DNA of 64,000 nucleotides from the NCBI RefSeq assembly GCF_014217565.1, contig NZ_CP043661.1, forward strand, positions 8,060,001-8,124,000, in the 5' to 3' direction. Below are positions 1 through 64,000 of this stretch, one piece after another (the first letter of the stretch is position 1; every line of letters begins with the position of its first letter). A program made the translations under genes and the position numbers. The notes beneath the pieces are model-generated. The model had not been told where the DNA came from. It did no database searches and saw only the letters and a program-made list of their open reading frames with translations. This DNA is from Kribbella qitaiheensis. Lineage in GTDB: Bacteria > Actinomycetota > Actinomycetes > Propionibacteriales > Kribbellaceae.

Positions 1-375
1 CAGCGTGTTGATGAACTTGCCGACGTACGGGTATTCGGGGTCGTTCGGCGTGTAAGGCCCGGTGTCCTTGCACTTGCTGCCGGTGACCTGGCGGTCGTGG
101 GTGACCACTGCCTGGCCGTCCTGAGTGATCTGGACGTCCAGTTCGAGCGTGGTCACGCCGAGTTCGAGGCCGCGGGAGAAGGACGCGATCGTGGATTCGA
201 CCGTCAGGCCGAGACCGCCGCGGTGCCCTTGGATGTCGAAGTCACGGTGGTTGCCCAAAGCCGAGATCGAGGCCGAAGCCGAGGCCGAAGCCGAGGCCGG
301 GAGGGTGGCTAGCCCCTGGTTCAGCAGGCCGGCCGTGAGGGCCAGCGGAAGGAGCGCGCGGGGTAGGCGGCGCAT
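1..375 (-). CDS. Secreted glycerophosphodiester phosphodiesterase, N-terminal part
   Basis: Only the first 125 codons are inside the window; the gene continues past base 1. A signal peptide (RRLPRALLPLALTAGLL) is followed by an Ala-Ser dipeptide linker at about residues 27-37, encoded by tandem repeats near 263-299. The GDPD domain then starts: HRG at 51-53, Glu60, E-L-D at 78-80 and His93-Asp94 fit the metal and catalytic residues of the family, which splits glycerophosphodiesters into glycerol-3-phosphate and an alcohol. Export implies scavenging outside the membrane. A GAAGGGA ribosome site lies about 9 nt upstream of the ATG. The family call is firm; the substrate is unknown. Confidence 0.85.
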   Translation of the reverse strand, partial: MRRLPRALLPLALTAGLLNQGLATLPASASASASASISALGNHRDFDIQGHRGGLGLTVESTIASFSRGLELGVTTLELDVQITQDGQAVVTHDRQVTGSKCKDTGPYTPNDPEYPYVGKFINTL

Positions 376-447
376 GAGGTGGGTTCCCTTCGTCGAGTCG
401 GGGCGGACTGTCAGAGGCCGAGCGTGAACGGTTTACGGGACACCCGG

Positions 448-459
448 CCTTCTAGAAGG
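448..459. promoter_or_regulatory. 12-bp perfect palindrome between exporter 3' end and phosphodiesterase start
   Basis: CCTTCTAGAAGG is self-complementary and lies between the end of the exporter permease (505) and the start of the phosphodiesterase (375), both on the minus strand. It could be an operator for the phosphodiesterase or part of a terminator for the exporter. No T-run follows it, so a classic intrinsic terminator is not supported. Confidence 0.3.
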
Positions 460-504
460 TTACCGACAAGAGGCTGAATGGTGAGCGCCTGACGCCGCAA
501 CAGC

Positions 505-3285
505 TCACTCGTACTGCAAAGCCTCCAGGGGATCGAGGCGGGCGGCTCGACGGGCCGGCCAGATCGCGGCGAAGATGCCGACCATGACTGAGACGACGGC
601 GAACAGCGCCAGTTGGCCGGTCGGTACGGCGAAGCTGATCTCGTCCAGCCGGGCCGCGAGCAGCAGAGCCAGTCCGAGCCCGAGCAGGATCCCGATCACG
701 GCACCGATCAGCGCGGTGATCACGCTCTCGTGCCGGATCATCCGCTTCACCTGGCGCCGGGTCAGCCCGATCGCCCGCAGCATGCCGAGCTCGCGAGTCC
801 GCTCGAACACCGTCAGTACGAGGGTGTTGACGATGCCGAACAGGCTTACCAGCACCGACAGCGCGAGCAGCACGTAGAGGACGTTGAGGAGGCTCTTGAT
901 GCCGTCGGACTGGACCTTCTTGAACTGCTCGCGGGTCAGCGCCTTCGCATTCGGGAACGTACTCAAGGCCTGCGTGAGGACCGCCGTGTTCGCGGTGGTG
1001 ACTCCACCTTGGAGGCTGACGAAGGTGTACAGGTTGAGTGGCTGCGGGTTGGTGGCGTCGAAGGCCTCGGTCGAGATCGTCACGTTGCCGAACGGTGATC
1101 CGCCGGCCGGCGGCTGGAAGATCCCCCGCACGCGTAGCGGCAGGGTCTTGCCGGCCACGGTCTCCAGCGACAGCTCCGAGCCGGTCGTCAGGCCGTGCTT
1201 CTTGGCGAAGTCGGCATCGACGACCGCGCCGTCGGCACCCAGTTCGCCGAGGGTCGCCTGCGAACCGGACTTCCAGTCGAAGGTGACCACCTCCGGCGCC
1301 TGATCGTCGACGCCGGTGATCGGGATCGTCTCGCCGAACGCCTGGCCCTGTCCGCCGCGCACGCTCGAGAGCGCGTCCACCCCAGGGACGCTCTCCACCG
1401 CCGCGGCCACGGTCGGTGGCAACGGGCTGAAGTTGTTCTGTGCGGTGATCGCGTAGTCCGCGCTGAAGATCTTGTCGACGGCATCCTCGAACGGCCGGAT
1501 GATGCCCGCGCCGAGAGTGGCGACCAGCGTGACCAGGGCCAGCCCGATCATCAGGGCCGCCGCGGTCGAAGCGGTCCGGTGCGGATCGCGCCGGCTGTTC
1601 TGGCCGCCGATACCGACAGCGGGCCGATCACTCAGTACGCCGGGGAACTCCGCGGGCCACTCCGGGCGCCAGGAGCTGATCGCCCGGCGTACGGCCATCA
1701 GGCCCACGATCACCAGCAGAATTGGATTCAGTACTGCGCCGAGCACCAACCCACCAGCCCGTGACAAGCCTGATCCGGGTCCCCAGAACCCGCGGCGGAC
1801 AAGCCAGTACGGCAGAGAGAACAGGGGCCAGACCAGGATCGTCAGGACCAGTACCGACCACCGTGCGATCGGGTCCGAGGCGGCAGCGAGCGGCCGCACC
1901 AACCTGGCCGAGAACAGGGCGATGCCGATGAAGATCAGCAGTACGCCGAACGCCAGTAGGCCGAGCAGCGTGCCAGTGGCGAGCCCGTTGACGAACAGCC
2001 CGACCACCACGAGCGCGACGCCGAGCGCAGCGAGCAGCGCGGCACCCAGCGGGCGGAAGCGGTTGTACTTGCCCGGCGGCAGTTTGGCGCCTTCCCGGAC
2101 GGCCGCGATCGGCGGCACCCGGGTCGCACGCCACGCAGGTCGCAGGCTGGCGAGCAAGGTGACCAGTACGCCGACAATCAACGCGACGACGATGGTCCGG
2201 GTGCGAAACACGAGCCCGTTGTTGGGCAGTGTCAGGCCCGCGGCGTCGAAGATCTTGAACAGGCCGGTGGCGATCCCCAGACCGAGGAAGAGACCGGCGA
2301 TCGCGGACACCAGACCGGTCAGCAGCGCTTCGAGCACTACGGAGTACAGGACCTGGCGACGCGAGGCACCGAGCGTCCGCAGCGTCGCGAACTCGCGGGT
2401 CCGCTGGGCGATCGTGATGGACAACGAGTTCGCGATCACGAAGGAGCCGACGAACAGCGCGATCCCGCCGAATACGAGCAGGAAGGTCCGGAAGAAGGTC
2501 AGGAAGCTCGACGTGCCCTTGGCGTCCTCGGCGGCCTGGTCGTCGGCGCTGCGGATCTGGGTGCCGGTCGGCAGAACCTTCTGGACCGCGTCGACGAGTT
2601 GCTTGCCGGAGGTCCCGTCCTTGGCCGACAGCAGGATCTGGTCGAGCTTGCCGGCCTTGTCGAAGAGTTGCTGCGCGGTCGGAAGGTCGAAACCGGCGAG
2701 CGTGGCGCCGCCGATCGACGACACCGACCCGAACTCGACCAGCCCGGAGATCTTCATCCGCTGAACGGCACCACGAGCCTGTACGCCGATGGTGTCGCCG
2801 GTCGCGAAGCCTTTCGCCTGGGCGGTCTTGGTGTCGATCACCACCTGGCCGGAAGTCGGCCAGTCGCCTTTCACCAGGGCCAGGGTGTTGAACTCGGGCC
2901 GTTCCGTGTTGATGCTGAACCCGAGATTCGGGGCGCCTCCGAAGACGACAGCCTTGCCGTCGTGGCCGATCAGTTGTGCCTCACCGGCGACCGCGCCGTC
3001 GGCCGCGCCGACCTCAGGCAGCGCCGCCACCTTGGCGAGCAGACCCTGATCGAACGGTGGTGTCCTACCGGCGCCGTCGTCCGACAGGTCGAAAGCGGTC
3101 TTGCCGGTGATCGCGGCGTCGGTGTTCTTGTAGTTCTCGGAGAAGATCGAGTCGAAGGCGCTCGAGATCGAATCGGTCAGCACGAAGGTGCCAGACACCA
3201 GCGCGACGCCGAGCACGACCCCGATCGCGGTCAGCGCGGTCCGCAGCTTCCGGCCGAGCAGCCCGCGCAACGCGAACCGGATCAT
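505..3285 (-). CDS. MacB/FtsX-type ABC exporter permease, double FtsX
   Basis: This is a 926-residue permease with an N-terminal membrane helix (about residues 14-38), a large extracytoplasmic region, an FtsX block near 265-400, central hydrophobic helices, a second extracytoplasmic region and a second C-terminal FtsX block. Duplicated FtsX permeases of this size are typical of actinobacterial transporters that work from the outer leaflet, exporting lipids, peptides or antibiotics. The ATG at 3285 overlaps the ATPase stop by 4 bp (ATGA), so the two are translationally coupled. The reading frame stays open further upstream, but only across the ATPase gene. The cargo is unknown. Confidence 0.88.
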   Translation of the reverse strand: MIRFALRGLLGRKLRTALTAIGVVLGVALVSGTFVLTDSISSAFDSIFSENYKNTDAAITGKTAFDLSDDGAGRTPPFDQGLLAKVAALPEVGAADGAVAGEAQLIGHDGKAVVFGGAPNLGFSINTERPEFNTLALVKGDWPTSGQVVIDTKTAQAKGFATGDTIGVQARGAVQRMKISGLVEFGSVSSIGGATLAGFDLPTAQQLFDKAGKLDQILLSAKDGTSGKQLVDAVQKVLPTGTQIRSADDQAAEDAKGTSSFLTFFRTFLLVFGGIALFVGSFVIANSLSITIAQRTREFATLRTLGASRRQVLYSVVLEALLTGLVSAIAGLFLGLGIATGLFKIFDAAGLTLPNNGLVFRTRTIVVALIVGVLVTLLASLRPAWRATRVPPIAAVREGAKLPPGKYNRFRPLGAALLAALGVALVVVGLFVNGLATGTLLGLLAFGVLLIFIGIALFSARLVRPLAAASDPIARWSVLVLTILVWPLFSLPYWLVRRGFWGPGSGLSRAGGLVLGAVLNPILLVIVGLMAVRRAISSWRPEWPAEFPGVLSDRPAVGIGGQNSRRDPHRTASTAAALMIGLALVTLVATLGAGIIRPFEDAVDKIFSADYAITAQNNFSPLPPTVAAAVESVPGVDALSSVRGGQGQAFGETIPITGVDDQAPEVVTFDWKSGSQATLGELGADGAVVDADFAKKHGLTTGSELSLETVAGKTLPLRVRGIFQPPAGGSPFGNVTISTEAFDATNPQPLNLYTFVSLQGGVTTANTAVLTQALSTFPNAKALTREQFKKVQSDGIKSLLNVLYVLLALSVLVSLFGIVNTLVLTVFERTRELGMLRAIGLTRRQVKRMIRHESVITALIGAVIGILLGLGLALLLAARLDEISFAVPTGQLALFAVVSVMVGIFAAIWPARRAARLDPLEALQYE

Positions 3286-4040
3286 TGCAGGTCCAGCGAG
3301 TCGATGATCTGCAGGATCTCGCCCTGGGTGGTCCGGCCGGTCTCCTTGACGATCTCCCCGTCGGCCAGGAACAGGACGCGGTCGGCCATCGCGGCCGCCC
3401 GGGCGTCGTGAGTCACCATCACCGTCGTCTGGCCGTAGGAGTCGACCGAGCCACGCATCAGTTGCAGGATCTCGTTGCTGGTGCGGGAGTCCAGGTTGCC
3501 GGTCGGCTCGTCCGCGAAGATCACCGTCGGCCGCGACACCAGGGCGCGGGCGATCGCGACCCGTTGCTGCTGGCCCCCGGACAGTTCCGCCGGGCGATGC
3601 GTGAGCCGGTCCGCGAGTCCGACCCGGGCGATCAGCTCGTCGAAGTACTCCGGGTCGGGCTTCTCGCCGGCGATGGTCAGCGGCAGCACGATGTTCTCGC
3701 GCGCGGTGAGCATCGGCAGCAGGTTGAAGAACTGGAAGATGAAGCCGATGTGTTCGCGGCGCAGCTTGGTCAGTGCGTCGTCGCCGAGCGTGGTGATCTC
3801 GGTACCGGCGATCAGCACCGAGCCCGGGGTGGGCTTGTCCAGCCCGGCCAGGATGTGCATCAAGGTCGACTTGCCCGAGCCGGACGGCCCCATCACCGCC
3901 GTCAGCTTGCCGGCCTCGATCTGCACGCTGACTCCCCGCAGCGCGTGCACAGCCGTGTCGCCCTCGCCGTACGTCCGCTCCAGGTCGGTGGCAACCACCA
4001 CAGAATCCTGTGCGTGCTCGTTCCCCTCCATGCCGATCAT
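3282..4040 (-). CDS. ABC transporter ATP-binding protein (LolD/MacB type)
   Basis: This 252-residue ATPase energises the adjacent FtsX-type permease. Walker A is GPSGSGKST (51-59), the signature is LSGGQQQR and Walker B runs into ADEPTGNLDS, all intact. GGGAGG precedes the ATG at 4040 closely; the second ATG, three codons later, has more typical spacing. The gene overlaps the permease start by 4 bp. No accessory protein is encoded next to the pair, so it resembles the two-gene actinobacterial exporters often placed beside regulators. Confidence 0.92.
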   Translation of the reverse strand: MIGMEGNEHAQDSVVVATDLERTYGEGDTAVHALRGVSVQIEAGKLTAVMGPSGSGKSTLMHILAGLDKPTPGSVLIAGTEITTLGDDALTKLRREHIGFIFQFFNLLPMLTARENIVLPLTIAGEKPDPEYFDELIARVGLADRLTHRPAELSGGQQQRVAIARALVSRPTVIFADEPTGNLDSRTSNEILQLMRGSVDSYGQTTVMVTHDARAAAMADRVLFLADGEIVKETGRTTQGEILQIIDSLDLQ

Positions 4041-4133
4041 CGCCCTCCCGGCCGATCAATTGCCCCCGAGTGTGCTCGCCTTCGGGGCGCGACGGTAGGG
4101 GGTTTATCCCTGACCGGCCCCTGACCGCCGCGG

Positions 4134-5183
4134 TCAGAGCCAGCCGTTGCGGGCGGCGTGGAAACCGAGCTGGAGGCGGGTGTCGGCCGAGACGCGGTCC
4201 ATCAAGGCCCGGACCCGGCGTTGCACGGTGCGCATCGAGAGGCCGAGCTGATTGGCGACCGCCTGGTCGGTGAGGCCGGCCAGCAGGAGGCCGAGAATGC
4301 GGGCGTCCAGCTCCGGAACCCCGGATCGGGGTCCTTCGACCTTGCCGTCGGCGCCGAGCATCAGCGGGATCCCATCCCGCCAGAGCCGGTCGAACAGGGC
4401 GAGCAGGGCATCGAGCATGCCGCTGCGGTGCACGATCAGAGCGCCGATGCTGCGCTCGGACTCCGACAGCAACTCCACGAGCGCGATCCGCCGGTCGACG
4501 ATCAGCAGCCGGATCGGCAGCTCGGGCACCACCCGGACCTCTTCACCCGCCTGGATCGAGTCGGACGCGATCGCGAAGTATCCCGGCCGGTCGAAGGAGC
4601 TGCGTTCGATCAGCACCTGGTACCGGACGCCTCGGGTGACGGCCGCGTCCTCGGCCGTGTTCTCCTCCGGCGCGACCACCGCGATGTCCGACTTGACGAA
4701 GCCGAGGACCTCCTCGCGAGCGGACATCTGTAGCTGGGTGAAGCGCTGCCCGACGGCCTTGGGGCCGCGCACGACGTCGACGACATCACTCACAGAGCGG
4801 TCGGTGTCGGTCCCGCGATAGACCTCGGTCAGCGTCTCGATCTCGCGCTGGGCCCGCCGCAACGCTTCTTCCCGCTGTACTGCGAGCGCAGCGAGCGCCA
4901 CCGAGGGAGGCGAGGCGACGTACCGGTCGGTGCCACTGCTCGAGCGGGCGGCGAGGCCGAGAGTCTCGAGCGCGGCCAGTGATCTGGCCGCGTCGAGCGG
5001 ATGGCAGCTCAGCCGCTCGGCGAGACCGGCGGCGTCGTACGATGGCACCTCGACGAGCGCCCGGTAGGCGAGCTCCTCGGAGTCGTCGAGTCCGAGCGCG
5101 TCCAGCACAGGTACCTCCCAGACGAAGCGGCCGGCCAGGCCTGCCGCCATCGTGCCAGTAACCGGATCTGCCCGGTACGACAT
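4134..5183 (-). CDS. TrmB-like / LuxR-type transcriptional regulator
   Basis: An N-terminal winged-helix TrmB-like segment (DALGLDDSEELAYRALVEVP) is followed by a middle sensor-like region and a C-terminal LuxR-type helix-turn-helix (LSMRTVQRRVRALMDRV). This architecture is common in actinomycete regulators of secondary metabolism and stress. It lies upstream of the exporter pair on the same strand and may control it. The start is uncertain: the ATG at 5183 is used here, with alternatives at GTG 5255 and ATG 5150; none has a strong ribosome site. A palindrome, CTGACCG-CCG-CGGTCAG (4121-4137), covers the stop codon. Confidence 0.75.
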   Translation of the reverse strand: MSYRADPVTGTMAAGLAGRFVWEVPVLDALGLDDSEELAYRALVEVPSYDAAGLAERLSCHPLDAARSLAALETLGLAARSSSGTDRYVASPPSVALAALAVQREEALRRAQREIETLTEVYRGTDTDRSVSDVVDVVRGPKAVGQRFTQLQMSAREEVLGFVKSDIAVVAPEENTAEDAAVTRGVRYQVLIERSSFDRPGYFAIASDSIQAGEEVRVVPELPIRLLIVDRRIALVELLSESERSIGALIVHRSGMLDALLALFDRLWRDGIPLMLGADGKVEGPRSGVPELDARILGLLLAGLTDQAVANQLGLSMRTVQRRVRALMDRVSADTRLQLGFHAARNGWL

Positions 5184-5444
5184 TTCGCCGTGGTTGCCGC
5201 CAGCAACCGTCTGAGGAGGGGAAAGTTTGGGGCGTCGGACCGGGAAGCGCCTCACGGCGCGAGGCCGCTCGAAGCGGCTATATTTGGGACCCGGGGCTAC
5301 CGCGGCCCGACACCTTCATCAGTATAACCCGGTCTTTGAATGCCTTCAGCCTAACCGGTCCGCAAACACCTTGTCCTATTGAGCTTTAGCGCCATAGCAC
5401 CCCGAAACGCAGGATGCAAGAGACGCCGCCGGACTACCAGCGAG

Positions 5445-6050
5445 TTACCAGAGTTGCCCGGCTCGTTCGGTCCGCGCCGCGGTCTGGAGCTGGTCAGCCA
5501 TCTCGACGAGTTTCGAGGCGGACAGGACCTGCCCGTGGCCGTCGTCCGCGAGATGGGCTCGGCCGGTCGCCACGATCCGGGCGAAGGCGGCGGCCCGATC
5601 CAGGGTGGTGGCGAAATCGCCGGTCGCGACGCCCCGCAGTACGGCGTCGACCATTTCCCGCACCTCGGTGGGGCCGGGCGGGTCGGCGACACCAGCGACC
5701 ACTGCGTGGACCTCGGCGTACTCGCGGCCGGTGGCGTACTCCCGGGACACCTCCTCGGCGTGCGAGTGCACCCAGGAGCGCAGCAGGTACAGCCGCCACA
5801 GCGTGCCCGGTAGCGAGTCGGAGGGGCTGTCGGACCACAGGTCGGCCAGCTCGTCGAGGCCGTAGTCGTCGGCAAGCTTCACCACGCGTGCGATCACCTC
5901 CGCGTCCTCGGTGGACCGGGCGCCACGGACGAGCAGTTCCGCGGTCCGGTGCGCTACCTCGGCGATCGCCGCCGGGTCCGAGGCGCCGGGCAGCGAGTCG
6001 AACAGCTTGTTACCCGGCAGGATCGGCCGGCGCGGAGTAGGTACCGTCAC
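5445..6050 (-). CDS. Hypothetical protein, helical, unknown function
   Basis: The protein is about 201 residues and rich in predicted helix and Ala/Asp/Glu/Arg, with no recognised catalytic motif or membrane segment. The GTG at 6050 (VTVPTPRRPIL) is used as start; ATG 6086 would add 12 residues. The frame remains open to 6428 but there it lies under the divergent gene at 6175, so the longer version is unlikely. The 5256-5444 stretch downstream holds no gene; it has a short perfect hairpin, GCCGCT-CGA-AGCGGC (5264-5278), beside an AT-rich tract. I do not recognise the family. Confidence 0.55.
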   Translation of the reverse strand: MTVPTPRRPILPGNKLFDSLPGASDPAAIAEVAHRTAELLVRGARSTEDAEVIARVVKLADDYGLDELADLWSDSPSDSLPGTLWRLYLLRSWVHSHAEEVSREYATGREYAEVHAVVAGVADPPGPTEVREMVDAVLRGVATGDFATTLDRAAAFARIVATGRAHLADDGHGQVLSASKLVEMADQLQTAARTERAGQLW

Positions 6051-6174
6051 TCGCCCAATGGTGCCCGACAGCGCCCAACGCTGCATGCCGACCCGGCAGT
6101 GTTTGATCCATTTCCCACCCCACCGCCCCGGTGGGTCAGTCCCCACCGCCCATTGAGTCAGTACAGTCGGTTGT

Positions 6175-6573
6175 ATGGCAGGTGGGCGGAGTCGGTTGGC
6201 GAAGAACATGGTCAAGTACGGCGTGCGGTACGGGCCGATGGCGTTCGAAGCCGTCAAGCACGGCCGCGAACCGGCGCAGCAGGCGGTCCAGGCGGCGCTG
6301 GCGAAGCGCTCTGCCCGGAAGAAGGCGTTCGAGCACGCGCTGACTGTCCGCGACGGTTCCCTGCTGAAAGTGATCAAGGACGGCCAGGCGGTGTTCTTCG
6401 TCTTCAGCGGCGACGCGATCGTGACCACCTACCCGCCGGTGCCACAGCCGTCGTACCCGGAGCTGCTCCGGCACGCCGACCTGGACCGGCGCGAGAACGC
6501 GGCGGAACTGGCCGCCAGTCGGCCCAAGCTGACCGACCGGCTGCCGAAGGTCGCACGCCGCCGCAAGGGTTGA
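6175..6573 (+). CDS. Small basic hypothetical protein
   Basis: This 132-residue, Lys/Arg-rich protein has a short compact core (LLKVIKDGQAVFFVFSGDAI) and basic ends (KVARRRKG). No signal peptide or transmembrane helix is visible. It is divergent from the gene ending at 5445. TACAGT at 6162-6167 lies 7 nt before the ATG, the spacing of a leaderless actinobacterial start, and no ribosome site is present. The function is not recognised; the basic charge would allow nucleic-acid or membrane contact, which is speculation. Confidence 0.6.
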   Translation: MAGGRSRLAKNMVKYGVRYGPMAFEAVKHGREPAQQAVQAALAKRSARKKAFEHALTVRDGSLLKVIKDGQAVFFVFSGDAIVTTYPPVPQPSYPELLRHADLDRRENAAELAASRPKLTDRLPKVARRRKG

Positions 6574-6621
6574 CGCGGGTGTAACATCCCCGACCCGACC
6601 AGGCAACACCTCCCACGCACA

Positions 6622-6660
6622 GTGGACAGATCCCCGTCTCGGGTCCGACGGGTGTTCCAC
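6622..6660 (+). promoter_or_regulatory. Leader hairpin before the ACT-GNAT gene
   Basis: An inner stem CCCGTC/GACGGG (6633-6638 with 6647-6652, 8-nt loop) is nested in an outer stem GTGGA-CA/TG-TCCAC (6622-6628 with 6653-6660, one bulged T). The structure ends directly before the GAGGGAGGG ribosome site of the ACT-GNAT gene at 6677, so it could act as an attenuator or translational switch. No known riboswitch class is recognised. Confidence 0.4.
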
Positions 6661-6676
6661 GAGGGAGGGCGTCATC

Positions 6677-7792
6677 ATGCTCTGGAAGATCAGGACCGAA
6701 CTCGCCGACCGGCCCGGAGCGCTGGCCGAACTCGCAGCACGGTGTGGTGCCGACGAGATCAACATCCTCAGTCTTGAGGTCTTCACCGCCGAGTCCGGCG
6801 CCGTCGACGAACTGGTGGTCTCCACCGGCGTCGGCTGGACCGCCGAGACCCTCACCGCCTTGGTCACAGAAGCCGGCTGCGTCCGTACGACGGTCCGCCC
6901 GTGCCAGGCCGATGTCCTGAACGATGCCCCGACCAGGTACCTCCGCGCCGTACTGCGGCTGCTCGACGACCCGATGTCGGTGGACGAGGAACTAGAGAAC
7001 CTGCAGGGCTTCGAGGAGTACACCCCGGCCGAATGGGCCCGGGCCGATGTCCTGGTGGAGATCGCGGGCCGGTTGGCCGAGCGCGACCAGGCCGCCGTAC
7101 AGGATGGCCCGCGACCAGGTAGCGGCGTACCGGAGCTCCGGCGAGCCACTGTCGCGGACGCCGAGGCCGTAGTGGCCATGCACGAGCGCTGTTCGTACGA
7201 GAGCCGCGCGCGCCGCTATCACGTGCCCATGCCGAAGCTGACCACCCGTACGGCGAGGCACCTGTCCGCACCGGCCGGTGGCATCTCAGTGGTTGCCTCT
7301 GTCGGTGGAGCGGTCGTCGGCATGGCCACTGCCGCTCCGTGGGAGGAGCTGGGCAGTACAGCGATGGAGATGGCCGTCCTGGTCGAGGACGGATGGCAGA
7401 ACCAGGGGCTGGGCAGCCAACTGCTGCGCCGGGTCATCCAGGAGGCTCGAGAGCTCGGTGCGGACCGTGCTGTCTGCATGGTGCAACCAGAGAACGTCGC
7501 GATGCTCCGGACGGTCGAGGGGCTCCGGATGCGGACGAGAGTGGTGCAGGATAGCGGTCATCTGATGGTGACTGTTGCACTGTCCGACCAGAGCCTGTCG
7601 CATGCGGTGGATCGGGCGCCGGTGCCCTATCGTCAGACGCGTGCCATCCCTGCCCACCGGTCGCAATCCGCACGGTCTCTTGGTCAACCTGCCCGCGAGC
7701 ACTCGCTCGCCGGTGGTGGAGCTGCTCCGTCGGTTGATGATCGCGCTGGGGCTGTTGATCCTGATGGTGCTCATCGTTCTGGTCGATCGTGA
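6677..7792 (+). CDS. ACT domain - GNAT acetyltransferase fusion
   Basis: Residues 1-80 form an ACT domain (LADRPGALAELAARCGADEINI), a small-molecule sensor usually binding amino acids. A linker leads to a GNAT acetyltransferase at about 150-305 with the acetyl-CoA loop QNQGLGS at 241-247. An amino-acid-gated acetyltransferase is the likely role, in line with known actinobacterial amino-acid-binding lysine acetyltransferases. GAGGGAGGG precedes the ATG. The last 65 or so residues are Arg/Ser/Ala-rich and read through the start of the next gene in another frame, so they are probably not a conserved domain. The acceptor substrate is unknown. Confidence 0.82.
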   Translation: MLWKIRTELADRPGALAELAARCGADEINILSLEVFTAESGAVDELVVSTGVGWTAETLTALVTEAGCVRTTVRPCQADVLNDAPTRYLRAVLRLLDDPMSVDEELENLQGFEEYTPAEWARADVLVEIAGRLAERDQAAVQDGPRPGSGVPELRRATVADAEAVVAMHERCSYESRARRYHVPMPKLTTRTARHLSAPAGGISVVASVGGAVVGMATAAPWEELGSTAMEMAVLVEDGWQNQGLGSQLLRRVIQEARELGADRAVCMVQPENVAMLRTVEGLRMRTRVVQDSGHLMVTVALSDQSLSHAVDRAPVPYRQTRAIPAHRSQSARSLGQPAREHSLAGGGAAPSVDDRAGAVDPDGAHRSGRS

Positions 7793-8714
7793 CGGTTACA
7801 GGGACACCTATGACGGTCAGGTCGGCTTCATCGACAGCATCTACTACGCGACTGTCACGCTGACCACGACCGGGTACGGCGACATCACTCCGGTGACGCC
7901 CACTGCCCGGCTGGTGAACGCCTTCGTCGTCACGCCGCTGCGGATCTCCTTCCTGGTGGTGCTGGTCGGTACGACCCTGGAAGTCTTGGCGAACGAAGGT
8001 CGCCGCGTCATGCGCGACACTCGATGGAGGAAGCGCATGAAGGACCACGTCGTTGTCGTCGGCTACGGGACCAAGGGCCGCTCGGCGGTGCAAACCCTGC
8101 TCAGCAACGGGGTGCAGCGGGAGAAGATCGTCGTGATCGATCCGCGCGCCACGGCGATCGGGGACGCGGGCAACGATCGGATGGCAGCCTTCCACGGCGA
8201 CGCGACGAACCGGACCGTACTGCGCAGGGCCGAGGTCGTGACAGCTCGCGAGGTGATCGTGACGACGGATCGCGACGACTCGGCCGTGCTCGTCACACTG
8301 GCGGTCCGGCAGCTCAACCCGAAGGCGCACATCGTCGTTGCCGTCCGCGAGGAGGACAACGTGCCGCTGCTGCGGCAGAGCGGCGCGGACGCCGTGGTCA
8401 CTTCGTCCGAGGCGGTCGGCCGGCTGCTCGGTCTGTCCGCGGTCAGCCCGAACCTCGGCGAGGTGATGGAGGACCTGCTCACGTACGGCGAGGGCCTGGA
8501 GGTCGCCGAGCGTCCGGTGCTCGGCCGCGAGGTCGGCAAGGCGCCTGCGTCGGTGCCGGACCGTGTGGTCTCCGTCGTCCGCGACGGCAAGGTCCACCGG
8601 TACTACGAGTCGTCCGTCTCCGTGCTGGCAGCGGGTGACAAGCTCATCGTCGTCCGCCCCGCCAAGGAGACCCCCTGGGCCGAGCGCCCAGGCGCCGACG
8701 ACCAGGAAGAGTAA
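7641..8714 (+). CDS. Two-TM potassium channel with RCK/TrkA-N domain
   Basis: From GTG 7641 this is 357 residues: a first membrane helix (about 30-48), pore loop with the potassium filter TTTGYGD (75-81), a second helix, then a cytoplasmic Rossmann RCK domain starting VVVVGYGTKG (about 137-146) and a C-terminal TrkA-C-like part. It is a Kch/MthK-like ligand-gated potassium channel. The start is inferred from protein architecture; it lies 151 nt inside the preceding gene. An upstream in-frame start at 7575 exists but adds an unlikely Arg/Cys-rich leader. A large inverted repeat follows the stop. Confidence 0.85.
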   Translation: MPSLPTGRNPHGLLVNLPASTRSPVVELLRRLMIALGLLILMVLIVLVDRDGYRDTYDGQVGFIDSIYYATVTLTTTGYGDITPVTPTARLVNAFVVTPLRISFLVVLVGTTLEVLANEGRRVMRDTRWRKRMKDHVVVVGYGTKGRSAVQTLLSNGVQREKIVVIDPRATAIGDAGNDRMAAFHGDATNRTVLRRAEVVTAREVIVTTDRDDSAVLVTLAVRQLNPKAHIVVAVREEDNVPLLRQSGADAVVTSSEAVGRLLGLSAVSPNLGEVMEDLLTYGEGLEVAERPVLGREVGKAPASVPDRVVSVVRDGKVHRYYESSVSVLAAGDKLIVVRPAKETPWAERPGADDQEE

Positions 8715-8734
8715 CGCCCAGAACTGGCGACTTC

Positions 8735-8794
8735 GGACAGCAACTGGGGACCTCGGACAGGAAATGACTTGTCCGAGGTCCCCAGTTGCTGTCC
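8735..8794. repeat. Perfect 25-bp inverted repeat, 10-nt loop
   Basis: Positions 8735-8759 are the exact reverse complement of 8770-8794, separated by 8760-8769. A shorter related copy precedes the left arm (8721-8740 matches 8741-8760 at 17 of 20 bases) and part of another follows the right arm, so the site is built from repeated units of about 20 bp carrying the core CCTCGGACAG. It lies 20 nt after the channel stop and just before the LacI promoter. It could be a dispersed REP-like element or a strong hairpin terminator; there is no T-tract. Confidence 0.85.
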
Positions 8795-8828
8795 GAGGTC
8801 CCGGGAACTCCACCTCCGAACCAGCTTG

Positions 8829-8877
8829 TTGACTGGTCTGGCGCGCTGTTTTATGGTGTGCTCTGTAAACGATTACA
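8829..8877 (+). promoter_or_regulatory. Promoter with LacI-type operator for the ADP-ribosylglycohydrolase operon
   Basis: TTGACT (8829-8834) and TATGGT (8852-8857) are spaced 17 bp, close to consensus. The expected start of transcription falls on TGTAAACGATTACA (8864-8877), a near-palindromic LacI-family operator with CG at its centre; a second half-site ACGATTACA follows at 8881-8889, merging with the ribosome site of the regulator. A repressor bound here would block both the promoter and its own translation start region, which points to autoregulation of the whole operon. Confidence 0.75.
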
Positions 8878-8899
8878 AGAACGATTACAGGAGGTCGGC

Positions 8900-9907
8900 G
8901 TGAGTCGTCCGACGATTGCTGGAGTTGCCCGGGCGGCCGGGGTTTCGGTGGCGTCGGTGTCGCGCGTGCTGAACGGGCTGCCGGCCACCGTGGAGATGGT
9001 GGAGCGGGTTCAGCGGGCCGTCGAGCAGCTCGGCTACGTGCCGGATGCGCGAGCCCGGTCGCTGAAGGTCGGCCGGACGTTCCAGCTCACGCTGGCCGTC
9101 GCCGATGTCGGTAACCCGGTCTACGTGACGATGATGCGGGCGGTCGAGGAAGTGGTCTCCGCCGCCGGATACCGGCTGGTCGTGACCACCACCGGGCCCG
9201 ATGTCGTCGACGAGGTCGCGCTGGTGCGGGGGATGGCCCGTGGGTACGCCGACGGCCTGGTGATCAGCCCGCTGCGCGTCGACGACGACCTGATCAAGTC
9301 GATCCGCGAGTGCGACGTACCGGTGGTTGTCGCCGGTAATGTTCCGGCGAGCGCGGGCGTCGACACGATCCGGGCGAACTCGCCCAAGGGGATGCTGCTC
9401 GCGGTCGAACACCTGCTGCAGAAGGGCCGCCGCCGGATCGCGTTCGTGAACGGTCCGGTCGACACTGTTCCCGGCGCGGCCCGGGCGAAGGGTTTCGCCG
9501 AGGCGATGAAGGCGAACGGGTTGCGATCGGTGGCCGAGGTCGAGGCGATCGACTTCACCTTCGCGGCCGGTCGCGAGGCGGCTCGCGAGCTGTTGTCCGG
9601 GCTGCCGAGAGGCGCTTCCGGGCGCCCCGATGCGGTGATCGCCGCCAACGACCTGCTGGCTGTCGGGCTGATGCACGAACTCGCCGCCGACGGCCTCGAA
9701 GTACCGAAGGATGTCGCTGTGGTCGGGATGGACGACAGTGAGCTTGCCGAGCAGTCGTTCCCACCGCTGACGAGCGTGAACCTCGGTTCCGCCGAACGAG
9801 GGCGGCGGGCCGCGGAGTTGCTGCTGGCAAGGATCGAGGACGACACCCGCACCCCGCGGCGAATCGTCGTCCAGCCGACGCTCAGCGTGCGGAGGTCAAC
9901 CCCTTGA
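8900..9907 (+). CDS. LacI-family transcriptional regulator
   Basis: This 335-residue regulator has an N-terminal LacI helix-turn-helix (TIAGVARAAGVSVASVSRVLNG) and a periplasmic-binding-protein-like sugar-sensing domain. GTG 8900 is chosen because CAGGAGG lies 7-8 nt upstream and the HTH begins immediately after it; the frame is open further up but only through promoter sequence. It is the first gene of the sugar operon, lies behind its own operator, and its stop overlaps the next start (TTGA). It probably represses the importer and catabolic genes until the imported sugar or a derivative binds. Confidence 0.92.
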   Translation: MSRPTIAGVARAAGVSVASVSRVLNGLPATVEMVERVQRAVEQLGYVPDARARSLKVGRTFQLTLAVADVGNPVYVTMMRAVEEVVSAAGYRLVVTTTGPDVVDEVALVRGMARGYADGLVISPLRVDDDLIKSIRECDVPVVVAGNVPASAGVDTIRANSPKGMLLAVEHLLQKGRRRIAFVNGPVDTVPGAARAKGFAEAMKANGLRSVAEVEAIDFTFAAGREAARELLSGLPRGASGRPDAVIAANDLLAVGLMHELAADGLEVPKDVAVVGMDDSELAEQSFPPLTSVNLGSAERGRRAAELLLARIEDDTRTPRRIVVQPTLSVRRSTP

Positions 9908-10797
9908 GCACCGTGACAACCGGCAGGCCGAAGCAGAACAGGGAGGCCATCTTCCTGTTCCTGCCCGCGCTGCTGCCGATCTTGTTGTTCAGCGTCTACC
10001 CGCTGCTGCGTGGTCTGGCGCTCGGTTTCACCAACGCCCGCGCCGGCCTGCACGTCGATACCCACTTCATCGGCTTCGGCAACTTCTCCAAGCTGCTGCA
10101 CAACGACCTGTTCTGGTCGTCGTTCAAGATCGGCTTGATCTGGACCTTGTCGGTCACGATCCTGCAGTTCGTCGCCGCGCTCGGCCTGGCCCTGCTGCTC
10201 AACACGAACATTCGCTTCCGCGGCGTCGCCCGCACCCTCGCGTTGATCCCGTGGGCGATGCCGCCGGTGGTCGTCGCGATCATGTGGCGGTTGCTGCTGC
10301 ATCCGACCAACGGCCCGGTCAACGAGATCCTGCAGAACCTGCATCTGACCGATCACCCGATCAACTTCCTCGGCGACTTCAGTACCGCGCTGCCGGCGGT
10401 GATCGTGGTCGGGATCTGGGTCGGCATGCCGATGACCACGGTGACCTTGCTCGCCGGTCTGCAGGGCATCGACCGAACCCTGTACGAAGCGGCGGCGGTG
10501 GACGGCGCGAGCGCGTGGCGCCAGTTCTGGAACATCACCCTGCCGCAACTGCGGACCGTGATCGTGGCGATCACCAGCCTCGACATGATCTGGAACTTCA
10601 ACTCGTTCGGCCTGGTTTACGTGCTGACCGCCGGCGGGCCGGGTGGCAAGACGATGCTGCCGATGCTGTTCGCCTACAACGAGGCGTTCCGGTACGGGAA
10701 CTTCGGGATGGCCGCCGCGATGGGTGACGTGATGGTCGTGATCATCATCGTGTTCCTCGCCTTCTATCTCCGCAACCGGCTGAGGAGTGAGGCATGA
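9904..10797 (+). CDS. ABC sugar transporter permease (MalF-like)
   Basis: This 297-residue permease has about six membrane helices and the binding-protein-dependent transport signature EAAAVDGASAWRQFWNITLP near residues 198-217, which docks on the ATPase. It begins with TTG overlapping the LacI stop, with an alternative GTG at 9913. With the next two genes it forms a CUT1-type oligosaccharide or glycoside importer. No ATPase gene is present in the operon, so a shared MsiK-like ATPase elsewhere in the genome is likely, as in streptomycetes. Confidence 0.92.
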   Translation: MSTVTTGRPKQNREAIFLFLPALLPILLFSVYPLLRGLALGFTNARAGLHVDTHFIGFGNFSKLLHNDLFWSSFKIGLIWTLSVTILQFVAALGLALLLNTNIRFRGVARTLALIPWAMPPVVVAIMWRLLLHPTNGPVNEILQNLHLTDHPINFLGDFSTALPAVIVVGIWVGMPMTTVTLLAGLQGIDRTLYEAAAVDGASAWRQFWNITLPQLRTVIVAITSLDMIWNFNSFGLVYVLTAGGPGGKTMLPMLFAYNEAFRYGNFGMAAAMGDVMVVIIIVFLAFYLRNRLRSEA

Positions 10798-11627
10798 GGA
10801 CCAGGCCGGCGACCCGGGCCGCGCAGTACGTGGCCGTCGTTTGTTACTTGATCTTCCTCGGGTTCCCGCTGCTCTGGCTGATCTCGAGTTCGCTCAAGTC
10901 GCCGCAGGAGTTCGCGAGCATCGACCCGTCGTTCCTGCCCAAGCATCCGGACTTCTCCAACTTCACCGATGCCCTGGAGGAGCAGGGGCTGGTCCGGTCG
11001 ATGCTGAACTCCCTGCAGATCTCGGTCGCGTCGACGGTGCTGGTGCTGATCGTGTCGCTGCCGGTGGCGTACGCGCTGGCCAGGTTCCGCAGCCGGCTGC
11101 GGCCGATCACGAACGGGTGGATCCTGGTCAGCCAGGTGTTCCCGGTGATCCTGATCGTGATCCCGCTGTTCATGATCCTGCGGCCGCTGCACCTGACGAA
11201 CACGATCCCCGGTGTGGTGATCGTCTACACGGTCTGGTCGATGCCGTTCGCCCTGTGGATGCTGCAGGGGTACGTCGCCGCCGTACCGCGTGAGCTCGAG
11301 GAAGCCGCCTCCGTCGACGGCGCGAGCCGGGTCCGAACCATCGTGTCGATCGTGATGCCGTTGCTGCGGCCGGGGCTGATCGCGACGGCGATGTTCACCT
11401 TCATCTCGGCGTGGAACGAGTTCTTCTTCGCCCTGGTCCTGTTGCAGGACCCCCAACTCAAGACGCTGCCGCTGGTGCTCGCCCGCTTCGTCGGTGCCGA
11501 GGGCCAGGTCCAGTTCGGACCCCTCGCGGCCGCGTCCGTCCTGGCCACCGTGCCGAGCCTTGTGTTCTTTGCCTTCCTTCAGCGCCGGTTGACTTCCGGC
11601 CTGTTGAGCGGCGCAGTCAAGGGTTAG
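10794..11627 (+). CDS. ABC sugar transporter permease (MalG-like)
   Basis: The second importer permease has 277 residues, six predicted helices and the EAA loop EEAASVDGASRVRTIVSIVMP. The ATG overlaps the previous stop by 4 bp (ATGA), with GAGG just upstream. It pairs with the MalF-like subunit to form the membrane channel. Confidence 0.93.
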   Translation: MRTRPATRAAQYVAVVCYLIFLGFPLLWLISSSLKSPQEFASIDPSFLPKHPDFSNFTDALEEQGLVRSMLNSLQISVASTVLVLIVSLPVAYALARFRSRLRPITNGWILVSQVFPVILIVIPLFMILRPLHLTNTIPGVVIVYTVWSMPFALWMLQGYVAAVPRELEEAASVDGASRVRTIVSIVMPLLRPGLIATAMFTFISAWNEFFFALVLLQDPQLKTLPLVLARFVGAEGQVQFGPLAAASVLATVPSLVFFAFLQRRLTSGLLSGAVKG

Positions 11628-11648
11628 AGATCCCCTGAGGAGATGCAG

Positions 11649-12935
11649 ATGAAGAAAGTACTGACCGCGCTGCTGGCGGCGAGCGCCCTGGTGACGCTTG
11701 CTGCCTGTGGTGGCAACGACGACAACGGCTCCGGCTCCGGTGATTCGGGGTCGACCGAGAAGGTGACGCTGAAGTTCCAGAGCCTCGCCTTCCAGAAGAC
11801 CACCGTTGCCGCGAGCAAGAAGATCGTCGCGGACTGGAACGCGGCCAACCCGAACATCCAGGTCGAGTACGTCCAGGGCAGCTGGGACTCGGTACACGAC
11901 CAGCTGGTCACCCAGTTCCAGGGCGGCACCGCGCCGGACATCATCCATGACGAGTCGGCCGACATCACCGGTTTCGCCAACCAGGGCTACCTTGCCGACC
12001 TTTCGCCGTACCTGAGTCAGGAGACGAAGGACGCCGTACCGCAAGGTGTCTGGGACAGCGTCTCGAGCGACGGCAAGACCTTCGCGGCGCCGACGCTGCT
12101 CCAGTCGTACGTCGTGTTCGGCAACACCGCGCTGCTCAAGCAGGCCGGGATCACGACCACCGGCGACTCGCTGAGCTGGGACGACCTGCAGGCGGATGCC
12201 AAGAAGCTCACGGCCGGCGGTAAGTACGGACTCGGCTGGGGACTGAAGAGCCCGACCGCGACCGTGCTGAACCTCGGGATGAACTTCGACGCGGCGTTCT
12301 TCGACGGCACCGGCCGCGACGCCAAGGCGAAGGTCGGCGATCCCGAGCTCGAGGTGCCGAAGCGGATCCACGCGATGGCGTACACGGACAAGTCGATCGA
12401 TCCGACGTCGCTGACGCAGAGCGCTTCCGACGTCCTGCCGGGATTCTTCGGCGGCAAGTACGGAATGATTGTTGCCGGCAACTACGTGGCTCAGCAGATC
12501 GTCGAGCAGGGCCCGAAGAGCTTCCAGTGGGAGGTGCTGCCGCCGCTGAAGGGGACTTCGGAGAAGCAGGCCGCGAACCCGCAGACGCTGTCGGTACCGG
12601 CCGAGGGTAAGCACGTGAAGCAGGCGGCGCAGTTCATCGACTACTTCATGAAGGCCGACAACCTCGCCGCGGTCGGCCAGGGTGACTGGCTGATCCCGAC
12701 CACACAGGCGGCCCGCGACGCGATCGCCAAGACGACCGGCGGCAAGAACGGCTGGACCCAGACGCTGGCCAGTGGCACTGAGCTGACCAAGGCGCCGTTC
12801 CAGAGCGTGGAGAACTACCCGAAGTGGAAGGACCAGATCGCCACCCCGGCCCTGCAGTCGTTCCTGGCCAACAAGATCGATCTGACGACGCTGGGCAAGA
12901 AGCTGTCGGACGGGTGGGGACAGGTCAACGGCTGA
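11649..12935 (+). CDS. Extracellular sugar-binding lipoprotein (CUT1 family)
   Basis: This is a 428-residue solute-binding protein. The leader MKKVLTALLAASALVTLAAC carries a lipobox, so the mature protein is tethered through Cys20 and followed by a Gly/Asp/Ser-rich linker. The body matches family 1 extracellular solute-binding proteins (VLPGFFGGKYGMIVAGNYVA). ATG 11649 is preferred over ATG 11643 because GAGGAG (11637-11642) is 6 nt away. It captures the substrate for the two permeases; the next gene starts on the last base of its stop codon (TGATG). Confidence 0.92.
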   Translation: MKKVLTALLAASALVTLAACGGNDDNGSGSGDSGSTEKVTLKFQSLAFQKTTVAASKKIVADWNAANPNIQVEYVQGSWDSVHDQLVTQFQGGTAPDIIHDESADITGFANQGYLADLSPYLSQETKDAVPQGVWDSVSSDGKTFAAPTLLQSYVVFGNTALLKQAGITTTGDSLSWDDLQADAKKLTAGGKYGLGWGLKSPTATVLNLGMNFDAAFFDGTGRDAKAKVGDPELEVPKRIHAMAYTDKSIDPTSLTQSASDVLPGFFGGKYGMIVAGNYVAQQIVEQGPKSFQWEVLPPLKGTSEKQAANPQTLSVPAEGKHVKQAAQFIDYFMKADNLAAVGQGDWLIPTTQAARDAIAKTTGGKNGWTQTLASGTELTKAPFQSVENYPKWKDQIATPALQSFLANKIDLTTLGKKLSDGWGQVNG

Positions 12936-14086
12936 TGCCTGAAAAGACCAGCACAGTGCTCGAAGACAAGTCGGTAGGTGCCCTCGTCGGCTCGGCGGTC
13001 GGTGACGCGATCGGTGGCGCCGTCGAGGGCTGGACCCCCGAGGCGATCCGGGAACGGCACGGCGGCTGGGTGACCGGCATCGTCGGTCCCTGGTACGAAG
13101 ACTGGCGCAACGCACGGCCGATCGCGCCGTACCACAAGGGCGACGGGCACATCACCGACGACACGTTGATGACGCACGCGCTGGTCGAGGTGTACGACGA
13201 ACGCCGCGAGCACCTGGACGCGTACGCGATCGCCGAGTCGCTGGTGCCGAAGCTGCAAACCGGGAAGCGCTGGATCCCCGAGCTGGAGACCGACGCCCTG
13301 TTGCTGCAGCGGATCTTCCTCGCGGAGAAATGGCTGGTGGCCCGGTTGCACTACGGCCACAACGACCCGCGTGAGGCCGGCGTCGGCAACATCGTGAACT
13401 GCGGTGCGGCGATGTATGTGGCGCCGGTCGGGATCGCCAACGCCGGTGATCCCGCCGGGGCGTACGCCGAAGCGATCGATCTGGCCGGGGCGCATCAGTC
13501 CAGCTATGGACGGGAGGCGGCCGGGGTGTTCGCGGCCGCGGTCGCGGCGGCAATGATGCCTGAGGCAACAGCTGCGTCGGCGGTCGCCGAGGCGCTCGCG
13601 CTGGCCAAGGACGGCACCAGGGCCGCGGTCGCGGCCGTTGTCGAGGCGGCCGATGGCGTGACGGAATGGGAGCAGGCGATTCCCCTGTTGCGTCAGGCGA
13701 TCGAGCCGTACGACACGGTTGGTCCCGACTATCGCAATCAATCGCTTGATGCGCGGCGGCCGAGCCGGACCAAGGCCATCGAGGAGTTGCCGGTCGCGCT
13801 GGGGTTCGTCCTCGTGTCGGGTGGCGATGTGCGGCAGGCTGTGCTCGGCGGCACGAACTACGGCCGGGATGCCGACTCGATCGCGTCGATGGCCGGAGCG
13901 ATCACGGGTGCCTTGGGCGGAGCGGCCGGCGTACCGGGGGACTGGGCGTCGACGATCGCCGAGGCGAGCCGGACGGATCTGGAGCTGCCGGGACGGGTGA
14001 TGGCGTCGGTCGCGACAGAACTGTACGAGTCCGACGCGCGCCGCTGGTCGCGTCGCAGTGAAACGTTGGAGAGAATTAGTCGATGA
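12935..14086 (+). CDS. ADP-ribosylglycohydrolase-family protein 1
   Basis: This 383-residue DraG/ARH-fold enzyme starts with the glycine-rich segment GSAVGDAIGGAVEG. The two metal-binding motifs are intact: T-D-D-T at 74-77 and D312-x-D314-S in GRDADSIAS, which together bind two magnesium ions in ADP-ribosylhydrolases. Family members cleave N- or O-glycosidic bonds of ADP-ribose, and many actinobacterial homologues sit in sugar operons with unproven substrates. Here it is coupled to an importer (TGATG) and to a paralogue (ATGA), so hydrolysis of an imported ribosyl-type glycoside is more plausible than reversal of protein ADP-ribosylation. Confidence 0.88.
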   Translation: MPEKTSTVLEDKSVGALVGSAVGDAIGGAVEGWTPEAIRERHGGWVTGIVGPWYEDWRNARPIAPYHKGDGHITDDTLMTHALVEVYDERREHLDAYAIAESLVPKLQTGKRWIPELETDALLLQRIFLAEKWLVARLHYGHNDPREAGVGNIVNCGAAMYVAPVGIANAGDPAGAYAEAIDLAGAHQSSYGREAAGVFAAAVAAAMMPEATAASAVAEALALAKDGTRAAVAAVVEAADGVTEWEQAIPLLRQAIEPYDTVGPDYRNQSLDARRPSRTKAIEELPVALGFVLVSGGDVRQAVLGGTNYGRDADSIASMAGAITGALGGAAGVPGDWASTIAEASRTDLELPGRVMASVATELYESDARRWSRRSETLERISR

Positions 14087-15384
14087 GACTGACCTGGGTG
14101 CAGCCGGAAGATCTGCTGCCGCACCAGCTCGTCCAGTCCCGCGCCGAAGGCGTTGACGTCACCGACGTCGAGACCCGCTGGCAAGGAGCCGGCGGTACGG
14201 CGACCGCCCCGGTCTCGGGCGCCTCGGACAAGCCTGCGGGAGCCGAGCTGCGGGCGCTCGCGCGGGAGTTGCTGGCCGAGCTGGACACGCACATACCCGA
14301 GTGGGCGGCTCCGGCCATCCCGCAGCTACCAGTACTTGGTGCCGCGTCGGATGGGCGCGTGCTGAATGCCTGGTTGGGGCGGGCTGCTGGGAACTTGCTG
14401 GGGAAGCCGGTGGAGAAAATTCCCCGGGAGGGGATCCGGGAGATTCTTCAGAGTTCGGGTCAGTGGCCGTTGGCGCGGTACGTGAGTGCGGTCGGGGTAC
14501 CGGACGACGTACAGGCCCGCTGGCCGTGGAACCGGCGGTCAAAGCCGACCAGCCTGCGTGAGGTGATCGACGGGATGCCGGAGGACGACGATCTCAACTT
14601 CGCGATCCTGGCGCTGCAGTTGGTCGAGAAGCATGGCGATGACCTGACGACCGAGGATGTCGCACAGGCCTGGCTCAATGATCTGCCGGCCGGGCGCGTG
14701 TTCACCGCCGAGCGGGTGGCGTATCGCAACCTGCTGGACGGCGTCGACCCACTGCGCGCGGCAACGATCAGGAATCCGTTCCGGGAGTGGATCGGTGCGC
14801 AGATCCGGACCGATGTCTACGGGTGGGTGCACCCCGGCGATCGGACGGCCGCGGCGCGACTCGCGTTGACCGATGCGCGGCTGAGCCACACGGGTGCCGG
14901 CGTGGACGGTGCCATCTGGGTAGCCGCGATGTCGGCGGCCGCGATGGTGCTCGACGACCCACGCGAGGTCGCACTGGCCGGGCTGGAGGCGGTTGCTCCA
15001 GATGGTGAGATCGCTCGCGCCGTCCGGTTCGGGTTGGCCCTTGCCGATGATCAACTGGACGACGCGCTGGACCGGCTGCACGCGGAGTACGGGCACCTGC
15101 ACTGGGTGCATTCGGTCAACAACAGCGCGCTCACGGCGTACGCGTTGACGGCCCCCGATTTCGGCACCGGCATCAGCCGGGCGGTGATGGGTGGCTGGGA
15201 CACGGACTCGGCCGGCGCGACTGCCGGTGCGGTACTTGGCGCGGTGCTCGGGGTTCCGGCAGAGTGGTCCGGTCCCCTGGACGACCGGCTGGCCACCAGC
15301 CTGCCCGGAATGAACCAGATCGCGATCAGCGAGCTGGCGGCACGAACTGTGGAGGCGGCATCAATTGTGGGCCAGCGTGGCTGA
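14083..15384 (+). CDS. ADP-ribosylglycohydrolase-family protein 2
   Basis: The second family member has 433 residues, with about 80 extra N-terminal residues before the core (AWLGRAAGNLLGKPVEK). The metal motifs are a variant E-D-D-D at 167-170 and D373-x-D375-S in GWDTDSAGAT. It overlaps paralogue 1 by 4 bp and the kinase gene by 20 bp. The two proteins diverge strongly, so they probably act on different bonds or substrates rather than being a recent duplication, or they could form a heteromer. Confidence 0.87.
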   Translation: MRLTWVQPEDLLPHQLVQSRAEGVDVTDVETRWQGAGGTATAPVSGASDKPAGAELRALARELLAELDTHIPEWAAPAIPQLPVLGAASDGRVLNAWLGRAAGNLLGKPVEKIPREGIREILQSSGQWPLARYVSAVGVPDDVQARWPWNRRSKPTSLREVIDGMPEDDDLNFAILALQLVEKHGDDLTTEDVAQAWLNDLPAGRVFTAERVAYRNLLDGVDPLRAATIRNPFREWIGAQIRTDVYGWVHPGDRTAAARLALTDARLSHTGAGVDGAIWVAAMSAAAMVLDDPREVALAGLEAVAPDGEIARAVRFGLALADDQLDDALDRLHAEYGHLHWVHSVNNSALTAYALTAPDFGTGISRAVMGGWDTDSAGATAGAVLGAVLGVPAEWSGPLDDRLATSLPGMNQIAISELAARTVEAASIVGQRG

Positions 15385-16261
15385 CGTCGTAGTCGTGGGA
15401 AGCGCGAACGTGGACCTGGTACTCCCGGTCCAGCGGATCCCACGACCGGGCGAGACCGTTCTCGCGAGCGGTCTGACCCGCGGTCCTGGCGGCAAGGGCG
15501 CGAACCAGGCGGTGGCCGCTGCCCGGGCCGGAGCGTCGACCGCCTTCGTCGCCTCGCTCGGAGCGGACGAGTCCGGCGAGTTGTTGCGCACGGCCCTCAG
15601 CGAGTCGGGCGTCGACCTCTCGCTGGTGTCGACCACCGGTACGCCGACCGGTACGGCGATCATCACGGTCGCGGCCGACGGGGAGAACTCGATCGTCGTC
15701 GCGCCGTCGGCCAACGCCGAGCTCAAGCTCTCCGCCGAAGCGCTGGACGCCATCCGGTCGGCCAAGGTGGTGCTGTCCCAACTGGAGATCCCGTTCGGGA
15801 CCGTCCAGGCAGCGGCCGAGGCGAGTTCGTACTTCATCCTGAACGCGGCGCCGGCGGCGGAGCTGTCCGACGAGCTGCTCGCGCGGGTGGACCTGCTGGT
15901 GGTGAACGAGACCGAGGCCGAGGCGGTCGGCGGGTCGTTGCTCGAACGCGTGGCCGCCGCGGTGGTCACGCTCGGGGCCGAGGGCGCGGTGATCCTCAGC
16001 CGAGGTGCGGACGAGATCCGGGTGCCCGGCGTACTGGTCGAGGTGGTCGACACGACTGCCGCGGGCGACACCTTCTGCGGCGTGCTGGCGGCTACATTAG
16101 CTGCTTCGTCAGGGACCGGCCCGATTACAGGACGCGACCTGACGAATGCGGTCCGACGCGCTAACGTTGCTGCTTCATTGAGCGTTAAAACGGCGGGAGC
16201 GATCCCATCGGTGCCGCACGGGGAAGCCATCGACGCGCGTTTCGCGGAGGTATACCTGTGA
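15365..16261 (+). CDS. PfkB-family sugar kinase (ribokinase-like)
   Basis: This 298-residue kinase has the substrate motif GGKGANQ (42-48) and the C-terminal PfkB signature DTTAAGDTF near 230-238 with the catalytic Asp. The family phosphorylates ribose, fructose, nucleosides and similar sugars. TTG 15365 is supported by GGAGG 9 nt upstream; GTG 15377 is an alternative without a site. It likely phosphorylates the sugar released by the two hydrolases. Ribokinase similarity would fit a ribosyl substrate, but PfkB specificity cannot be read reliably from these motifs. Confidence 0.9.
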   Translation: MWASVADVVVVGSANVDLVLPVQRIPRPGETVLASGLTRGPGGKGANQAVAAARAGASTAFVASLGADESGELLRTALSESGVDLSLVSTTGTPTGTAIITVAADGENSIVVAPSANAELKLSAEALDAIRSAKVVLSQLEIPFGTVQAAAEASSYFILNAAPAAELSDELLARVDLLVVNETEAEAVGGSLLERVAAAVVTLGAEGAVILSRGADEIRVPGVLVEVVDTTAAGDTFCGVLAATLAASSGTGPITGRDLTNAVRRANVAASLSVKTAGAIPSVPHGEAIDARFAEVYL

Positions 16262-18243
16262 ACCCTCTCGTGCCCCGGCCGATCGACCTCCCGGCCAAGG
16301 TCGACCTCGGCCTGCGGGCGGATCTCGCCTTCCTCGACGACGGCAAGATCCTCGGTGCCCCCGAGGACCCGTCCGACCTGCCCCGCTGGCGCGGCAAGCT
16401 CGCCGAGTGGCTGATGGGCGCCTACGACCGGACCCCGTACGACGGGTCGCACTACGAGGTGCCCGGTCGGGAGTGGACCCAGACGGCGTACTCCGTCGCG
16501 CTGGTCTGGCTGTGGGACGAGCAGCTGTACGACGTGCGGTCGGGCAGATTCACCCCGGAGAAGTTCGTCCGGTGCGGGATCGAAGACTTCGGCGGGTACG
16601 ACGCGGTGGTGCTGTGGCACGCCTACCCGGTGATCGGGATCGACTCCCGCAACCAGTTCGACTTCTACCGTGACGTTCCCGGTCTGCGGGAACTGGTGGC
16701 CTCGTTGCACCAGCATGGACTGAAGGTGTTCCTCGACTACAACCCGTGGGATGTCGGGACGCGGCGGATGGCCCGCTCCGACGCGGACGAATTCGCTGCC
16801 CTGGTTGCCGAACTGGATGCCGACGGCGTCTTCCTGGACACGTTGAAGGAAGGCGATCCGGCCTTCACCCGGGCACTGCAGAAGGTGAAGCCGGCGGTCG
16901 CGTTCGAGGGCGAGTCGCGGTTGCCGATGGCAAGGATCGGCGATCACGCGCTGTCCTGGGCGCAGTGGTTCGCCGACACCCGGGCGCCCGGCGTACTGCG
17001 GGCGCATCTGTTCGAACGCCGGCACATGATGCATCACACCCGCCGGTGGAACCGCGACCACAGCGACGAGTTGCAGTCGGCCTGGGTGAACGGCGTCGGC
17101 ATGCTCGTCTGGGAGTCCGTGTTCTCCGCGTGGGTCGGCTGGAACGCCCGCGACCGGGCGACGCTGCGCCGGATGGTCGCGGCGCAGAGAGCGTTCTCCC
17201 CGATTCTCATCAACGGTGACTGGATCCCGTTGACGCCGGAGATCCCGGACAAGGCCCGTGAGCACGGGGTGTTCGGCTCCCGGTTCGAGCTGGCCGACGT
17301 CACCTTCTGGACCTTGATCAACCGTGACGACGAGGACTTCGACGGCATCGTCCTGCGCTCGGAGGATCAGGTCGGCGACTGGTACGACGTGACGTCAGGC
17401 GTGCCGATCACGGCGGACGACGACGGTGTGCATCTGGTCGTGCCGGGGCGGGGTGTCACCGGCATCGTCCGGGTCGGCGCGACGGCCGGATCGACCTGTC
17501 GCGCGACCGCTCGCCGGCTCGGGACGATGTCCCGGCCGCACGTCGACGACTCCGCGTTCCCGATGGCGCCTGCTGCGCGGGTGGCCGTTCCCGAGGTGTC
17601 TGGCGCTGACATCGGACCGGTTGTCGAGGTGCCGGCGGGGGAGCGCGTTCTGACGGTCCGGCACCGCCGCCGCGAGACCGGGCTGTACGACGAGGCGCCG
17701 TACGTGGAGGAGTGGAAGCCGCTGCCGCCACGCCTGCACGACCAGCAGACGGTGACGCGGGAGATCGCGCTCTCCGGGATCTCTGTGGCGATCCGGGAGG
17801 TGACGAACGCGGAGTACGCGGAGTTCCTCGGCGCGACCGGCTACCGGCCGTTCATCGCCAACCGGTTCCTGGCGCACTGGGTTGATGGCGCTCCTGTGCC
17901 GGGGACCGAGGACCAGCCGGTCACCTATGTGGATCTGCCGGATGCGCGCGCGTACGCCGAGTGGCGTGGCGGGCGGCTGCCGACCGAGGACGAGTGGCAG
18001 GTCGCTGCCGGGCTGGACGGGTTCACCCGCGCGGAGCCGCAGGTGTGGAACCTGACCGAGAGCGAGCACAGCGACGGACGCAGCCGGTTCTGCATCCTCA
18101 AGGGTGGTTCCTGGTTCGTTGCCGAGGGCTCCGACTGGTACGCCGACGGTGGGCCGCAGGAGCCGGAAGTGAGCTTCAAGCTGGTGCTCACCGGCGGTGG
18201 ACTGGACCGCTCGGAGACGATCGGCTTCCGGTGCGCGGGGTGA
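16258..18243 (+). CDS. Glycosidase-like TIM-barrel protein fused to SUMF1/FGE-like domain
   Basis: This 661-residue protein has no signal peptide. Residues 1-370 resemble a (beta/alpha)8 glycosidase, with LKVFLDYNPWD, DGVFLDT (Asp194) and AFEGES (Glu217/219) as candidate catalytic strands. After a beta-rich linker, about residues 500-661 form a SUMF1/FGE-sulfatase-type fold (ISVAIREVTNAEYAEFLGATG to ETIGFRCAG). The Cys pair that makes formylglycine in true FGE is absent: GGSWFVAEG replaces the usual Cys-containing segment. The SUMF1 part is therefore probably a binding or structural module. The GTG overlaps the kinase stop (GTGA). Confidence 0.75.
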   Translation: MNPLVPRPIDLPAKVDLGLRADLAFLDDGKILGAPEDPSDLPRWRGKLAEWLMGAYDRTPYDGSHYEVPGREWTQTAYSVALVWLWDEQLYDVRSGRFTPEKFVRCGIEDFGGYDAVVLWHAYPVIGIDSRNQFDFYRDVPGLRELVASLHQHGLKVFLDYNPWDVGTRRMARSDADEFAALVAELDADGVFLDTLKEGDPAFTRALQKVKPAVAFEGESRLPMARIGDHALSWAQWFADTRAPGVLRAHLFERRHMMHHTRRWNRDHSDELQSAWVNGVGMLVWESVFSAWVGWNARDRATLRRMVAAQRAFSPILINGDWIPLTPEIPDKAREHGVFGSRFELADVTFWTLINRDDEDFDGIVLRSEDQVGDWYDVTSGVPITADDDGVHLVVPGRGVTGIVRVGATAGSTCRATARRLGTMSRPHVDDSAFPMAPAARVAVPEVSGADIGPVVEVPAGERVLTVRHRRRETGLYDEAPYVEEWKPLPPRLHDQQTVTREIALSGISVAIREVTNAEYAEFLGATGYRPFIANRFLAHWVDGAPVPGTEDQPVTYVDLPDARAYAEWRGGRLPTEDEWQVAAGLDGFTRAEPQVWNLTESEHSDGRSRFCILKGGSWFVAEGSDWYADGGPQEPEVSFKLVLTGGGLDRSETIGFRCAG

Positions 18244-18265
18244 GATCAATGATCAGATGTGCCCG

Positions 18266-19453
18266 ATGAGACCCGCGCCTCTGCAGGGGGTGAAGGTGCT
18301 GGAGGCGGCGACGCTGTTCGCGGGACCGCTGGCGGCGACCTTCCTGGGTGACTTCGGTGCGGACGTGACGAAGATCGAGCACCCGGCCAGGCCCGATGCC
18401 GCTCGTGGTCACGGCACCAGCAAGAACGGGATCGGTCTCTGGTTCAAGACCCTCGGCCGGAACAAGCGACTGGCGACGCTCGATCTGTCCCAGGGCCGCG
18501 AGGTCTTCCTCGACCTGGTCCGCGCGAACGACGTGCTGGTGGAGAACTTCCGCCCCGGCACGCTGGAGCGTTGGGGACTCGGGCCCGACGTACTGCTCGA
18601 GGCCAACCCACGTCTGGTGATCGCGCGAGTGACCGCGTTCGGTCAGGTCGGCCCTTGGTCGAACCGCCCAGGCTTTGGTTCCTTGGCCGAGGCGATGAGC
18701 GGATTCGCCGCTGTCACCGGTGAGGCGGACGGGCCGCCGACCCTGCCGCCGTTCGGGCTCGCCGACGGGATCACCGCCCTGGCGACCGCGTACGCCGTAC
18801 TGGTGGCGCTGCGCGAGCGGGATCGGTCGGGCGCCGGCCAGGTGATCGACATGGCCATCATCGAGCCGATCCTGATGATGCTCGGCGGCGGCATCACGGC
18901 GTACCAGCAGACCGGGTATGTCCAGCCCCGGTTGGGGAATCGCTCGTCGAACAACGCGCCGCGCAACGTCTACCGCACCGGCGACGGTAGTTGGGTCGCC
19001 GTCTCGACCAGCTCGCAGAGCATCGCCGAGCGGGTGGTGACGCTGGTCGGCCGGGCCGATCTGGTCGCGCAGCCCTGGTTCGGAACGGGCCGGGAGCGGG
19101 CGGAGCATGCCGATGAGTTGGACGAGGCTGTCGGTTCCTGGATCGGGGCGCGCTCTCTGGACGAGGTCATGCTCGCGTTCGAGAAGGCGGAGGCGGCGGT
19201 CGCACCGGTGCACGACATCCGCGGGATCGTGAGCGACCCGCAGTACCTGGCGCTGAACACGATCGTCGAGGTGGACGATGCGGAGCTCGGTGGTCCGGTG
19301 CAGATGCAGAACGTGCTCTTCCGGCTCTCGGAATCGCCCGGCTCGATCCGGTGGGCCGGCCGTCCGCACGGCTCGGACACCGAAGACGTGCTGGCCGAGA
19401 TCGGTGTCACCCCGGAACAACTAGCGGCACTCCGGGAACGCGGCGTGGTCTAG
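18266..19453 (+). CDS. CaiB/BaiF family (class III) CoA-transferase
   Basis: This protein of about 395 residues has the family N-terminus (PLQGVKVLEAATLFAGPLAA) and features such as ADVTKIE and GFGSLAEAMSGFAAVTGE. The family moves CoA between carboxylic acids, or racemises acyl-CoAs. It begins 22 nt after the previous gene; ATG 18257 would add three residues, and neither start has a clear ribosome site. With the CitE-like lyase downstream it suggests activation of a hydroxy-dicarboxylate, as in malyl-CoA or citramalyl-CoA pathways, followed by cleavage. No hydratase is encoded between them. The stop codon TAG lies inside the end of the MITE-like element. Confidence 0.87.
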   Translation: MRPAPLQGVKVLEAATLFAGPLAATFLGDFGADVTKIEHPARPDAARGHGTSKNGIGLWFKTLGRNKRLATLDLSQGREVFLDLVRANDVLVENFRPGTLERWGLGPDVLLEANPRLVIARVTAFGQVGPWSNRPGFGSLAEAMSGFAAVTGEADGPPTLPPFGLADGITALATAYAVLVALRERDRSGAGQVIDMAIIEPILMMLGGGITAYQQTGYVQPRLGNRSSNNAPRNVYRTGDGSWVAVSTSSQSIAERVVTLVGRADLVAQPWFGTGRERAEHADELDEAVGSWIGARSLDEVMLAFEKAEAAVAPVHDIRGIVSDPQYLALNTIVEVDDAELGGPVQMQNVLFRLSESPGSIRWAGRPHGSDTEDVLAEIGVTPEQLAALRERGVV

Positions 19454-19617
19454 TGTCCCCCGCCCGACGTTCCTTGGCGCTTGCGACGCCCAGGCGTGCA
19501 CCTCACGGCACTGGAGAAGCATCCACGATGCTCCGCATCGAGGACGCCTCTCCAGCACCGCGATGCACGCACCTGACCACCGCAATCACTCAAGCAACCT
19601 CGGACGGGGGACACTAG
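19450..19617. mobile_element. MITE-like element, 168-bp imperfect palindrome with CTAG ends
   Basis: The termini (27 nt each, 24 identical) are inverted copies beginning CTAGTGTCCCCCG. The similarity continues inwards, so the left half pairs imperfectly with the right half over nearly the whole element, and many mismatches are G:U-compatible in RNA. Both ends are CTAG, the target preferred by IS630-type transposons, which duplicate TA. There is no coding capacity. It separates a CoA-transferase stop from a lyase start that would otherwise be almost adjacent (TAG/GTG), and its right end supplies the GGGGGA ribosome site of the lyase. A non-autonomous IS630-type MITE fits best; a structured regulatory RNA is the alternative. 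Confidence 0.72.
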
Positions 19618-20436
19618 GTGCTCACCGCCCTCTACGTCCCCGCGAACAGGCCGGATCGGTTCGCGAAAGCTGTTGCTGCAGGCCCCGATCTGGTGGTGTT
19701 CGACCTGGAGGACGCCGTACCGGTCGACGACAAGGCTGCTGCGAGGAGCTGGGCGGTGGCCTGGGTCGCGGCGCGTTCGGGCGGCTCGTTCGAAGTACGG
19801 GTGAATGCGCCGGGGACGCCGTGGATCGACGATGACCTGGCGGCGCTGTCCGCGGTACCGGCGGTCCGGATCCGGTTGCCGAAGGTGGAGAGCGCTCTCG
19901 ACGTACGCCGGGTGCTGGATCAGGTGCCGACGGCAAGGATCACCGCGCTGATCGAGTCGCCGCTCGGGCTGGAACGGGCGTTCGAGATCGCGACGGCGGA
20001 TCCGCGGGTGGTCGCGGTCGCGCTGGGGGAGGCCGATCTGGCGAGCTCGCTCGGTGTCGATGGTCCGGAGGGGCTCGCGTGGGCGCGTGGCCGGCTGGTG
20101 TCCGCGTCGCGTGCGGCGGGGTTGGGAGCGCCGATGCTGTCGGTGTATCCGCACGTGAAGGACGAGGAAGGGCTGCGGCGGACCTGTCTTGAAGGCCGGG
20201 CGCTGGGGTTCGTGGGGCGTACCGCGATCCATCCGCGGCAACTGGTGCCTATCGTCGAGAGTTTCACCCCGTCGGCGACCCAGATGGCCGATGCGGCCAC
20301 GCTGCTGGCCGCGGTGGAGAAGGCGGGGGTCGCGGACGGCGGTGTGATCGTGCTGCCCGACGGCCGGATGGTCGACCCGGCGATGCTCGGCCGCGCCCGC
20401 GAGATCGTCGACCTGATGCGCCAGATCGAGAACTGA
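19618..20436 (+). CDS. CitE-like HpcH/HpaI aldolase (beta-hydroxyacyl-CoA lyase)
   Basis: This 272-residue protein of the citrate-lyase beta/malyl-CoA lyase family shows LYVPANRPDRF, VVFDLEDAVP (metal-binding Glu/Asp), RVNAPGTPW, ALIESPLGLERA and GFVGRTAIHPRQL. Free-standing CitE-like enzymes split malyl-, citramalyl- or methylmalyl-CoA into acetyl-CoA or propionyl-CoA plus a keto acid. Pairing with the CaiB CoA-transferase supports such a reaction. The GTG directly follows the MITE-like element, whose GGGGGA serves as ribosome site with 6-nt spacing. It is the last gene of the operon. Confidence 0.88.
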   Translation: MLTALYVPANRPDRFAKAVAAGPDLVVFDLEDAVPVDDKAAARSWAVAWVAARSGGSFEVRVNAPGTPWIDDDLAALSAVPAVRIRLPKVESALDVRRVLDQVPTARITALIESPLGLERAFEIATADPRVVAVALGEADLASSLGVDGPEGLAWARGRLVSASRAAGLGAPMLSVYPHVKDEEGLRRTCLEGRALGFVGRTAIHPRQLVPIVESFTPSATQMADAATLLAAVEKAGVADGGVIVLPDGRMVDPAMLGRAREIVDLMRQIEN

Positions 20437-20549
20437 CCTCCCTCTACGACCGTTCCCGCAACAACAGCGGTGCCTGGCACAACGTGAAGACCTGCGGAAA
20501 CCAGGCGAACCTCCGCGCTCACCGGGAGAGAAACCGGGAGCAGACGAGC

Positions 20550-20555
20550 TAGGCT
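20550..20555 (+). promoter_or_regulatory. Leaderless -10 box (TAGGCT) for the CrtI-like gene
   Basis: TAGGCT lies 7 nt before ATG 20563 and no ribosome site is present, matching the actinobacterial leaderless pattern. The 20437-20562 gap otherwise holds only a short direct repeat (ACCGGGAGAG / ACCGGGAG). No -35 box is obvious. Confidence 0.45.
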
Positions 20556-20562
20556 CGGTTCC

Positions 20563-22149
20563 ATGCTGCCGCGCGTGGTTGATGCTGTGGTGATCGGCTC
20601 AGGCCCGAATGGGCTGGTGAGTGCGATCACCCTCGCCGACAGAGGCTGGGATGTACTGGTGCTGGAGGCAGCCGACCAGTTCGGCGGGGCAGTGCGCTCG
20701 GTCGAGCAGGACGGCTGGATCAGCGACCGGTTCAGCTCCAGCTATCCGCTCGGCGTGGCATCTCCCGTACTGCGGTCGCTCGAGCTCGAGAAGTTCGGGC
20801 TGCGCTGGGGAAACGCGCCCGCACCGGTGACGCATCTGCTGGACCCGGAGACCTCGGCAACGATCCATCAGGATCCGAACGACACGGCTGCCTCCCTCGC
20901 GGTGGATCATCCGGCGGACGGTGACGCCTGGCTGCGGCTCTATTCGCAGTACGTGAAGATCCGCGAGCCGTTCCTGGATGCCCTGCTGACGTCGTGGCCG
21001 CCGGTGACGGCCGGCCTGCGGCTGACTCGGCGGCTCGGTTCGGCGGGGGAGCTGGCCAGGTTCGCGCGGTTCATGGCGATGCCGATGCATCGGATGGGGC
21101 AGGAGCTGTTCGCCGGTCCCAGAGGTCGCGCTCTCCTGGCGGGGAACGCGTTTCACGCGGATGTGTCGCTGACCGGCAGTGTCAGCGGCACGATGGGCTG
21201 GCTGCTCGCGATGCTGGCGCAGGATGTCGGGTTCCCTGTCGCTGTCGGCGGTTCCGGCTCGCTGTCCGGAGCGCTGGTACGCCGGGCCGAACAAGCTGGT
21301 GCGCTGCTGATCTCCGGTACGCCGGTCGAGGGGATCGACGTGTCCGCGGGGAAGGTCACCGGAGTACGCACCGCGGCGGGTGAGCGCGTCGTAGTACGCC
21401 GGGCCGTGATCGCCGATGTGTCCGCACCCGCCCTGTACGGCGAATTGTTGCCGTCAGCAAGTGTTCCGGCAGGGCTGCGGCGTGATCTGGATTCGTTCGA
21501 GTGGGATTATCCGACGGTGAAGCTCAACTACCGGTTGAGCGGGCCGATCCCGTGGCAGGCGGAGGAGGCGCGGTCGGCCGGTGTAGTACACCTCGGTGGT
21601 ACTGCGAACGAGTTGGTGCACACCTCCGCGGACCTCGACACCGGTCGCGTGCCGACGGCGCCGTTCTTGCTCATCGGACAGACGACCAAGGCGGATCCGT
21701 CCCGCTCACCGGCCGGCACCGAGGCACTGTGGGTGTACTCGCATCTTCCGCGCGGCATCGCCGACGACGCGGCAGCCGAGAAGCTCGCCGTCCGGATGGA
21801 TCGCGCGATCGAGCGCCACGCGCCGGGCTTCCTCGACCTGGTGCTCGATCGCGAACTGCAGCGGCCGAGCGATCTCTCCGCAGCGAACGCCGCTCTCGGG
21901 CTGGGTGCGCTCGGTGGCGGGACCTCCCAGCTCCACCAGCAGCTCATTTTCCGCCCGACCATCGGTCTCGGCAGTCCCCGCACCGTCGTCTCCGGCCTGT
22001 ACCTCGGCAGTTCTGCGATCCATCCCGGTCCTGGCGTTCACGGCGCCTGCGGTCATCTGGCCGCCCGCACAGCCCTTCGCGACGCGTCGCCCCTCGGCAC
22101 CCTCACCCGAACCCCCACCACAGCCGCCCTCCGCCACCTCCAACGCTGA
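20563..22149 (+). CDS. CrtI/phytoene-desaturase-like FAD oxidoreductase
   Basis: This 528-residue flavoprotein has the dinucleotide-binding motif VVIGSGPNGLVSAITLADRG at residues 5-24, then LEAADQFGGAVRS, and a C-terminal substrate/FAD region (YLGSSAIHPGPGVHGACGH) typical of the phytoene-desaturase/carotenoid isomerase superfamily. No carotenoid synthase or other crt gene lies nearby, so the real substrate is open; many actinobacterial homologues are uncharacterised. A 7-bp hairpin follows the stop. Confidence 0.82.
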   Translation: MLPRVVDAVVIGSGPNGLVSAITLADRGWDVLVLEAADQFGGAVRSVEQDGWISDRFSSSYPLGVASPVLRSLELEKFGLRWGNAPAPVTHLLDPETSATIHQDPNDTAASLAVDHPADGDAWLRLYSQYVKIREPFLDALLTSWPPVTAGLRLTRRLGSAGELARFARFMAMPMHRMGQELFAGPRGRALLAGNAFHADVSLTGSVSGTMGWLLAMLAQDVGFPVAVGGSGSLSGALVRRAEQAGALLISGTPVEGIDVSAGKVTGVRTAAGERVVVRRAVIADVSAPALYGELLPSASVPAGLRRDLDSFEWDYPTVKLNYRLSGPIPWQAEEARSAGVVHLGGTANELVHTSADLDTGRVPTAPFLLIGQTTKADPSRSPAGTEALWVYSHLPRGIADDAAAEKLAVRMDRAIERHAPGFLDLVLDRELQRPSDLSAANAALGLGALGGGTSQLHQQLIFRPTIGLGSPRTVVSGLYLGSSAIHPGPGVHGACGHLAARTALRDASPLGTLTRTPTTAALRHLQR

Positions 22150-22167
22150 ACCCCGCCAACTGGCAGA

Positions 22168-22187
22168 GGCGGCGGAACCACGCCGCC
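22168..22187 (+). terminator. Possible weak terminator hairpin after the CrtI-like gene
   Basis: GGCGGCG (22168-22174) pairs with CGCCGCC (22181-22187) around a 6-nt loop, 19 nt after the stop. No T-run follows, which is common for GC-rich actinobacteria. The rest of the 22150-22342 gap shows no gene. Confidence 0.35.
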
Positions 22188-22342
22188 GCGCCACCATGGG
22201 TGATGCGCAGTGCGCGCCACCGTAGGCGGGCTACAGAGGCTCGCTGCCCGCGCCACCATCGGTCGGGCAGCGGAGTCGCGCTGCTGTGGGGCGGGCTTGG
22301 GGCGAAGTAGGGTCGTGGGTGGGTGTAGTGGGAGGAGTGGGT

Positions 22343-23590
22343 GTGGGCGAGCGGGTTGAGGATTTGTTGCGGGAGTCGGCGCCGCAGGTGCTGGGGTTTC
22401 TCGCGCGGCGGCATGGGCAGTTCGACCTGTGCGAGGACGCTGTGCAGGAGGCCTTGCTCGCGGCCGCCACGCAGTGGCCGACAGACGGCGTACCGGCGAA
22501 CCCGCGCGGCTGGTTGATCACGGTCGCGACCCACAAACTGACTGATCAGTTCAGGAGCGAGAGCGCTCGCCGCAAGCGCGAGGACAACGTGGCCACGCTG
22601 GCAGGGCCTGCGGAACTAGTTGCCCCAGGCGCCGATGCCGACCAGCCGCCGGAGTCCGACGACACGTTGACACTGCTCTTTCTCTGCTGTCACCCCGCGG
22701 TCACGCCGGCATCGCAGGTCGCACTCACCTTGCGCGCCGTCGGTGGTCTCACGACGGCCGAGATCGCCAAGGCGTTCATGGTGCCGGAGGCAACGATGGC
22801 GCCGCGGATCAGCCGGGCGAAGAAGAGCATCAAGCAGGCCGGTAGCCGGTTCGTCCTGCCACCGGAGGAAGAGCGCGCCGACCGGCTGCGCGTAGTACTG
22901 CAGGTGCTCTACCTGATCTTCAACGAGGGCTACACGGCGAGCTCCGGCGCGGAGCTGCAACGCGTCGAGCTGACGGCCGAGGCGATCCGGCTGGCCAGAC
23001 TGCTCTACCAACTCGTGCCGGACGACGGCGAGGTGGCCGGCCTGCTCGCGTTGATGTTGCTGACCGACGCCCGCCGTACGGCGCGGACCGACGCCGACGG
23101 CGGCATCATCCCGATCGACGAACAGGACCGAAGTCTGTGGTCGCGCGAACCGATCGAGGAAGGCGCGCACCTGATCCTCCGGACGCTAGCGCACGGCGAG
23201 GTGGGCTCGTACCAGTTGCAGGCCGCGATCGCCGCGATTCACGCGGAGGCGCCGAGCACGGAGGAGACCGACTGGCCGCAGATCGTCGCTCTCTACCAGC
23301 TGCTGGAGAAGGTCGCGCCTAACCCGATGGTGACGCTCAACCGGGCGATCGCGGTAGCCCAGGTCGACGGCCCACAAGCCGGTCTGGACCTGCTGGCCAC
23401 CATCGAGGACGACCGTCTCATCACCGAGAGCCACCGCCTCGACGCCGTTCGCGCCCATCTGCTGGAGCGGGCAGGCCGGCCCGCGGAAGCCCGTGAGCAC
23501 TACCTCGAGGCAGCCCGCCGTACTACGAGCCTGCCGGAGCAGCGCTACTTGACCGCTAAGGCTTCCGCGATCGCGGACCAGCCAAGCTGA
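22343..23590 (+). CDS. ECF sigma factor, ECF42 type with TPR-like C-terminus
   Basis: The 415-residue protein has sigma region 2 (QFDLCEDAVQEALLAA) and region 4 (GGLTTAEIAKAFMVPEATMAPRISRAKK), then a long helical TPR-like extension of about 220 residues (TLNRAIAVAQVDGPQAGLDLL) that is diagnostic of the ECF42 group. No anti-sigma gene is linked, as is usual for ECF42. These factors are usually next to a DGPF/YCII-domain gene, but none is present here. GTG 22343 follows GGAGGAG at 5-nt spacing; the longer frame from 22286 has an unlikely Gly/Val-rich lead. Confidence 0.9.
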   Translation: MGERVEDLLRESAPQVLGFLARRHGQFDLCEDAVQEALLAAATQWPTDGVPANPRGWLITVATHKLTDQFRSESARRKREDNVATLAGPAELVAPGADADQPPESDDTLTLLFLCCHPAVTPASQVALTLRAVGGLTTAEIAKAFMVPEATMAPRISRAKKSIKQAGSRFVLPPEEERADRLRVVLQVLYLIFNEGYTASSGAELQRVELTAEAIRLARLLYQLVPDDGEVAGLLALMLLTDARRTARTDADGGIIPIDEQDRSLWSREPIEEGAHLILRTLAHGEVGSYQLQAAIAAIHAEAPSTEETDWPQIVALYQLLEKVAPNPMVTLNRAIAVAQVDGPQAGLDLLATIEDDRLITESHRLDAVRAHLLERAGRPAEAREHYLEAARRTTSLPEQRYLTAKASAIADQPS

Positions 23591-23660
23591 CTGTCAAGCG
23601 CGCCGCCTTGCCGAGCAGCACCAGTCGGCCGGGAGTGAGCTGAGTCACGTGACTTGAGTT

Positions 23661-23681
23661 GTAACTTCGGTTTACAGTTAC
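23661..23681 (+). promoter_or_regulatory. Inverted repeat GTAACT-N9-AGTTAC over the -10 of the acyl-CoA dehydrogenase pair
   Basis: GTAACT (23661-23666) and AGTTAC (23676-23681) form a 6-bp-arm palindrome typical of TetR- or FadR-like operators. It overlaps TACAGT (23673-23678), which lies 6 nt before ATG 23685, a leaderless -10 position. A second perfect palindrome, GTCACGTGAC, is at 23644-23653. No regulator is encoded beside it, so control in trans is expected. Confidence 0.5.
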
Positions 23682-23684
23682 TGC

Positions 23685-25040
23685 ATGGTCAACCTGGCAC
23701 CGCGTAGATCTGCGCCCCATCCGGTCGGTCCGGCTGCCGCCCGGGTCCGCCGCGACCCGATCGGGATGGGGGTCGCGCTGCTGAACCGGCTGTCCAAGTG
23801 GCGGGCGATCGACCGATTGGGGCTGCGCAGGCAGACCGAGCGGGTGGTGTTCGAGGCCACCAAGACCGGTTTCCGGACGGCGGGAGCGCTCTCCCGGAGT
23901 TTCACTGCCGCGACCAAGCTGGCGAAACCGTCTCGGCTGCCCGTTGCCAAAGCCAGCGGCCGGTTCGACCTGACACCGACCGAGGACCAGCAGATGGTCG
24001 TCGCAGTGGTGGCGGAGTTCGCCGCCGAAGTGCTGCGACCCGCTGCCGCCGAGGCTGACGTGGCCGGTACCACGGACGCCAAGGTGCTCCAGCAGAGCGT
24101 CGAGCTCGGGCTGAGCCTGATCGAGGTGCCCGAGGAACTCGGCGGAATCGTCAGCGAGCGCTCCACCATGACCGGCGTACTGGTCGCGGAGGCGATGGCT
24201 CACGGCGACATGGGGCAGGCGGTCGCTTGCCTCGCACCAGCTGCGGTGAGTACGGCGATCTCGTTGTGGGGCGACGAGGCTCAGCAGGCGACGTACCTGC
24301 CCGCCTTCACCGGCGAATCGGTCCCGGCCGCGGCACTCGCGATCGTGGAACCACGGCCGCTCTTCGACCCGTTCGCGTTGAAGACTCGCGCGACCAGGCA
24401 ACGAAACGGCCATCTGCTCAACGGAGTGAAGTCGCTCGTACCGCGAGGTGCCGAGGCCGAGGTGTTCGTCATCGCGGCGCGACTGGAGGATCAGGGGCCG
24501 GCGCTGTTCCTGATCGAGTCGGGTCATCCGGGGGTCACGATCGAGGCGGAGCCGTCGATGGGTCTGCGGGCTGCGTCGCTCAGCCGGGTGCTGCTGGAGG
24601 ACGTACCGGCTGTGCAGTTGGGGACTCTGGCTGACTATGCCGAGTGCATCCGGCTCTCGCGACTCGGCTGGTGCGCGCTCTCTCTCGGTACTGCGAAGTC
24701 GGTGCTCGACTACGTCACGCCGTACGTGAACGAGCGAACGGCCTTCGGTGAGCCGATCAGCCATCGGCAGTCGGTCGCGTTCATGGTCGCGAACATCGGG
24801 ATCGAGCTGGAAGGGATGCGGCTCGTGACGTACCGGGCCGGATCGCGCGCTGAACAAGGGCTTCCGTACGCGCGAGAGGTCGCGCTGGCGCGGCGGCTGT
24901 GCACCGAGAAGGGGATGCAGATCGGCACCGACGGCGTCCAGTTGCTCGGCGGCCACGGCTTCGTCAAGGAACATCCGGTGGAACGGTGGTACCGCGATCT
25001 GCGGGCCGTCGGCGTGATGGAAGGTGCGGTGCTGGTCTGA
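23685..25040 (+). CDS. Acyl-CoA dehydrogenase family protein, first of pair
   Basis: The 451-residue ACAD-fold protein has about 85 extra N-terminal residues before the helical domain (EDQQMVVAVVAEFAAEVLRPAAAEA). The C-terminal domain keeps the arrangement around the catalytic Glu (YRDLRAVGVMEGAVLV) but ends there, lacking the usual terminal helix seen in its partner. The FAD-loop region is diverged (AIVEPRPLFDPFALKTRATR). It is leaderless and shares the TGATG junction with the second dehydrogenase. It may form a heteromer with it, as known for actinobacterial steroid ACADs. Substrate unknown. Confidence 0.85.
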   Translation: MVNLAPRRSAPHPVGPAAARVRRDPIGMGVALLNRLSKWRAIDRLGLRRQTERVVFEATKTGFRTAGALSRSFTAATKLAKPSRLPVAKASGRFDLTPTEDQQMVVAVVAEFAAEVLRPAAAEADVAGTTDAKVLQQSVELGLSLIEVPEELGGIVSERSTMTGVLVAEAMAHGDMGQAVACLAPAAVSTAISLWGDEAQQATYLPAFTGESVPAAALAIVEPRPLFDPFALKTRATRQRNGHLLNGVKSLVPRGAEAEVFVIAARLEDQGPALFLIESGHPGVTIEAEPSMGLRAASLSRVLLEDVPAVQLGTLADYAECIRLSRLGWCALSLGTAKSVLDYVTPYVNERTAFGEPISHRQSVAFMVANIGIELEGMRLVTYRAGSRAEQGLPYAREVALARRLCTEKGMQIGTDGVQLLGGHGFVKEHPVERWYRDLRAVGVMEGAVLV

Positions 25041-26257
25041 TGATCAACCTCGAGACCCCGCGGAAGTTCCGCGCGTTCGTGAACCAGGCCCATCAGGTCG
25101 CTGCCGAGATGCTGCGGCCGAACTCGCGGCAGTACGACCTCGCCGAGCACGCGTATCCGAAAGAGCTCGACATGCTGGCCGCGATGGTCGACGGGCTCGG
25201 CGCGTCCGGCACCGGATCTGGTGCCGGAGCGGGCGGCGTACGGCGTACTGAATCGTCCGATGATGACGCAGGCAAGGTGAAGAACGGGTCGAACCTGTCG
25301 TCGGTGCTTTCCATCATGGAGATGTGCTGGGGTGACGTCGGGCTGCTGCTGTCGATGCCGCGGCAGGGGCTCGGCAACTCCGCGATCGCTTCGGTGGCGT
25401 CCGACGAGCAGTTGAAGCGTTTTGAGGGTGTGTGGGCCGGGATGGCGATCACCGAGCCGGGGTGTGGTTCGGATTCGGCCAGTATCCAGACGACGGCGCG
25501 GCTCGACGGTGACCACTACGTCATCGACGGCGAGAAGATCTTCGTCACCGCGGGCGGCCGCTGCGATGCCGTGGTGGTGTGGGCGACGCTGGACAAGTCG
25601 CTCGGGCGGGCCGCGATCAAGTCGTTCGTGGTCTTCAAGGACACGCCGGGGATGACGGTCGACCGGCTCGAGCACAAGCTGGGGATCCGCTCGTCGGACA
25701 CCGCGACGATCCGCTTCGAGAACTGCCGGGTGCCGGCTGCCAACCTCCTCGGCAGCACCGAAGTCGACGCGGACAAAGGGTTCGCGGGCGTCATGCAGAC
25801 CTTCGACAACACCCGGCCGCTGGTCGCCGCGATGGCAGTCGGCTGCGCCCGCGCCTCGCTGGAAGTCACCCGCGAACTGCTCGCATCCGCCGACGTGGAG
25901 ATCGACTACGACCGCCCGGTCCACCTGCAAACAGCGGCCGCAGCCTCCTACCTACAGATGGAAGCGGACTGGGAGGCGGCGTATTTGCTGACCCTCCAGG
26001 CGGCCTGGATGGCAGACAACGGCAAACCCAACTCCCTCCAGGCCTCAATGGCCAAAGCCAAAGCAGGCCGAGTAGGCAACGACATCACCCTGCGCTGCGT
26101 AGAACTGGCCGGCAGCCTCGGCTACAGCGAACACGAACTCCTCGAAAAATGGGCCCGGGACTCCAAAATCCTCGACATCTTCGAAGGCACCCAACAGATC
26201 CAGCAACTAATCGTCGCACGCAGGCTACTCGGGAAGACGTCGGCCGAGCTGAAATAG
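25040..26257 (+). CDS. Acyl-CoA dehydrogenase family protein, second of pair
   Basis: The 405-residue ACAD has the canonical FAD-binding segment (MAITEPGCGSDSASIQTTAR) and the C-terminal catalytic region ILDIFEGTQQIQQLIVARRL with the expected Glu. The ATG overlaps the previous stop (TGATG). An unusual Gly/Ser/Ala-rich loop (GASGTGSGAGAGGVRR) sits near residue 60. It catalyses alpha,beta-dehydrogenation of an acyl-CoA with electron transfer to ETF; its substrate is not evident, and the pair stands apart from other beta-oxidation genes. Confidence 0.9.
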   Translation: MINLETPRKFRAFVNQAHQVAAEMLRPNSRQYDLAEHAYPKELDMLAAMVDGLGASGTGSGAGAGGVRRTESSDDDAGKVKNGSNLSSVLSIMEMCWGDVGLLLSMPRQGLGNSAIASVASDEQLKRFEGVWAGMAITEPGCGSDSASIQTTARLDGDHYVIDGEKIFVTAGGRCDAVVVWATLDKSLGRAAIKSFVVFKDTPGMTVDRLEHKLGIRSSDTATIRFENCRVPAANLLGSTEVDADKGFAGVMQTFDNTRPLVAAMAVGCARASLEVTRELLASADVEIDYDRPVHLQTAAAASYLQMEADWEAAYLLTLQAAWMADNGKPNSLQASMAKAKAGRVGNDITLRCVELAGSLGYSEHELLEKWARDSKILDIFEGTQQIQQLIVARRLLGKTSAELK

Positions 26258-26296
26258 CCTTATATGCCAGTGATTTCAGCCTGCCTCGAATGGACG

Positions 26297-26760
26297 TCAG
26301 GGCAGGTCGGGGCCGCTGTCGAGCTCGGCGTGATCCGGCCCGATTTCGGCCCTGCTCCGTCGCTGCTCCGTGAGCCGCGGAGCAAGTCGCTCAAGCCGGC
26401 GATCAACAGCCTGGCGAGCGCGGTCGTAGGACGACGGAAGCATATGCGTGTACATCTGCAGTGTGAAACCCGGGTCGTAGTGCCCGAGGTACTCGGACAG
26501 CTCCTTGATGTTGACGCCGTCAGCGAGGGTGATGTTGGCAAAGTAGTGGCGCAGGGCATGCATGCCGGCGGTGTAGTCCGCCTTGTAGCGGGTGTCGGCC
26601 TCGCGTGTCCTTCTCGGGTGGTGGTATAACACTGGCCGCCGCAATGGCGGGCTTCCAGATCGCCATGTTGTACAGATCCGCCCGAAGTGCCCTGCCATCC
26701 GACCAGGTGAAAAGCAGGTCATGGCTCTGGGTATCGCCAGGGCGGACGCGGCCACGACAG
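26297..26760 (-). pseudogene. Tyrosine recombinase (phage/ICE integrase) C-terminal remnant, frameshifted
   Basis: The 3' part encodes the catalytic core end: MHALRHYFANITLADGVNIK (H-x-x-R), ELSEYLGHYDPGFTLQMYTH and the nucleophile Tyr in QMYTHMLPSS. Upstream, in another frame, comes an integrase-like stretch (DLLFTWSDGRALRADLYN, then WKPAIAAASVIP), so a one-base shift lies near 26600-26625. No N-terminal SAM-like or core-binding domain follows, so the gene is truncated as well as shifted. No tRNA or att duplication was found around it. It marks an old integration or excision event. Confidence 0.75.
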
Positions 26761-26790
26761 AGGCCGCGACCGCCAGGGCCGCACTACGCG

Positions 26791-26846
26791 AATGCGCCGC
26801 ACGCGAGAGAGCAGTACTCGAATGCGCTGCACGCGAGAGCGCGGTA
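26791..26846 (+). repeat. Two tandem 26-bp direct repeats
   Basis: 26791-26816 and 26821-26846 match at 23 of 26 positions and share the core GCACGCGAGAG. A third partial match, GCGGTACC, recurs at 26841 and 26871. The repeats lie in the 26761-26982 stretch between the integrase remnant and a dehydrogenase gene, where no convincing coding frame was recognised in either strand. They may be leftover phage or ICE sequence. Confidence 0.6.
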
Positions 26847-26982
26847 CCGGGAGATGCAGCAGCCGACGGCGCGGTACCCGGGGGTGTTGCAGGCGAGGGC
26901 GGTGCTGGGCGTGGGGTCACAGGACATTCCTGTGCCAGGGGCCCAGCACCCGCAATGACCTCGCGGTGAACTGGCTGTGTAC

Positions 26983-28179
26983 TCAGGCGGGAGCGTCGCC
27001 GTGGTCGGGGATCTCCAGTTGTACGCCGCCCTGGAGGGCCGACTGGTGGGCGTAGATGCCGGGGAGGGTGTAGCGGGCCGAGACCCAGGCGTTGACCGGC
27101 GGGAGCGTCTTGTCCGCGACCGCGCGGACGAAGTCGTCGGCGAGGAAGTGGTGCGAACCCTCGTGACCGTTGTGCAGGCCGTCGAACTCGTCGGGCAGGC
27201 GGCTGCGGTCGTGGACCGGCGAAAGGCCGGACCGGAACTCGTTGCGCAGCGCCGGGTCGACCTTCGCCAGGTCCTCGTCGTTCAGCGACCCGCTCGGCTC
27301 GGTCTCCATCAGATTGCTGATGTCCTCCACGCCTTCCTTGGTCTGCCAGACCGTGGTCGTCGCCAGCTGCTCGAAGCTGCCCTCGGTGCCGAACATGCGC
27401 AGCCGCGACCCACGGATGCGCGACGGGTAGCCGACCCGGCGCATCTCATTGGTCCGCATGATCCCGCCGTCGGCGAGCTTGAACAGCGCGGTCGCGTTGC
27501 TGAAGTCGTTGTCGAACTGGCTGATCTCCTTGTCGAAGACGCCGTCGCCACGGTCGTCCTGCACGCCGATGCAGGACACGTGGGTGGCGTGCTGACCGGT
27601 CACCGACAACACATTGCCGACGGCATGGGTCGGGTAGAGCATGGGCGGGAACGACGCGGTCTTCTTCCAGTCCTCGCCACCGCTGTACTGGTACGCCGCG
27701 TAGAACCCGAGATCCATGTCGTGCATGTAGTCGCCCTCGGAGTAGAAGACCCGGCCGAATTCACCCGCGGCCAGCCGCTGGCGGCAGTAAACCGAGGACG
27801 GGTAGTAGAAGGCTGTCTCGCCCATCATGTAGGTCAGGCCGGTCTCCTTGACCAGCTCGATGATCCGCGCGATCTGGTCGGCCTGGATCGCCATCGGCAC
27901 CGTCGAGTAGACGTGTTTGCCGCCCTCCAGCGCCTGGATCGCCATCTCGCCGTGCAGCCAGCGCTGGGTGAAGATCGCGACCGCGTCGACGTCGGAGGCG
28001 AGCATCTCCTCGAACGACTGGTAGGTGATCGAGATGCCCTGCTTCTCGGCCATCTCCTTGGCGCGCTCAGGCAGTACGTCCGTCAACCGGACGTCGTTGA
28101 CGTCCGGATGCGCCGACCACAGCCGCAGGAACGAAGGGGCGAACTGGCCGGCTCCGACCACACCGATGCTGATGCTCAT
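26983..28179 (-). CDS. Gfo/Idh/MocA family oxidoreductase 1
   Basis: The protein of about 398 residues has an N-terminal Rossmann fold (ISIGVVGAGQFAPSFLRLW) and the family's C-terminal sheet. It would be an NAD(P)-dependent sugar or polyol dehydrogenase. The usual E-K-P motif is replaced (GKHVYSTVPMAIQADQIARI), a deviation from the canonical Lys used in catalysis, so the chemistry may differ. ATG 28179 is chosen by homology; ATG 28191 is four codons upstream. It is divergent from the beta-helix gene and shares its AT-rich promoter region. Confidence 0.85.
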   Translation of the reverse strand: MSISIGVVGAGQFAPSFLRLWSAHPDVNDVRLTDVLPERAKEMAEKQGISITYQSFEEMLASDVDAVAIFTQRWLHGEMAIQALEGGKHVYSTVPMAIQADQIARIIELVKETGLTYMMGETAFYYPSSVYCRQRLAAGEFGRVFYSEGDYMHDMDLGFYAAYQYSGGEDWKKTASFPPMLYPTHAVGNVLSVTGQHATHVSCIGVQDDRGDGVFDKEISQFDNDFSNATALFKLADGGIMRTNEMRRVGYPSRIRGSRLRMFGTEGSFEQLATTTVWQTKEGVEDISNLMETEPSGSLNDEDLAKVDPALRNEFRSGLSPVHDRSRLPDEFDGLHNGHEGSHHFLADDFVRAVADKTLPPVNAWVSARYTLPGIYAHQSALQGGVQLEIPDHGDAPA

Positions 28180-28235
28180 GAACCAAGGCAATCACGCAAT
28201 TTTCGATCGCACAATGCATGGAACCATATTATTAT

Positions 28236-28255
28236 GCGTATTACGCTGCTACGGT
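28236..28255 (+). promoter_or_regulatory. Conserved operator/-10 module, copy 1 (beta-helix operon)
   Basis: The palindrome GCGTATTACGC (28236-28246) is followed by TG and one more base, then TACGGT (28250-28255). The same palindrome and TACGGT with identical 14-bp offset occur upstream of the ABC-importer operon at 37052-37071, and similarity continues for about 20 bp after it (ATGCAYC, AGCA). The linked IclR protein is the likely binder. A GCACAATGCA element at about 28209-28218 resembles one upstream of copy 2. Confidence 0.68.
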
Positions 28256-28320
28256 ACTCGTCATGCACCAGCAGTCCACGTGCTGGGGTAGCCCACTTCA
28301 CCGCAACTCCTGGGAGAGTC

Positions 28321-29901
28321 ATGCCTGGATTGGACCGAAGGACTCTGCTCCTGGCTGGTGGCGCTGCCGCCCTGGCCGCTGTGACGGCGCCCGCCCTCGA
28401 GGCGCAGGCGAAATCGACCCCGGCTGCCTCCTTGCGCACTGCCTCCGGGCGAGGCCGGAGCACGCTCTCGTTCCCGACCGTTGACGTTCAAGCTGATTGC
28501 GGCGCTGCCGGCGACGGCGTAACGAATGACAGCGCGGCCTTCAGGCAAGCTGCCCTCACCTTGCAAGCCGCTGGTGGCGGCACCCTGGTCATCCCGGCAG
28601 GGATCTATGTCGTAGGCGAGCAGGTACATACGAGCGGAGTCACGCCGTACTACGTGGCTCAGCCGGTGTTCTCGGTCCACGACCTCGATCTGGTGGATAT
28701 CCAGGGCAACGGAGCAGTCCTGCGACTCGCAGACGGGCTTCACTATGGATCGTTCGACCCCAACACCGGCGCGGTGGCCAACCCGACGACGCAGTCCACG
28801 CTCCCTGAGCGTGCCTGCAAAACGGGCAACATCCTCGAGTTCACCCAGTGTCAGAACGTCACGATCAACGATCTGGAGATCGACGGCCGGAGCGACCATC
28901 TGGTTCTGGGTGGACCTTGGGGGGACAACGGTCGTCAACTTCCCGGGAGTGGAATCTGGCTGCAGAAGTGTTCTGAGGTCCAGATCGTCGACGTCACGAC
29001 GCACCACCATCCGCTCGACGGGGTCTATATCGCGTGGGCCGGTCTGACCGGCACCGACCCCGCAACCCCGCACACACTGACCCGAGTGGTGAGCGAGTAC
29101 AACGGCCGGCAGGGATTGTCGTGGGTCGGCGGTCGAGGACTCACTTGCACCGACTGCAGTTTCAGCCACACCGGGCGCGGAGCGCTGTCCTCAGCGCCGG
29201 CAGCGGGTCTCGACATCGAGCCCCAGGGGACGGTGTGTCGCGACGGCCGATTCGAGAACTGTCATTTCGAGGACAACGCCGGAGTCGGCATGCTGGCCGC
29301 CGCGGGCGACGGTGGTTACACCACGTTCGTCGACTGCACCTTCTGGGGCACGACCAACTACAGCATCTGGTGCAGGCGGCCATATCTTGCGTTCGAAGGC
29401 TGCACGGTGCGGGGAAGCGCGGTGCACACGTACGGCTCTGCCGTGGCTGCCGAGGCCACCCAGTTCACTTCGTGCACCTTTGCCGACGAACTTCCGTCGG
29501 GTGTGCCGAGCGGTTCCGTGTTCAGGACCAAGTACCTCTACGACAGCTCGAACGACTGCCCGAACGTGAGTTGGGACGGCTGCACCTTCACCGCCAACCA
29601 GGTGAAAACGATCTATGTGGCCGGCAGCACCACAGCCCCGGCTGCGCTGACCGGCTGCACTTTCGTCCACCGGACTCCGTCCTTCAGCGACGGCGCCACG
29701 CACCAGTGCATCATCCGGAACAGCACCATCGAGGGGACCCGGTTCTCGGAGGACTTTCCTCCCGGAACGACCACCGCGTTCTACATCTCGCGCAGCGGGG
29801 TGACCGTCAGCGCCGGCGCCGCGACCGTGGTGGACGGCCCGCTGGTGAGGTGGGGAAGTACCAGCGGACTCACCGGAACCATCCCGCCCGGCTCGTACTG
29901 A
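28321..29901 (+). CDS. Secreted right-handed beta-helix (pectate-lyase-like) protein
   Basis: The 526-residue protein begins with a Tat-type signal (DRRTLLLAGGAAALAAV). The mature start carries the pectate-lyase-superfamily signature GDGVTNDSAAFRQAA, and many repeated turns with aligned Cys and Asn/Asp residues follow (FENCHFEDN, FVDCTFWGT, FEGCTV, FTSCTF, WDGCTF). Such proteins bind or cleave polysaccharides. GGGAGAG precedes ATG 28321; the frame extends upstream only across the divergent gene. It is first in a run with a DUF4838 protein, an SDR and an SGNH esterase, which suggests extracellular attack on a decorated plant or microbial glycan. Confidence 0.85.
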   Translation: MPGLDRRTLLLAGGAAALAAVTAPALEAQAKSTPAASLRTASGRGRSTLSFPTVDVQADCGAAGDGVTNDSAAFRQAALTLQAAGGGTLVIPAGIYVVGEQVHTSGVTPYYVAQPVFSVHDLDLVDIQGNGAVLRLADGLHYGSFDPNTGAVANPTTQSTLPERACKTGNILEFTQCQNVTINDLEIDGRSDHLVLGGPWGDNGRQLPGSGIWLQKCSEVQIVDVTTHHHPLDGVYIAWAGLTGTDPATPHTLTRVVSEYNGRQGLSWVGGRGLTCTDCSFSHTGRGALSSAPAAGLDIEPQGTVCRDGRFENCHFEDNAGVGMLAAAGDGGYTTFVDCTFWGTTNYSIWCRRPYLAFEGCTVRGSAVHTYGSAVAAEATQFTSCTFADELPSGVPSGSVFRTKYLYDSSNDCPNVSWDGCTFTANQVKTIYVAGSTTAPAALTGCTFVHRTPSFSDGATHQCIIRNSTIEGTRFSEDFPPGTTTAFYISRSGVTVSAGAATVVDGPLVRWGSTSGLTGTIPPGSY

Positions 29902-29940
29902 GCACGGCCCAGCAGAGCACTGGTTACAGAGGAGAGTCAC

Positions 29941-32715
29941 GTGGTCAACATCGACAGCAGTCCAGCCGACGAGGACGCGAAGCTGGCGCAGACGGGGAAC
30001 TCGTGGGTGATGAGCCGGCGCGCCGTCCTGGGCGTCAGTCTGGGCGTCGCCGCGGCGGGTGTGGTCGCATCTTCTGCGACGGCAGTGCCTCAGGTGGTAG
30101 TGGGCTCGTTGCAGCAACGACTCCCTATCGTGGTGTCACCGGCAGAGTCGGGCGATGCCGCCTTGGCCGTCGGGGAACTGGTCGAGCACATCACCGCGGT
30201 GACCGGCACCGCACCGGAGGTGGTGTCGACGGATCCGGGTCGCCCGGCCATCTGGCTCGGCGCGGCCGCTCGTGACCGCTTCGGGCTCCCGCTGCCAAGC
30301 AACTCGTCCGGATTCGTCGTCACGGCTTCATCGGGCTCGGTCACCGTGGTCGGTGGCAGCGGAACCGGCACGTTGTACGGCGTGTACGAGCTTCTCGAGC
30401 GCTGCGGGGTGCGCTGGCTCGCGCCCGGTCCGTACGGGACAGTGCTGCCGTCGGGCAGCCTGGCAGTTGCTCCCGGCAAATATGCGTCCGCGCCGCACTT
30501 CAGCGAGCGGGTGCTCCAGGGCCTGCCCCGGTACGGCTCGCTGCCGGCGGGTTCGCCAGTGAACCCGCTCGAGGCCGCAGTCTGGTACCGGCGTCAGCGA
30601 CTCACCGGCGTTCCGTACGGCGCCCACGGCATCCCGCTCTATCCGGCGGCAACCAAGACCTCCAACCCTGAGCTGTTCATCCACGAGAACGGGGTCGTGG
30701 CAAACCAGCTCGATGTCACCATCCCGGAGGTACTGGATCGCTGCGAGGCAGCAATCCGACGCACCCTTGCGACGAACCCCACCACGGAGTTCATCAATCT
30801 CGGGCCCAACGACGGCCCAGGGTTCGGGGTCACCGACTGGGACGTGCCCGGACGGATCGATCCCCTGTACGGCGACCTGGTGGTGACCGATCGCTACATC
30901 AAGTTCTTCAACCTGTTGCTGGACCGTCTCGCCGACTTTCCTGATCTGAAGCTGGCCTTCTACGCCTACAGCGAGTACATGGAGGCGCCCCAGCGCGAGA
31001 AGCCGAATCCCCGGATCGTTCCGGTTTTCGCGCCGATCGCCGTCGATCGCCGCAAGTCGATCGCCGACGACGACGGCTGGGAACGCCGTTATGTGCTGCA
31101 GGTGATCGCGGAATGGAAGGCACTCGGTGTGGACTGGATGTACCGCGGGTACGTCGGAAACCTCGCCGAGCCTGGTCTGCCGTACTCGGCGGCCCGCCAG
31201 CTCGCCGACGAACTCCCTGAGTACGCGCGCCTCGGTGCGACTGGGGGCATCCGCCTCGAGTGCATCAGCGGGTGGGGCCACCTCGGGCCGGCGTTCTACC
31301 TGGCCGCGAAGCTTTTCTGGGATCCCATGGCCAACTCGGCCGCGATCCTGCGGGACTACTACCGGGTCGCGTACGGATCGGCAGCAACCACGGTTCAGCG
31401 GTACTTCCAGCTTCTCGAGACGACGATGGCCACAGCGCCGTACACCGCCGGCAGCATGGTCGAGTTCCCTGAGTCACTCCCGGATCGGGTGATGGCCGAG
31501 CTGAGGAGCCTGCTCGATCATGCAGCCAGCACCCTCACCGCGGACGGGAACACCGCCGCGGCCAACAGGCTCGCCGTCGTCGACCGGGTCCACGACTTCG
31601 GAGCGACAACTCTCAAGAGCCTGCGTGCACACAAGGTCGGCGACACCGCGGCGGCGGTCGTGTCACTTGTCGAGGCGCGCGCACAATTCGACGCCACCCA
31701 GGTCGAGAGCCCGGCAGGTCTCCGCCCGGCCAGCAAGACCTACCTCGAGCGCTTCCTCGGACGAGCGGTCGACCAGATCGCTGCCGCCCTCGCGGCGTAC
31801 GGTCCGCCGGTCGTGACGGCGCCCCGGCACTGGGAGTTGCTCGTCGACACCGGCGGTACAGGCGTACTGCCTACTCCGCAGGACGGTCGCTGGGCCACCA
31901 TCGACACCCACCACACGTGGTCAGCACAGGGACTCCGCTATCTGAAGGGACAGGCGTGGTACCGCTGCATGCTGCCGGCGACGCCGGTCTCGGGGCGCCC
32001 ACGGCTGATCCTGCCCAGCGTTGACGAGGTTGCCACGGTCTGGGTCAACGGCGTTGCCGCACCGCTGATCACAGGATCTGGCAGCTTCTTGCCCGAGAGC
32101 TTCGACCTCGGGGCCGGCTGGTCCACCACCAGCCCGAACCAGATCCTCGTGCTGGTGACCAACCGGGTCCTGGACGAACTCGGCACCGGCGGGATCCACG
32201 GAACGGCTGTCATCCTCGCCGACCCAACGGTGACGTGGAGTCCGTCCGGTGTGAGCGCGCCGACCGTACAGGAACCGTTCGCCGGTCCGAGCGCGCCCGC
32301 GGCTCCACATGGCGCGACGCCGATCGCCGCCGACTGGGAGGCGATCATCGACCCGTACGGGGCCGCAGAGCGGATGGCGCTGTATGACCCGCGGATCAGC
32401 AGCCAACACTTCCGTGCCTACGACCCGGCGCGGTCCCCGCTCGCGCAGGGGCTCGGACGCTACAGCGAAGGCCTGGTTGTCCGGGCGAGGCTCAAGAAAC
32501 GGCCTCGCCATGGCGCTGGCGGCATCCGACTGCTGCTCGCCGCTGACCCAGCCAACGTCCAGGTCTGGGTGGACTCGGTCCCACTGGAACTGACGCCCGC
32601 GGAACCCGGTTGGTGGATGGCAAAGATCCCTCGGTCATCCATCGGCAAGTCGGCCACCATCGTGGTGGCACAGCGGCGACTCGGTGACGTCCCCCTCGCA
32701 CCGCACTGGAGCTGA
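29941..32715 (+). CDS. Tat-exported DUF4838-type glycosidase-like protein
   Basis: This 924-residue protein has a Tat signal with Arg26-Arg27 (MSRRAVLGVSLGVAAAG), an N-terminal alpha-glucuronidase/hexosaminidase-like small domain (GTGTLYGVYELLERCGVRWL), a central barrel resembling DUF4838 (FYAYSEYMEAP, GVDWMYRGYVGN), a helical part and C-terminal jelly-roll modules of the glycosidase-associated galactose-binding type. The activity is unproven in the family; glycoside hydrolysis is inferred. GTG 29941 follows GAGGAG. It lies 39 nt after the beta-helix gene in the same operon. Confidence 0.75.
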   Translation: MVNIDSSPADEDAKLAQTGNSWVMSRRAVLGVSLGVAAAGVVASSATAVPQVVVGSLQQRLPIVVSPAESGDAALAVGELVEHITAVTGTAPEVVSTDPGRPAIWLGAAARDRFGLPLPSNSSGFVVTASSGSVTVVGGSGTGTLYGVYELLERCGVRWLAPGPYGTVLPSGSLAVAPGKYASAPHFSERVLQGLPRYGSLPAGSPVNPLEAAVWYRRQRLTGVPYGAHGIPLYPAATKTSNPELFIHENGVVANQLDVTIPEVLDRCEAAIRRTLATNPTTEFINLGPNDGPGFGVTDWDVPGRIDPLYGDLVVTDRYIKFFNLLLDRLADFPDLKLAFYAYSEYMEAPQREKPNPRIVPVFAPIAVDRRKSIADDDGWERRYVLQVIAEWKALGVDWMYRGYVGNLAEPGLPYSAARQLADELPEYARLGATGGIRLECISGWGHLGPAFYLAAKLFWDPMANSAAILRDYYRVAYGSAATTVQRYFQLLETTMATAPYTAGSMVEFPESLPDRVMAELRSLLDHAASTLTADGNTAAANRLAVVDRVHDFGATTLKSLRAHKVGDTAAAVVSLVEARAQFDATQVESPAGLRPASKTYLERFLGRAVDQIAAALAAYGPPVVTAPRHWELLVDTGGTGVLPTPQDGRWATIDTHHTWSAQGLRYLKGQAWYRCMLPATPVSGRPRLILPSVDEVATVWVNGVAAPLITGSGSFLPESFDLGAGWSTTSPNQILVLVTNRVLDELGTGGIHGTAVILADPTVTWSPSGVSAPTVQEPFAGPSAPAAPHGATPIAADWEAIIDPYGAAERMALYDPRISSQHFRAYDPARSPLAQGLGRYSEGLVVRARLKKRPRHGAGGIRLLLAADPANVQVWVDSVPLELTPAEPGWWMAKIPRSSIGKSATIVVAQRRLGDVPLAPHWS

Positions 32716-32718
32716 GTC

Positions 32719-33397
32719 ATGATCCGCAGAAAGGCACTGGTCACCGGCGGCGGCAGCGGCCTCGGCGAGGCAGCGGCACAGCGGTTGCGTGCCGACGGCC
32801 TCGAAGTCGTCACCGTCGACCTGCGCGGCGCCGACGTCGCAGCCGACGTCACCGACCAGGAGTCGCTGGCCCGCATCGTCACGAAGGTCGGCCCGGTCGA
32901 CGTCCTGGTGAACTCGGCGGGTGTGGTGGGACCGAACCGGCCGCTGATCGAGACCACGGCCGACGAGTGGCGCGATGTGTTCGAGGTGAACGTCATCGGC
33001 ACCGTGAACACCATCCGGGCGTTCGCGCCTGCGATGTGCGAGCGTGGCTGGGGCCGGGTCGTCAACATCGCGAGCATGGCCGGCAAGGACGGCAACCCGA
33101 ACCTGTCGGTGTACTCCGCCTCCAAGGCCCGCGGTCATCGGGCTGACGAAGTCGGTCGGCAAGGAACTCGCCACCAGCGGTGTCCTGGTCAATGCCATCG
33201 CTCCGGCCGTCATCGCGACGCCGATGAACGACAACACCGCGCCGGACGTACTGGCGCACATCACGAATCTCATCCCGATGAAGCGGGTCGGCCGGCCCGA
33301 GGAGGTGGCCGAGCTGGTGGCGTTCCTCTGCTCCGAGCGAGTCAGCTTCTCGACCGGCGCGGTCTACGACATCAGCGGCGGGCGGGCGACCTACTGA
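32719..33397 (+). pseudogene. SDR-family oxidoreductase with one-base insertion
   Basis: The frame starts as a normal short-chain dehydrogenase (ALVTGGGSGLGEAAAQRL; NSAG; S-x13-Y-x-x-x-K including VYSASKA). Within the run CCC at 33128-33130 one base too many breaks the frame; removing it restores AVIGLTKSVGKELATSGV through to the natural end DISGGRATY. The corrected length is about 225 residues, normal for the family. The catalytic Ser, Tyr and Lys lie before the lesion, but cofactor and substrate regions after it would be lost. It may be a sequence artefact (GGCC read as GGCCC). The substrate is probably the sugar released by the upstream enzymes. Confidence 0.85.
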
Positions 33398-33437
33398 GCG
33401 TCGACCAGCAGCTTCTGCACGCAGTACTGATCACTCG

Positions 33438-34496
33438 ATGAAGGAGACGGCGATTACTACGCCCGAGGCGCTGACGGTTACGACATCGGATGAGATCGAG
33501 TGCGACTGGTACCGGCCGGGCGACCCGGAGGGCAAGGGCTGGACCGATACCGACCAGCTCTATCACCGGTTGCCCGCCCGCGCCCGCGGCGTTGTTCCCG
33601 ACTCGGTCTGGGACCTCAGCACGTACCCCAGCAGCCTGCTGGTGCGGTTCCGTACCGATGCCGCCCGGATCGCTGCCCGCTGGACCGTCGGCCTGCCCCA
33701 GCTGGGCACGTGGCACATGGCGCCCTCAGCGCGGAGCGGCCTGGATCTGTACGGCCGTGATGATGCCGGCCGATTCCGCTGGGTCGGGATATCGCAGTCG
33801 AGCAGCTACCCGACGACCGTCGCCCCGATGGTCGATGGTCTCGACGGAGCCGTGCGCGAGTACCTCGCCTATCTCCCGCTGTTCAACACGCTGGAAAGCC
33901 TGGAGATCGGCGTCGAACCGGGTGCGCGGTTCGAGGTCCTGCCGCCACCGGGTGATCGACCGATCGTCTACTACGGCACCTCGATCGTTCACGGAGCCGC
34001 CGCGTCTCGTCCGGGCATGACCGTGCCCGCGCAGCTCGGCCGCCGACTCGGCCGGACCGTGGTGGGCCTGGGATTCTCCGGCAGCGGCAAGATGGAGATC
34101 GAGCTGGCCCAGCTGATCGCCGATATCGACGCCGCCGTCTACGTGGTGGACTGCCTGCCGAACATGGACGCCGACCAGGTCACCGAACGGGCATTGCCGT
34201 TCATCCGCGAGCTCAGGTCACGGCGACCCGACGTCCCGGTTCTGCTGATCGAGGACCGCACCTACGCCAATGCCTGGGCCCGCCCGGCGATGCAGGACCA
34301 CCACCGCACCAACCGCGCTGCGCTGGCCGAGGCGTATCGTGCGGCGAACGACCCGGGAGTGCACTACGTCACTGGACAGGGGCTGCTTGGTGAAGACGGC
34401 GACGACACCGTCGACGGCTCGCACCCCACCGATCTCGGCTTCGCCCGGATCTCCGAGGCGCTGACGCCGATTCTGGAACGGCTGCTCGGTCGATGA
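33438..34496 (+). CDS. SGNH/GDSL-family hydrolase (carbohydrate esterase-like)
   Basis: The 352-residue protein has an N-terminal beta-sandwich (about 1-165) followed by an SGNH domain: block I GTSIVHG with nucleophile Ser182, GFSGSGKMEIE as block II, and DGSHPTDLGF with Asp326/His329 as block V. There is no signal peptide, so it probably deacetylates imported oligosaccharides in the cytoplasm. It is last in the operon that begins at 28321, 40 nt after the SDR. The start ATG has no strong ribosome site. Confidence 0.85.
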   Translation: MKETAITTPEALTVTTSDEIECDWYRPGDPEGKGWTDTDQLYHRLPARARGVVPDSVWDLSTYPSSLLVRFRTDAARIAARWTVGLPQLGTWHMAPSARSGLDLYGRDDAGRFRWVGISQSSSYPTTVAPMVDGLDGAVREYLAYLPLFNTLESLEIGVEPGARFEVLPPPGDRPIVYYGTSIVHGAAASRPGMTVPAQLGRRLGRTVVGLGFSGSGKMEIELAQLIADIDAAVYVVDCLPNMDADQVTERALPFIRELRSRRPDVPVLLIEDRTYANAWARPAMQDHHRTNRAALAEAYRAANDPGVHYVTGQGLLGEDGDDTVDGSHPTDLGFARISEALTPILERLLGR

Positions 34497-34539
34497 TCAC
34501 TACGGCGAGACCAGCGCCTCGACGTCCATCACCCCAGGA

Positions 34540-35094
34540 TTGACGACCCGATCCAGCCCAGCATCGGCAAAACTCCCGGCAGCACATCGAGAATCGGCGG
34601 TGTCGTTGACTGCACGCCGGGTGCGGGTTAGGGGCGCGGGCAGCCCGATCAGCAGCAAGTCCGAGCACGGCCACCAGATGCGGTACGACGCGAGCGTCCA
34701 GCGAACGGTGAGATTCGAACTCGGTGAGGCTATGACAGCAGGGGCGGTCCCGGCGCTCGCTGCTGAACGCCGCGCTCCGGGCACTGCGCGGTCGGGCACT
34801 GCGTGGTCGGGCACTGCGCCTACGCGTACCGCAGCCCTCGGCGACGTTCCTTGCCTTCCTCGCCCGGTCGCCGAGCAGCCGAACTACGGGGTCGCGATCG
34901 CGCAGCTCGCGAACGCCCGGCAGCATGACGCGATAAGGCTCTACGGCCGCAACTCCAACGTCGCGATCTACACCGGCGTGCAGCAGATCCATGCCGACAA
35001 CGCGTCCCCGCGAGAGGTGTTCAAGGCAGTCGCCAAGCGCCTCGACGCGATCGGGGACGAAGTGCGCCGCCAGTACGAGGAGAAGGTGCTGTGA
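34540..35094 (+). pseudogene. Possible remnant, Ala/Arg-rich frame with helical C-terminus
   Basis: An open frame of 184 codons is low-complexity in its first two thirds but ends in plausible coding sequence (ASPREVFKAVAKRLDAIGDEV) resembling the terminal helix of a solute-binding protein. It is followed by a broken phosphodiesterase gene, which would fit a decayed glycerophosphodiester uptake operon. A 12-bp repeat (GTGATCGTCACY) occurs at its stop (35092) and again at 35122. The identification is weak. Confidence 0.3.
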
Positions 35095-35121
35095 TCGTCA
35101 CTCGGTACGAGGTGAAGCACT

Positions 35122-35651
35122 GTGATCGTCACCGGACACCGGGGCGCTCTTGGCTCCGAACCGGAGAACACCCTGCGTTCCTTCCGGCGAGCTGTAGCGG
35201 ACGGCTGCGAGCTGGACCTCCGTGTCACCGCCGACGGTGAACCGGTCGGCTCCTGCACGATGCAGGAGCCGACCGCACCACGAACGGCCACGGACCGGCG
35301 TCCTCGATGCACTTCGCCGACCTCCGCGCTCTCGATGCCGGCCTCGGCGAGGTCGTCCCGACCTGGGCAGAGACGGTCGAGGCTGTCTCGGTGCGCTTCC
35401 AGGCGGAGGTCAAGGCCCTGGAGGCGGCCTCCTTGCTGGCGGAGTCGCTGAAGGATCCCGCCCTGGCGCCCGCACCTCGTCACCTCGTTCTCGTCGGAGA
35501 CTCTGCTGGCCTTCCGCCACTTGCTGTCGTCGGCCGCAACCGGCCTGATCCTCGGCCGTACCCCGCCTGTCGACCAGATCCTCGCCCGTACTCACGCTGC
35601 CTCCACCGGCTGGGCTCTCTGCGGCAGCGATCTTGATCGGCACGTTGTCTG
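35122..35651 (+). pseudogene. Glycerophosphodiester phosphodiesterase, multiply frameshifted
   Basis: The start is clear GDPD (VIVTGHRGALGSEPENTLRS with HRG and Glu-Asn). The frame shifts around 35255; the next part reads LHDAGADRTTNGHGP, then MHFADLRALDAGLGEVVPTW. Another shift near 35480 leads to VTSFSSETLLAFRHLLSSAA and GLILGRTPPVDQIL, ending at TGA 35649-35651. Spacing between pieces is normal, so this is one gene with at least two frameshifts. Unlike the four single-base cases elsewhere in the window, the damage here is multiple and looks like real decay. Confidence 0.8.
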
Positions 35652-36030
35652 ACAGATCAACGACCGGCTCGCGCGGACGAGTGGACCTGACCGGCATCGC
35701 GTCCACCTCGCCGCCGAGGTGGTGAGCACCCTGCACGCTCACGGTCCGGCGGTCACGGCGGCTCTGACCTTCGGCTGATCGCAGAGTTCGTCCGGTTCGC
35801 CCGCGACGGCGGCGCCACGCAGACCTCGCCGATCGCGGCGCGGATGTCGGTGGCGGCCGGCTAGGTTGCCGTCAATTCCCTCCGCGGCGCCGGCGGCCTC
35901 CTGCCGGTGCCGGTCCTCGATCCGGAGCTGATCGCGTAATTCGAGCACGGCCAGAGCCGCTAGCGGGTCGATCGCCTCTGAGTGCTAGGTGCATCGAGAC
36001 GGCTGCTTGTGCGTTGCGGGCGCTTTCCCT
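35652..36030 (+). other. Decayed non-coding stretch before IclR
   Basis: Coding-like fragments are interrupted by stops: RVHLAAEVVSTLHAHGPAV, then LIAEFVRFARDGGAT with a stop at 35862-35864, then VNSLRGAGGLLPVPVLDPEL. The pieces cannot be joined to a family I recognise. I see no RNA gene or regulatory palindrome here. Confidence 0.4.
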
Positions 36031-36047
36031 CATGATAAGCTCGCCTC

Positions 36048-36821
36048 GTGCATAATGAGCCCGTTGCGTCCAGCAATCAAGCGTTGGCGCGTGGGCTTCT
36101 CGTGCTCCAGATGCTGGTGGAGTCCCCAGATCCGTTGACAACCACGGAGATCGCGCGACGGCTCAACCTGCACCAGAGCTCGATCAGTCGAATCCTGACG
36201 ACGTTGGCTCAGTACGGCTACGTGCGCCGGCCGTCGCGTGGCCGTTTCGCTCCCGATTTCGGGTTGCTGTCGCTGGCAGCAAGCACCATCCCGAAATTCT
36301 CCCTGGTGACTCGTCCGCGGGCGGCGATGGAGCAGATTGCCGAGTTGTGTCCCGGCTTCAGTGTCACTTTGGGCGCGCTCTGGAAGGGCAGGATGATCTA
36401 CTTCCTGCGAACCGCCACCGGCGCGCCCACGGTCGACTTCGTGACGTCAGACTTCCCGGTTCACCTCTCTGCGCCCGGTCTGCGATTGCTGGTGGATCTC
36501 CCGCGCGAGGAGGCGTTGGCAATTCTGCGCGGATCCCGGGAACGCTTCGGCTGGCGTGGCGAGGACGTGGTTCCCTCCTCGGAGGAGGAGGCGCTGGACT
36601 TCGCGACTGCGCAGGTCGCGCACGATGTGCTCATTCTCCCCGGCTGGAGCCGGCGTGGCGACGTCGGCGCTGCGATCCCGGTTCAGTCGCCCGATGAAGG
36701 GCAGCAGCCGTTGGCGCTCTCGTTGACGGGCACCGCAAAGCCTGGCGTCGATCAGGACACGCTCCGTCTCTGGCTCCACGACGGTCGTCGTCTGCTGGAG
36801 TCCGCACTCCGCACTCCCTGA
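36048..36821 (+). CDS. IclR-family transcriptional regulator
   Basis: The 257-residue regulator has an N-terminal winged helix (LTTTEIARRLNLHQSSISRI) and an IclR effector domain. GTG 36048 is preceded by TAAGCT (36036-36041) with 6-nt spacing and no ribosome site, a leaderless start. It sits between the two catabolic blocks whose promoters share a palindrome/-10 module, so it probably controls both. The start itself lies in GTGCATAATGA, which resembles the GTGCATTGCGC element upstream of the importer operon. Confidence 0.9.
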   Translation: MHNEPVASSNQALARGLLVLQMLVESPDPLTTTEIARRLNLHQSSISRILTTLAQYGYVRRPSRGRFAPDFGLLSLAASTIPKFSLVTRPRAAMEQIAELCPGFSVTLGALWKGRMIYFLRTATGAPTVDFVTSDFPVHLSAPGLRLLVDLPREEALAILRGSRERFGWRGEDVVPSSEEEALDFATAQVAHDVLILPGWSRRGDVGAAIPVQSPDEGQQPLALSLTGTAKPGVDQDTLRLWLHDGRRLLESALRTP

Positions 36822-36826
36822 GGCGA

Positions 36827-36985
36827 TCAGGGCGTCGCTGTCGACTCGAACAGCTCCATCACCACTACGGGATCCTTCGAGTCGACCGGCTGCTGTCCTC
36901 GCGTTCCCAGTTTCTTCCAGGGCGTGACGTCCTGCCCGAACTCACCGGCCGGCCTCTCTCCGGCATCTTCGGCGACCGCCCGGAG
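36827..36985 (-). pseudogene. Short 3' remnant of an unknown gene, convergent with IclR
   Basis: On the minus strand an open frame of about 52 codons without a start encodes GEFGQDVTPWKKLGTRGQQP and ends KDPVVVMELFESTATP. Composition is protein-like and the stop lies 5 nt from the IclR stop. It appears to be the truncated end of a lost gene; family not recognised. Confidence 0.35.
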
Positions 36986-36992
36986 TCATCCA

Positions 36993-37071
36993 TGTGCATT
37001 GCGCATACAATCAAAGTCAGCGGAGAAAGCTGATGCGAATCGTATCCCTATGCGTATTACGCTGATACGGT
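36993..37071 (+). promoter_or_regulatory. Promoter region of the importer operon with operator/-10 module, copy 2
   Basis: GCGTATTACGC (37052-37062) followed at the same offset as copy 1 by TACGGT (37066-37071). Upstream, GTGCATTGCGCATAC (near 36994-37008) is a second palindromic element; its reverse complement shares GCAATGCA-type sequence with 28209-28218. No good -35 box is present, so an activator contacting the -35 region is plausible. Confidence 0.62.
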
Positions 37072-37122
37072 GTCCGAGATGCATCTAGCAGGCCAATGCT
37101 GGAACATATCGAAGGAGCATCC

Positions 37123-38451
37123 ATGGTGATCTCTGCACCCGCCGCCCGACTGAGCCGACGTCGAGTCCTCGGCGGCGCCTTCGCCATCGCCGCAGGCGCC
37201 ACCGCGCTGGCCGCCTGCGACAGCCATGGTTCGTCCGGATCCGCAGGTGTGCTCAACGTCTGGGGTGGTGTGCCGGAAGATTCCGGGCCGGGCGACATGA
37301 TTGCCGCCTTCGAGAAGGCCAATCCGGGCATCAAGGTCAAGTACACGCGTTATGTGAACGACCCGACGGGCAACCTGAAGCTCGACACGGCTCTTCAGGG
37401 TGGGGTGCCGATCGACGTGATCTTCAACTACGGACCACCGAAAGTCAGTAAGCGTGTCGCTGCTGGGCTCCTGGTCGACCTCAGCGAGAAGATCGCGGCA
37501 GAAAGCAGTTTCGCGAAGTTCGCTGCGGGCGCCACCCCGAGAGCGAATTACGTCTTCGACGGCAAGGTCTACACCGTGCCTGCAGCAAGGTCGCCCCAGC
37601 TGGTGATGGCGAATGCTGACCTGCTCGACAAAGCCGGAATCGAGATCCCGGCCGACTGGGATGTCGAGGACTACCACCGGATTGCCAAACAACTCACTGT
37701 TGGCTCAGTCAACGGATCGCTCGGTTCGCCGGCCATCGGGGTGCCGACCCTCGGCCCGGATGCGAACTACACGAAGGGCGGCCAGGGGTCGAACTTCGCA
37801 GCTGCCGCCTGGCGAAAACAGGTCGAACTAGGCGTGGAGATGCAAAACGATCGCAGCGCCGTCCCGCACAAGACGGTCCTGGCCCAGAAGCTACAGACGT
37901 TCGCGCAGAACGCCTTCCTGGGCGGGCAGTTCGCGATGCTCAGCACCCAGGCTTTCCTTGTGCGCTATATCAGCGACACCAAGCAGTATCCGCACTCCTT
38001 CAAGGTGCGCGCTTACCCGGTCCCTGCGCCGGTCAAGGGCAAGGCGTACTGGAATCCAGGCGCCTACGGCGACCTGATGTCGATCAGCGCCAAGTCGAGC
38101 CAGAAGGACGCGGCCTGGACGTTTCTCAAGTACTGGGTGACCAACGCAGGCGCCTACATGATCAAGGGCGGCCGGCTGCCCTCGCTACCGGACCCGGCCA
38201 AGAAGGCTGACGCGATCAGCCAGCTGCTCGGGCCGGACATGACGAAGCTCTACGATGTCGACTCGTTCGGCGCGGTGCTCTTCGACCCGGCCATCAAGAT
38301 TCCGGTGGACACGATTTTCACCGCCTCGACCGAGATCGCCGACCTTCAGACGAAGCTGAACGATCAGGCCTACCTCGGTTCGATCTCGGTCGATCAATGG
38401 GTGCAGCGAATGACAGCGCAGTCTGATGCGGCGATCCGCAAGGCGAGCTGA
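37123..38451 (+). CDS. Extracellular solute-binding lipoprotein (CUT1 family), Tat/lipobox signal
   Basis: This 442-residue binding protein has a signal combining twin/triple arginine (SRRRVLGGAFAIAAG) and lipobox LAAC with Cys32, so Tat export followed by lipidation is likely. The mature part resembles family 1 sugar-binding proteins (VLNVWGGVPEDSGPGDMIAA). ATG 37123 is supported by GAAGGAG 5 nt upstream rather than ATG 37096. It is the first gene of the operon importer-oxidoreductase-SDR-amidohydrolase and lies behind the shared promoter module. Confidence 0.92.
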   Translation: MVISAPAARLSRRRVLGGAFAIAAGATALAACDSHGSSGSAGVLNVWGGVPEDSGPGDMIAAFEKANPGIKVKYTRYVNDPTGNLKLDTALQGGVPIDVIFNYGPPKVSKRVAAGLLVDLSEKIAAESSFAKFAAGATPRANYVFDGKVYTVPAARSPQLVMANADLLDKAGIEIPADWDVEDYHRIAKQLTVGSVNGSLGSPAIGVPTLGPDANYTKGGQGSNFAAAAWRKQVELGVEMQNDRSAVPHKTVLAQKLQTFAQNAFLGGQFAMLSTQAFLVRYISDTKQYPHSFKVRAYPVPAPVKGKAYWNPGAYGDLMSISAKSSQKDAAWTFLKYWVTNAGAYMIKGGRLPSLPDPAKKADAISQLLGPDMTKLYDVDSFGAVLFDPAIKIPVDTIFTASTEIADLQTKLNDQAYLGSISVDQWVQRMTAQSDAAIRKAS

Positions 38452-38469
38452 GATCGGGGTGTCCACACC

Positions 38470-39408
38470 ATGACCAACGTCATCGTCAAGAGTGCGCCGG
38501 CTGTTGTTCAGCGTCGGCCCGCACGGTCACGGCGGATACCGACCAGGGTCGGCTGGCTGTTCATCGCGCCGAACCTGCTGGGCTTCTTGGCCTTCACCCT
38601 GATTCCGCTGGTCGCCGGCCTTGCGATCGCCTTCACCGACTGGAATGTGGTCTCCGGTCTCGGCGCAGTCCATTTCGTCGGTCTGGACAATTTTGCCGAG
38701 CTACTCGGCGACCCCCTCTTCTGGACCTCGGCCCTGCGCACTGCCGGGTACGCCGGAATCAGCGTTCCTGGCACGATGTTGCTCGGGTTGCTGCTCGGTC
38801 TCGCGCTGAACAGCGATGTTCCCGGCCGGGCGGCCCTCCGGGCGATCTTCTTCATCCCGCACATCGTCAGCTCGATTGCCATCGGCATGGTGTGGCTACT
38901 GCTCCTTGGTCCGGAGAACGGTCCGATCAACCGGATCCTCCAAGGCCTTGGCGTGTCCTCTCCGCCCGGTTGGCTGGTCTCGGAGGTCTGGGGACTGCCG
39001 TCGCTGGTGCTGATCGTCACCTGGTCCGGCGTCGGATACTGCGCAGTCATCTATGTCGCTGCCCTGCAGAGCATGCCCCCGAGCCTGCACGAAGCAGCAT
39101 TGCTGGACGGAGCGGGACCGTTCGCCCGGTTCAGAACAGTGACCTGGCGGTCGTTGATGCCGACCACCACCTTCCTGGGAGTCACGATGTTGATCAGCCA
39201 CTCACAAGGCTTCGGTCTGATCGCCTTCCTCACCCAAGGTGGCCCGGGAGATTCGACGACGGTGTTGTCCTACTACATGTACGAGCAGGGGTTTCAGTTC
39301 TACCGGTTCGGCTACGCCGCAGCCATCGGAATCATGAGCTTTCTCGGCGTGCTCGTCCTCAGCGTTGTGATGTGGCGATTCCAGCGCGGCCGCGGGCTGT
39401 ACACGTGA
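38470..39408 (+). CDS. ABC sugar transporter permease (MalF-like)
   Basis: This 312-residue permease has six helices and the EAA loop HEAALLDGAGPFARFRTVTW near residues 210-229. It starts 18 nt after the binding-protein stop and overlaps the next permease by 4 bp (GTGA). Again no ATPase is encoded locally. Confidence 0.92.
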   Translation: MTNVIVKSAPAVVQRRPARSRRIPTRVGWLFIAPNLLGFLAFTLIPLVAGLAIAFTDWNVVSGLGAVHFVGLDNFAELLGDPLFWTSALRTAGYAGISVPGTMLLGLLLGLALNSDVPGRAALRAIFFIPHIVSSIAIGMVWLLLLGPENGPINRILQGLGVSSPPGWLVSEVWGLPSLVLIVTWSGVGYCAVIYVAALQSMPPSLHEAALLDGAGPFARFRTVTWRSLMPTTTFLGVTMLISHSQGFGLIAFLTQGGPGDSTTVLSYYMYEQGFQFYRFGYAAAIGIMSFLGVLVLSVVMWRFQRGRGLYT

Positions 39409-40292
39409 GCGGCTCGATCGAGGCGGTCAGCACCCGTTCTCGCGCCACCAGCGCCCGGCTGTCGCGGCTCCCGCGGCTGATCCGGAAATATGCCCTCGCT
39501 GCCGTGCTGTGGATCTTCGCGCTCGGCTTCATCGCGCCGCTCGTCTGGATGGTTTCGTCCTCGCTCAAGCGAAACATCGACGTGTTCACGGTCCCGATGC
39601 GATGGATCCCGAGTCCGATTCAGTGGGCGAACTACGCCGAGGTCTGGCTGGGCGATCATTCGATGTTGCGGTACTTCGGCAACTCGATGCTGGTGACCTC
39701 GGTCAGTGTCGCGGGCGACCTGATCACCTCCTCGATGGCGGGCTATGCCTTCGCCCTGCTGAGCTTCCGTGGCCGGAACAAGATCTTCTTCATCTACCTT
39801 TCGACGGCAATCGTCCCGTCCCAGCTGCTGCTCGTACCGCGCTTCATGTTCTTCCAGCAGGTCGGTCTGTACAACACATTGTGGGCACTGATCCTGCCTG
39901 GACTGTTCACCCTGTACGGCACCTTCCTGCTCCGGCAGTTCTTCATCGCCACACCCACCGAGCTGGCCGAAGCCGCCCGACTGGACGGGGCAACCGAGTG
40001 GCAAGTGTTCTGGCGGATCTATCTGCCGCTGGCGCGCCCGATGCTCGCGGCCCTGGGAATCATCCGGTTTGTCGGATCGTGGAACGACTACGAGACGCCG
40101 TTGGTGATGTTGTCGGATGACTCGCGCTACACCATCCCGCTCGGGCTGACCCAGTTCGTGGACGGTGACGGTGGTCTGTCGGCCGGCTTGGCGATGGCTG
40201 CCTCGGTGTCGTCGGTACTTCCGATTCTGATCGTCTTCTTGATCTTCCAGCGCCAGTTCGTCGCCGCCCTGGCCTTCACCGGGCTGAAGTGA
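39405..40292 (+). CDS. ABC sugar transporter permease (MalG-like)
   Basis: The second permease has 295 residues and the EAA loop EAARLDGATEWQVFWRIYLP. GTG 39405 overlaps the preceding stop. It completes the importer with the lipoprotein at 37123. Confidence 0.92.
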   Translation: MSGSIEAVSTRSRATSARLSRLPRLIRKYALAAVLWIFALGFIAPLVWMVSSSLKRNIDVFTVPMRWIPSPIQWANYAEVWLGDHSMLRYFGNSMLVTSVSVAGDLITSSMAGYAFALLSFRGRNKIFFIYLSTAIVPSQLLLVPRFMFFQQVGLYNTLWALILPGLFTLYGTFLLRQFFIATPTELAEAARLDGATEWQVFWRIYLPLARPMLAALGIIRFVGSWNDYETPLVMLSDDSRYTIPLGLTQFVDGDGGLSAGLAMAASVSSVLPILIVFLIFQRQFVAALAFTGLK

Positions 40293-40344
40293 GCCGCGCG
40301 GGCCGGAAGTTGCCACCCTCGATCGCCACGAAAGCGAGCTGAAC

Positions 40345-42573
40345 GTGCGAGTAGAACAAGTGACCTCCGACTTGACGGTCATCGGCGGTGGTTTGGCCGG
40401 AGTCTGCGCGGCGATCGCCGCGGCCCGCCAGGGCGCGACCGTCAGTCTCGTCCAGAACCGTCCGGTCCTGGGTGGCAACTCCTCAAGTGAGATTCGGGTC
40501 TGGGTGTGTGGTGCCACAGCTCACGGCGTTCAGCAGTACGCCCGCGAGACCGGCATCATGGGAGAGCTCTGGCTCAGGAACCAAGCCACCAATCCCGACG
40601 GCAACCCCTACTACTGGGACTTGGTCGTACTGGAGGCAGTGCGCGCTGAGCCGAACATCACGCTGTTTCTCAACACCGACATTCGCGATTCCGAGGCGGA
40701 CGGCCCACCACAGGAGCGCACGATCCGCTCGGTCACCGGCTGGATGATGGGATCCGAGAGGCTGATCACCTTCACCAGCCAGGTCTTTTGCGACTGCACC
40801 GGTGACGGCTACCTCGGCTACCTCGCAGGTGCAGATCACCTCACCGGTCGTGAGTCACGCGATGTCTACGGTGAGTCCTGGGCGCCCGTAGTAGCGGACA
40901 GCACGACGCTCGGCAGCACAATCTTGTTCTACACCAAGGATGCCGGCCATCCGGTCGGCTTCGTCGCGCCGAGTTTCGCGGTGGACATCGAGCGAACCGG
41001 CATCCCGGAGCATCGGCTGATCACGCCCGACATGAACGGGTGTGACTACTGGTGGATCGAATGGGGTGGCGAACTGGATATCGTGCACGACGATGCACGG
41101 ATCCGGGATGAGCTGCAAGGGGTGATCTACGGGATCTGGGACTACATCAAGAACTCGGGGAAGTTCGCCGCGGACAACCTCACCCTGGAATGGATCGGCG
41201 CTGTTCCCGGCAAGCGCGAGTACCGGCGGTTTCTCGGCGACTATGTGCTGACCCAGCACGACGTACTGAATCAGACCGAGTTCGACGACCGGGCAGGCTT
41301 CGGCGGATGGTCGATCGACTTGCACCCGGCAGGTGGGGTCTACGCCACCGAGCCCGGTTCGCGGCACTGGCACCCCGACGGCAACTACCACATCCCGCTT
41401 CGATCGCTGTACTCCCGCAATGTCACCAACCTGTGGATGGCCGGCCGCAACATCTCGGCAAGCCACGTCGCGTTCGGATCGACCAGGGTGATGGCGACCT
41501 GTGCGTTGACCGGCGAGGCAGCAGGGCTGGGCGCTGCGGTTGCAGTTGGCAACGATCTGACACCAAGACGGCTGGCGACGGAGCAGTTGGAGCTCTTTCA
41601 GCGCGCGCTGACCAAGTCGGACGCATCGGTGCTCGGCCTGGTCGACACTGATCCGGCCAACCAGTCGCTCACCGCGACCGCCAAGGCATCCTCCACGCTG
41701 CGTGATGTCTGCGTCGAGGGTCCGATCGTGGCGGCCTTCGAGTTGAAATCCGCGGTGGGCGTGGTCTTGCCCGTCGCCCCCGGGTTCGAGGGCCTTGAGT
41801 TGTTGGTAGAGGCTGATGCCGATACCGAGATCGTGGTAACGGTGCATGCCACCGACAAGGCCCAGGTCTACCTGCCTGGCTCACCGATCAGTTCTGCCAC
41901 GGTGCCGGTCATGGGAGGCCGAGCGGAGTGGATCGAGGTTCCGGTGAAGGCCGGCCTGGAGGGGTCGGCCAATGTCTTTGTGGTGATCGAGAAGAATCCC
42001 CTCGCCCGGTTGCAGCTCGCTGATCACTCCGAACCGGGCATCTTGGTCCTTCGTCACCGTGACGCCCCACCCGACGAGATCTGGACCGAGCAGTTCAGGC
42101 ATTGGAAGTTGGCCGAACACCGCCGCTCCGTTTGCCTGCGCACGCGGGGAAATGTCGACGTTTACGATGCACGGCACGTCATCGGAGGGTACGCACGTCC
42201 CTATGCGGGACCGAACATGTGGGTCAGCGCGCCACTCGCCGACGATTCCAGTCCGTGGATCGAACTTCGCTGGAGCGCGCGGGTAACTCTGACCGAGCTG
42301 ACCGTCATCCTCGATGACTCCCTGGACATCGACCTGACCAACCTTCATCGCCAGAGGACCGAGTTCGACACCATGCCGGGGTTGCTGACCGACTACACCA
42401 TCCAGGCAGAGACTGCCGAGGGCTGGATCGAGGTTGCTGTTGTGAGAGGCAATCAGCGGCGCAAGGTGAGGCACCTGTTCAAGCCGGAACTCACGGCCGA
42501 GGCGATTCGGTTGGTCGCTCAAGCAACCGGTGGGGACCCGCACGCTCACGTTGTTTCGTTGCGTGCGTACTGA
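40345..42573 (+). CDS. FAD-dependent oxidoreductase (FAD_oxidored type), large
   Basis: This 742-residue protein has an N-terminal FAD motif (VIGGGLAGVCAAIAAARQGA) and the hallmark GGNSSSEIRVWVCGA of the PF12831-like group found in glycan-utilisation loci. The terminal 300 residues are beta-rich and resemble carbohydrate-binding or jelly-roll modules. No signal peptide is visible, so it acts in the cytoplasm. It likely oxidises an imported sugar or sugar acid. The next SDR starts at its stop (TGATG). Confidence 0.82.
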   Translation: MRVEQVTSDLTVIGGGLAGVCAAIAAARQGATVSLVQNRPVLGGNSSSEIRVWVCGATAHGVQQYARETGIMGELWLRNQATNPDGNPYYWDLVVLEAVRAEPNITLFLNTDIRDSEADGPPQERTIRSVTGWMMGSERLITFTSQVFCDCTGDGYLGYLAGADHLTGRESRDVYGESWAPVVADSTTLGSTILFYTKDAGHPVGFVAPSFAVDIERTGIPEHRLITPDMNGCDYWWIEWGGELDIVHDDARIRDELQGVIYGIWDYIKNSGKFAADNLTLEWIGAVPGKREYRRFLGDYVLTQHDVLNQTEFDDRAGFGGWSIDLHPAGGVYATEPGSRHWHPDGNYHIPLRSLYSRNVTNLWMAGRNISASHVAFGSTRVMATCALTGEAAGLGAAVAVGNDLTPRRLATEQLELFQRALTKSDASVLGLVDTDPANQSLTATAKASSTLRDVCVEGPIVAAFELKSAVGVVLPVAPGFEGLELLVEADADTEIVVTVHATDKAQVYLPGSPISSATVPVMGGRAEWIEVPVKAGLEGSANVFVVIEKNPLARLQLADHSEPGILVLRHRDAPPDEIWTEQFRHWKLAEHRRSVCLRTRGNVDVYDARHVIGGYARPYAGPNMWVSAPLADDSSPWIELRWSARVTLTELTVILDDSLDIDLTNLHRQRTEFDTMPGLLTDYTIQAETAEGWIEVAVVRGNQRRKVRHLFKPELTAEAIRLVAQATGGDPHAHVVSLRAY

Positions 42574-43356
42574 TGCGATTTCAGGATCGGGTTGTTCTGA
42601 TCACCGGTGCGGGGTCGGGCATCGGACGGGTGATCGCACAGGCCTTCGCCGGGGAGGGTGCGGCGGTGGCGGTCACCGACATCGATGAAGCCGCCGCCAC
42701 TGAGACGGCGGCCATGACGCCCGGTAGCTTCGCGCTGCGGCTGGATGTCACCGACGCACAGGCGATTCGGGATGTGTCGGCCGAGATTCAGGATCGGCAC
42801 GGTCCGATCGACGTCTTGATCAACAACGCGATGATCTGCTCGGACACGCCATTCACTGAGATGAGTGACGAGGCGTTGCTGCGCGAGTTGAACGTCGATC
42901 TGGCCGGCGCGATGCGACTCACCCGTGCAGTGCTGCCAAGCATGGTCGCGAAAGGCAGCGGGGTGATCGTGAATCTCAGCTCGGTCAACGGCGTGCAGTA
43001 CTTCGGCCAGACCGTCTACTCCGCGGCGAAGGCGGGGCTGATCTCGTTCACCAGGTCCATCGCGGCCGAGTACGGCCGATACGGGATCCGCTGCAATGCA
43101 GTGGCGCCGGCCTCCATCGCGACGCCCGCCTGGCAGCGCCGGATCGAACGGAACCCGTCCGTCCTCGAGCGCCTCACACAGTTTTATCCGCTGGGCAGGG
43201 TCGGCCAGAGTGAGGACGTTGCTGATGCGGTGCTCTTCCTGGCTTCGGACCAGGCATCCTGGATCACCGGAATCACCCTGCCGGTCGACGGCGGGCCTGC
43301 TGGCCGGCAATGTGTCGGTGGCGGGGCTCGCGGACGATTCCAGCCTCCGTCGTTGA
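42573..43356 (+). pseudogene. SDR-family oxidoreductase with one-base insertion near the 3' end
   Basis: It is a standard short-chain dehydrogenase (VVLITGAGSGIGRVIAQAFA, NNAM, YSAAKAGLISF). Near the end the frame reads DGGPAGRQCVGG, which is atypical; removing one G of GGG at 43293-43295 gives DGGLLAGNVSVAG and a stop at 43354-43356, the usual SDR ending. As read, the protein runs to 43364 with an aberrant tail and might still fold. The lesion is again GGCC to GGCCC (on the minus strand). It probably works on the same intermediate as the adjacent FAD enzyme. Confidence 0.82.
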
Positions 43357-43410
43357 ACTCGTGAGGATCAGACCGCGACGTGTCGGTGAGTGGAGACTGG
43401 AGGGATGCGG

Positions 43411-44994
43411 ATGAGTGAGTCGGTGGTACTGCGGGGCGGGGCGCTGGCCGATGCGCGGCTGGGGCCGGAGCCGGTGCCTGGTGACCTGCGGATCACGGAC
43501 GGGCGGGTGGCCACCGTCGGTGCGGTGGAGCCGGAGCCGGGTGAGCGGGTGGTCGACTGCTCCGGTCGGTTCATCCTGCCGGGACTGATCGATGCTCATT
43601 CCCATGCCGATGCGGCGGTGTTCGACGACGAGGTCAGCCAGGCGCTGCTGCGGCAGGGTGTCACGGCGGTGATCGCAGGGCAGGACGGGGTTTCGTTCGC
43701 TCCTGGCGACGGCCGGTACGCGACCCGCTACTTCGCGGCCATCAATGGTGCGCATCCGAGCTACCGCGGTGGGGGAGTGGCCGCGCTGCTGGACGGGTAT
43801 GGGCACACCACGCCGATCAACGTTGGATACCTGATCCCGGCCGGCACCGTCCGTGAATCGGTCTGCGGCCTGAGCGCCGCGACACCGACGCTGGCTCAGC
43901 TAAGGCAGATGCGGGACCTGGTTGCATCCGGTATGGGGGAAGGCGCGCTGGGGTTGTCGACGGGTCTGGACTACGTTCCCGGCTGCTTCGCTGACGTCGA
44001 CGAACTCGCCGCGCTGTGCGCCCCGGTGGCCGCGCGAGATGGGCTCTACGTCACCCATATGCGTGGCGGTTATGAGGAGAACTCCCGAGCGGGCCTGGAC
44101 GAGGTCGCCTCGATCGCCCGCGCGAGTGAGGTCAGGGCCCATGTATCGCATTTCCACGCCCGCTCGGAGTTGATTGTGGAACTCGTCGAGGAGTTCATCG
44201 CTGCCGGAGTCGATCTGAGCTTCGATTCCTACCCGTACTCGCGTGGCTGCACGATCTTGGCGATGCTGGTGCTGCCCCCGGCCTTTCTGCGCAACGGATT
44301 CGACTCCTGCGTTGCCGAGCTTGGCCGCCCGGAGGTGGGGCAGCGGTTCTTGGCCGAGTGGATCCCGATCATGGCGGCCCGTGCGGACATGGGGCCGAAC
44401 TGGGCGGACAACATCCGCTTCGCCCACATCGCCGCGGACTCCTATCGGTGGGCGCATGGCCTGACGCCGGCCGCGGCCGCGGGCCGGCTCGGGATTTCGC
44501 CTGCCGAGTTGGTGCTACAGGTGCTGGCCGAGGCCGACCTCGAGGTCAGCGTGATCATGCGGGTGCCCAAGGAACGCAACGACGCGGAGATGGCCGGGCA
44601 TCTCAAGCACCCGGCCCACATGGGCGGCTCCGACGGCATCTTTCTCGGGCGGTCGCCGCATCCGCGCGCCTTCGGGACCTTTGCCCGCTATCTCGCGGTC
44701 TTCGGCGCCGAACGCGGGGATCTGGGCTGGACCGACATCGCCACCACGTTCAGCGCCAACCCGGCCCGCAGGTTCCGCCTCGGCAGACGCGGCTCGCTGA
44801 GCGCGGGCAGCATCGCCGATCTGATCGTCGTCGATCCTGCCGCGGTCCGGTCAGCGGCCGATTACGACCATCCGCGCCGGCTCGCCGAGGGCGTCGACGA
44901 TGTCTTCGTCGCCGGGCAGCAGGTGCTCCGCCGCGGCGAACTGACCGGGGTCCGCAGCGGCATCGGGCTGCGCCGGGAGCCGATTGTCGGCTGA
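43411..44994 (+). CDS. N-acyl-D-amino-acid deacylase-like amidohydrolase
   Basis: This 527-residue amidohydrolase has LPGLIDAHSHAD (metal ligands), VIAGQDGVSF, THMRGGYEEN, HVSHFHA, MGGSDGIFLGRSPHPRAFGT and the C-terminal SAGSIADLIVVDP typical of D-aminoacylases and dihydroorotase-like enzymes. ATG 43411 lies 8 nt after GGAGG; GTG 43390 is weaker. Placement behind sugar uptake and oxidation genes suggests deacylation or ring opening of an N-acylated sugar derivative rather than free N-acyl-D-amino acids, but this is inference. Confidence 0.85.
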   Translation: MSESVVLRGGALADARLGPEPVPGDLRITDGRVATVGAVEPEPGERVVDCSGRFILPGLIDAHSHADAAVFDDEVSQALLRQGVTAVIAGQDGVSFAPGDGRYATRYFAAINGAHPSYRGGGVAALLDGYGHTTPINVGYLIPAGTVRESVCGLSAATPTLAQLRQMRDLVASGMGEGALGLSTGLDYVPGCFADVDELAALCAPVAARDGLYVTHMRGGYEENSRAGLDEVASIARASEVRAHVSHFHARSELIVELVEEFIAAGVDLSFDSYPYSRGCTILAMLVLPPAFLRNGFDSCVAELGRPEVGQRFLAEWIPIMAARADMGPNWADNIRFAHIAADSYRWAHGLTPAAAAGRLGISPAELVLQVLAEADLEVSVIMRVPKERNDAEMAGHLKHPAHMGGSDGIFLGRSPHPRAFGTFARYLAVFGAERGDLGWTDIATTFSANPARRFRLGRRGSLSAGSIADLIVVDPAAVRSAADYDHPRRLAEGVDDVFVAGQQVLRRGELTGVRSGIGLRREPIVG

Positions 44995-45011
44995 CCCTTT
45001 GCCACGGGGGT

Positions 45012-46325
45012 TCAGCTCCAGCCGCCTAGGTCGAGGTCCGTGATGGTGATGGGGTTGCCGGTGGCGAGGGACTGGTTGGCGGCGATGCCGACGGCAACGG
45101 CTCGGACGCCGTCGTCGAGGTCGGCGGCGCGGCCCAGGGGGTCGTTGCCCGGTCCCTTGAAGAGGTCCGCGTAGATCAGTTGGTCGCCGCCACCGTGGCT
45201 GCCTTCGCCGCGGGGGATCTCGACCTCGACCGCGGAGGCCCAGTGCTTCTGCAGGACCAGCCGTTCGCCGTCGGACCGTACTTCGCCGGCAACCACGCGC
45301 TCGGCCGGGTAGCTCGGGTCGATCCGGTCGTCGATCACCGCAGCCCGCTCGACCACCTCGAGCTCGGCGCGGCCCTCGGTGCCGTTGACCGAGACGCGGT
45401 ACCCCTCCCACGGTGAGTGGGCGTTGAGCGAGTAGCTCATCCGGGCGCCGTTCGCGTACTCCGCGATCACGGATATGTTGTCCTCGATCGTGATCCCCGG
45501 TCCGAACACGTCCTGGTCGCGTCGATAGCCGTCGTACTGCTCGCTCTCCCAGTAGAGCTGACGGTTGATGTCGTCGGTCCGGAGATCCAGCAACCACGGG
45601 TCATCGGCCGAGCCATCGACCGTACCGCGTTCAGGTCGTTGCCCGAGGCCACGAGCTGCTGCGTTGTCCGAGCCGTAGAAGGACAGGCCGCCGGAGGCGA
45701 AGACGCGGGTCGGGGAGGAGGCGATCCACCAGTTCACCAGGTCGAAGTGATGCGACGCCTTGTGCACCATGAGACCACCGGAGAACTGCTTCTCGCGGTG
45801 CCACCGCCGGAAGTAGTCGGCGCCGTGCCGGGTGTCGAGCACCCACTGGAACTCGACGCTGGTCACCTTGCCGATCTCGCCGTCCTGGATCAGCTGCCGG
45901 AGTGCGCTGTTCCGCGGGGAGTAGCGGTAGTTGAAGGTCACGACGACGGACTTGCCGGACTCGTTCATCGCGTCGACGATCTGGCGCGTGCCGTCGGCGT
46001 CGATCGTCAGCGGCTTCTCCACGATCACATCCGCGCCGGCGCGCAGCAGACGGGACACCACGGCGGCGTGGGTGTAGTCGGGGCTTGTCACGACCACGCG
46101 GTCGACGGACTGCTCCTTGACCATCTGCTCCAGGTCGTCAGCGCCGTACTGCGGAAGCTCCGCGCTACCGAGCTCCTGCACGTACCTTTGGTGGAACGCC
46201 AGTCGCCCCGGGTTCGGATCGAGCAAGGCGACCAGCTGCGCCTCCTCGGGGTGCTCCTCGATGATCGCGCGAACGTACGAACGCGCTCGGGAACCGGTCC
46301 CGGCGACTGCATATCGTCTGGGCAC
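45012..46325 (-). CDS. Gfo/Idh/MocA family oxidoreductase 2
   Basis: The protein of about 437 residues has Rossmann motif RYAVAGTGSRARSYVRAI and the canonical VIVEKPLTIDADGTRQIVDA with catalytic-type Lys, unlike dehydrogenase 1. GTG 46325 is chosen because AAGGAG lies 7 nt upstream; an ATG at 46358 lacks a site. It is divergent from the LacI gene, with a palindrome between them, so that regulator probably controls it. It is convergent with the amidohydrolase. Confidence 0.87.
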   Translation of the reverse strand: MPRRYAVAGTGSRARSYVRAIIEEHPEEAQLVALLDPNPGRLAFHQRYVQELGSAELPQYGADDLEQMVKEQSVDRVVVTSPDYTHAAVVSRLLRAGADVIVEKPLTIDADGTRQIVDAMNESGKSVVVTFNYRYSPRNSALRQLIQDGEIGKVTSVEFQWVLDTRHGADYFRRWHREKQFSGGLMVHKASHHFDLVNWWIASSPTRVFASGGLSFYGSDNAAARGLGQRPERGTVDGSADDPWLLDLRTDDINRQLYWESEQYDGYRRDQDVFGPGITIEDNISVIAEYANGARMSYSLNAHSPWEGYRVSVNGTEGRAELEVVERAAVIDDRIDPSYPAERVVAGEVRSDGERLVLQKHWASAVEVEIPRGEGSHGGGDQLIYADLFKGPGNDPLGRAADLDDGVRAVAVGIAANQSLATGNPITITDLDLGGWS

Positions 46326-46337
46326 GACGACGCTCCT

Positions 46338-46351
46338 TCTACTCGTGTAGA
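46338..46351. promoter_or_regulatory. Palindrome TCTAC-N4-GTAGA between dehydrogenase 2 and LacI
   Basis: TCTACTCGTGTAGA has perfect 5-bp arms and overlaps the region just upstream of the dehydrogenase ribosome site. Size and CG-containing centre fit a LacI-family operator. It lies 52 bp before the LacI start and 13 bp before the dehydrogenase GTG. Confidence 0.5.
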
Positions 46352-46403
46352 TCTGCACGCTAGCAACCAGTTCATGGGGCGGTCAAGGCCGTACTATCGG
46401 CTC

Positions 46404-47372
46404 ATGTCCAAGGCCACCCCAGTCACCCGGAACGACGTGGCGCAGTACGCCGGCGTCAGTACCGCCGTGGTCAGTTACGTGGTCAACGAAGGCCCGCGCC
46501 CGGTCGCGCCGGAAACCCGGGAACGGGTCCTGGAGGCGATCCGGGTCCTCGGCTACCGGCCGAACGCCACCGCCCGCGCCCTCCGGATGGGCACCACCCA
46601 CACTCTCGGCCTCATTACCCCCGACGGCGGCAACCCCCTCTTCGCCGAACTGGCCAAGGCCATCGACAAGGAGGCCTCGGCCCGCGGGTACGTCGTACTG
46701 CAGACCAGCACCGACGGTGATCCCGTGACCGAGCAGGCCAAGATCGCGGAGCTCCTGATTCGCCAGGTCAGCGGTCTCCTGCTGGTCGGCCCGGCCGCCG
46801 ACCCGGACCTGACCGAGGTGAGCATCCCGGTGGTGGCGATCAACCGGGTCCTGTCAGAGGTGAGCTCGGTACGGCCGCAGTACCGTGAAGGCGCCCGCGC
46901 AGGTGTCGAGCACTTGATTGCCCACGGCCACCGTGTCGTCGGCCTGGTCGTCGGCGGGCCCCCGAACGGCGAACGCGAACTCGGCTGGCAGGACGCCCTC
47001 CACCAAGCCGGCTTGACCGACGGCCCGATCGCTCGTGCCCAATTCAGTCGACACGGTGGGTACGGTGCCGGCCGAGAGTTGCTCACGGCAACCAATAGAC
47101 CCACGGCGATCTTCGCCAGCTCCGACCTCCAGGCCGTCGGCGTCCTCCGGGCAATCCACGAAGCCGGCCTCCGCGTCCCCGACGACATCGCCGTCCTTGC
47201 CTTCGACGGCACCGCCGAAACCGAATACACCTGGCCCCCGCTCACCGTCGTACGGCAGCCGCTGGAGCGGATGGCCCGTGACGCGGTCAGCCGGTTGATC
47301 GGCGGTCAGGATGCCGTCGAGGCGATCACCTACCCGACCGAACTCGTCCTCAGAACCTCCTGCGGCTGCTAA
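46404..47372 (+). CDS. LacI-family transcriptional regulator
   Basis: The 322-residue regulator has the helix-turn-helix TRNDVAQYAGVSTAVVSYVVN and a LacI sensor domain. TACTAT (46392-46397) is 6 nt before the ATG with no ribosome site, a clear leaderless start; the long upstream open frame lies entirely over the divergent dehydrogenase and is ignored. The protein ends in Cys-Gly-Cys (TSCGC), unusual but not interpretable. Divergent organisation suggests it regulates dehydrogenase 2 and possibly itself. Confidence 0.9.
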   Translation: MSKATPVTRNDVAQYAGVSTAVVSYVVNEGPRPVAPETRERVLEAIRVLGYRPNATARALRMGTTHTLGLITPDGGNPLFAELAKAIDKEASARGYVVLQTSTDGDPVTEQAKIAELLIRQVSGLLLVGPAADPDLTEVSIPVVAINRVLSEVSSVRPQYREGARAGVEHLIAHGHRVVGLVVGGPPNGERELGWQDALHQAGLTDGPIARAQFSRHGGYGAGRELLTATNRPTAIFASSDLQAVGVLRAIHEAGLRVPDDIAVLAFDGTAETEYTWPPLTVVRQPLERMARDAVSRLIGGQDAVEAITYPTELVLRTSCGC

Positions 47373-47826
47373 CCCCCCCATACGGGTTGCCCAGGCCCCA
47401 GTTCCCCGCAGGTTGCCCTCTCTTCGTCCTGGATACGTCGCAGCGGTTACGGCTGCAGAACTTTCTACGGTTCGTCGCGGCAGCGGTGTCGCTGACGCTC
47501 TTGGTCACCGGCCTGGACACACGAGAGCCGGTCTTCGCGTTCGTCATCCAGCTGCGTCGGGCGGCCATGATCGCGTGGGCTGCCTGACAGCCGGCGGTGG
47601 CTATCGCGCCGGCAGACTCGGTGAGGTGCCCGTATTCGGCGTGGCCGGCGCGGGCGTAGGCAAGAGTGTGTCGAGCATCGCGCCACCAGCGTTCCGATGC
47701 CTGCCGCTGCAGGGCTTCGGGATAGTCGGGCTGCGGGAGGATGCCGTAGAGGACCTTGTCGATGGCCCGTTCCGCAACGACGCCGTTGAACTCCGCGCGG
47801 GGTGGAGTCTCCCGGCGGAGGGGCCG
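47350..47826 (-). pseudogene. Truncated remnant without start codon, possibly nucleotidyltransferase-like
   Basis: The frame is open immediately downstream of the FMN-binding gene, without an initiation codon, and encodes coding-like sequence: FNGVVAERAIDKVLYGILPQ, then RWWRDARHTLAYARAGHAEY and AAHAIMAARRSWMTNAKT. The pattern (long helices, W-x-T/L-N-x-K near the end) resembles the C-terminal part of some nucleotidyltransferase-domain proteins; after about 47530 it degenerates into Arg/Ser-rich sequence. It fills the 47373-47839 gap, where nothing else is recognised. Confidence 0.35.
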
Positions 47827-47839
47827 AAGGTCGCGACCT

Positions 47840-48301
47840 TCACTTCAGATGCGCCGCGTCCAAGGCTGCCTGCAGCGATCCGCGGTAGCCGTCGGACGTG
47901 TAGGTCGCGCCGGACACGGTGTCGATCCGGGCACTCTGAGCAACGAGTGTCTCGCGCTGGAGCACCGGAATGGCATAGCTGTTGATCTCGCGGTCCCGGC
48001 CGCCTTCCGTCGGGTAGTCGATGGCGGTAGCGGCCACGATCCGCCCGGCCTTGATGGTCACGCGCACCTGCACGGGTCCGTATCTGGTGGGAACCGAAGT
48101 GCCGTTCACCACGGTACTTCCGGCAGGCTGGCCGGCTCCCGGTGTCGTAGCCACCACGCCGGGCGGTGCGGCGGCGGACGTTGTCGAGTGGCGTCCAGAG
48201 TTGGTGCTGGTCGGATAGAGGAACAGCAGGCCCAGCACGGCCGCCGTACCGCCGAAGACGAGCGCGTTGCGCCTGGTTCGGCTGACCGGTGCCGTGCTCA
48301 T
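47840..48301 (-). CDS. Membrane-anchored FMN-binding domain protein 1
   Basis: This 153-residue protein has an N-terminal membrane anchor (NALVFGGTAAVLGLLFLYP), a Ser/Thr/Pro linker and an FMN-binding domain ending DTVSGATYTS; Thr133 in S-G-A-T is the predicted site of covalent FMN attachment by ApbE. It carries electrons outside the membrane. The ATG overlaps the stop of the second FMN-binding gene by 4 bp. It is the last gene of the flavin operon. Confidence 0.87.
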   Translation of the reverse strand: MSTAPVSRTRRNALVFGGTAAVLGLLFLYPTSTNSGRHSTTSAAAPPGVVATTPGAGQPAGSTVVNGTSVPTRYGPVQVRVTIKAGRIVAATAIDYPTEGGRDREINSYAIPVLQRETLVAQSARIDTVSGATYTSDGYRGSLQAALDAAHLK

Positions 48302-48852
48302 AGTGCCCCCGCTTGATGGGCTGCATCCAGTGCGGACTGCAACGAACTCTGGTATCCGGCCGAGGTGAAGGTCGCGCCCGAGACGGTGTCGATCCGTCCG
48401 CTCTGAGCCTGGACGACTTCCTGGTTCAGCTGCGGAACCGCCTGGCTGTTGATGCTGTCGGTCCGGCTGTCTCCCTTCGGCGCCACGATCGCGTCCGCGG
48501 CCACGATCCGCCCACCCCGGATCCGCAGCTGGACCTGTACCGGCCCGTACTGCGTATCGACCAGCCCGCCGTTCACCGTCACACTCGCCCGCTTCGGCTT
48601 CGGCTTCGGCTTCGGTGTGGGCGTGGACGTGGGTTCGGGCGTGGGCTTGGTGGGCTGTGCGGCAGCTGGCCGCGGTGTCCGGGCCGGCGGTCGGGAACGG
48701 GAAGGGGTCGTCGAGCGGGCGGGACCCGTCGTGATCGCCGGGCCCGCAGTCTGTTCCACGGCCGGGCGGGCACTCAGACGCAGCCCGACACCCACCGCGG
48801 CCACGCTGATCGCCGACATCGCGAGTACCGCACCGCGCCTCACGGCAGACAC
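48298..48852 (-). CDS. Membrane-anchored FMN-binding domain protein 2
   Basis: This 184-residue protein has an N-terminal helix (AVLAMSAISVAAVGVGL), a long Pro/Lys/Thr-rich spacer with KPKPKPK, and an FMN-binding domain with DTVSGATFTS (Thr161). The spacer would span cell wall. Start codons GTG 48852 and GTG 48843 are both possible, 10-20 nt after the reductase stop; the former is used. Two FMN carriers in series with different spacer lengths suggest a relay across the envelope. Confidence 0.83.
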   Translation of the reverse strand: MSAVRRGAVLAMSAISVAAVGVGLRLSARPAVEQTAGPAITTGPARSTTPSRSRPPARTPRPAAAQPTKPTPEPTSTPTPKPKPKPKRASVTVNGGLVDTQYGPVQVQLRIRGGRIVAADAIVAPKGDSRTDSINSQAVPQLNQEVVQAQSGRIDTVSGATFTSAGYQSSLQSALDAAHQAGAL

Positions 48853-48862
48853 CGAATCGTCG

Positions 48863-50275
48863 TCACCACGAGAACCGTTCCTGATGGAGTTGGGAAGCCG
48901 GCAGACCGGCCTCCAGCGCGGCCGCCGAGATCGCGTCCATCCACGGGTCCGGTCCGCAGACGAAGACGTCGTACGCCGAAAGGTGCGGGACGAGTGCCTC
49001 GAGTGCGGCGGCATCTTCCCACTGGGCTGCCTCCTGCGGGAGCCACGACTTGCGGTCGGTGATGCGCCGCCCGAGCACGTAGTGGACGGTGGTGCCGCGG
49101 TCGCGAGCCAGTTGCTCGAGCTCTTCGCGGAACACCAGGTCCGGACTGCTCCGGGCGCGGTAGACCAGGACGGCGTCACCGGGGGAGTAGGGCAGATCCT
49201 CCAGCAGGGCACGGAGCGGGGTGATTCCGATGCCGCAGGCAAGCATCGCGAGGCGCCGGCCGATCCGGCGCTCGCCCGTCAGCCGGCCGTACGGACCCTC
49301 GATCAGCACCTTGGTTCCAGGCCGGAGACCGGCCAGCCGGCGGCTGCTGTCGCCCGCATCCTTGGCGGTGATCTGCAGTCGATGGTGCCGCGGCGGTGCG
49401 GACAGCGAGTACGGGTTGCCACGCGACCAGCCCGGACCGTCGAGGAACCGGAAGACGAAGAACTGGCCGGCCTGGACCGGTAGCCGGTGCAACCCGCGAC
49501 CGGCCAGGTGGACCGTGACGACGTCCTGGCTCTCCCGGACGACCGAACTCACGGTGATCCCGTGCCGCAGCGTCCGCCAGATCGGTAGCCCGACGCGGTA
49601 GAAGGCGATCGCGCCGGCCGCGAGTGCGTAGGCGGACCACCAATAGACCTGGGCGAGCCGTGAGGTGGAGAAGTCCTGACCGGTCCAGATCTCGTGCGGG
49701 ATGGACAAGCCGACGCCGACGTAGGCGTAGAGATGCAGCAGATGCCACGACTCGTACCGGAGTGCCTTTCGAGCGACCCGCACAGACGTGACAGCGACGG
49801 CGGTCAGGGCGATGGTGGCTGCCACGGCCAGCAGCATCCCGCCGTACGCGGTGACGATGGTCCACGTCTCCCGCAGCAGGTCGCTGTGGTCGCGGAGGGT
49901 GTAGCCGACTGTGATCAGCACGATGTGTGCCAGCAGCAGATTGAACGAGTAGAAGCCGACCAGCCGGTGCCGCCGCGCCAGCTCGTCCTGACCGTAGCTC
50001 CGCTCGATGATCGGGACCCGTGCCATCAGGAACACCTGTACGAGCAGGAGATCCGCCGCGACCAGTCCGGTCAGCCGTCCCACCGAGATGAGCAGATCGG
50101 CCGGCCCGGAGCCCAGCAACTGCAGGCCGCGGCCGGACACCCAGAGCAGTAGGACGACCAGCGCGCTGACCCAGCAGGCGATGGCGACCGCGTCGCGCCA
50201 CCACGGGGGTGTCCGGCGCATCCGCGATCTTGCGTGCGAGGACCGCGTCGCTCCGGCCGTCCTCATTGTGCTCAT
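48863..50275 (-). CDS. Ferric-reductase-like transmembrane flavin oxidoreductase
   Basis: The 470-residue protein has about six membrane helices with His residues suited to bis-haem ligation (NLLLAHIVLITVGY, WHLLHLYAYVGVGLSIPHEI), followed by a ferredoxin-reductase-type FAD domain (GNPYSLSAPP) and NAD(P) domain (LACGIGITPLRALLE). It would move electrons from cytosolic NAD(P)H through haem to extracytoplasmic acceptors, here the two FMN-binding proteins. No 2Fe-2S domain is present. The gene begins 24 nt after the kinase stop. Confidence 0.88.
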   Translation of the reverse strand: MSTMRTAGATRSSHARSRMRRTPPWWRDAVAIACWVSALVVLLLWVSGRGLQLLGSGPADLLISVGRLTGLVAADLLLVQVFLMARVPIIERSYGQDELARRHRLVGFYSFNLLLAHIVLITVGYTLRDHSDLLRETWTIVTAYGGMLLAVAATIALTAVAVTSVRVARKALRYESWHLLHLYAYVGVGLSIPHEIWTGQDFSTSRLAQVYWWSAYALAAGAIAFYRVGLPIWRTLRHGITVSSVVRESQDVVTVHLAGRGLHRLPVQAGQFFVFRFLDGPGWSRGNPYSLSAPPRHHRLQITAKDAGDSSRRLAGLRPGTKVLIEGPYGRLTGERRIGRRLAMLACGIGITPLRALLEDLPYSPGDAVLVYRARSSPDLVFREELEQLARDRGTTVHYVLGRRITDRKSWLPQEAAQWEDAAALEALVPHLSAYDVFVCGPDPWMDAISAAALEAGLPASQLHQERFSW

Positions 50276-50299
50276 GGTGACGACGATGCCCTCGGAATC

Positions 50300-51562
50300 T
50301 TAGGGATTCCTTGGAGCCTGCGGTGGTCGGTCGGGCAGCCTCGGCAGCGACAGTTCGAAGGTTGCGCCGACCTGACTTTCGACCAGCCGCAACTGACCGC
50401 CGTGACGGTTCGCGACGTCGTGGCTGAGGGCGAGACCGAGGCCGTAGTGGGCCCGTCCGGCCCGTTGCTCGCCCGAGTGGAACCGTCGCAGTACCTGGTC
50501 AGCCGCCTCGGGCGCGATCCCGGGCCCGGTGTCGCTGACGGTGACGACCACCAACCGCCGCTCTCGCCGGACGGCGATGCGCACCTGCCCGCCGGCCGGG
50601 GTGTGGTCGATGGCGTTGTCGACCAGCGACAGGACTGCCCGGCGCAGCGCGGTGGCCGACCCGGAAACCCCGGCGGGTGGCTCGCCGACGTCGGCGAGCA
50701 GTTCGACGCCGCGGTCCGCGGCGTGGGCCCGAGCGCTGTCGACGACTCCCTGGACGAGTTCGGACAGTTCGAGTGCCTCACGGGTCTCCTGGCCACGTGG
50801 ATCGGCGGCGGCCAGCAGATCTTCGACGACCTCACCCAGCCGTTGCGCGTCGAGAACCACACCCTGCGAGTCCGCTTTGGTCTGGTCAGGGAAATCACCC
50901 GACCGGACGGCGCGGTTCAGCAGTTGCGCGCGGGTGGTGAGCAGGGTCAGCGGTGTCCGCAGTTCGTGGCCGGCGTCGGCGATGAAGGTGCGCTGCAGGG
51001 TGAGTGCCTGCGCCAACGGCCGGACCGCGCGCCGCCCGAACAACACACCAAGCAGTACCGCGAACAGCAGGCCGATCACCGACGCGACCCCCATCGCCTT
51101 CAGCAGCCTGGTTCGCTCCTGATGGGCAGAGGTGAGATCGAGCACCACCTGGACGGTCTGGCCGCCTCGTTGCCGGGTCGCGACCCGGAACATGTCGTGA
51201 TCACCGGACTCGGCGAGATTCGTCAACACCGGTTGGGGTTTCGCACCGACCCGCAGCCTGGCCAGCTCGACGGTCAATTCGCCGGGCAGGCCCGGCGTGG
51301 CGGTGACGACACCGGCGCGAGTCATCACCAACCAGGCGCTCGGCGGCGGGTCGCCGACGTCGTCGGCAGTGCGTGCGGTGGAACGAAGGAGATCGTCGGC
51401 CGCGACGGACTGCCCGCGAACGACGACGACTGTCACCAGCAGGACGAGGAGCAGCATCGCCAGCGCGACCATGCCCGCGGCCTGGGCGGCCAGTCGCCGG
51501 GCGGCGGTGCGAACGAGGATGTCATCACCGATCGATCTCCGGGCCGGTCGACGCTTCGTCAT
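50300..51562 (-). CDS. Sensor histidine kinase of the flavin redox operon
   Basis: This 420-residue kinase has two membrane helices (MVALAMLLLVLLVTVVVV and VASVIGLLFAVLLGVLF) around an extracytoplasmic sensor of about 100 residues, then a HisKA domain with His199 (DAGHELRTPL) and an HATPase domain (DTGPGIAPEA, YGLGLAL). No HAMP domain is evident. Its ATG overlaps the regulator stop (ATGA). It probably senses an extracytoplasmic redox or metal signal; the frame open upstream belongs to other genes. Confidence 0.92.
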   Translation of the reverse strand: MTKRRPARRSIGDDILVRTAARRLAAQAAGMVALAMLLLVLLVTVVVVRGQSVAADDLLRSTARTADDVGDPPPSAWLVMTRAGVVTATPGLPGELTVELARLRVGAKPQPVLTNLAESGDHDMFRVATRQRGGQTVQVVLDLTSAHQERTRLLKAMGVASVIGLLFAVLLGVLFGRRAVRPLAQALTLQRTFIADAGHELRTPLTLLTTRAQLLNRAVRSGDFPDQTKADSQGVVLDAQRLGEVVEDLLAAADPRGQETREALELSELVQGVVDSARAHAADRGVELLADVGEPPAGVSGSATALRRAVLSLVDNAIDHTPAGGQVRIAVRRERRLVVVTVSDTGPGIAPEAADQVLRRFHSGEQRAGRAHYGLGLALSHDVANRHGGQLRLVESQVGATFELSLPRLPDRPPQAPRNP

Positions 51563-52224
51563 GGGCTGCCCAGCCGGTAGCCGAGGCCGCGGACGGTACT
51601 GATCACACCGCGGCCGAGCTTTCGCCGGCAGTAGTGGACATAGGTGTCGACGATGGACTCGGACTCGGCCTCGCCGAACACCCGGTCGAGCAGGTCTCGC
51701 CGGCTGAAGACCACGGCCGGCCGGGCTGCGAGCAGGCCGAGCAGCGCCGCCTCTCGCTCGGACAACTCGACCTGTTCGCCACGAGTACGCCGTACGGTGC
51801 GCGTGGACAGGTCCAGGGAACCGCCCGGCACCGGCAAGGAGTGGGCGTGGTCGGTGTGACGCCGGAGCAACGCGCGAAGCCGGGCCAGCAACTCGCTGAG
51901 CTCGAAGGGTTTTGCCAGGTAGTCTTCGGCGCCCGCGTCGAGGCCGTCCACCCGGTCCTGCGTGCTGCCCCGGGCGGACAGCACCATCATCGGCGTCGTC
52001 ACACCGCGGCTCCGGAGCCGGGCGATCAGATCCAGGCCTTCGACCGCCGGCAGACCACGGTCGATCATCATCACCTCGAACGACCGGGTCAGCGCCAGGT
52101 GCAGCCCGCGCTGACCATCGGGAGCGATGGTCACCTCGTATCCCTCGGCGGCGAGGACGCGATCGAGCATGGTCGCCAGGTCCTGGTCGTCCTCGACGAG
52201 CAACAGTTCGGTCATCGTGGCCAT
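51559..52224 (-). CDS. OmpR/PhoB-type response regulator
   Basis: The 221-residue regulator has acidic pocket residues Glu11-Asp12-Asp13, phospho-acceptor Asp55 (MMIDRGLPAVEG), conserved Lys (YLAKPFEL) and a winged-helix DNA-binding domain (STVRGLGYRLG). It is coupled to the kinase by a 4-bp overlap and to ApbE by a 13-bp overlap, so it is an integral part of the flavin operon rather than a neighbour. Confidence 0.94.
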   Translation of the reverse strand: MATMTELLLVEDDQDLATMLDRVLAAEGYEVTIAPDGQRGLHLALTRSFEVMMIDRGLPAVEGLDLIARLRSRGVTTPMMVLSARGSTQDRVDGLDAGAEDYLAKPFELSELLARLRALLRRHTDHAHSLPVPGGSLDLSTRTVRRTRGEQVELSEREAALLGLLAARPAVVFSRRDLLDRVFGEAESESIVDTYVHYCRRKLGRGVISTVRGLGYRLGSP

Positions 52225-52994
52225 CCGGCGGTGGTTCGCCAGGTCCCGTCCGGCGCGATACAGAGACCCTCGTAGGCGGCGATACGGTCGAGGAAATCGG
52301 TCCAGTCATCGCCCGACACGAAGGCGGCGGTCGCCAGGACGTCGGCAAGCTCCAGGGACGGACCGACGACCGTGATGGAGAGCCGGCGGCCGGTCACTGC
52401 CCGGCCGGTTCGCGGGTCGTACAGATGAGCACCCCGCGCGGTTGTCCCGCTGGTCGCGACGGCGCCGGCCGAAACGGCGACCGAGGTCTTGACGGCAGCC
52501 GGATCAAGCGGGTCCTGGATCCCGACGACGAAGGGCTCACCGCTCGGGCAGTTCACCACCACATCGCCGCCGGCGTTGAGGCACCAGTCAAGCTCTCCGA
52601 CCGCGGTGAGCAGACGGGCCGCGCGCTCGGTCGCCCAGCCTTTGACCAGTCCGGACGGATCCCAGTTCCCGTCCGGCCTGGTGGCATCGAAGAGACCTCC
52701 GGTCAGCTCAGCCGCCCGCAGACAGCGACCGGCCACTTCACGGACCAGCGGAGTGGCATCGGCCCAGCCGAGCTCACCGCGCCCGAGCCTGCTGACTTCG
52801 CTGTCGTCGCGGTACGGCGAGAAGACCCGGTCGACCTCACGGAGTTCCGCGTACACAGCGCGCACCGCCGCGTCCGCGGCCGCCGACCCGGCCGACGCGC
52901 CACGAGCAAGCACGCTGACGGGAAGCCCCATCACCTGCTCGACCCAGCTCCGCCTACTCACCACGGGACCCCCATCCCGCCCAGCCTGACTCAT
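52212..52994 (-). CDS. apbE: FAD:protein FMN transferase (ApbE)
   Basis: This 260-residue flavin transferase has DPSGLVKGWATERAA and LNAGGDVVVNC, both ApbE signatures, and a C-terminal T-S-G-T (ATSGTTARG) region. No lipoprotein signal is present, so unlike secreted Gram-negative ApbE the enzyme seems cytosolic or exported by another route. It would attach FMN to the Thr of the S-G-A-T motifs of the two FMN-binding proteins. The ATG lacks a good ribosome site; GTG codons at VVSRRSW are alternatives. It is the first gene of the minus-strand operon. Confidence 0.88.
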   Translation of the reverse strand: MSQAGRDGGPVVSRRSWVEQVMGLPVSVLARGASAGSAAADAAVRAVYAELREVDRVFSPYRDDSEVSRLGRGELGWADATPLVREVAGRCLRAAELTGGLFDATRPDGNWDPSGLVKGWATERAARLLTAVGELDWCLNAGGDVVVNCPSGEPFVVGIQDPLDPAAVKTSVAVSAGAVATSGTTARGAHLYDPRTGRAVTGRRLSITVVGPSLELADVLATAAFVSGDDWTDFLDRIAAYEGLCIAPDGTWRTTAGWPR

Positions 52995-53082
52995 GGTTGC
53001 TGAGTACAAGCTGAGCCGGGTGCCCGCCGCGTCGAAATCTCCGCGCCGAGGTGTATTGCCGGTATCACGGCGATCTCGACGT

Positions 53083-53108
53083 TCAGCATACCCCCGGGGG
53101 TATGCTGA
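53083..53108. promoter_or_regulatory. 26-bp perfect CsoR/CstR-type operator palindrome
   Basis: The site is TCAGCATACCCCC followed by its exact reverse complement. ATACCCCC-GGGGGTAT is the classic CsoR-family operator core. It lies 31 bp upstream of the Cys-rich mini-gene (plus strand) and 89 bp from apbE (minus strand), so it could regulate both directions. A related, less perfect copy is at 53695. Confidence 0.9.
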
Positions 53109-53138
53109 TGATTGATCGCCGATCCGGAGGAGCTTGGG

Positions 53139-53303
53139 ATGTGTCGAGCAGTGAAGTGCCGCCAGTGCGGCAAGACGACGTGGGCCGGCTGCGGTCAGCA
53201 CGCCGCGCAGGTCAAGCAGGCGGTCCCGGTAGAGCAGTGGTGTGGCGGTCACCCGAAGGGTGAAGGTGGTGGTGGGTACTTCGCCCGCCTGTTCGGTCGC
53301 TGA
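53139..53303 (+). CDS. Cys-rich 54-residue mini-protein
   Basis: Cysteines at 2, 7, 10, 18 and 35 with His21 and His38 (CRAVKCRQCGKTTWAGCG and WCGGHPKG) could bind zinc, copper or persulfide. ATG 53139 is preceded by GGAGG at 8-nt spacing; an upstream ATG at 53112 has no site. It lies between the palindromic operator and the CsoR-family gene and probably belongs to the same operon. Similar small zinc-ribbon-like proteins occur beside CsoR genes in actinobacteria; the function is unknown. Confidence 0.7.
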   Translation: MCRAVKCRQCGKTTWAGCGQHAAQVKQAVPVEQWCGGHPKGEGGGGYFARLFGR

Positions 53304-53324
53304 CCAAGCGTCAGGCAGATTTGA

Positions 53325-53636
<312 letters not shown>

Positions 53637-53694
53637 GACCAGTACCGGACCCTGCGTTCTTGTCTGTCGAGATGAGCGCGGAGGTCTGTTCAAC

Positions 53695-53714
53695 GCATAC
53701 TCCCAGGGGTATGC
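53695..53714 (+). promoter_or_regulatory. Second CsoR/CstR-type operator
   Basis: GCATACTCCCAGGGGTATGC has arms matching at 8 of 10 positions and the same GCATAC/GTATGC ends as the 26-bp site. It is 15 bp before the dioxygenase start, so that gene can be controlled separately from the regulator gene. Confidence 0.8.
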
Positions 53715-53729
53715 AGATAAGGAATTGAG

Positions 53730-55091
53730 ATGGCCATCGACATCGAGGTGATCGAGACGTCGTCACTGGGTGACCGCAGTTACCTGGCCAGCGACGGCCA
53801 GGTAGCGGTCGTGGTCGACCCGCAACGCGATATCGACCGGATTCTCGACCTCGTCAACCGCAAGGGGGCGCGGATCACGTATGTCCTGGAAACACACATC
53901 CACAATGACTACGTGACCGGCGGCCTGGAGTTGGCCCGGGCAACTGGCGCGACGTATGTCGTGGGAGCCGGTGACGAGGTCGAGTTCGAACGGCTCGCGG
54001 TCGGCGACGGGGACGAGATCAGCACCGGCACGATCAGGCTGCGGGTTCTCCACACTCCCGGGCACACCCATCACCACATCGCCTACGCCCTTCACAGCAG
54101 CGACGGCAACGGCGAGATCCAAGCGGTGTTCACCGGCGGATCGATGCTGTTCGGCGCGACCGGCCGCACCGATCTGTTAGGCCCCGAGCACACCGACGAA
54201 CTGACCCACGCGCAGTACCACTCCGTACGGCGACTGGCCGCGGAACTGCCCGGCACCGCCGAGGTGCTGCCCACCCACGGGTTCGGCAGTTTCTGCTCCG
54301 CGACCCCGACCAGCGGCGACTCCTCGACCGTGGCCGAGCAGCACACCGCGAACCCCGCCCTCACACTGCAGGAGCAGGACTACGTCGACACGCTGCTAGC
54401 CGGCCTGGACGCCTACCCCGCCTACTACGCCCACATGGGCGTCATCAACAAACGCGGCCCGGAGCCGGTCGACCTGTCCCTGCCCGAACCAGTCGACGCC
54501 GCCGAGTTGCGTCACCGGCTGGAAGCAGGCGAATGGGTCGTCGACCTGCGCGAACGAACCGCCTTCGCCGCTGGGCACCTGGCCGGAACCCTGGCCTTCG
54601 AGCTGTCCGCCAACTTCGTCACCTACCTGGGCTGGCTCTACCAGTACGGCACCCCGCTCACCCTCATCGGTGACACCCAAGACCAGGTCGCCGACGCCCG
54701 CCGTGAACTGGTCCGGATCGGCATCGACGTACTGTCCGGCGCCGCCACCGGAGACATCACCGCCCTGGCCGGCAACCAGCCCCTACGGTCCTACCCGGTC
54801 ACCGACTTCGCCGGGCTCGCCGCCGCCCGCAAAGAACGCGCGATCCGGGTGATTGATGCCCGACGCAACGACGAACGCGCCAAGAGCAGCGTCAGCGAAT
54901 CGATCCACATCCCGCTGCACGAACTCGCCGACCGGCTCGGCGAGATCCCTGACGGAGAAGTCTGGGTGTACTGCGGCTCCGGCTATCGCGCATCCATCGC
55001 CGCCTCCGTACTCGACCGCCATGGTCACCAACTCGTCCTCGTCAACGACGCCTACGACCACGCCGAACAAGCGGGTCTGATCCAGTCGTGA
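53730..55091 (+). CDS. Persulfide dioxygenase-rhodanese fusion (CstB-like)
   Basis: This 453-residue fusion has a metallo-beta-lactamase-fold persulfide dioxygenase domain at 1-250 (THIHNDYVTGG with His56, His58 and Asp60; HTPGHTHHH; PTHGFGSFC), a first rhodanese domain without active-site Cys (LTLIGDTQDQ) and a second with Cys415 (VYCGSGYRAS). CstB-type enzymes oxidise persulfides with oxygen and release thiosulfate, detoxifying sulfide. GGAATTGAG precedes the ATG. The regulator and operators fit a sulfide-stress operon. Confidence 0.92.
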   Translation: MAIDIEVIETSSLGDRSYLASDGQVAVVVDPQRDIDRILDLVNRKGARITYVLETHIHNDYVTGGLELARATGATYVVGAGDEVEFERLAVGDGDEISTGTIRLRVLHTPGHTHHHIAYALHSSDGNGEIQAVFTGGSMLFGATGRTDLLGPEHTDELTHAQYHSVRRLAAELPGTAEVLPTHGFGSFCSATPTSGDSSTVAEQHTANPALTLQEQDYVDTLLAGLDAYPAYYAHMGVINKRGPEPVDLSLPEPVDAAELRHRLEAGEWVVDLRERTAFAAGHLAGTLAFELSANFVTYLGWLYQYGTPLTLIGDTQDQVADARRELVRIGIDVLSGAATGDITALAGNQPLRSYPVTDFAGLAAARKERAIRVIDARRNDERAKSSVSESIHIPLHELADRLGEIPDGEVWVYCGSGYRASIAASVLDRHGHQLVLVNDAYDHAEQAGLIQS

Positions 55092-55412
55092 AGCCCCACA
55101 GCGGGCAACGACGGGACACGGCGTGATCGTTGCGTCGGGCTCGGCGCCGTCATCGGAGCCCTGCTCGGGCTCTCCTCGGCCACCGCCGTGCTCCCGCGGA
55201 TCCGTCGACGCGGTCTGATCGCCTGGCGTATCGCAGATGTGTTTGGAGCCGCAGGAACCGTGACAGCGTTCGCAGGCACGGCCGTGAATGAGGTTCTTCC
55301 CGAGAACCTCGTACTGCTCGGATTCGCCGCCCTGATGATCGCCGCGGCAGTCCAGATACTCCGCGGCTCAGGCACCACCGGCGGATGCTGCGCCCTGCCC
55401 GGCGGCGGGTGA
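55092..55412 (+). pseudogene. TauE/SafE-type sulfite/sulfur exporter, truncated
   Basis: Immediately after the dioxygenase stop the same frame remains open without a good start and encodes membrane segments typical of TauE/SafE: LGAVIGALLGLSSATAVL, then DVFGAAGTVTAFAGTAVNEV and LVLLGFAALMIAAAVQIL. Several helices between and after these pieces are missing, and it ends in GCCALPGGG. A TauE gene is a usual partner of CstR/CstB, so this is probably the deleted remnant of the operon's sulfur-anion exporter. A short protein from GTG 55188 is conceivable but unlikely to work. Confidence 0.7.
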
Positions 55413-55544
55413 CCTGGCGCAGCTGCCTACCCAAGGCATCGTGGAGGTGCCACGTCGACCTGCTCGCACTGTCCGTCAGCCCCACAACCCTGTCGCCGAA
55501 ATGCCGTTCCGGAGGATTACCCGCGGGAACGGCATCTTGTCGGA

Positions 55545-56802
55545 TCAGCCCAAGGTCTTCTGCAGCGCCTGGACTGCCTGCTTCTCGGTGGTCGGGTTCT
55601 TGGTTTTGCGGACTGAGGTGAACAGCGCGTCGTTCTGGCTGTCGATGAAGTCCCAGGCCTTTCCGTCGAGGGGCTTGAGGGTGTCTTCGTCGTCGTCCCA
55701 GGCCTTTTCGTAGGCGTCGACGGCGTTGTTCAGTCCGGTCTGGTCGCTCTTGACGAGGTCTGCGTCCATGCTGTTGACCAAGGTGCGGAACCGGGCCACA
55801 TCGGCTGCGGGGAAGTGTGAGATCGCCTGCTCCGAGGTGAGGTGGAGGTTCGCCGCTGCCGGGTTCGGGCCCTCGCCCTCGGCGGCCCGCGTTCGTGTGC
55901 GGCTGTGCGTTTGCCCAGGTCAGGAGGATGCCGGTGGCAACGGCTGCGGCTGCCATCACGCCGAGGAGGGGCCACTCGCGGCGCGGCTGGTGATACTTGG
56001 CCGATCGTACGTCGCGCTGGTGTCCTTCGATGACGTCGGTCTTGGTGAGGGTGAGGTAGACGACGGTTGCCAGGATCGCGCTCAGGAAGATGAGGCTGGT
56101 GACCAGGGTTCCGAGGCCCAGGCCCTGGTCGGGGACCTTGGGGGACGCCAGCCAGTCGCCGAGGTTCGCGCCGAGCGGACGGGTGAGGATGTACGCCAGC
56201 CAGAAGGCCAGGACCGGGTTCGCGCCCAGACGCCAGCAGGCGACGATGATCGCGATCAGGGCCAGCGGCAACAGAACTGACACGCCCGGACTCCAGCCGG
56301 TCAGCTCGAGAGTCCAGTCGCCGGCCGCGGTTCCGAGGGCGAAGGTGACGAGGACGGCCAGCCAGTAGAAGCCCTCGCGCGGCCGGCTGACGATGCTGTG
56401 GATCGAGAGTGTGCGTTCACGGGCCCACCAGATGCCGAACACGACGACAAGAGCCACCGTGAAGACGGCTGTACTGATCCACAACGGCACGCCGAGTTGG
56501 TCGGTGAGGATGTCGGTGTAGAGCGTGCCGGTGACGCTGACGACCACGACGGTGAGCCAGTAGGCGGCCGGCTTGTATCGGGTCGTGCTCACCTGCCAGC
56601 CGAGGACTACGGCGAACACCACGGTGAAGATGATCGCGGTGGCAACAAGGCCAACGCCCAGCTGCATGTTGATCCAGTCGGCGAAGCTCTCACCGACGGT
56701 GGTGCACAGGATCTTGATGAGCCAGAACCAGACAGTGACCTCGGGCACCTTGTTGAGCAGCGCCCGGGATGTTGCCGTGCGGGTCGCGGTATTGGTTGTC
56801 AT
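55545..56802 (-). pseudogene. COG4705/DUF347 membrane protein with one-base insertion
   Basis: The N-terminal 300 residues have about ten helices with the DUF347-type repeat (KVPEVTVWFWLIKILCTTVG, repeated later in diverged form). At AQPHTNAG the frame breaks; removing one C from the plus-strand run CCC at 55886-55888 joins AEGEGPNPAAANLHLTSEQA and the soluble C-terminal domain (RFRTLVNSMDADLVKSDQTG to VQALQKTLG). The restored length is about 418 residues. COG4705 proteins are uncharacterised and often linked to two-component systems, as here. The lesion matches the GGCC to GGCCC pattern. ATG 56802 is used. Confidence 0.82.
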
Positions 56803-56850
56803 GCGGGCCACCCTTGCCTGAAGCACCTGCACGCAACCTGACTGCCGTCG

Positions 56851-58107
56851 TCAGGCCCGCGGGAAGCGCACCTCGACGTGTCCGCGGCCGTCGGCCACCG
56901 CCCGTACGCCGAGACCGGTGGCGGTCGCGATCCGGCGGACCACGGCGAGGCCGAGTCCATGTCCGTCCGTGCCGCTGTGACCTGGTGCGAAGATCCGTTC
57001 GAGCTCGTCCGGCCGGAAGCCCGGTCCGTCGTCGAGAACATGGACGACGACGCTGTTGCCGACAGCATCTACTTGGAGGGAGACAGTCGCTGTCGCGTGC
57101 CGGGCCGCGTTGTCGAGCAGGGGCGCCAGGACGGCAGCCACCACGTCGGCGGGCACAGCCACCTCGAGATCACCCGCGGCATCGATCTGTACCTCGCGGC
57201 CCTCGGAAACCTGTCGCAGGACCACCGACAGCCGACACGTTGCCTCCCCGCGGATCCGGGACCGGGCGGCGTCGAGGATGGCGTTCACCGCATTGCTGAG
57301 CCGGTCCGCCTCGGCCAGGACCACCTGCGGGTCGACCTGGGTTCCCGAGAGCTCGGCCAATTGGGCATCGCCGCGCAGTACGGTGATCGGTGTCCGCAGT
57401 TCATGCGCGATCTCGTCGGTCAGTCGCCGCTCGTCGGCGATGGTGGCTGAGACCCGGTCGAGAAGCCGATCGAAGGTCTGGGCCAACTCGCCGAACTCGT
57501 CGCGACTGGTCTCGAGGCCGAAGCGGCGGCCAGGGTCGTGGTCGCCCCATTCGTCGGCGAGCGCGGACATCCGATGAACGACGCGCAACGCCCGGCTGAC
57601 GCCGAGGTACGCGACGAAGCCCGCGAGTACGACGGCGAGAGCGCCGAGGACGAGTGACGCGATCAGGCTGCGCTGCTCGGAGTTCTCGTACGGCGTGAGG
57701 TCCACCGTCACGACGACGGTGACCTGACGCCCCTGCGCGGGCAGCGGTGCGGCGTACAGCAGGTAGCGGCCCGTCGTCAGGTATTCCTCCTTGTCGCTCC
57801 TGCCCAGTTGATCGACGACTCCGGCGACGGCCGAGCGCGGGGCTCCGTCGATGAGACGACCGTCGGCGTACACCCAGGCGACGGTGTCGAACGCGTCGCC
57901 GGCGCCCTCGACCAGCCGTACACCGCCGTTCAGAACTTGAACGGTCGCTGCAACAGCATCGGCCCGTGTGCGCGCCAGGGTTCGGGTGTCCGCGTCCGTC
58001 GCCCGGCTGAGCAGAACATGGCTGAGCACCACGAGTACGGCGACGACCAGCGTCGCGGTCAGGACCGCGAGCGAGACGATCCGCGCCCGGAAGCCGGTCA
58101 ATCCCAT
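56851..58107 (-). CDS. Sensor histidine kinase A (HAMP)
   Basis: The 418-residue kinase has helix 1 (VSLAVLTATLVVAVLVVLSH), an extracytoplasmic sensor, helix 2 (LIASLVLGALAVVLAGFVAY), HAMP, HisKA with His235 (DEIAHELRTPIT) and HATPase (DDGPGFRPDE, GHGLGLAVV). It overlaps the response regulator by 10 bp and lies 48 nt upstream of the membrane protein gene. All catalytic boxes are intact. Confidence 0.93.
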   Translation of the reverse strand: MGLTGFRARIVSLAVLTATLVVAVLVVLSHVLLSRATDADTRTLARTRADAVAATVQVLNGGVRLVEGAGDAFDTVAWVYADGRLIDGAPRSAVAGVVDQLGRSDKEEYLTTGRYLLYAAPLPAQGRQVTVVVTVDLTPYENSEQRSLIASLVLGALAVVLAGFVAYLGVSRALRVVHRMSALADEWGDHDPGRRFGLETSRDEFGELAQTFDRLLDRVSATIADERRLTDEIAHELRTPITVLRGDAQLAELSGTQVDPQVVLAEADRLSNAVNAILDAARSRIRGEATCRLSVVLRQVSEGREVQIDAAGDLEVAVPADVVAAVLAPLLDNAARHATATVSLQVDAVGNSVVVHVLDDGPGFRPDELERIFAPGHSGTDGHGLGLAVVRRIATATGLGVRAVADGRGHVEVRFPRA

Positions 58108-58751
58108 CGGTAGCCGACACCGCGCACTGTCGCGACCCGGCCGCCGACGCCAAGCCGTTCGAGCTTCACGCGAAGTCGCCGCAGGTAGGAATCCAGGGTG
58201 TTCTCGCTGACGTGGGCTCCGTGCGGCCAGCCGGCAGCGACGAGGGCGTGCCGGCGTACGACCTCACCGGGGACGGAGATCAGCCGGCCGAGCAGCCGGA
58301 ACTCGGTCGGCGTCAGCGCCTCGCCACTGTCGCCCCTGCGAACTTCGTGGCTGGTCGGGTCGAGCACCACTTCGTCGGCGGCCACGGCAACCGTGGTCCG
58401 GCGCAGCAGTGCGCGGATCCGGACCAGCAACTCCGGGATGTCGAAGGGCTTGGTGAGATAGTCGTCGGCTCCAGCTTCGAAGCCGCTGACCTTGTGGTGC
58501 ATCCCGCCCAGCGCGGTGAGCATCAGCACCGGCGCGTCCACGCCATGCGCACGCAATGCCAGGCAGACGTCGCGGCCGTCGGCGTCGGGTAAGCCGATGT
58601 CGAGGATCACGACCTGGGGGAGCGGGTCGAGCTGAGCGAGCAACTCGGAGCCTTTCGCGGTGGCAACAACTGAGTGTCCGTCACCTTCCAGGGCTCGCTG
58701 CAGCAATCCGCGCAGTGCGCGGTCGTCCTCACAGACTGCAACCCTGGCCAT
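58098..58751 (-). CDS. OmpR-type response regulator between two kinases
   Basis: The 217-residue regulator has Glu8-Asp9-Asp10, phospho-acceptor Asp51 (VVILDIGLPDADG), Lys in YLTKPFDI and a winged-helix output (ATVRGVGYRWD). It begins 30 nt after a frameshifted kinase gene and overlaps kinase A. It is the only regulator in the group, so both kinases may converge on it. Confidence 0.94.
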   Translation of the reverse strand: MARVAVCEDDRALRGLLQRALEGDGHSVVATAKGSELLAQLDPLPQVVILDIGLPDADGRDVCLALRAHGVDAPVLMLTALGGMHHKVSGFEAGADDYLTKPFDIPELLVRIRALLRRTTVAVAADEVVLDPTSHEVRRGDSGEALTPTEFRLLGRLISVPGEVVRRHALVAAGWPHGAHVSENTLDSYLRRLRVKLERLGVGGRVATVRGVGYRWD

Positions 58752-58781
58752 AGCGAGAACCGTACTGGTCAGCAGTCCTGG

Positions 58782-60084
58782 TCAGGCTTTCCGGGCGTCG
58801 GTCGATGGGAGGAGCAGGCTGAAGACCGTCGGTTCGGTGTTGGTGAGGTTGAGGCGGCCGCCGTGCGATTCGGCCAGGTCGCGGGCCAGGGCCGAGGCCG
58901 ACGCCGGATCCTGCTTGCCCGCTGACGCCGCGACGGAACAGGTCGGTCCCGTCGCCTGCGATCGTTCCCTCGTCGGAGACTTCGATGGACACCGCACCGA
59001 GCACGTCCCGGGCTGCGACCAGGACTGTGCCGTGGCCGTGGGTCCTGGCGTTGTCGATGAGGACGTCGAGGATCTGCTGGCAGGCGTTGAGCGGGACGCC
59101 GACCGAGGCCATGTAGGCATCGTGAATCAGGAAGTCGACTCGGCGGCCGTCGCGGGCGAGCGAACCATGCCAGCGTTGGCGCGAACTGTCGACGAGGTCG
59201 TCAACAGTGCCGAACTGCTCGGACGCAGGTGCCTGGGTGGTCAATCGGGACAAGGCCAGTACCTGCTCGATGGTGAGCTGTAGCTCTTCAGTTCGGTGCA
59301 AGGCCTCCTCGAGCGACTGACGGGCATCGGCATGGCGATCCTGGAGTGCTGTCTCCAAGCCGAGGCGTAGTCCCGCCAGTGGGGTTCGCAGTTGGTGCGA
59401 AGCGTCCGTGCCGAAGTGGCGTGCGTGGTCGAGCACTGTGGACAACCGGGTCACCATCGCGTTCTGGGCAGCCGAAGCCGCATCGATCTCGGGGATGCCG
59501 CTGGCGGCCGCGCGGGCGGTGAGATCGCCCCCGGCGACTGAGCGGGCCACGTCGGCCAGCGACTCGAGCGGCCTGGTCAATCGCCTCGCCTGTCGAACCC
59601 CGACGGCCAGGCCGACAAGCAGGGCGACCATGGCCAAGGCCGCGACCCCTAGCCAGGCGAGAAGGACGCGGGTCCAGATGGCGCTGACCGGAGATGCCGA
59701 ACGCACCACGCCGATGACCTGCTCCGCGGCGACGACCGGTACTGCGATCACGAGGTCACCACCGGTGCGCCCCTGGCTCACCTTGCCACTCAGGGCTGAG
59801 CGAGTGATGTCGTCGATCGCCGTTGGGCCGGCACCGGCACGGAGTTGCCTGTCGGTGTCGTAGACAGCCAGCTGTCCGTCGGTCGGCGAGGCGGGGAGCT
59901 CCACGGGGTCGCCCGCGGTGAAGTCCGGCCCGACCTGGATCGCCGCGGCCAGAGCCGCGCGTTCGAGCTCGGTCGCCTCGTCGCTGAAGAAGGAGATCCG
60001 GATCCCGATCGCGAACGGGACGGCGAGCAGCAGCAGGGAAACGATCACAGCGGTCAGCGCCACTCTGCTGACCCGCTGTCTCAT
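58782..60084 (-). pseudogene. Sensor histidine kinase B with one-base insertion in the ATPase domain
   Basis: The kinase has two membrane helices (about 8-28 and 142-166), HAMP, HisKA with His230 (DASHQLRTPLAGL) and a diverged HATPase domain. At the G2 box the frame is broken; removing one base of GGG (plus strand 58889-58891) gives GVGLGLARDLAESHGGRLN and the natural end LLLPSTDARKA. The restored protein is about 433 residues. As read, the C-terminal 35 or so residues of the ATP lid are lost and kinase activity would be impaired. The lesion is again GGCC to GGCCC on the coding strand. Confidence 0.85.
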
Positions 60085-60216
60085 CTGGCCATCATCGCGC
60101 CTCGCGGCCGACTTCGGTCAGAACTTTTGCCGTCCTCTAACCATGACGTGGGCAACCGCTAACCCGGAACTTTCTAGCGTCGAAGGCATCCGACGTCCGT
60201 GACCAGGAGAGTGTCC

Positions 60217-60888
60217 ATGAAGCTATGGCGTCAATTCGCGCTACCCCTCACTGTGGTGGCTCTGACCGCCGCGGGCTGCAGCGGTGGTGGCGGGTCGGGG
60301 GGCTCGGCCCCCTCGAGCACGGCCACCACGCCGAGCAGTCTGCCTAGTACTACGTCGACCCCGTCGGCCGGCCCCGAGAAGCCGTCCGTGACGCCGCCAG
60401 GCCCCGCAGCCACCGAGTCGAATCCGCCAGGTGACATTCCGGACAATCAGGCTTTCGTGACCTTCCGACCCGCGACCGGTGGGTTCTCGGTCAAGGTTCC
60501 GGAAGGCTGGGCCCGCAGTATTGCGGGCCCTGCCACCGCCTTCACCGACAAGCTGAACCGGATCCAGGTGCAAGCCACCGCCACGTCGGCCCCGCTGACC
60601 GCTCAGACCGTACCGAGCCGGTTGGTGCCGCAATTGCAGCGGCAAGTACCCCGGTTCGCGATGGGCAAGGTGAGCGAGGTCTCCCGCGCCGCCGGCCAAG
60701 CCGTCCTCGTGACCTACCAAGGCGATTCCAGCCAGGACCCTGTCACCGGCAAGGTCGTGCGGGACGCGTTCGAGCTCTACCTGTTCCACCAAGGCAATCG
60801 GGAACTCGCGCTGACCCTGTCCGGACCGACGAACGCCGACAACGTGGATCCCTGGAAGATCGTGTCCGACTCGGTGAGGTGGCAGTGA
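60217..60888 (+). CDS. Lipoprotein associated with ABC exporter
   Basis: This 223-residue lipoprotein has signal FALPLTVVALTAAGC with lipid-anchor Cys21, a Gly/Ser/Thr/Pro linker (about 22-75) and a compact globular domain (FRPATGGFSVKVPEGWARSI) of the PsbP/LpqN-like type seen in actinobacterial surface lipoproteins. ATG 60217 follows AGGAG at 7 nt; GTG 60199 is less likely. Its stop overlaps the ATPase start (GTGA), so it is probably the extracytoplasmic partner of the transporter. Confidence 0.8.
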   Translation: MKLWRQFALPLTVVALTAAGCSGGGGSGGSAPSSTATTPSSLPSTTSTPSAGPEKPSVTPPGPAATESNPPGDIPDNQAFVTFRPATGGFSVKVPEGWARSIAGPATAFTDKLNRIQVQATATSAPLTAQTVPSRLVPQLQRQVPRFAMGKVSEVSRAAGQAVLVTYQGDSSQDPVTGKVVRDAFELYLFHQGNRELALTLSGPTNADNVDPWKIVSDSVRWQ

Positions 60889-61553
60889 TCTCCACCGAAG
60901 TGTTGCGGTGCGACGACCTTTACCGCTTCTTCCGTGCCGGTGACGAAGAGACGCTCGCACTGCGGGGAGTGAGCCTTCGGGTCGGCCGGGGCGAGACGGT
61001 TGCGGTGGCCGGCCCGTCCGGTTCGGGGAAGTCCACCTTGCTGAGCTGTCTGGCCGGATTGGATGAGCCGGCCGGGGGAGCGGTCACGATCGGCGGCGAG
61101 CAGATCAGCCACCGGCCCGAGAGCCGGCGGGCCCGGATCCGTAGCCGGCGGCTCGGCATCCTCCTCCAGTCGGGCAATCTGCTGGCTCACCTGAATGTTC
61201 GTGACAACATCCGGCTGGCTCAGGCTGCGGCCGGCCGCCCCTCCGAGCAAGCACCGGAGGAACTGCTTGACCAAGTCGGTCTGTCGGGCCGCGCTCGGGC
61301 GGTGGCGACGGAGCTGTCCGGCGGCGAGCTGGCCCGAGCTGGACTGGCGGTTGCTCTGAGCAACAAACCCGACGTGTTGCTGGCAGACGAACCGACCGGT
61401 GAACTCGACGGCGCGACCGAGCAGATCGTCCTGGACCTGATCCGCACCCGGGCGGAATTCGGCCAAGGGGTCCTGGTCGTCACCCACAGCGCGGTCGTGA
61501 TGCGGATCGCCGATCGGGTGATCCGGTTGCAGGACGGAAGGATCGTGGGATGA
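60885..61553 (+). CDS. ABC transporter ATPase 1 (LolD-like), variant signature
   Basis: The 222-residue ATPase has Walker A GPSGSGKST, Walker B LLADEPTGELDG and His-loop VVTHS. The signature reads LSGGELARAGLAVAL: the usual LSGGQ Gln is Glu and the following Arg-containing segment is altered, which may reduce activity or favour a degenerate site in a heterodimer with ATPase 2. GTG 60885 overlaps the lipoprotein stop; GTG 60879 is an alternative. Confidence 0.9.
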   Translation: MISTEVLRCDDLYRFFRAGDEETLALRGVSLRVGRGETVAVAGPSGSGKSTLLSCLAGLDEPAGGAVTIGGEQISHRPESRRARIRSRRLGILLQSGNLLAHLNVRDNIRLAQAAAGRPSEQAPEELLDQVGLSGRARAVATELSGGELARAGLAVALSNKPDVLLADEPTGELDGATEQIVLDLIRTRAEFGQGVLVVTHSAVVMRIADRVIRLQDGRIVG

Positions 61554-62221
61554 GTCTGGTGCGGTGCGTCGACGTGGCCCGGACCTTCGGGCAAGGAGAT
61601 CGGGCCGTCGTCGCGGTCCATGGCTGCAGTTGCGAGGTCGCTGCGAGCGCACGGATCGCCATCACGGGTTCGTCGGGGTCGGGGAAGTCGACGCTGTTGC
61701 ATCTGCTCGCCGGTCTCGAGGTACCGACGAGCGGGACTGTGAGCTGGCCCGAATTCGGTACGAGCCTGGCGGAGCGGGGACGCGACATCGCCGTGGTGTT
61801 CCAGGGGCCAAGCCTGTTGCCTGCGCTCGACGTACTCGAGAACGCCATGATGGCTGCGGTGTTGACCGGCATCGACGAAGCGGAGGCCGTCGTACGGGGT
61901 CTGGCGGCGTTGCAGGCTGTCGGCATATCGGACCTGTCGAATCAGTTGCCTGAGACGTTGTCGGGAGGACAGGCCCAGCGGGTGGCGGTAGCCAGAGCGC
62001 TCACCTCACGGCCAAGGTTGCTGTTGGCGGATGAGCCGACCGGCCAGTTGGACGGGGTGACCGGCCGGCACGTGATGGATGTGCTGCTCGCAGCCGCTGA
62101 TGAGCTCGGCGCGGCTCTGGTCGTCAGCACACACGATCCTGCGATCGCTGCTCGGCTGGCCGAGCAGTGGGAGATGCGCGACGGCCGGCTATTCGTTCCT
62201 GTCCGTGGGGGTGCCGCGTGA
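61550..62221 (+). CDS. ABC transporter ATPase 2 (LolD-like)
   Basis: The 223-residue ATPase has Walker A GSSGSGKST, canonical signature LSGGQAQR, Walker B LLADEPTGQLDG and switch His in STHD. It overlaps both neighbours by 4 bp. Two adjacent distinct ATPases with one permease suggest a heterodimeric motor for the FtsX-like permease downstream. Confidence 0.92.
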   Translation: MSLVRCVDVARTFGQGDRAVVAVHGCSCEVAASARIAITGSSGSGKSTLLHLLAGLEVPTSGTVSWPEFGTSLAERGRDIAVVFQGPSLLPALDVLENAMMAAVLTGIDEAEAVVRGLAALQAVGISDLSNQLPETLSGGQAQRVAVARALTSRPRLLLADEPTGQLDGVTGRHVMDVLLAAADELGAALVVSTHDPAIAARLAEQWEMRDGRLFVPVRGGAA

Positions 62222-64000
62222 TCGCGCTGTGGATGCGGGGCCTGATCCGGTATCGGGGCGGCCGCCTACTCGCCACGGCCGTCGGAGTCTCCTTGTCGGT
62301 CGCCTTGATCGCTGCGCTAGGTGCGTTCCTGACTGCCTCGAAGGCGACGATGACGACACGTGCCGCGTCCTCGGTCGCGATCGACTGGCAGGTCGAGGTC
62401 CAATCCGGCGGTGACCCGGCGTCGGTTCTCGCTGCGACTCGTGCCGCGCCCGGCGTGGGTGCAGCAGAGGAGGTCGCCTTCGGCCGTAGTACTGGATTCG
62501 AGGCGACCACCGGGGGCTCTACCCAGACCACGGGGCCAGGTGTCGTCCTCGGGTTGCCGGCCGGATATCGAGCCGGCTTTCCAGGCGAGATCCGGACCCT
62601 GACGGGCGGGTCCGACGGGGTACTGCTGGCCCAGCAGACGGCGGCCAATCTGCACGCGGCACCTGGCGACTCGATCTCCATCGGCCGGCCGGGGCTGACG
62701 CCTGTCACCGTCAAGGTGGACGGCGTCATCGATCTGCCGCAAGCGGATTCCCTGTTCCAGAAGGTCGGGGCACCCCCGCAGTCCCAGCCGTCGGCCCCGC
62801 CCGACAACGTGCTCCTGCTGCCAAGGCAGCAATTCGACCAGCTACTAGGCCCGGTGACGGCCAACGATCCGGAGGCGGTGAAGACCCAGATCCACGTACG
62901 GCGTACTGCGGTGCTGCCACCGGACCCGGCGAGTGCCTACACGGCGGTCGTCGGCGCGGCGCACAACCTCGAAGCAGCACTCGCAGGGGCTGGACTGGTC
63001 GGTGACAATCTCGGTGCTGCCTTGGATGCGGCGCGGGGCGACGCGTCGTACGCGCAGATCTTGTTCCTGTTCCTCGGCGTGCCTGGAGCAGTACTGGCGG
63101 CACTACTGACTGCCGCTCTCGCAGGCTCGGGAGCGATCCGGCGGCGCCGGGAGCAAGCTCTGCTGAGAGTGCGAGGGTTGGCAGCAGGGCAGGTCACGCG
63201 CCTGGCGGCACTGGAGGCGGGCCTCGTCGGAGTCGGCGGCGGCGTGCTCGGCCTGGTGATCGCCGCGGTGGTTGGTCGGGTGGCTTTCGGGACCGCGTCG
63301 TTCGGGGCCAACGGTGGGGCCGCGCTGCTGTGGTTCGCGATCGCGTTCGTCGTGGGGTTGTTGGTCGCCGCCGCGACGGTGTTGATCCCAGCAGTGCGCG
63401 ATCTGTCGATGACCACGATCAATCAAGCCAGGCAGCAGATCGGGCGGCTGCGGTCGCCGCAGTGGATGCGATTCGGACTGGACTTCATCCTGCTGGTCGT
63501 CTCGCTGCTGGTGTTCCGGGCCTCGAGTAACAACAACTACTCACTCGTACTCGCGCCCGAAGGCGTGCCGACCATCTCGGTCTCGTACTGGGCGTTCTTC
63601 GGGCCCGCTCTGCTCTGGGTGGGCGGGGCGCTTCTACTTTGGCGACTTACCTCCGTTGCGTTGTCCCGCGGCCGCGGAGCACTCACCAGCCTGGTTCGTC
63701 CCCTGACCGGCACGCTGGCGACGACGACCGCGGCGAGCATGTCCCGGCAACGCCGCCCGCTGATCAGGTCGGTGGTGCTACTCGCGCTCGCCGTGTCGTT
63801 CGCGGTCTCCACGGCCACCTTCAACGCGACGTACAAGCAGCAGGCCGAGGCCGACGCGCTGCTGACCAACGGTGCGGATGTCACAGTCACCGAGTCGCCA
63901 GGAGTGGTCGTCGGGCCGGAGGCAGGAGATCGACTTGCCGCGACCCCCGGAGTACGGAAGGTGGAGCCGATCCAGCATCGGTTCGCCTATGTCGGTTCGG
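62218..64000 (+). CDS. FtsX-like ABC permease, 5' part (runs off the window)
   Basis: The frame is open from GTG 62218 (GTGA overlap with ATPase 2) to the end of the window, 594 codons. It has an N-terminal helix (RLLATAVGVSLSVALIAALG), an extracytoplasmic region of about 230 residues, an FtsX helix block (ILFLFLGVPGAVLAALLTAA), further helices and the start of a second FtsX repeat (SVVLLALAVSFAVSTATFNA). It completes a lipoprotein/ATPase/ATPase/permease export or envelope-remodelling system. The total length is likely 850-1000 residues. Confidence 0.88.
   Translation, partial: MIALWMRGLIRYRGGRLLATAVGVSLSVALIAALGAFLTASKATMTTRAASSVAIDWQVEVQSGGDPASVLAATRAAPGVGAAEEVAFGRSTGFEATTGGSTQTTGPGVVLGLPAGYRAGFPGEIRTLTGGSDGVLLAQQTAANLHAAPGDSISIGRPGLTPVTVKVDGVIDLPQADSLFQKVGAPPQSQPSAPPDNVLLLPRQQFDQLLGPVTANDPEAVKTQIHVRRTAVLPPDPASAYTAVVGAAHNLEAALAGAGLVGDNLGAALDAARGDASYAQILFLFLGVPGAVLAALLTAALAGSGAIRRRREQALLRVRGLAAGQVTRLAALEAGLVGVGGGVLGLVIAAVVGRVAFGTASFGANGGAALLWFAIAFVVGLLVAAATVLIPAVRDLSMTTINQARQQIGRLRSPQWMRFGLDFILLVVSLLVFRASSNNNYSLVLAPEGVPTISVSYWAFFGPALLWVGGALLLWRLTSVALSRGRGALTSLVRPLTGTLATTTAASMSRQRRPLIRSVVLLALAVSFAVSTATFNATYKQQAEADALLTNGADVTVTESPGVVVGPEAGDRLAATPGVRKVEPIQHRFAYVGS

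What the first reader, a model, noticed from the sequence alone, without database searches (positions are those of the whole stretch)
8829..20436. Candidate undescribed catabolic operon built around two ADP-ribosylglycohydrolase-family enzymes
Seen: nine tightly spaced genes behind one LacI promoter/operator: regulator, three importer subunits, two hydrolases with intact metal motifs, PfkB kinase, glycosidase/SUMF1-like fusion, CaiB CoA-transferase and CitE-like lyase, most joined by 1-20 bp overlaps. Known: ARH-fold enzymes cleave ribosyl bonds, PfkB enzymes phosphorylate sugars, and CaiB plus CitE activate and cleave hydroxy acids. Inferred: import and dismantling of a ribosyl- or other N/O-glycosylated compound carrying an organic acid. 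This combination is not one I know as a characterised pathway.
Basis: partly seen in the sequence, partly recalled or inferred. Interest (0 to 1): 0.85.

Follow-up and report, generated by a model that had tools for sequence, protein, structure and literature searches.

The report
Conserved ARH-based sugar-acid catabolic operon
A ten-gene bacterial operon, kept in nearly the same order in many actinobacteria and in a reduced form on plasmids of root-associated bacteria, probably imports and dismantles an unknown sugar-containing compound with enzymes whose relatives are known for removing ADP-ribose from proteins.

Summary
Ten genes (not nine), 8900-20436, follow one promoter-like site and a LacI-type palindrome: LacI, two CUT1 permeases, binding protein, two ARH/DraG-fold hydrolases, ribokinase-like PfkB, GH-fold/SUMF1-like fusion, CaiB, CitE. 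Six of nine junctions overlap; the 164-nt CaiB-CitE gap is a repeat insertion. One Ensifer and one Sinorhizobium plasmid carry LacI-ABC-ARH-ARH-UgpC-CaiB-CitE. Putative Streptomyces loci carry four ARH genes+kinase+CaiB+CitE; by synteny probably S. coelicolor SCO2028-2031, in print uncharacterised ADP-ribosyl-hydrolase homologues. Model: a riboside-like glycoside is imported and hydrolysed by the ARHs (and GH-fold protein); PfkB traps the pentose; CaiB/CitE activate and cleave a malate/citramalate-type acid. One catabolic unit: well supported; ribosyl: moderately; the acid: weakly. No activity or transcript shown; inserted genes split the cluster in some relatives. No title or abstract start listed by ten literature searches describes it. 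New variant of a known kind.

The parts
8829..8857 (+). sigma-70-like promoter match TTGACT-17-TATGGT
   Evidence: only promoter-like match in 8600-20700; sequence
8864..8877 (.). LacI-type operator palindrome TGTAAACGATTACA at the expected transcription start
   Evidence: single site in genome; in 10 of 10 Kribbella-type loci with upstream DNA; binding not tested
8900..9907 (+). LacI-family regulator
   Evidence: Pfam LacI + Peripla_BP_3, scanned from 8894
9904..10797 (+). CUT1 ABC permease (MalF/UgpA-like)
   Evidence: PF00528, NCBIfam best hit UgpA
10794..11627 (+). CUT1 ABC permease (MalG/GlcU-like)
   Evidence: PF00528, NCBIfam
11643..12935 (+). extracellular solute-binding protein with lipoprotein-like N-terminus
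   Evidence: PF01547; matched solved structures are sugar-type ABC binders
12935..14086 (+). ARH1: ADP-ribosylglycohydrolase-fold hydrolase, canonical metal motifs
   Evidence: PF03747 162.7 bits, scanned from 12932; motifs invariant in 132 rows
14083..15384 (+). ARH2: divergent ARH-fold hydrolase, EDDD and GWDTDS motifs, ~90-aa N-terminal extension
   Evidence: PF03747 155.3 bits at residues 96-391; DDD and DxDS invariant in 127 rows
15365..16261 (+). PfkB kinase, ribokinase-like
   Evidence: PF00294; TIGR02152 243.6 bits, below cut-off 299.65; alignment to E. coli ribokinase
16258..18243 (+). GHF: GH-fold (TIM barrel plus beta domain) fused to FGE/SUMF1-like domain
   Evidence: PF03781 at residues 495-588; N-domain without Pfam family; fold
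18257..19453 (+). CaiB-type CoA-transferase family III
   Evidence: PF02515 377 bits
19450..19617 (.). MITE-like insertion: 160-bp element with TGTCCCCCG terminal inverted repeats between two CTAG copies
   Evidence: not in the 20 relatives compared; 28 match rows in the genome; ends
19618..20436 (+). CitE-like lyase (HpcH/HpaI family)
   Evidence: PF03328; best NCBIfam RipC_Ccl 163.3 bits, below cut-off 375

Best explanation
A LacI-repressed catabolic operon. A binding-protein-dependent CUT1 importer (ATPase supplied from elsewhere) takes up a small glycoside or pseudo-disaccharide. Inside, the two metal-dependent ARH-fold enzymes hydrolyse its glycosidic bond(s), most likely a furanosidic, ribosyl-type bond, assisted by the GH-fold/SUMF1-like protein acting on another glycosidic bond. 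The released pentose is phosphorylated by the ribokinase-like PfkB. The released hydroxy-acid is activated by CaiB with CoA from a donor such as succinyl-CoA, and CitE cleaves the acyl-CoA in a retro-Claisen step to acetyl-CoA plus a 2-oxo acid (glyoxylate if malate, pyruvate if citramalate). Shown: gene content, order, conservation, motifs. Inferred: every reaction and the repression. My odds for the parts: one catabolic unit 0.9; ARHs are its small-molecule hydrolases 0.75; ribosyl-type sugar 0.5; malate/citramalate-type acid 0.35.
For: Ten-gene order kept in 67 of 80 named loci, one of the 67 with a second LacI, inserted genes disregarded. ARH1 in 62 of 394 class genomes, including all 20 with a GHF hit; in one of these (G249) the GHF hit is a paralogue on another contig (hypergeometric 4.5e-18, or 2.9e-17 without the window genome, not corrected for relatedness). 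CaiB+CitE in the same cluster in 36 of 39 class-sample ARH1 loci examined, although this genome has only 3 CaiB-family and 4 over-cut-off HpcH/HpaI genes. Similar sets in other phyla: LacI-perm-perm-SBP-ARH1-ARHlong-UgpC-CaiB-CitE on an Ensifer and a Sinorhizobium plasmid; ribokinase beside ARH genes in Agrobacterium and Deinococcus. Protein distances of nine of the genes correlate over 40 loci, r 0.77-0.97. Ribokinase-type residues kept. ARH2 relatives beside Bmp-type binding proteins.
Against: No substrate, activity or transcript known. The kinase misses the ribokinase equivalog cut-off (243.6 of 299.65), CitE that of RipC (163.3 of 375), CaiB all equivalog cut-offs. CUT1 importers usually carry oligosaccharides, not nucleosides (recalled). 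PfkB was not found in 6 of the 80 named loci besides those cut short (L098, L111, L122, L125, L143, L146). CaiB+CitE are absent from L207, L208, L111 and from 5 of 7 plasmid loci with ARH1. The parts can be separated: K. antibiotica and K. sandramycini keep only PfkB-GHF in the stretch, as do 2 of 20 genus loci (one of them the same contig). In 10 of the 20 Kribbella-type named loci that have both ARH genes, about 2.5 kb separates ARH1 from ARH2; in the one annotated (L056) it holds two antisense genes, so there the set is not one simple transcript. About 2 kb separates GHF from CaiB in L144, L148 and L150.
Confidence: 0.5

Rival explanations
1. Same operon logic, but the sugar is not ribose and the acid comes from the sugar or from another part: e.g. 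another furanoside, or an alpha-glycoside of a hydroxy acid such as glucosaminyl-malate, with the GH-fold protein as main glycosidase.
For: GH-fold protein with conserved acids D194, E217, E219 and a GH13/GH30-like fold; kinase below the ribokinase cut-off; CUT1 importer typical of di/oligosaccharides (recalled); PfkB missing in some loci.
Against: GHF is not found in the Streptomyces-type and rhizobial loci while ARH1 stays; genes annotated or matched as ribokinases recur next to ARH genes in Agrobacterium, Deinococcus and Mycolicibacterium (their scores are also below the TIGR02152 cut-off).
Confidence: 0.25
2. The ARH proteins are genuine ADP-ribosyl hydrolases (protein, nucleic acid or free ADP-ribose adducts) and their place in a sugar operon is secondary.
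For: PF03747 membership and intact metal motifs; the literature lists S. coelicolor SCO2028-2031 as DraG/ARH homologues and putative ADP-ribosyl hydrolases (passages).
Against: SCO2028 and SCO2030 showed no detectable activity on U-alpha-ADPr (passage; one substrate, and the link to our genes rests on synteny); linkage to importer, kinase and CoA enzymes; two to four paralogues side by side.
Confidence: 0.1
3. An ordinary maltose-type (alpha-glucoside) operon in which the ARH, CaiB and CitE genes are bystanders.
For: SBP and permeases are MalEFG-like; GH13-like fold of GHF; PfkB-GHF alone survive in a few Kribbella genomes.
Against: ARH1, CaiB and CitE persist together in loci without GHF, PfkB or adjacent ABC genes; Pfam names no maltose-type enzyme in the operon.
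Confidence: 0.08

Closest known systems
E. coli yegTUV operon (YegT transporter, YegU ARH family, YegV PfkB kinase)
   Same: transporter + ARH-family protein + PfkB-type kinase in one repressed operon of no clear function (passages of PMC10819704)
   Different: predicted nucleoside:H+ symporter, GntR-type repressor, one ARH, no CaiB/CitE or GHF; linked there to glycogen accumulation
S. coelicolor SCO2028-2031 locus
   Same: probably the same module by synteny: Streptomyces-type loci with ARH3-ARH4-ARH1-ARH2-kinase-CaiB-CitE lie next to lgt/dsbA/trpA; SCO2038 is trpX of trpCXBA (start of abstract of PMC5036795)
   Different: in print uncharacterised DraG/ARH homologues (passages); no LacI/ABC genes of our type beside it and no GHF; identity not checked on a named genome
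Bacteroides thetaiotaomicron rus ribose locus (BT2803-2809)
   Same: ribokinase and nucleoside hydrolase and, as I recall, an ARH-family gene in a ribose-scavenging locus (recalled; the passage shows ribokinase, SusCD-type genes and nucleoside hydrolase at BT2804)
   Different: SusCD importer, no CaiB/CitE; not examined here
DraG/ARH ADP-ribosyl hydrolases (PF03747)
   Same: family and metal motifs
   Different: genomic setting is catabolic; ADP-ribosyl activity not known for these members
CaiB + citramalyl/malyl-CoA lyase pathways (itaconate degradation, 3-hydroxypropionate bicycle; pathways recalled)
   Same: class III CoA-transferase followed by CitE-family lyase; RipC is the best NCBIfam hit of CitE
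   Different: scores far below equivalog cut-offs; acid unknown
GH13-type cyclomaltodextrinases
   Same: TIM barrel with beta C-domain; Z 20.2, rmsd 4.0, 343 aligned, 12% id to 1jf5
   Different: no Pfam family credibly matched in 40 members; Foldseek ranks GH30 xylanases as high; no signal peptide seen; fused to FGE-like domain

Membership tests
LacI-regulated CUT1 ABC catabolic operon | LacI regulator with HTH and ligand-binding domain | tested here: met
   PF00356 and PF13377 over cut-off
LacI-regulated CUT1 ABC catabolic operon | two BPD_transp_1 permeases and SBP_bac_1 binding protein | tested here: met
LacI-regulated CUT1 ABC catabolic operon | cognate operator at the promoter | tested here: inconclusive
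   palindrome 8864-8877 conserved in 10 of 10 Kribbella-type loci and single in the genome; 0 of 52 other loci have this pattern in the 260 nt searched; binding not tested
LacI-regulated CUT1 ABC catabolic operon | transport ATPase in the operon (optional feature) | tested here: not met
   none among the ten genes; a shared ATPase is common in actinobacteria (recalled); rhizobial versions carry UgpC
LacI-regulated CUT1 ABC catabolic operon | one transcript | not testable with these tools
   spacing only
ARH/DraG family (PF03747) | domain over gathering score | tested here: met
   162.7 and 155.3 bits, cut-off 26.2
ARH/DraG family (PF03747) | metal-binding motifs (role recalled) | tested here: met
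   invariant in 132 ARH1 rows; in 127 ARH2 rows DDD and DxDS invariant, first GD replaced by GK by my reading
ARH/DraG family (PF03747) | hydrolysis of an ADP-ribosyl bond | not testable with these tools
   no assay; putative Streptomyces counterparts SCO2028/SCO2030 inactive on U-alpha-ADPr
Ribokinase (TIGR02152) | score over equivalog cut-off | tested here: not met
   243.6 vs 299.65; filed only as ribokinase-like PfkB
Ribokinase (TIGR02152) | sugar-site and catalytic residues (E. coli N14, D16, GGKGAN, E143, catalytic D; roles and numbering recalled) | tested here: met
   same residues in the alignment to 1gqt
RipC/Ccl citramalyl-CoA lyase (NF038242) | score over equivalog cut-off | tested here: not met
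   163.3 vs 375
CoA-transferase family III (PF02515) | domain over gathering score | tested here: met
   377.3 bits; substrate unknown
GH13 | fold of the catalytic and C-terminal domains | tested here: inconclusive
   Z about 20 to GH13 enzymes but GH30 ranks as high in Foldseek; no credible Pfam match
Formylglycine-generating enzyme (PF03781) | domain over gathering score | tested here: met
   71.5 vs 23.3
Formylglycine-generating enzyme (PF03781) | active-site cysteine pair (recalled) | tested here: inconclusive
   only one near-invariant Cys (C659, 20 of 21); the profile alignment does not reach the pair

The most novel reading that the evidence does not exclude
ARH-fold enzymes have a large, unrecognised nutritional branch: sets of two to four paralogues act as small-molecule (ribo)furanosidases in a sugar-plus-hydroxy-acid pathway spread over Actinomycetota, Rhizobiales and Deinococcus, and several Streptomyces proteins now counted as candidate ADP-ribosylation erasers belong to it. 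In one branch the pathway recruited a GH-fold family, absent from Pfam, fused to a SUMF1-like domain.
Probability: 0.55. Interest if true: 0.75.

Novelty: new variant of a known kind. Interest (0 to 1): 0.62.

Why it matters
It gives a testable function to ARH-family genes that papers on ADP-ribosylation list as uncharacterised hydrolases, points to a carbon source that many actinobacteria and some rhizobia seem equipped for and that these searches do not name, and offers a conserved enzyme set (ARH1, ARH2, CaiB, CitE, GHF) whose substrate could be found with one binding-protein screen.

Tried and rejected
Chance neighbourhood: rejected. CaiB-CitE as a separate unit because of the 164-nt gap: rejected, since the 20 relatives compared lack this element (one has another 115-nt spacer), the insert is a repeat, and the linkage recurs elsewhere. 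A regulon clue from other operator sites: none, the pattern fits once in the genome; it was not found in the 260 nt upstream of LacI in 52 non-Kribbella loci, whose operators I did not work out. A substrate clue from genes around the operon: clusters of extra ORFs differ by genus (my ORF caller is crude and some calls are wrong frames); the largest, 16 ORFs in 15 of the 58 non-Kribbella named loci, 12 of them after CitE, looks like a secreted alpha/beta-hydrolase by eye in the one sequence read; not interpreted. The PhoD-like and F5/8-C-like genes between ARH1 and ARH2 in L056 lie antisense and were set aside; the gaps in the other Kribbella loci were not annotated. SBP specificity: the matched solved structures are sugar-type binders at E 5.6e-17 or weaker, uninformative on the ligand. 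GHF family: whole-protein model pLDDT 75, N-domain model 84.7; the fold is GH13/GH30-like and names no family. C-terminal part of the 699-aa rhizobial ARH: only a sub-threshold laminin-G hit in 3 of 7 members. Literature, titles and abstract starts of the listings only: searches (0 papers; 2; 20 listed of 57; 13; 3; 0; 15 of 218; 12 of 26; 12 of 67), 111 (12 of 44); none describes this operon; the library holds open-licence papers only, and I opened passages of six papers.


Full report
What is there. The window is bases 8060001-8124000 of an 8.16-Mb, one-contig genome, probably a Kribbella: the best named relative of the fusion protein is K. monticola at 93%. Ten genes run on the + strand from 8900 to 20436: LacI regulator, MalF- and MalG-like permeases, solute-binding protein, ARH1, ARH2, PfkB, a fusion protein that I call GHF, CaiB, CitE. 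Six of nine junctions overlap. A promoter-like pair at 8829-8857 and a palindrome TGTAAACGATTACA at 8864-8877 precede them; the palindrome's pattern fits once in the genome and occurs in all 10 Kribbella-type loci that have sequence upstream of LacI, one of them titled Streptomyces sp. SID13031. No ATPase gene is in the operon. The genome has five PF03747 genes, two of them here.

The gap before CitE. CaiB and CitE are separated by 164 nt. Of 20 Kribbella-type relatives, 10 have the genes abutting, 9 a spacer of 12-37 nt (stop codon included) and one 115 nt. The window's insert begins with TGTCCCCCG and ends with its inverse followed by a second CTAG: a 160-bp element with a CTAG duplication. 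A search of the genome with it gives 28 rows, two of them the element itself on both strands, and seven others near full length at 77-84% identity. So this is a repeat insertion and not a natural end of the operon. It may weaken CitE expression; not tested.

Conservation of the whole. A scan of one genome for each of 84,980 species found 312 stretches that encode relatives of GHF; the best 80 were kept. By tblastn the ten genes lie in this order in 66 of the 80, and in one more with a second LacI; 4 lack only PfkB; 2 lack only LacI, cut off by the stretch; 2 (K. antibiotica, K. sandramycini) have only PfkB-GHF; 5 are shorter, of which four begin at a contig end and L111 (Nocardiopsis coralli) lacks ARH1, PfkB, CaiB and CitE. 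The genera include Amycolatopsis, Cellulomonas, Cellulosimicrobium, Georgenia, Promicromonospora, Micromonospora, Nocardiopsis, Leifsonia, Herbiconiux and Nocardioides. The order disregards inserted genes: about 2.5 kb separates ARH1 from ARH2 in 10 of the 20 Kribbella-type loci that have both, and about 2 kb separates GHF from CaiB in L144, L148 and L150. In L056, the one such gap annotated, two antisense genes lie between ARH1 and ARH2, so there the set is not one simple transcript. Within the genus of the window 25 of 25 genomes have GHF; of the 14 other genomes of the order, 8 have only short hits to its SUMF1 part and 6 none. Of 20 loci fetched from the 24 other genomes of the genus, 18 keep ARH1, ARH2, CaiB and CitE and 2 keep only PfkB-GHF. 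Named and unnamed sets overlap: some are the same contigs. Pairwise protein distances of nine of the genes correlate at r 0.77-0.97 over 40 loci, as expected for common inheritance; shared species history also contributes.

Sampling without choosing for the operon. In 394 Actinomycetes genomes GHF (E<=1e-20) is in 20 and ARH1 (E<=1e-40) in 62, including all 20; in G249 the GHF hit is a 47% paralogue on another contig. Hypergeometric 4.5e-18, not corrected for relatedness. I examined 39 ARH1 loci of this sample, the window included: CaiB and CitE are in the cluster in 36 (in L211 upstream of LacI), absent from L207 and L208, and L206 ends at a contig edge. The other 23 of the 62 were not fetched. 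This genome holds only 3 CaiB-family genes and 4 over-cut-off HpcH/HpaI genes, so such linkage is not expected by chance.

Variants. (a) Many loci of the unnamed families f23 and f20 have two further ARH genes, ARH3 and ARH4, before ARH1; Nonomuraea gerenzanensis, named, reads ARH3-ARH4-ARH1-ARH2-PfkB without GHF, CaiB or CitE in the stretch. The named Micromonospora loci have no ARH3/ARH4 hit. ARH3 keeps the motifs in nearly all of 33 rows; in ARH4 the second motif G.D.D[TS] was found in 0 of 30, so one metal ligand seems lost. (b) In family f22, which I take to be Streptomyces, seven of eight fetched loci read ARH3-ARH4-ARH1-ARH2-kinase-CaiB-CitE and one lacks a kinase hit; no LacI or ABC genes of our type are in the 20 kb. 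In the four of these loci where flanking genes were scanned, they are VIT1 (L204) and glutamate synthase (L200) on one side and lgt (L200, L202, L218), dsbA-like (L200, L218) and trpA (L200) on the other. S. coelicolor SCO2038 is trpX of trpCXBA (start of abstract) and SCO2028-2031 are ARH homologues (passage), so this is very probably the same locus; I could not check it on a named genome. (c) On rhizobial plasmids ARH1 (43% identical to ours) is followed by a 699-aa ARH protein and UgpC; an Ensifer and a Sinorhizobium plasmid add CaiB (41-43%) and CitE (31%), Agrobacterium adds ribokinase; Phyllobacterium and Nitratireductor show none of these by annotation or tblastn, and Pseudochrobactrum, which also lacks the long ARH, none by annotation, which is incomplete. 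(d) Deinococcus: LacI-perm-perm-SBP-unknown-ARH-ribokinase-ARH; Mycolicibacterium: LacI-ARH-SBP-perm-perm-ribokinase-UgpC. (e) More distant ARH2 relatives sit beside Bmp-type binding proteins in Rhizobium sp. ACO-34A and in the haloarchaeon Halostella, the latter with an inosine-uridine nucleoside hydrolase gene.

The enzymes. ARH1 keeps GD, TDD and DxDS in all 132 aligned rows; ARH2 keeps DDD and DxDS in all 127 and has GK where, by my reading, ARH1 has GD (rows include near-identical genomes). PfkB scores 243.6 against the ribokinase model (cut-off 299.65) and aligns with E. coli ribokinase with the residues that I recall as sugar- and phosphate-site residues unchanged. GHF: residues 495-588 match PF03781. 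The N-terminal 424 residues match no Pfam family credibly in 40 homologues (best E 0.13); modelled from 40 sequences (pLDDT 84.7) they align with GH13 cyclomaltodextrinases (1jf5, Z 20.2, rmsd 4.0, 343 aligned, 12% identity), while Foldseek puts GH30 xylanases and GH13 amylases level. D194, at the end of the fourth barrel strand by my count, and E217/E219, at the end of the fifth, are invariant in the 21 and the 40 aligned homologues, where GH13 enzymes carry nucleophile and acid/base (recalled). So GHF is plausibly an active glycosidase of a family without a Pfam model; activity is not shown. CaiB and CitE carry family domains but score far below every equivalog cut-off shown.

How it most likely works. 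Import; hydrolysis by ARHs and GHF; trapping of the pentose by PfkB; CoA transfer by CaiB; cleavage by CitE to acetyl-CoA and a 2-oxo acid. The ribosyl reading rests on the ARH family (alpha-ribosyl bonds in the characterised members that I recall), the recurring ribokinase-like genes, and the nucleoside-type neighbours of ARH2 relatives. The acid reading rests on CaiB-CitE linkage in two phyla and on the chemistry of CitE-family lyases (recalled: metal-bound 2-oxo acid product). That the kinase and the CaiB-CitE pair are each missing in some loci, and that Agrobacterium has a ribokinase where Ensifer has CaiB-CitE, suggests that the two arms deal with two products of one hydrolysis. This last step is inference.

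What is known. No title or abstract start listed by ten full-text searches (open-licence PubMed Central only; five of the lists capped) describes such an operon. S. coelicolor SCO2028-2031 are listed as uncharacterised DraG/ARH homologues (passages, PMC5087735, which omits SCO2031; PMC9411070), and SCO2028 and SCO2030 had no detectable activity on U-alpha-ADPr (passages, PMC13036486), a single substrate. The yegTUV operon of E. coli has an ARH-family gene and a PfkB-type gene and no clear function (passages, PMC10819704). A ribose-scavenging locus of B. thetaiotaomicron with an ARH-family gene is recalled only.

Verdict. Real, conserved, undescribed as far as these searches reach, and worth a ligand screen. 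It is a new variant of a known kind of operon and not a new kind of system. The substrate is open.

Noticed in passing
window 19450-19617: 160-bp MITE-like element with terminal inverted repeats and CTAG duplication between CaiB and CitE; related copies elsewhere in the genome.
   Followed up: partly
window 8731-8803: 73-bp inverted-repeat sequence just upstream of the promoter; 33 match rows in the genome, several places matched on both strands because it is palindromic.
   Followed up: partly
L056 5521-8208: PhoD-like phosphatase and a protein with an F5/8-type C domain encoded antisense between ARH1 and ARH2 in a Kribbella-type genome; ten named loci have a gap of similar size.
   Followed up: partly
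L062, L074, L093, L095: Kribbella-type loci with only PfkB-GHF between the same flanking genes, the other operon genes not found in the stretch; L074 and L095 seem to be one contig (same length, 205152).
   Followed up: no
L053 7120-12656: GHF paralogue (47% identity) in another setting, beside a GH3 glycosidase and an ORF with sub-cut-off DUF4185/DUF5005 hits.
   Followed up: no
L121 12512-14959 and similar ORFs in 14 other non-Kribbella loci: secreted alpha/beta-hydrolase-like gene shortly after CitE (Georgenia, Cellulosimicrobium, Oerskovia and others); family judged by eye from one sequence.
   Followed up: no
window 26977-42573: separate set with a beta-helix/pectate-lyase-like protein, a DUF4838/GH67N-like protein, a GDSL esterase, another SBP_bac_1 binding protein and an FAD oxidoreductase: looks like a plant-polysaccharide locus.
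   Followed up: no
L168 5939-10398: Enterobacter hormaechei plasmid with LacI, 711-aa ARH protein and SBP between chiP and glnS/nagE genes.
   Followed up: no
L162 469-11478: Subdoligranulum plasmid: two ARH2-like genes with MalF/MalG-like permeases, DUF4127, an aminoglycoside N-acetyltransferase-family protein, a ribokinase-like gene, DUF4434 and an F420-ligase-family protein.
   Followed up: no
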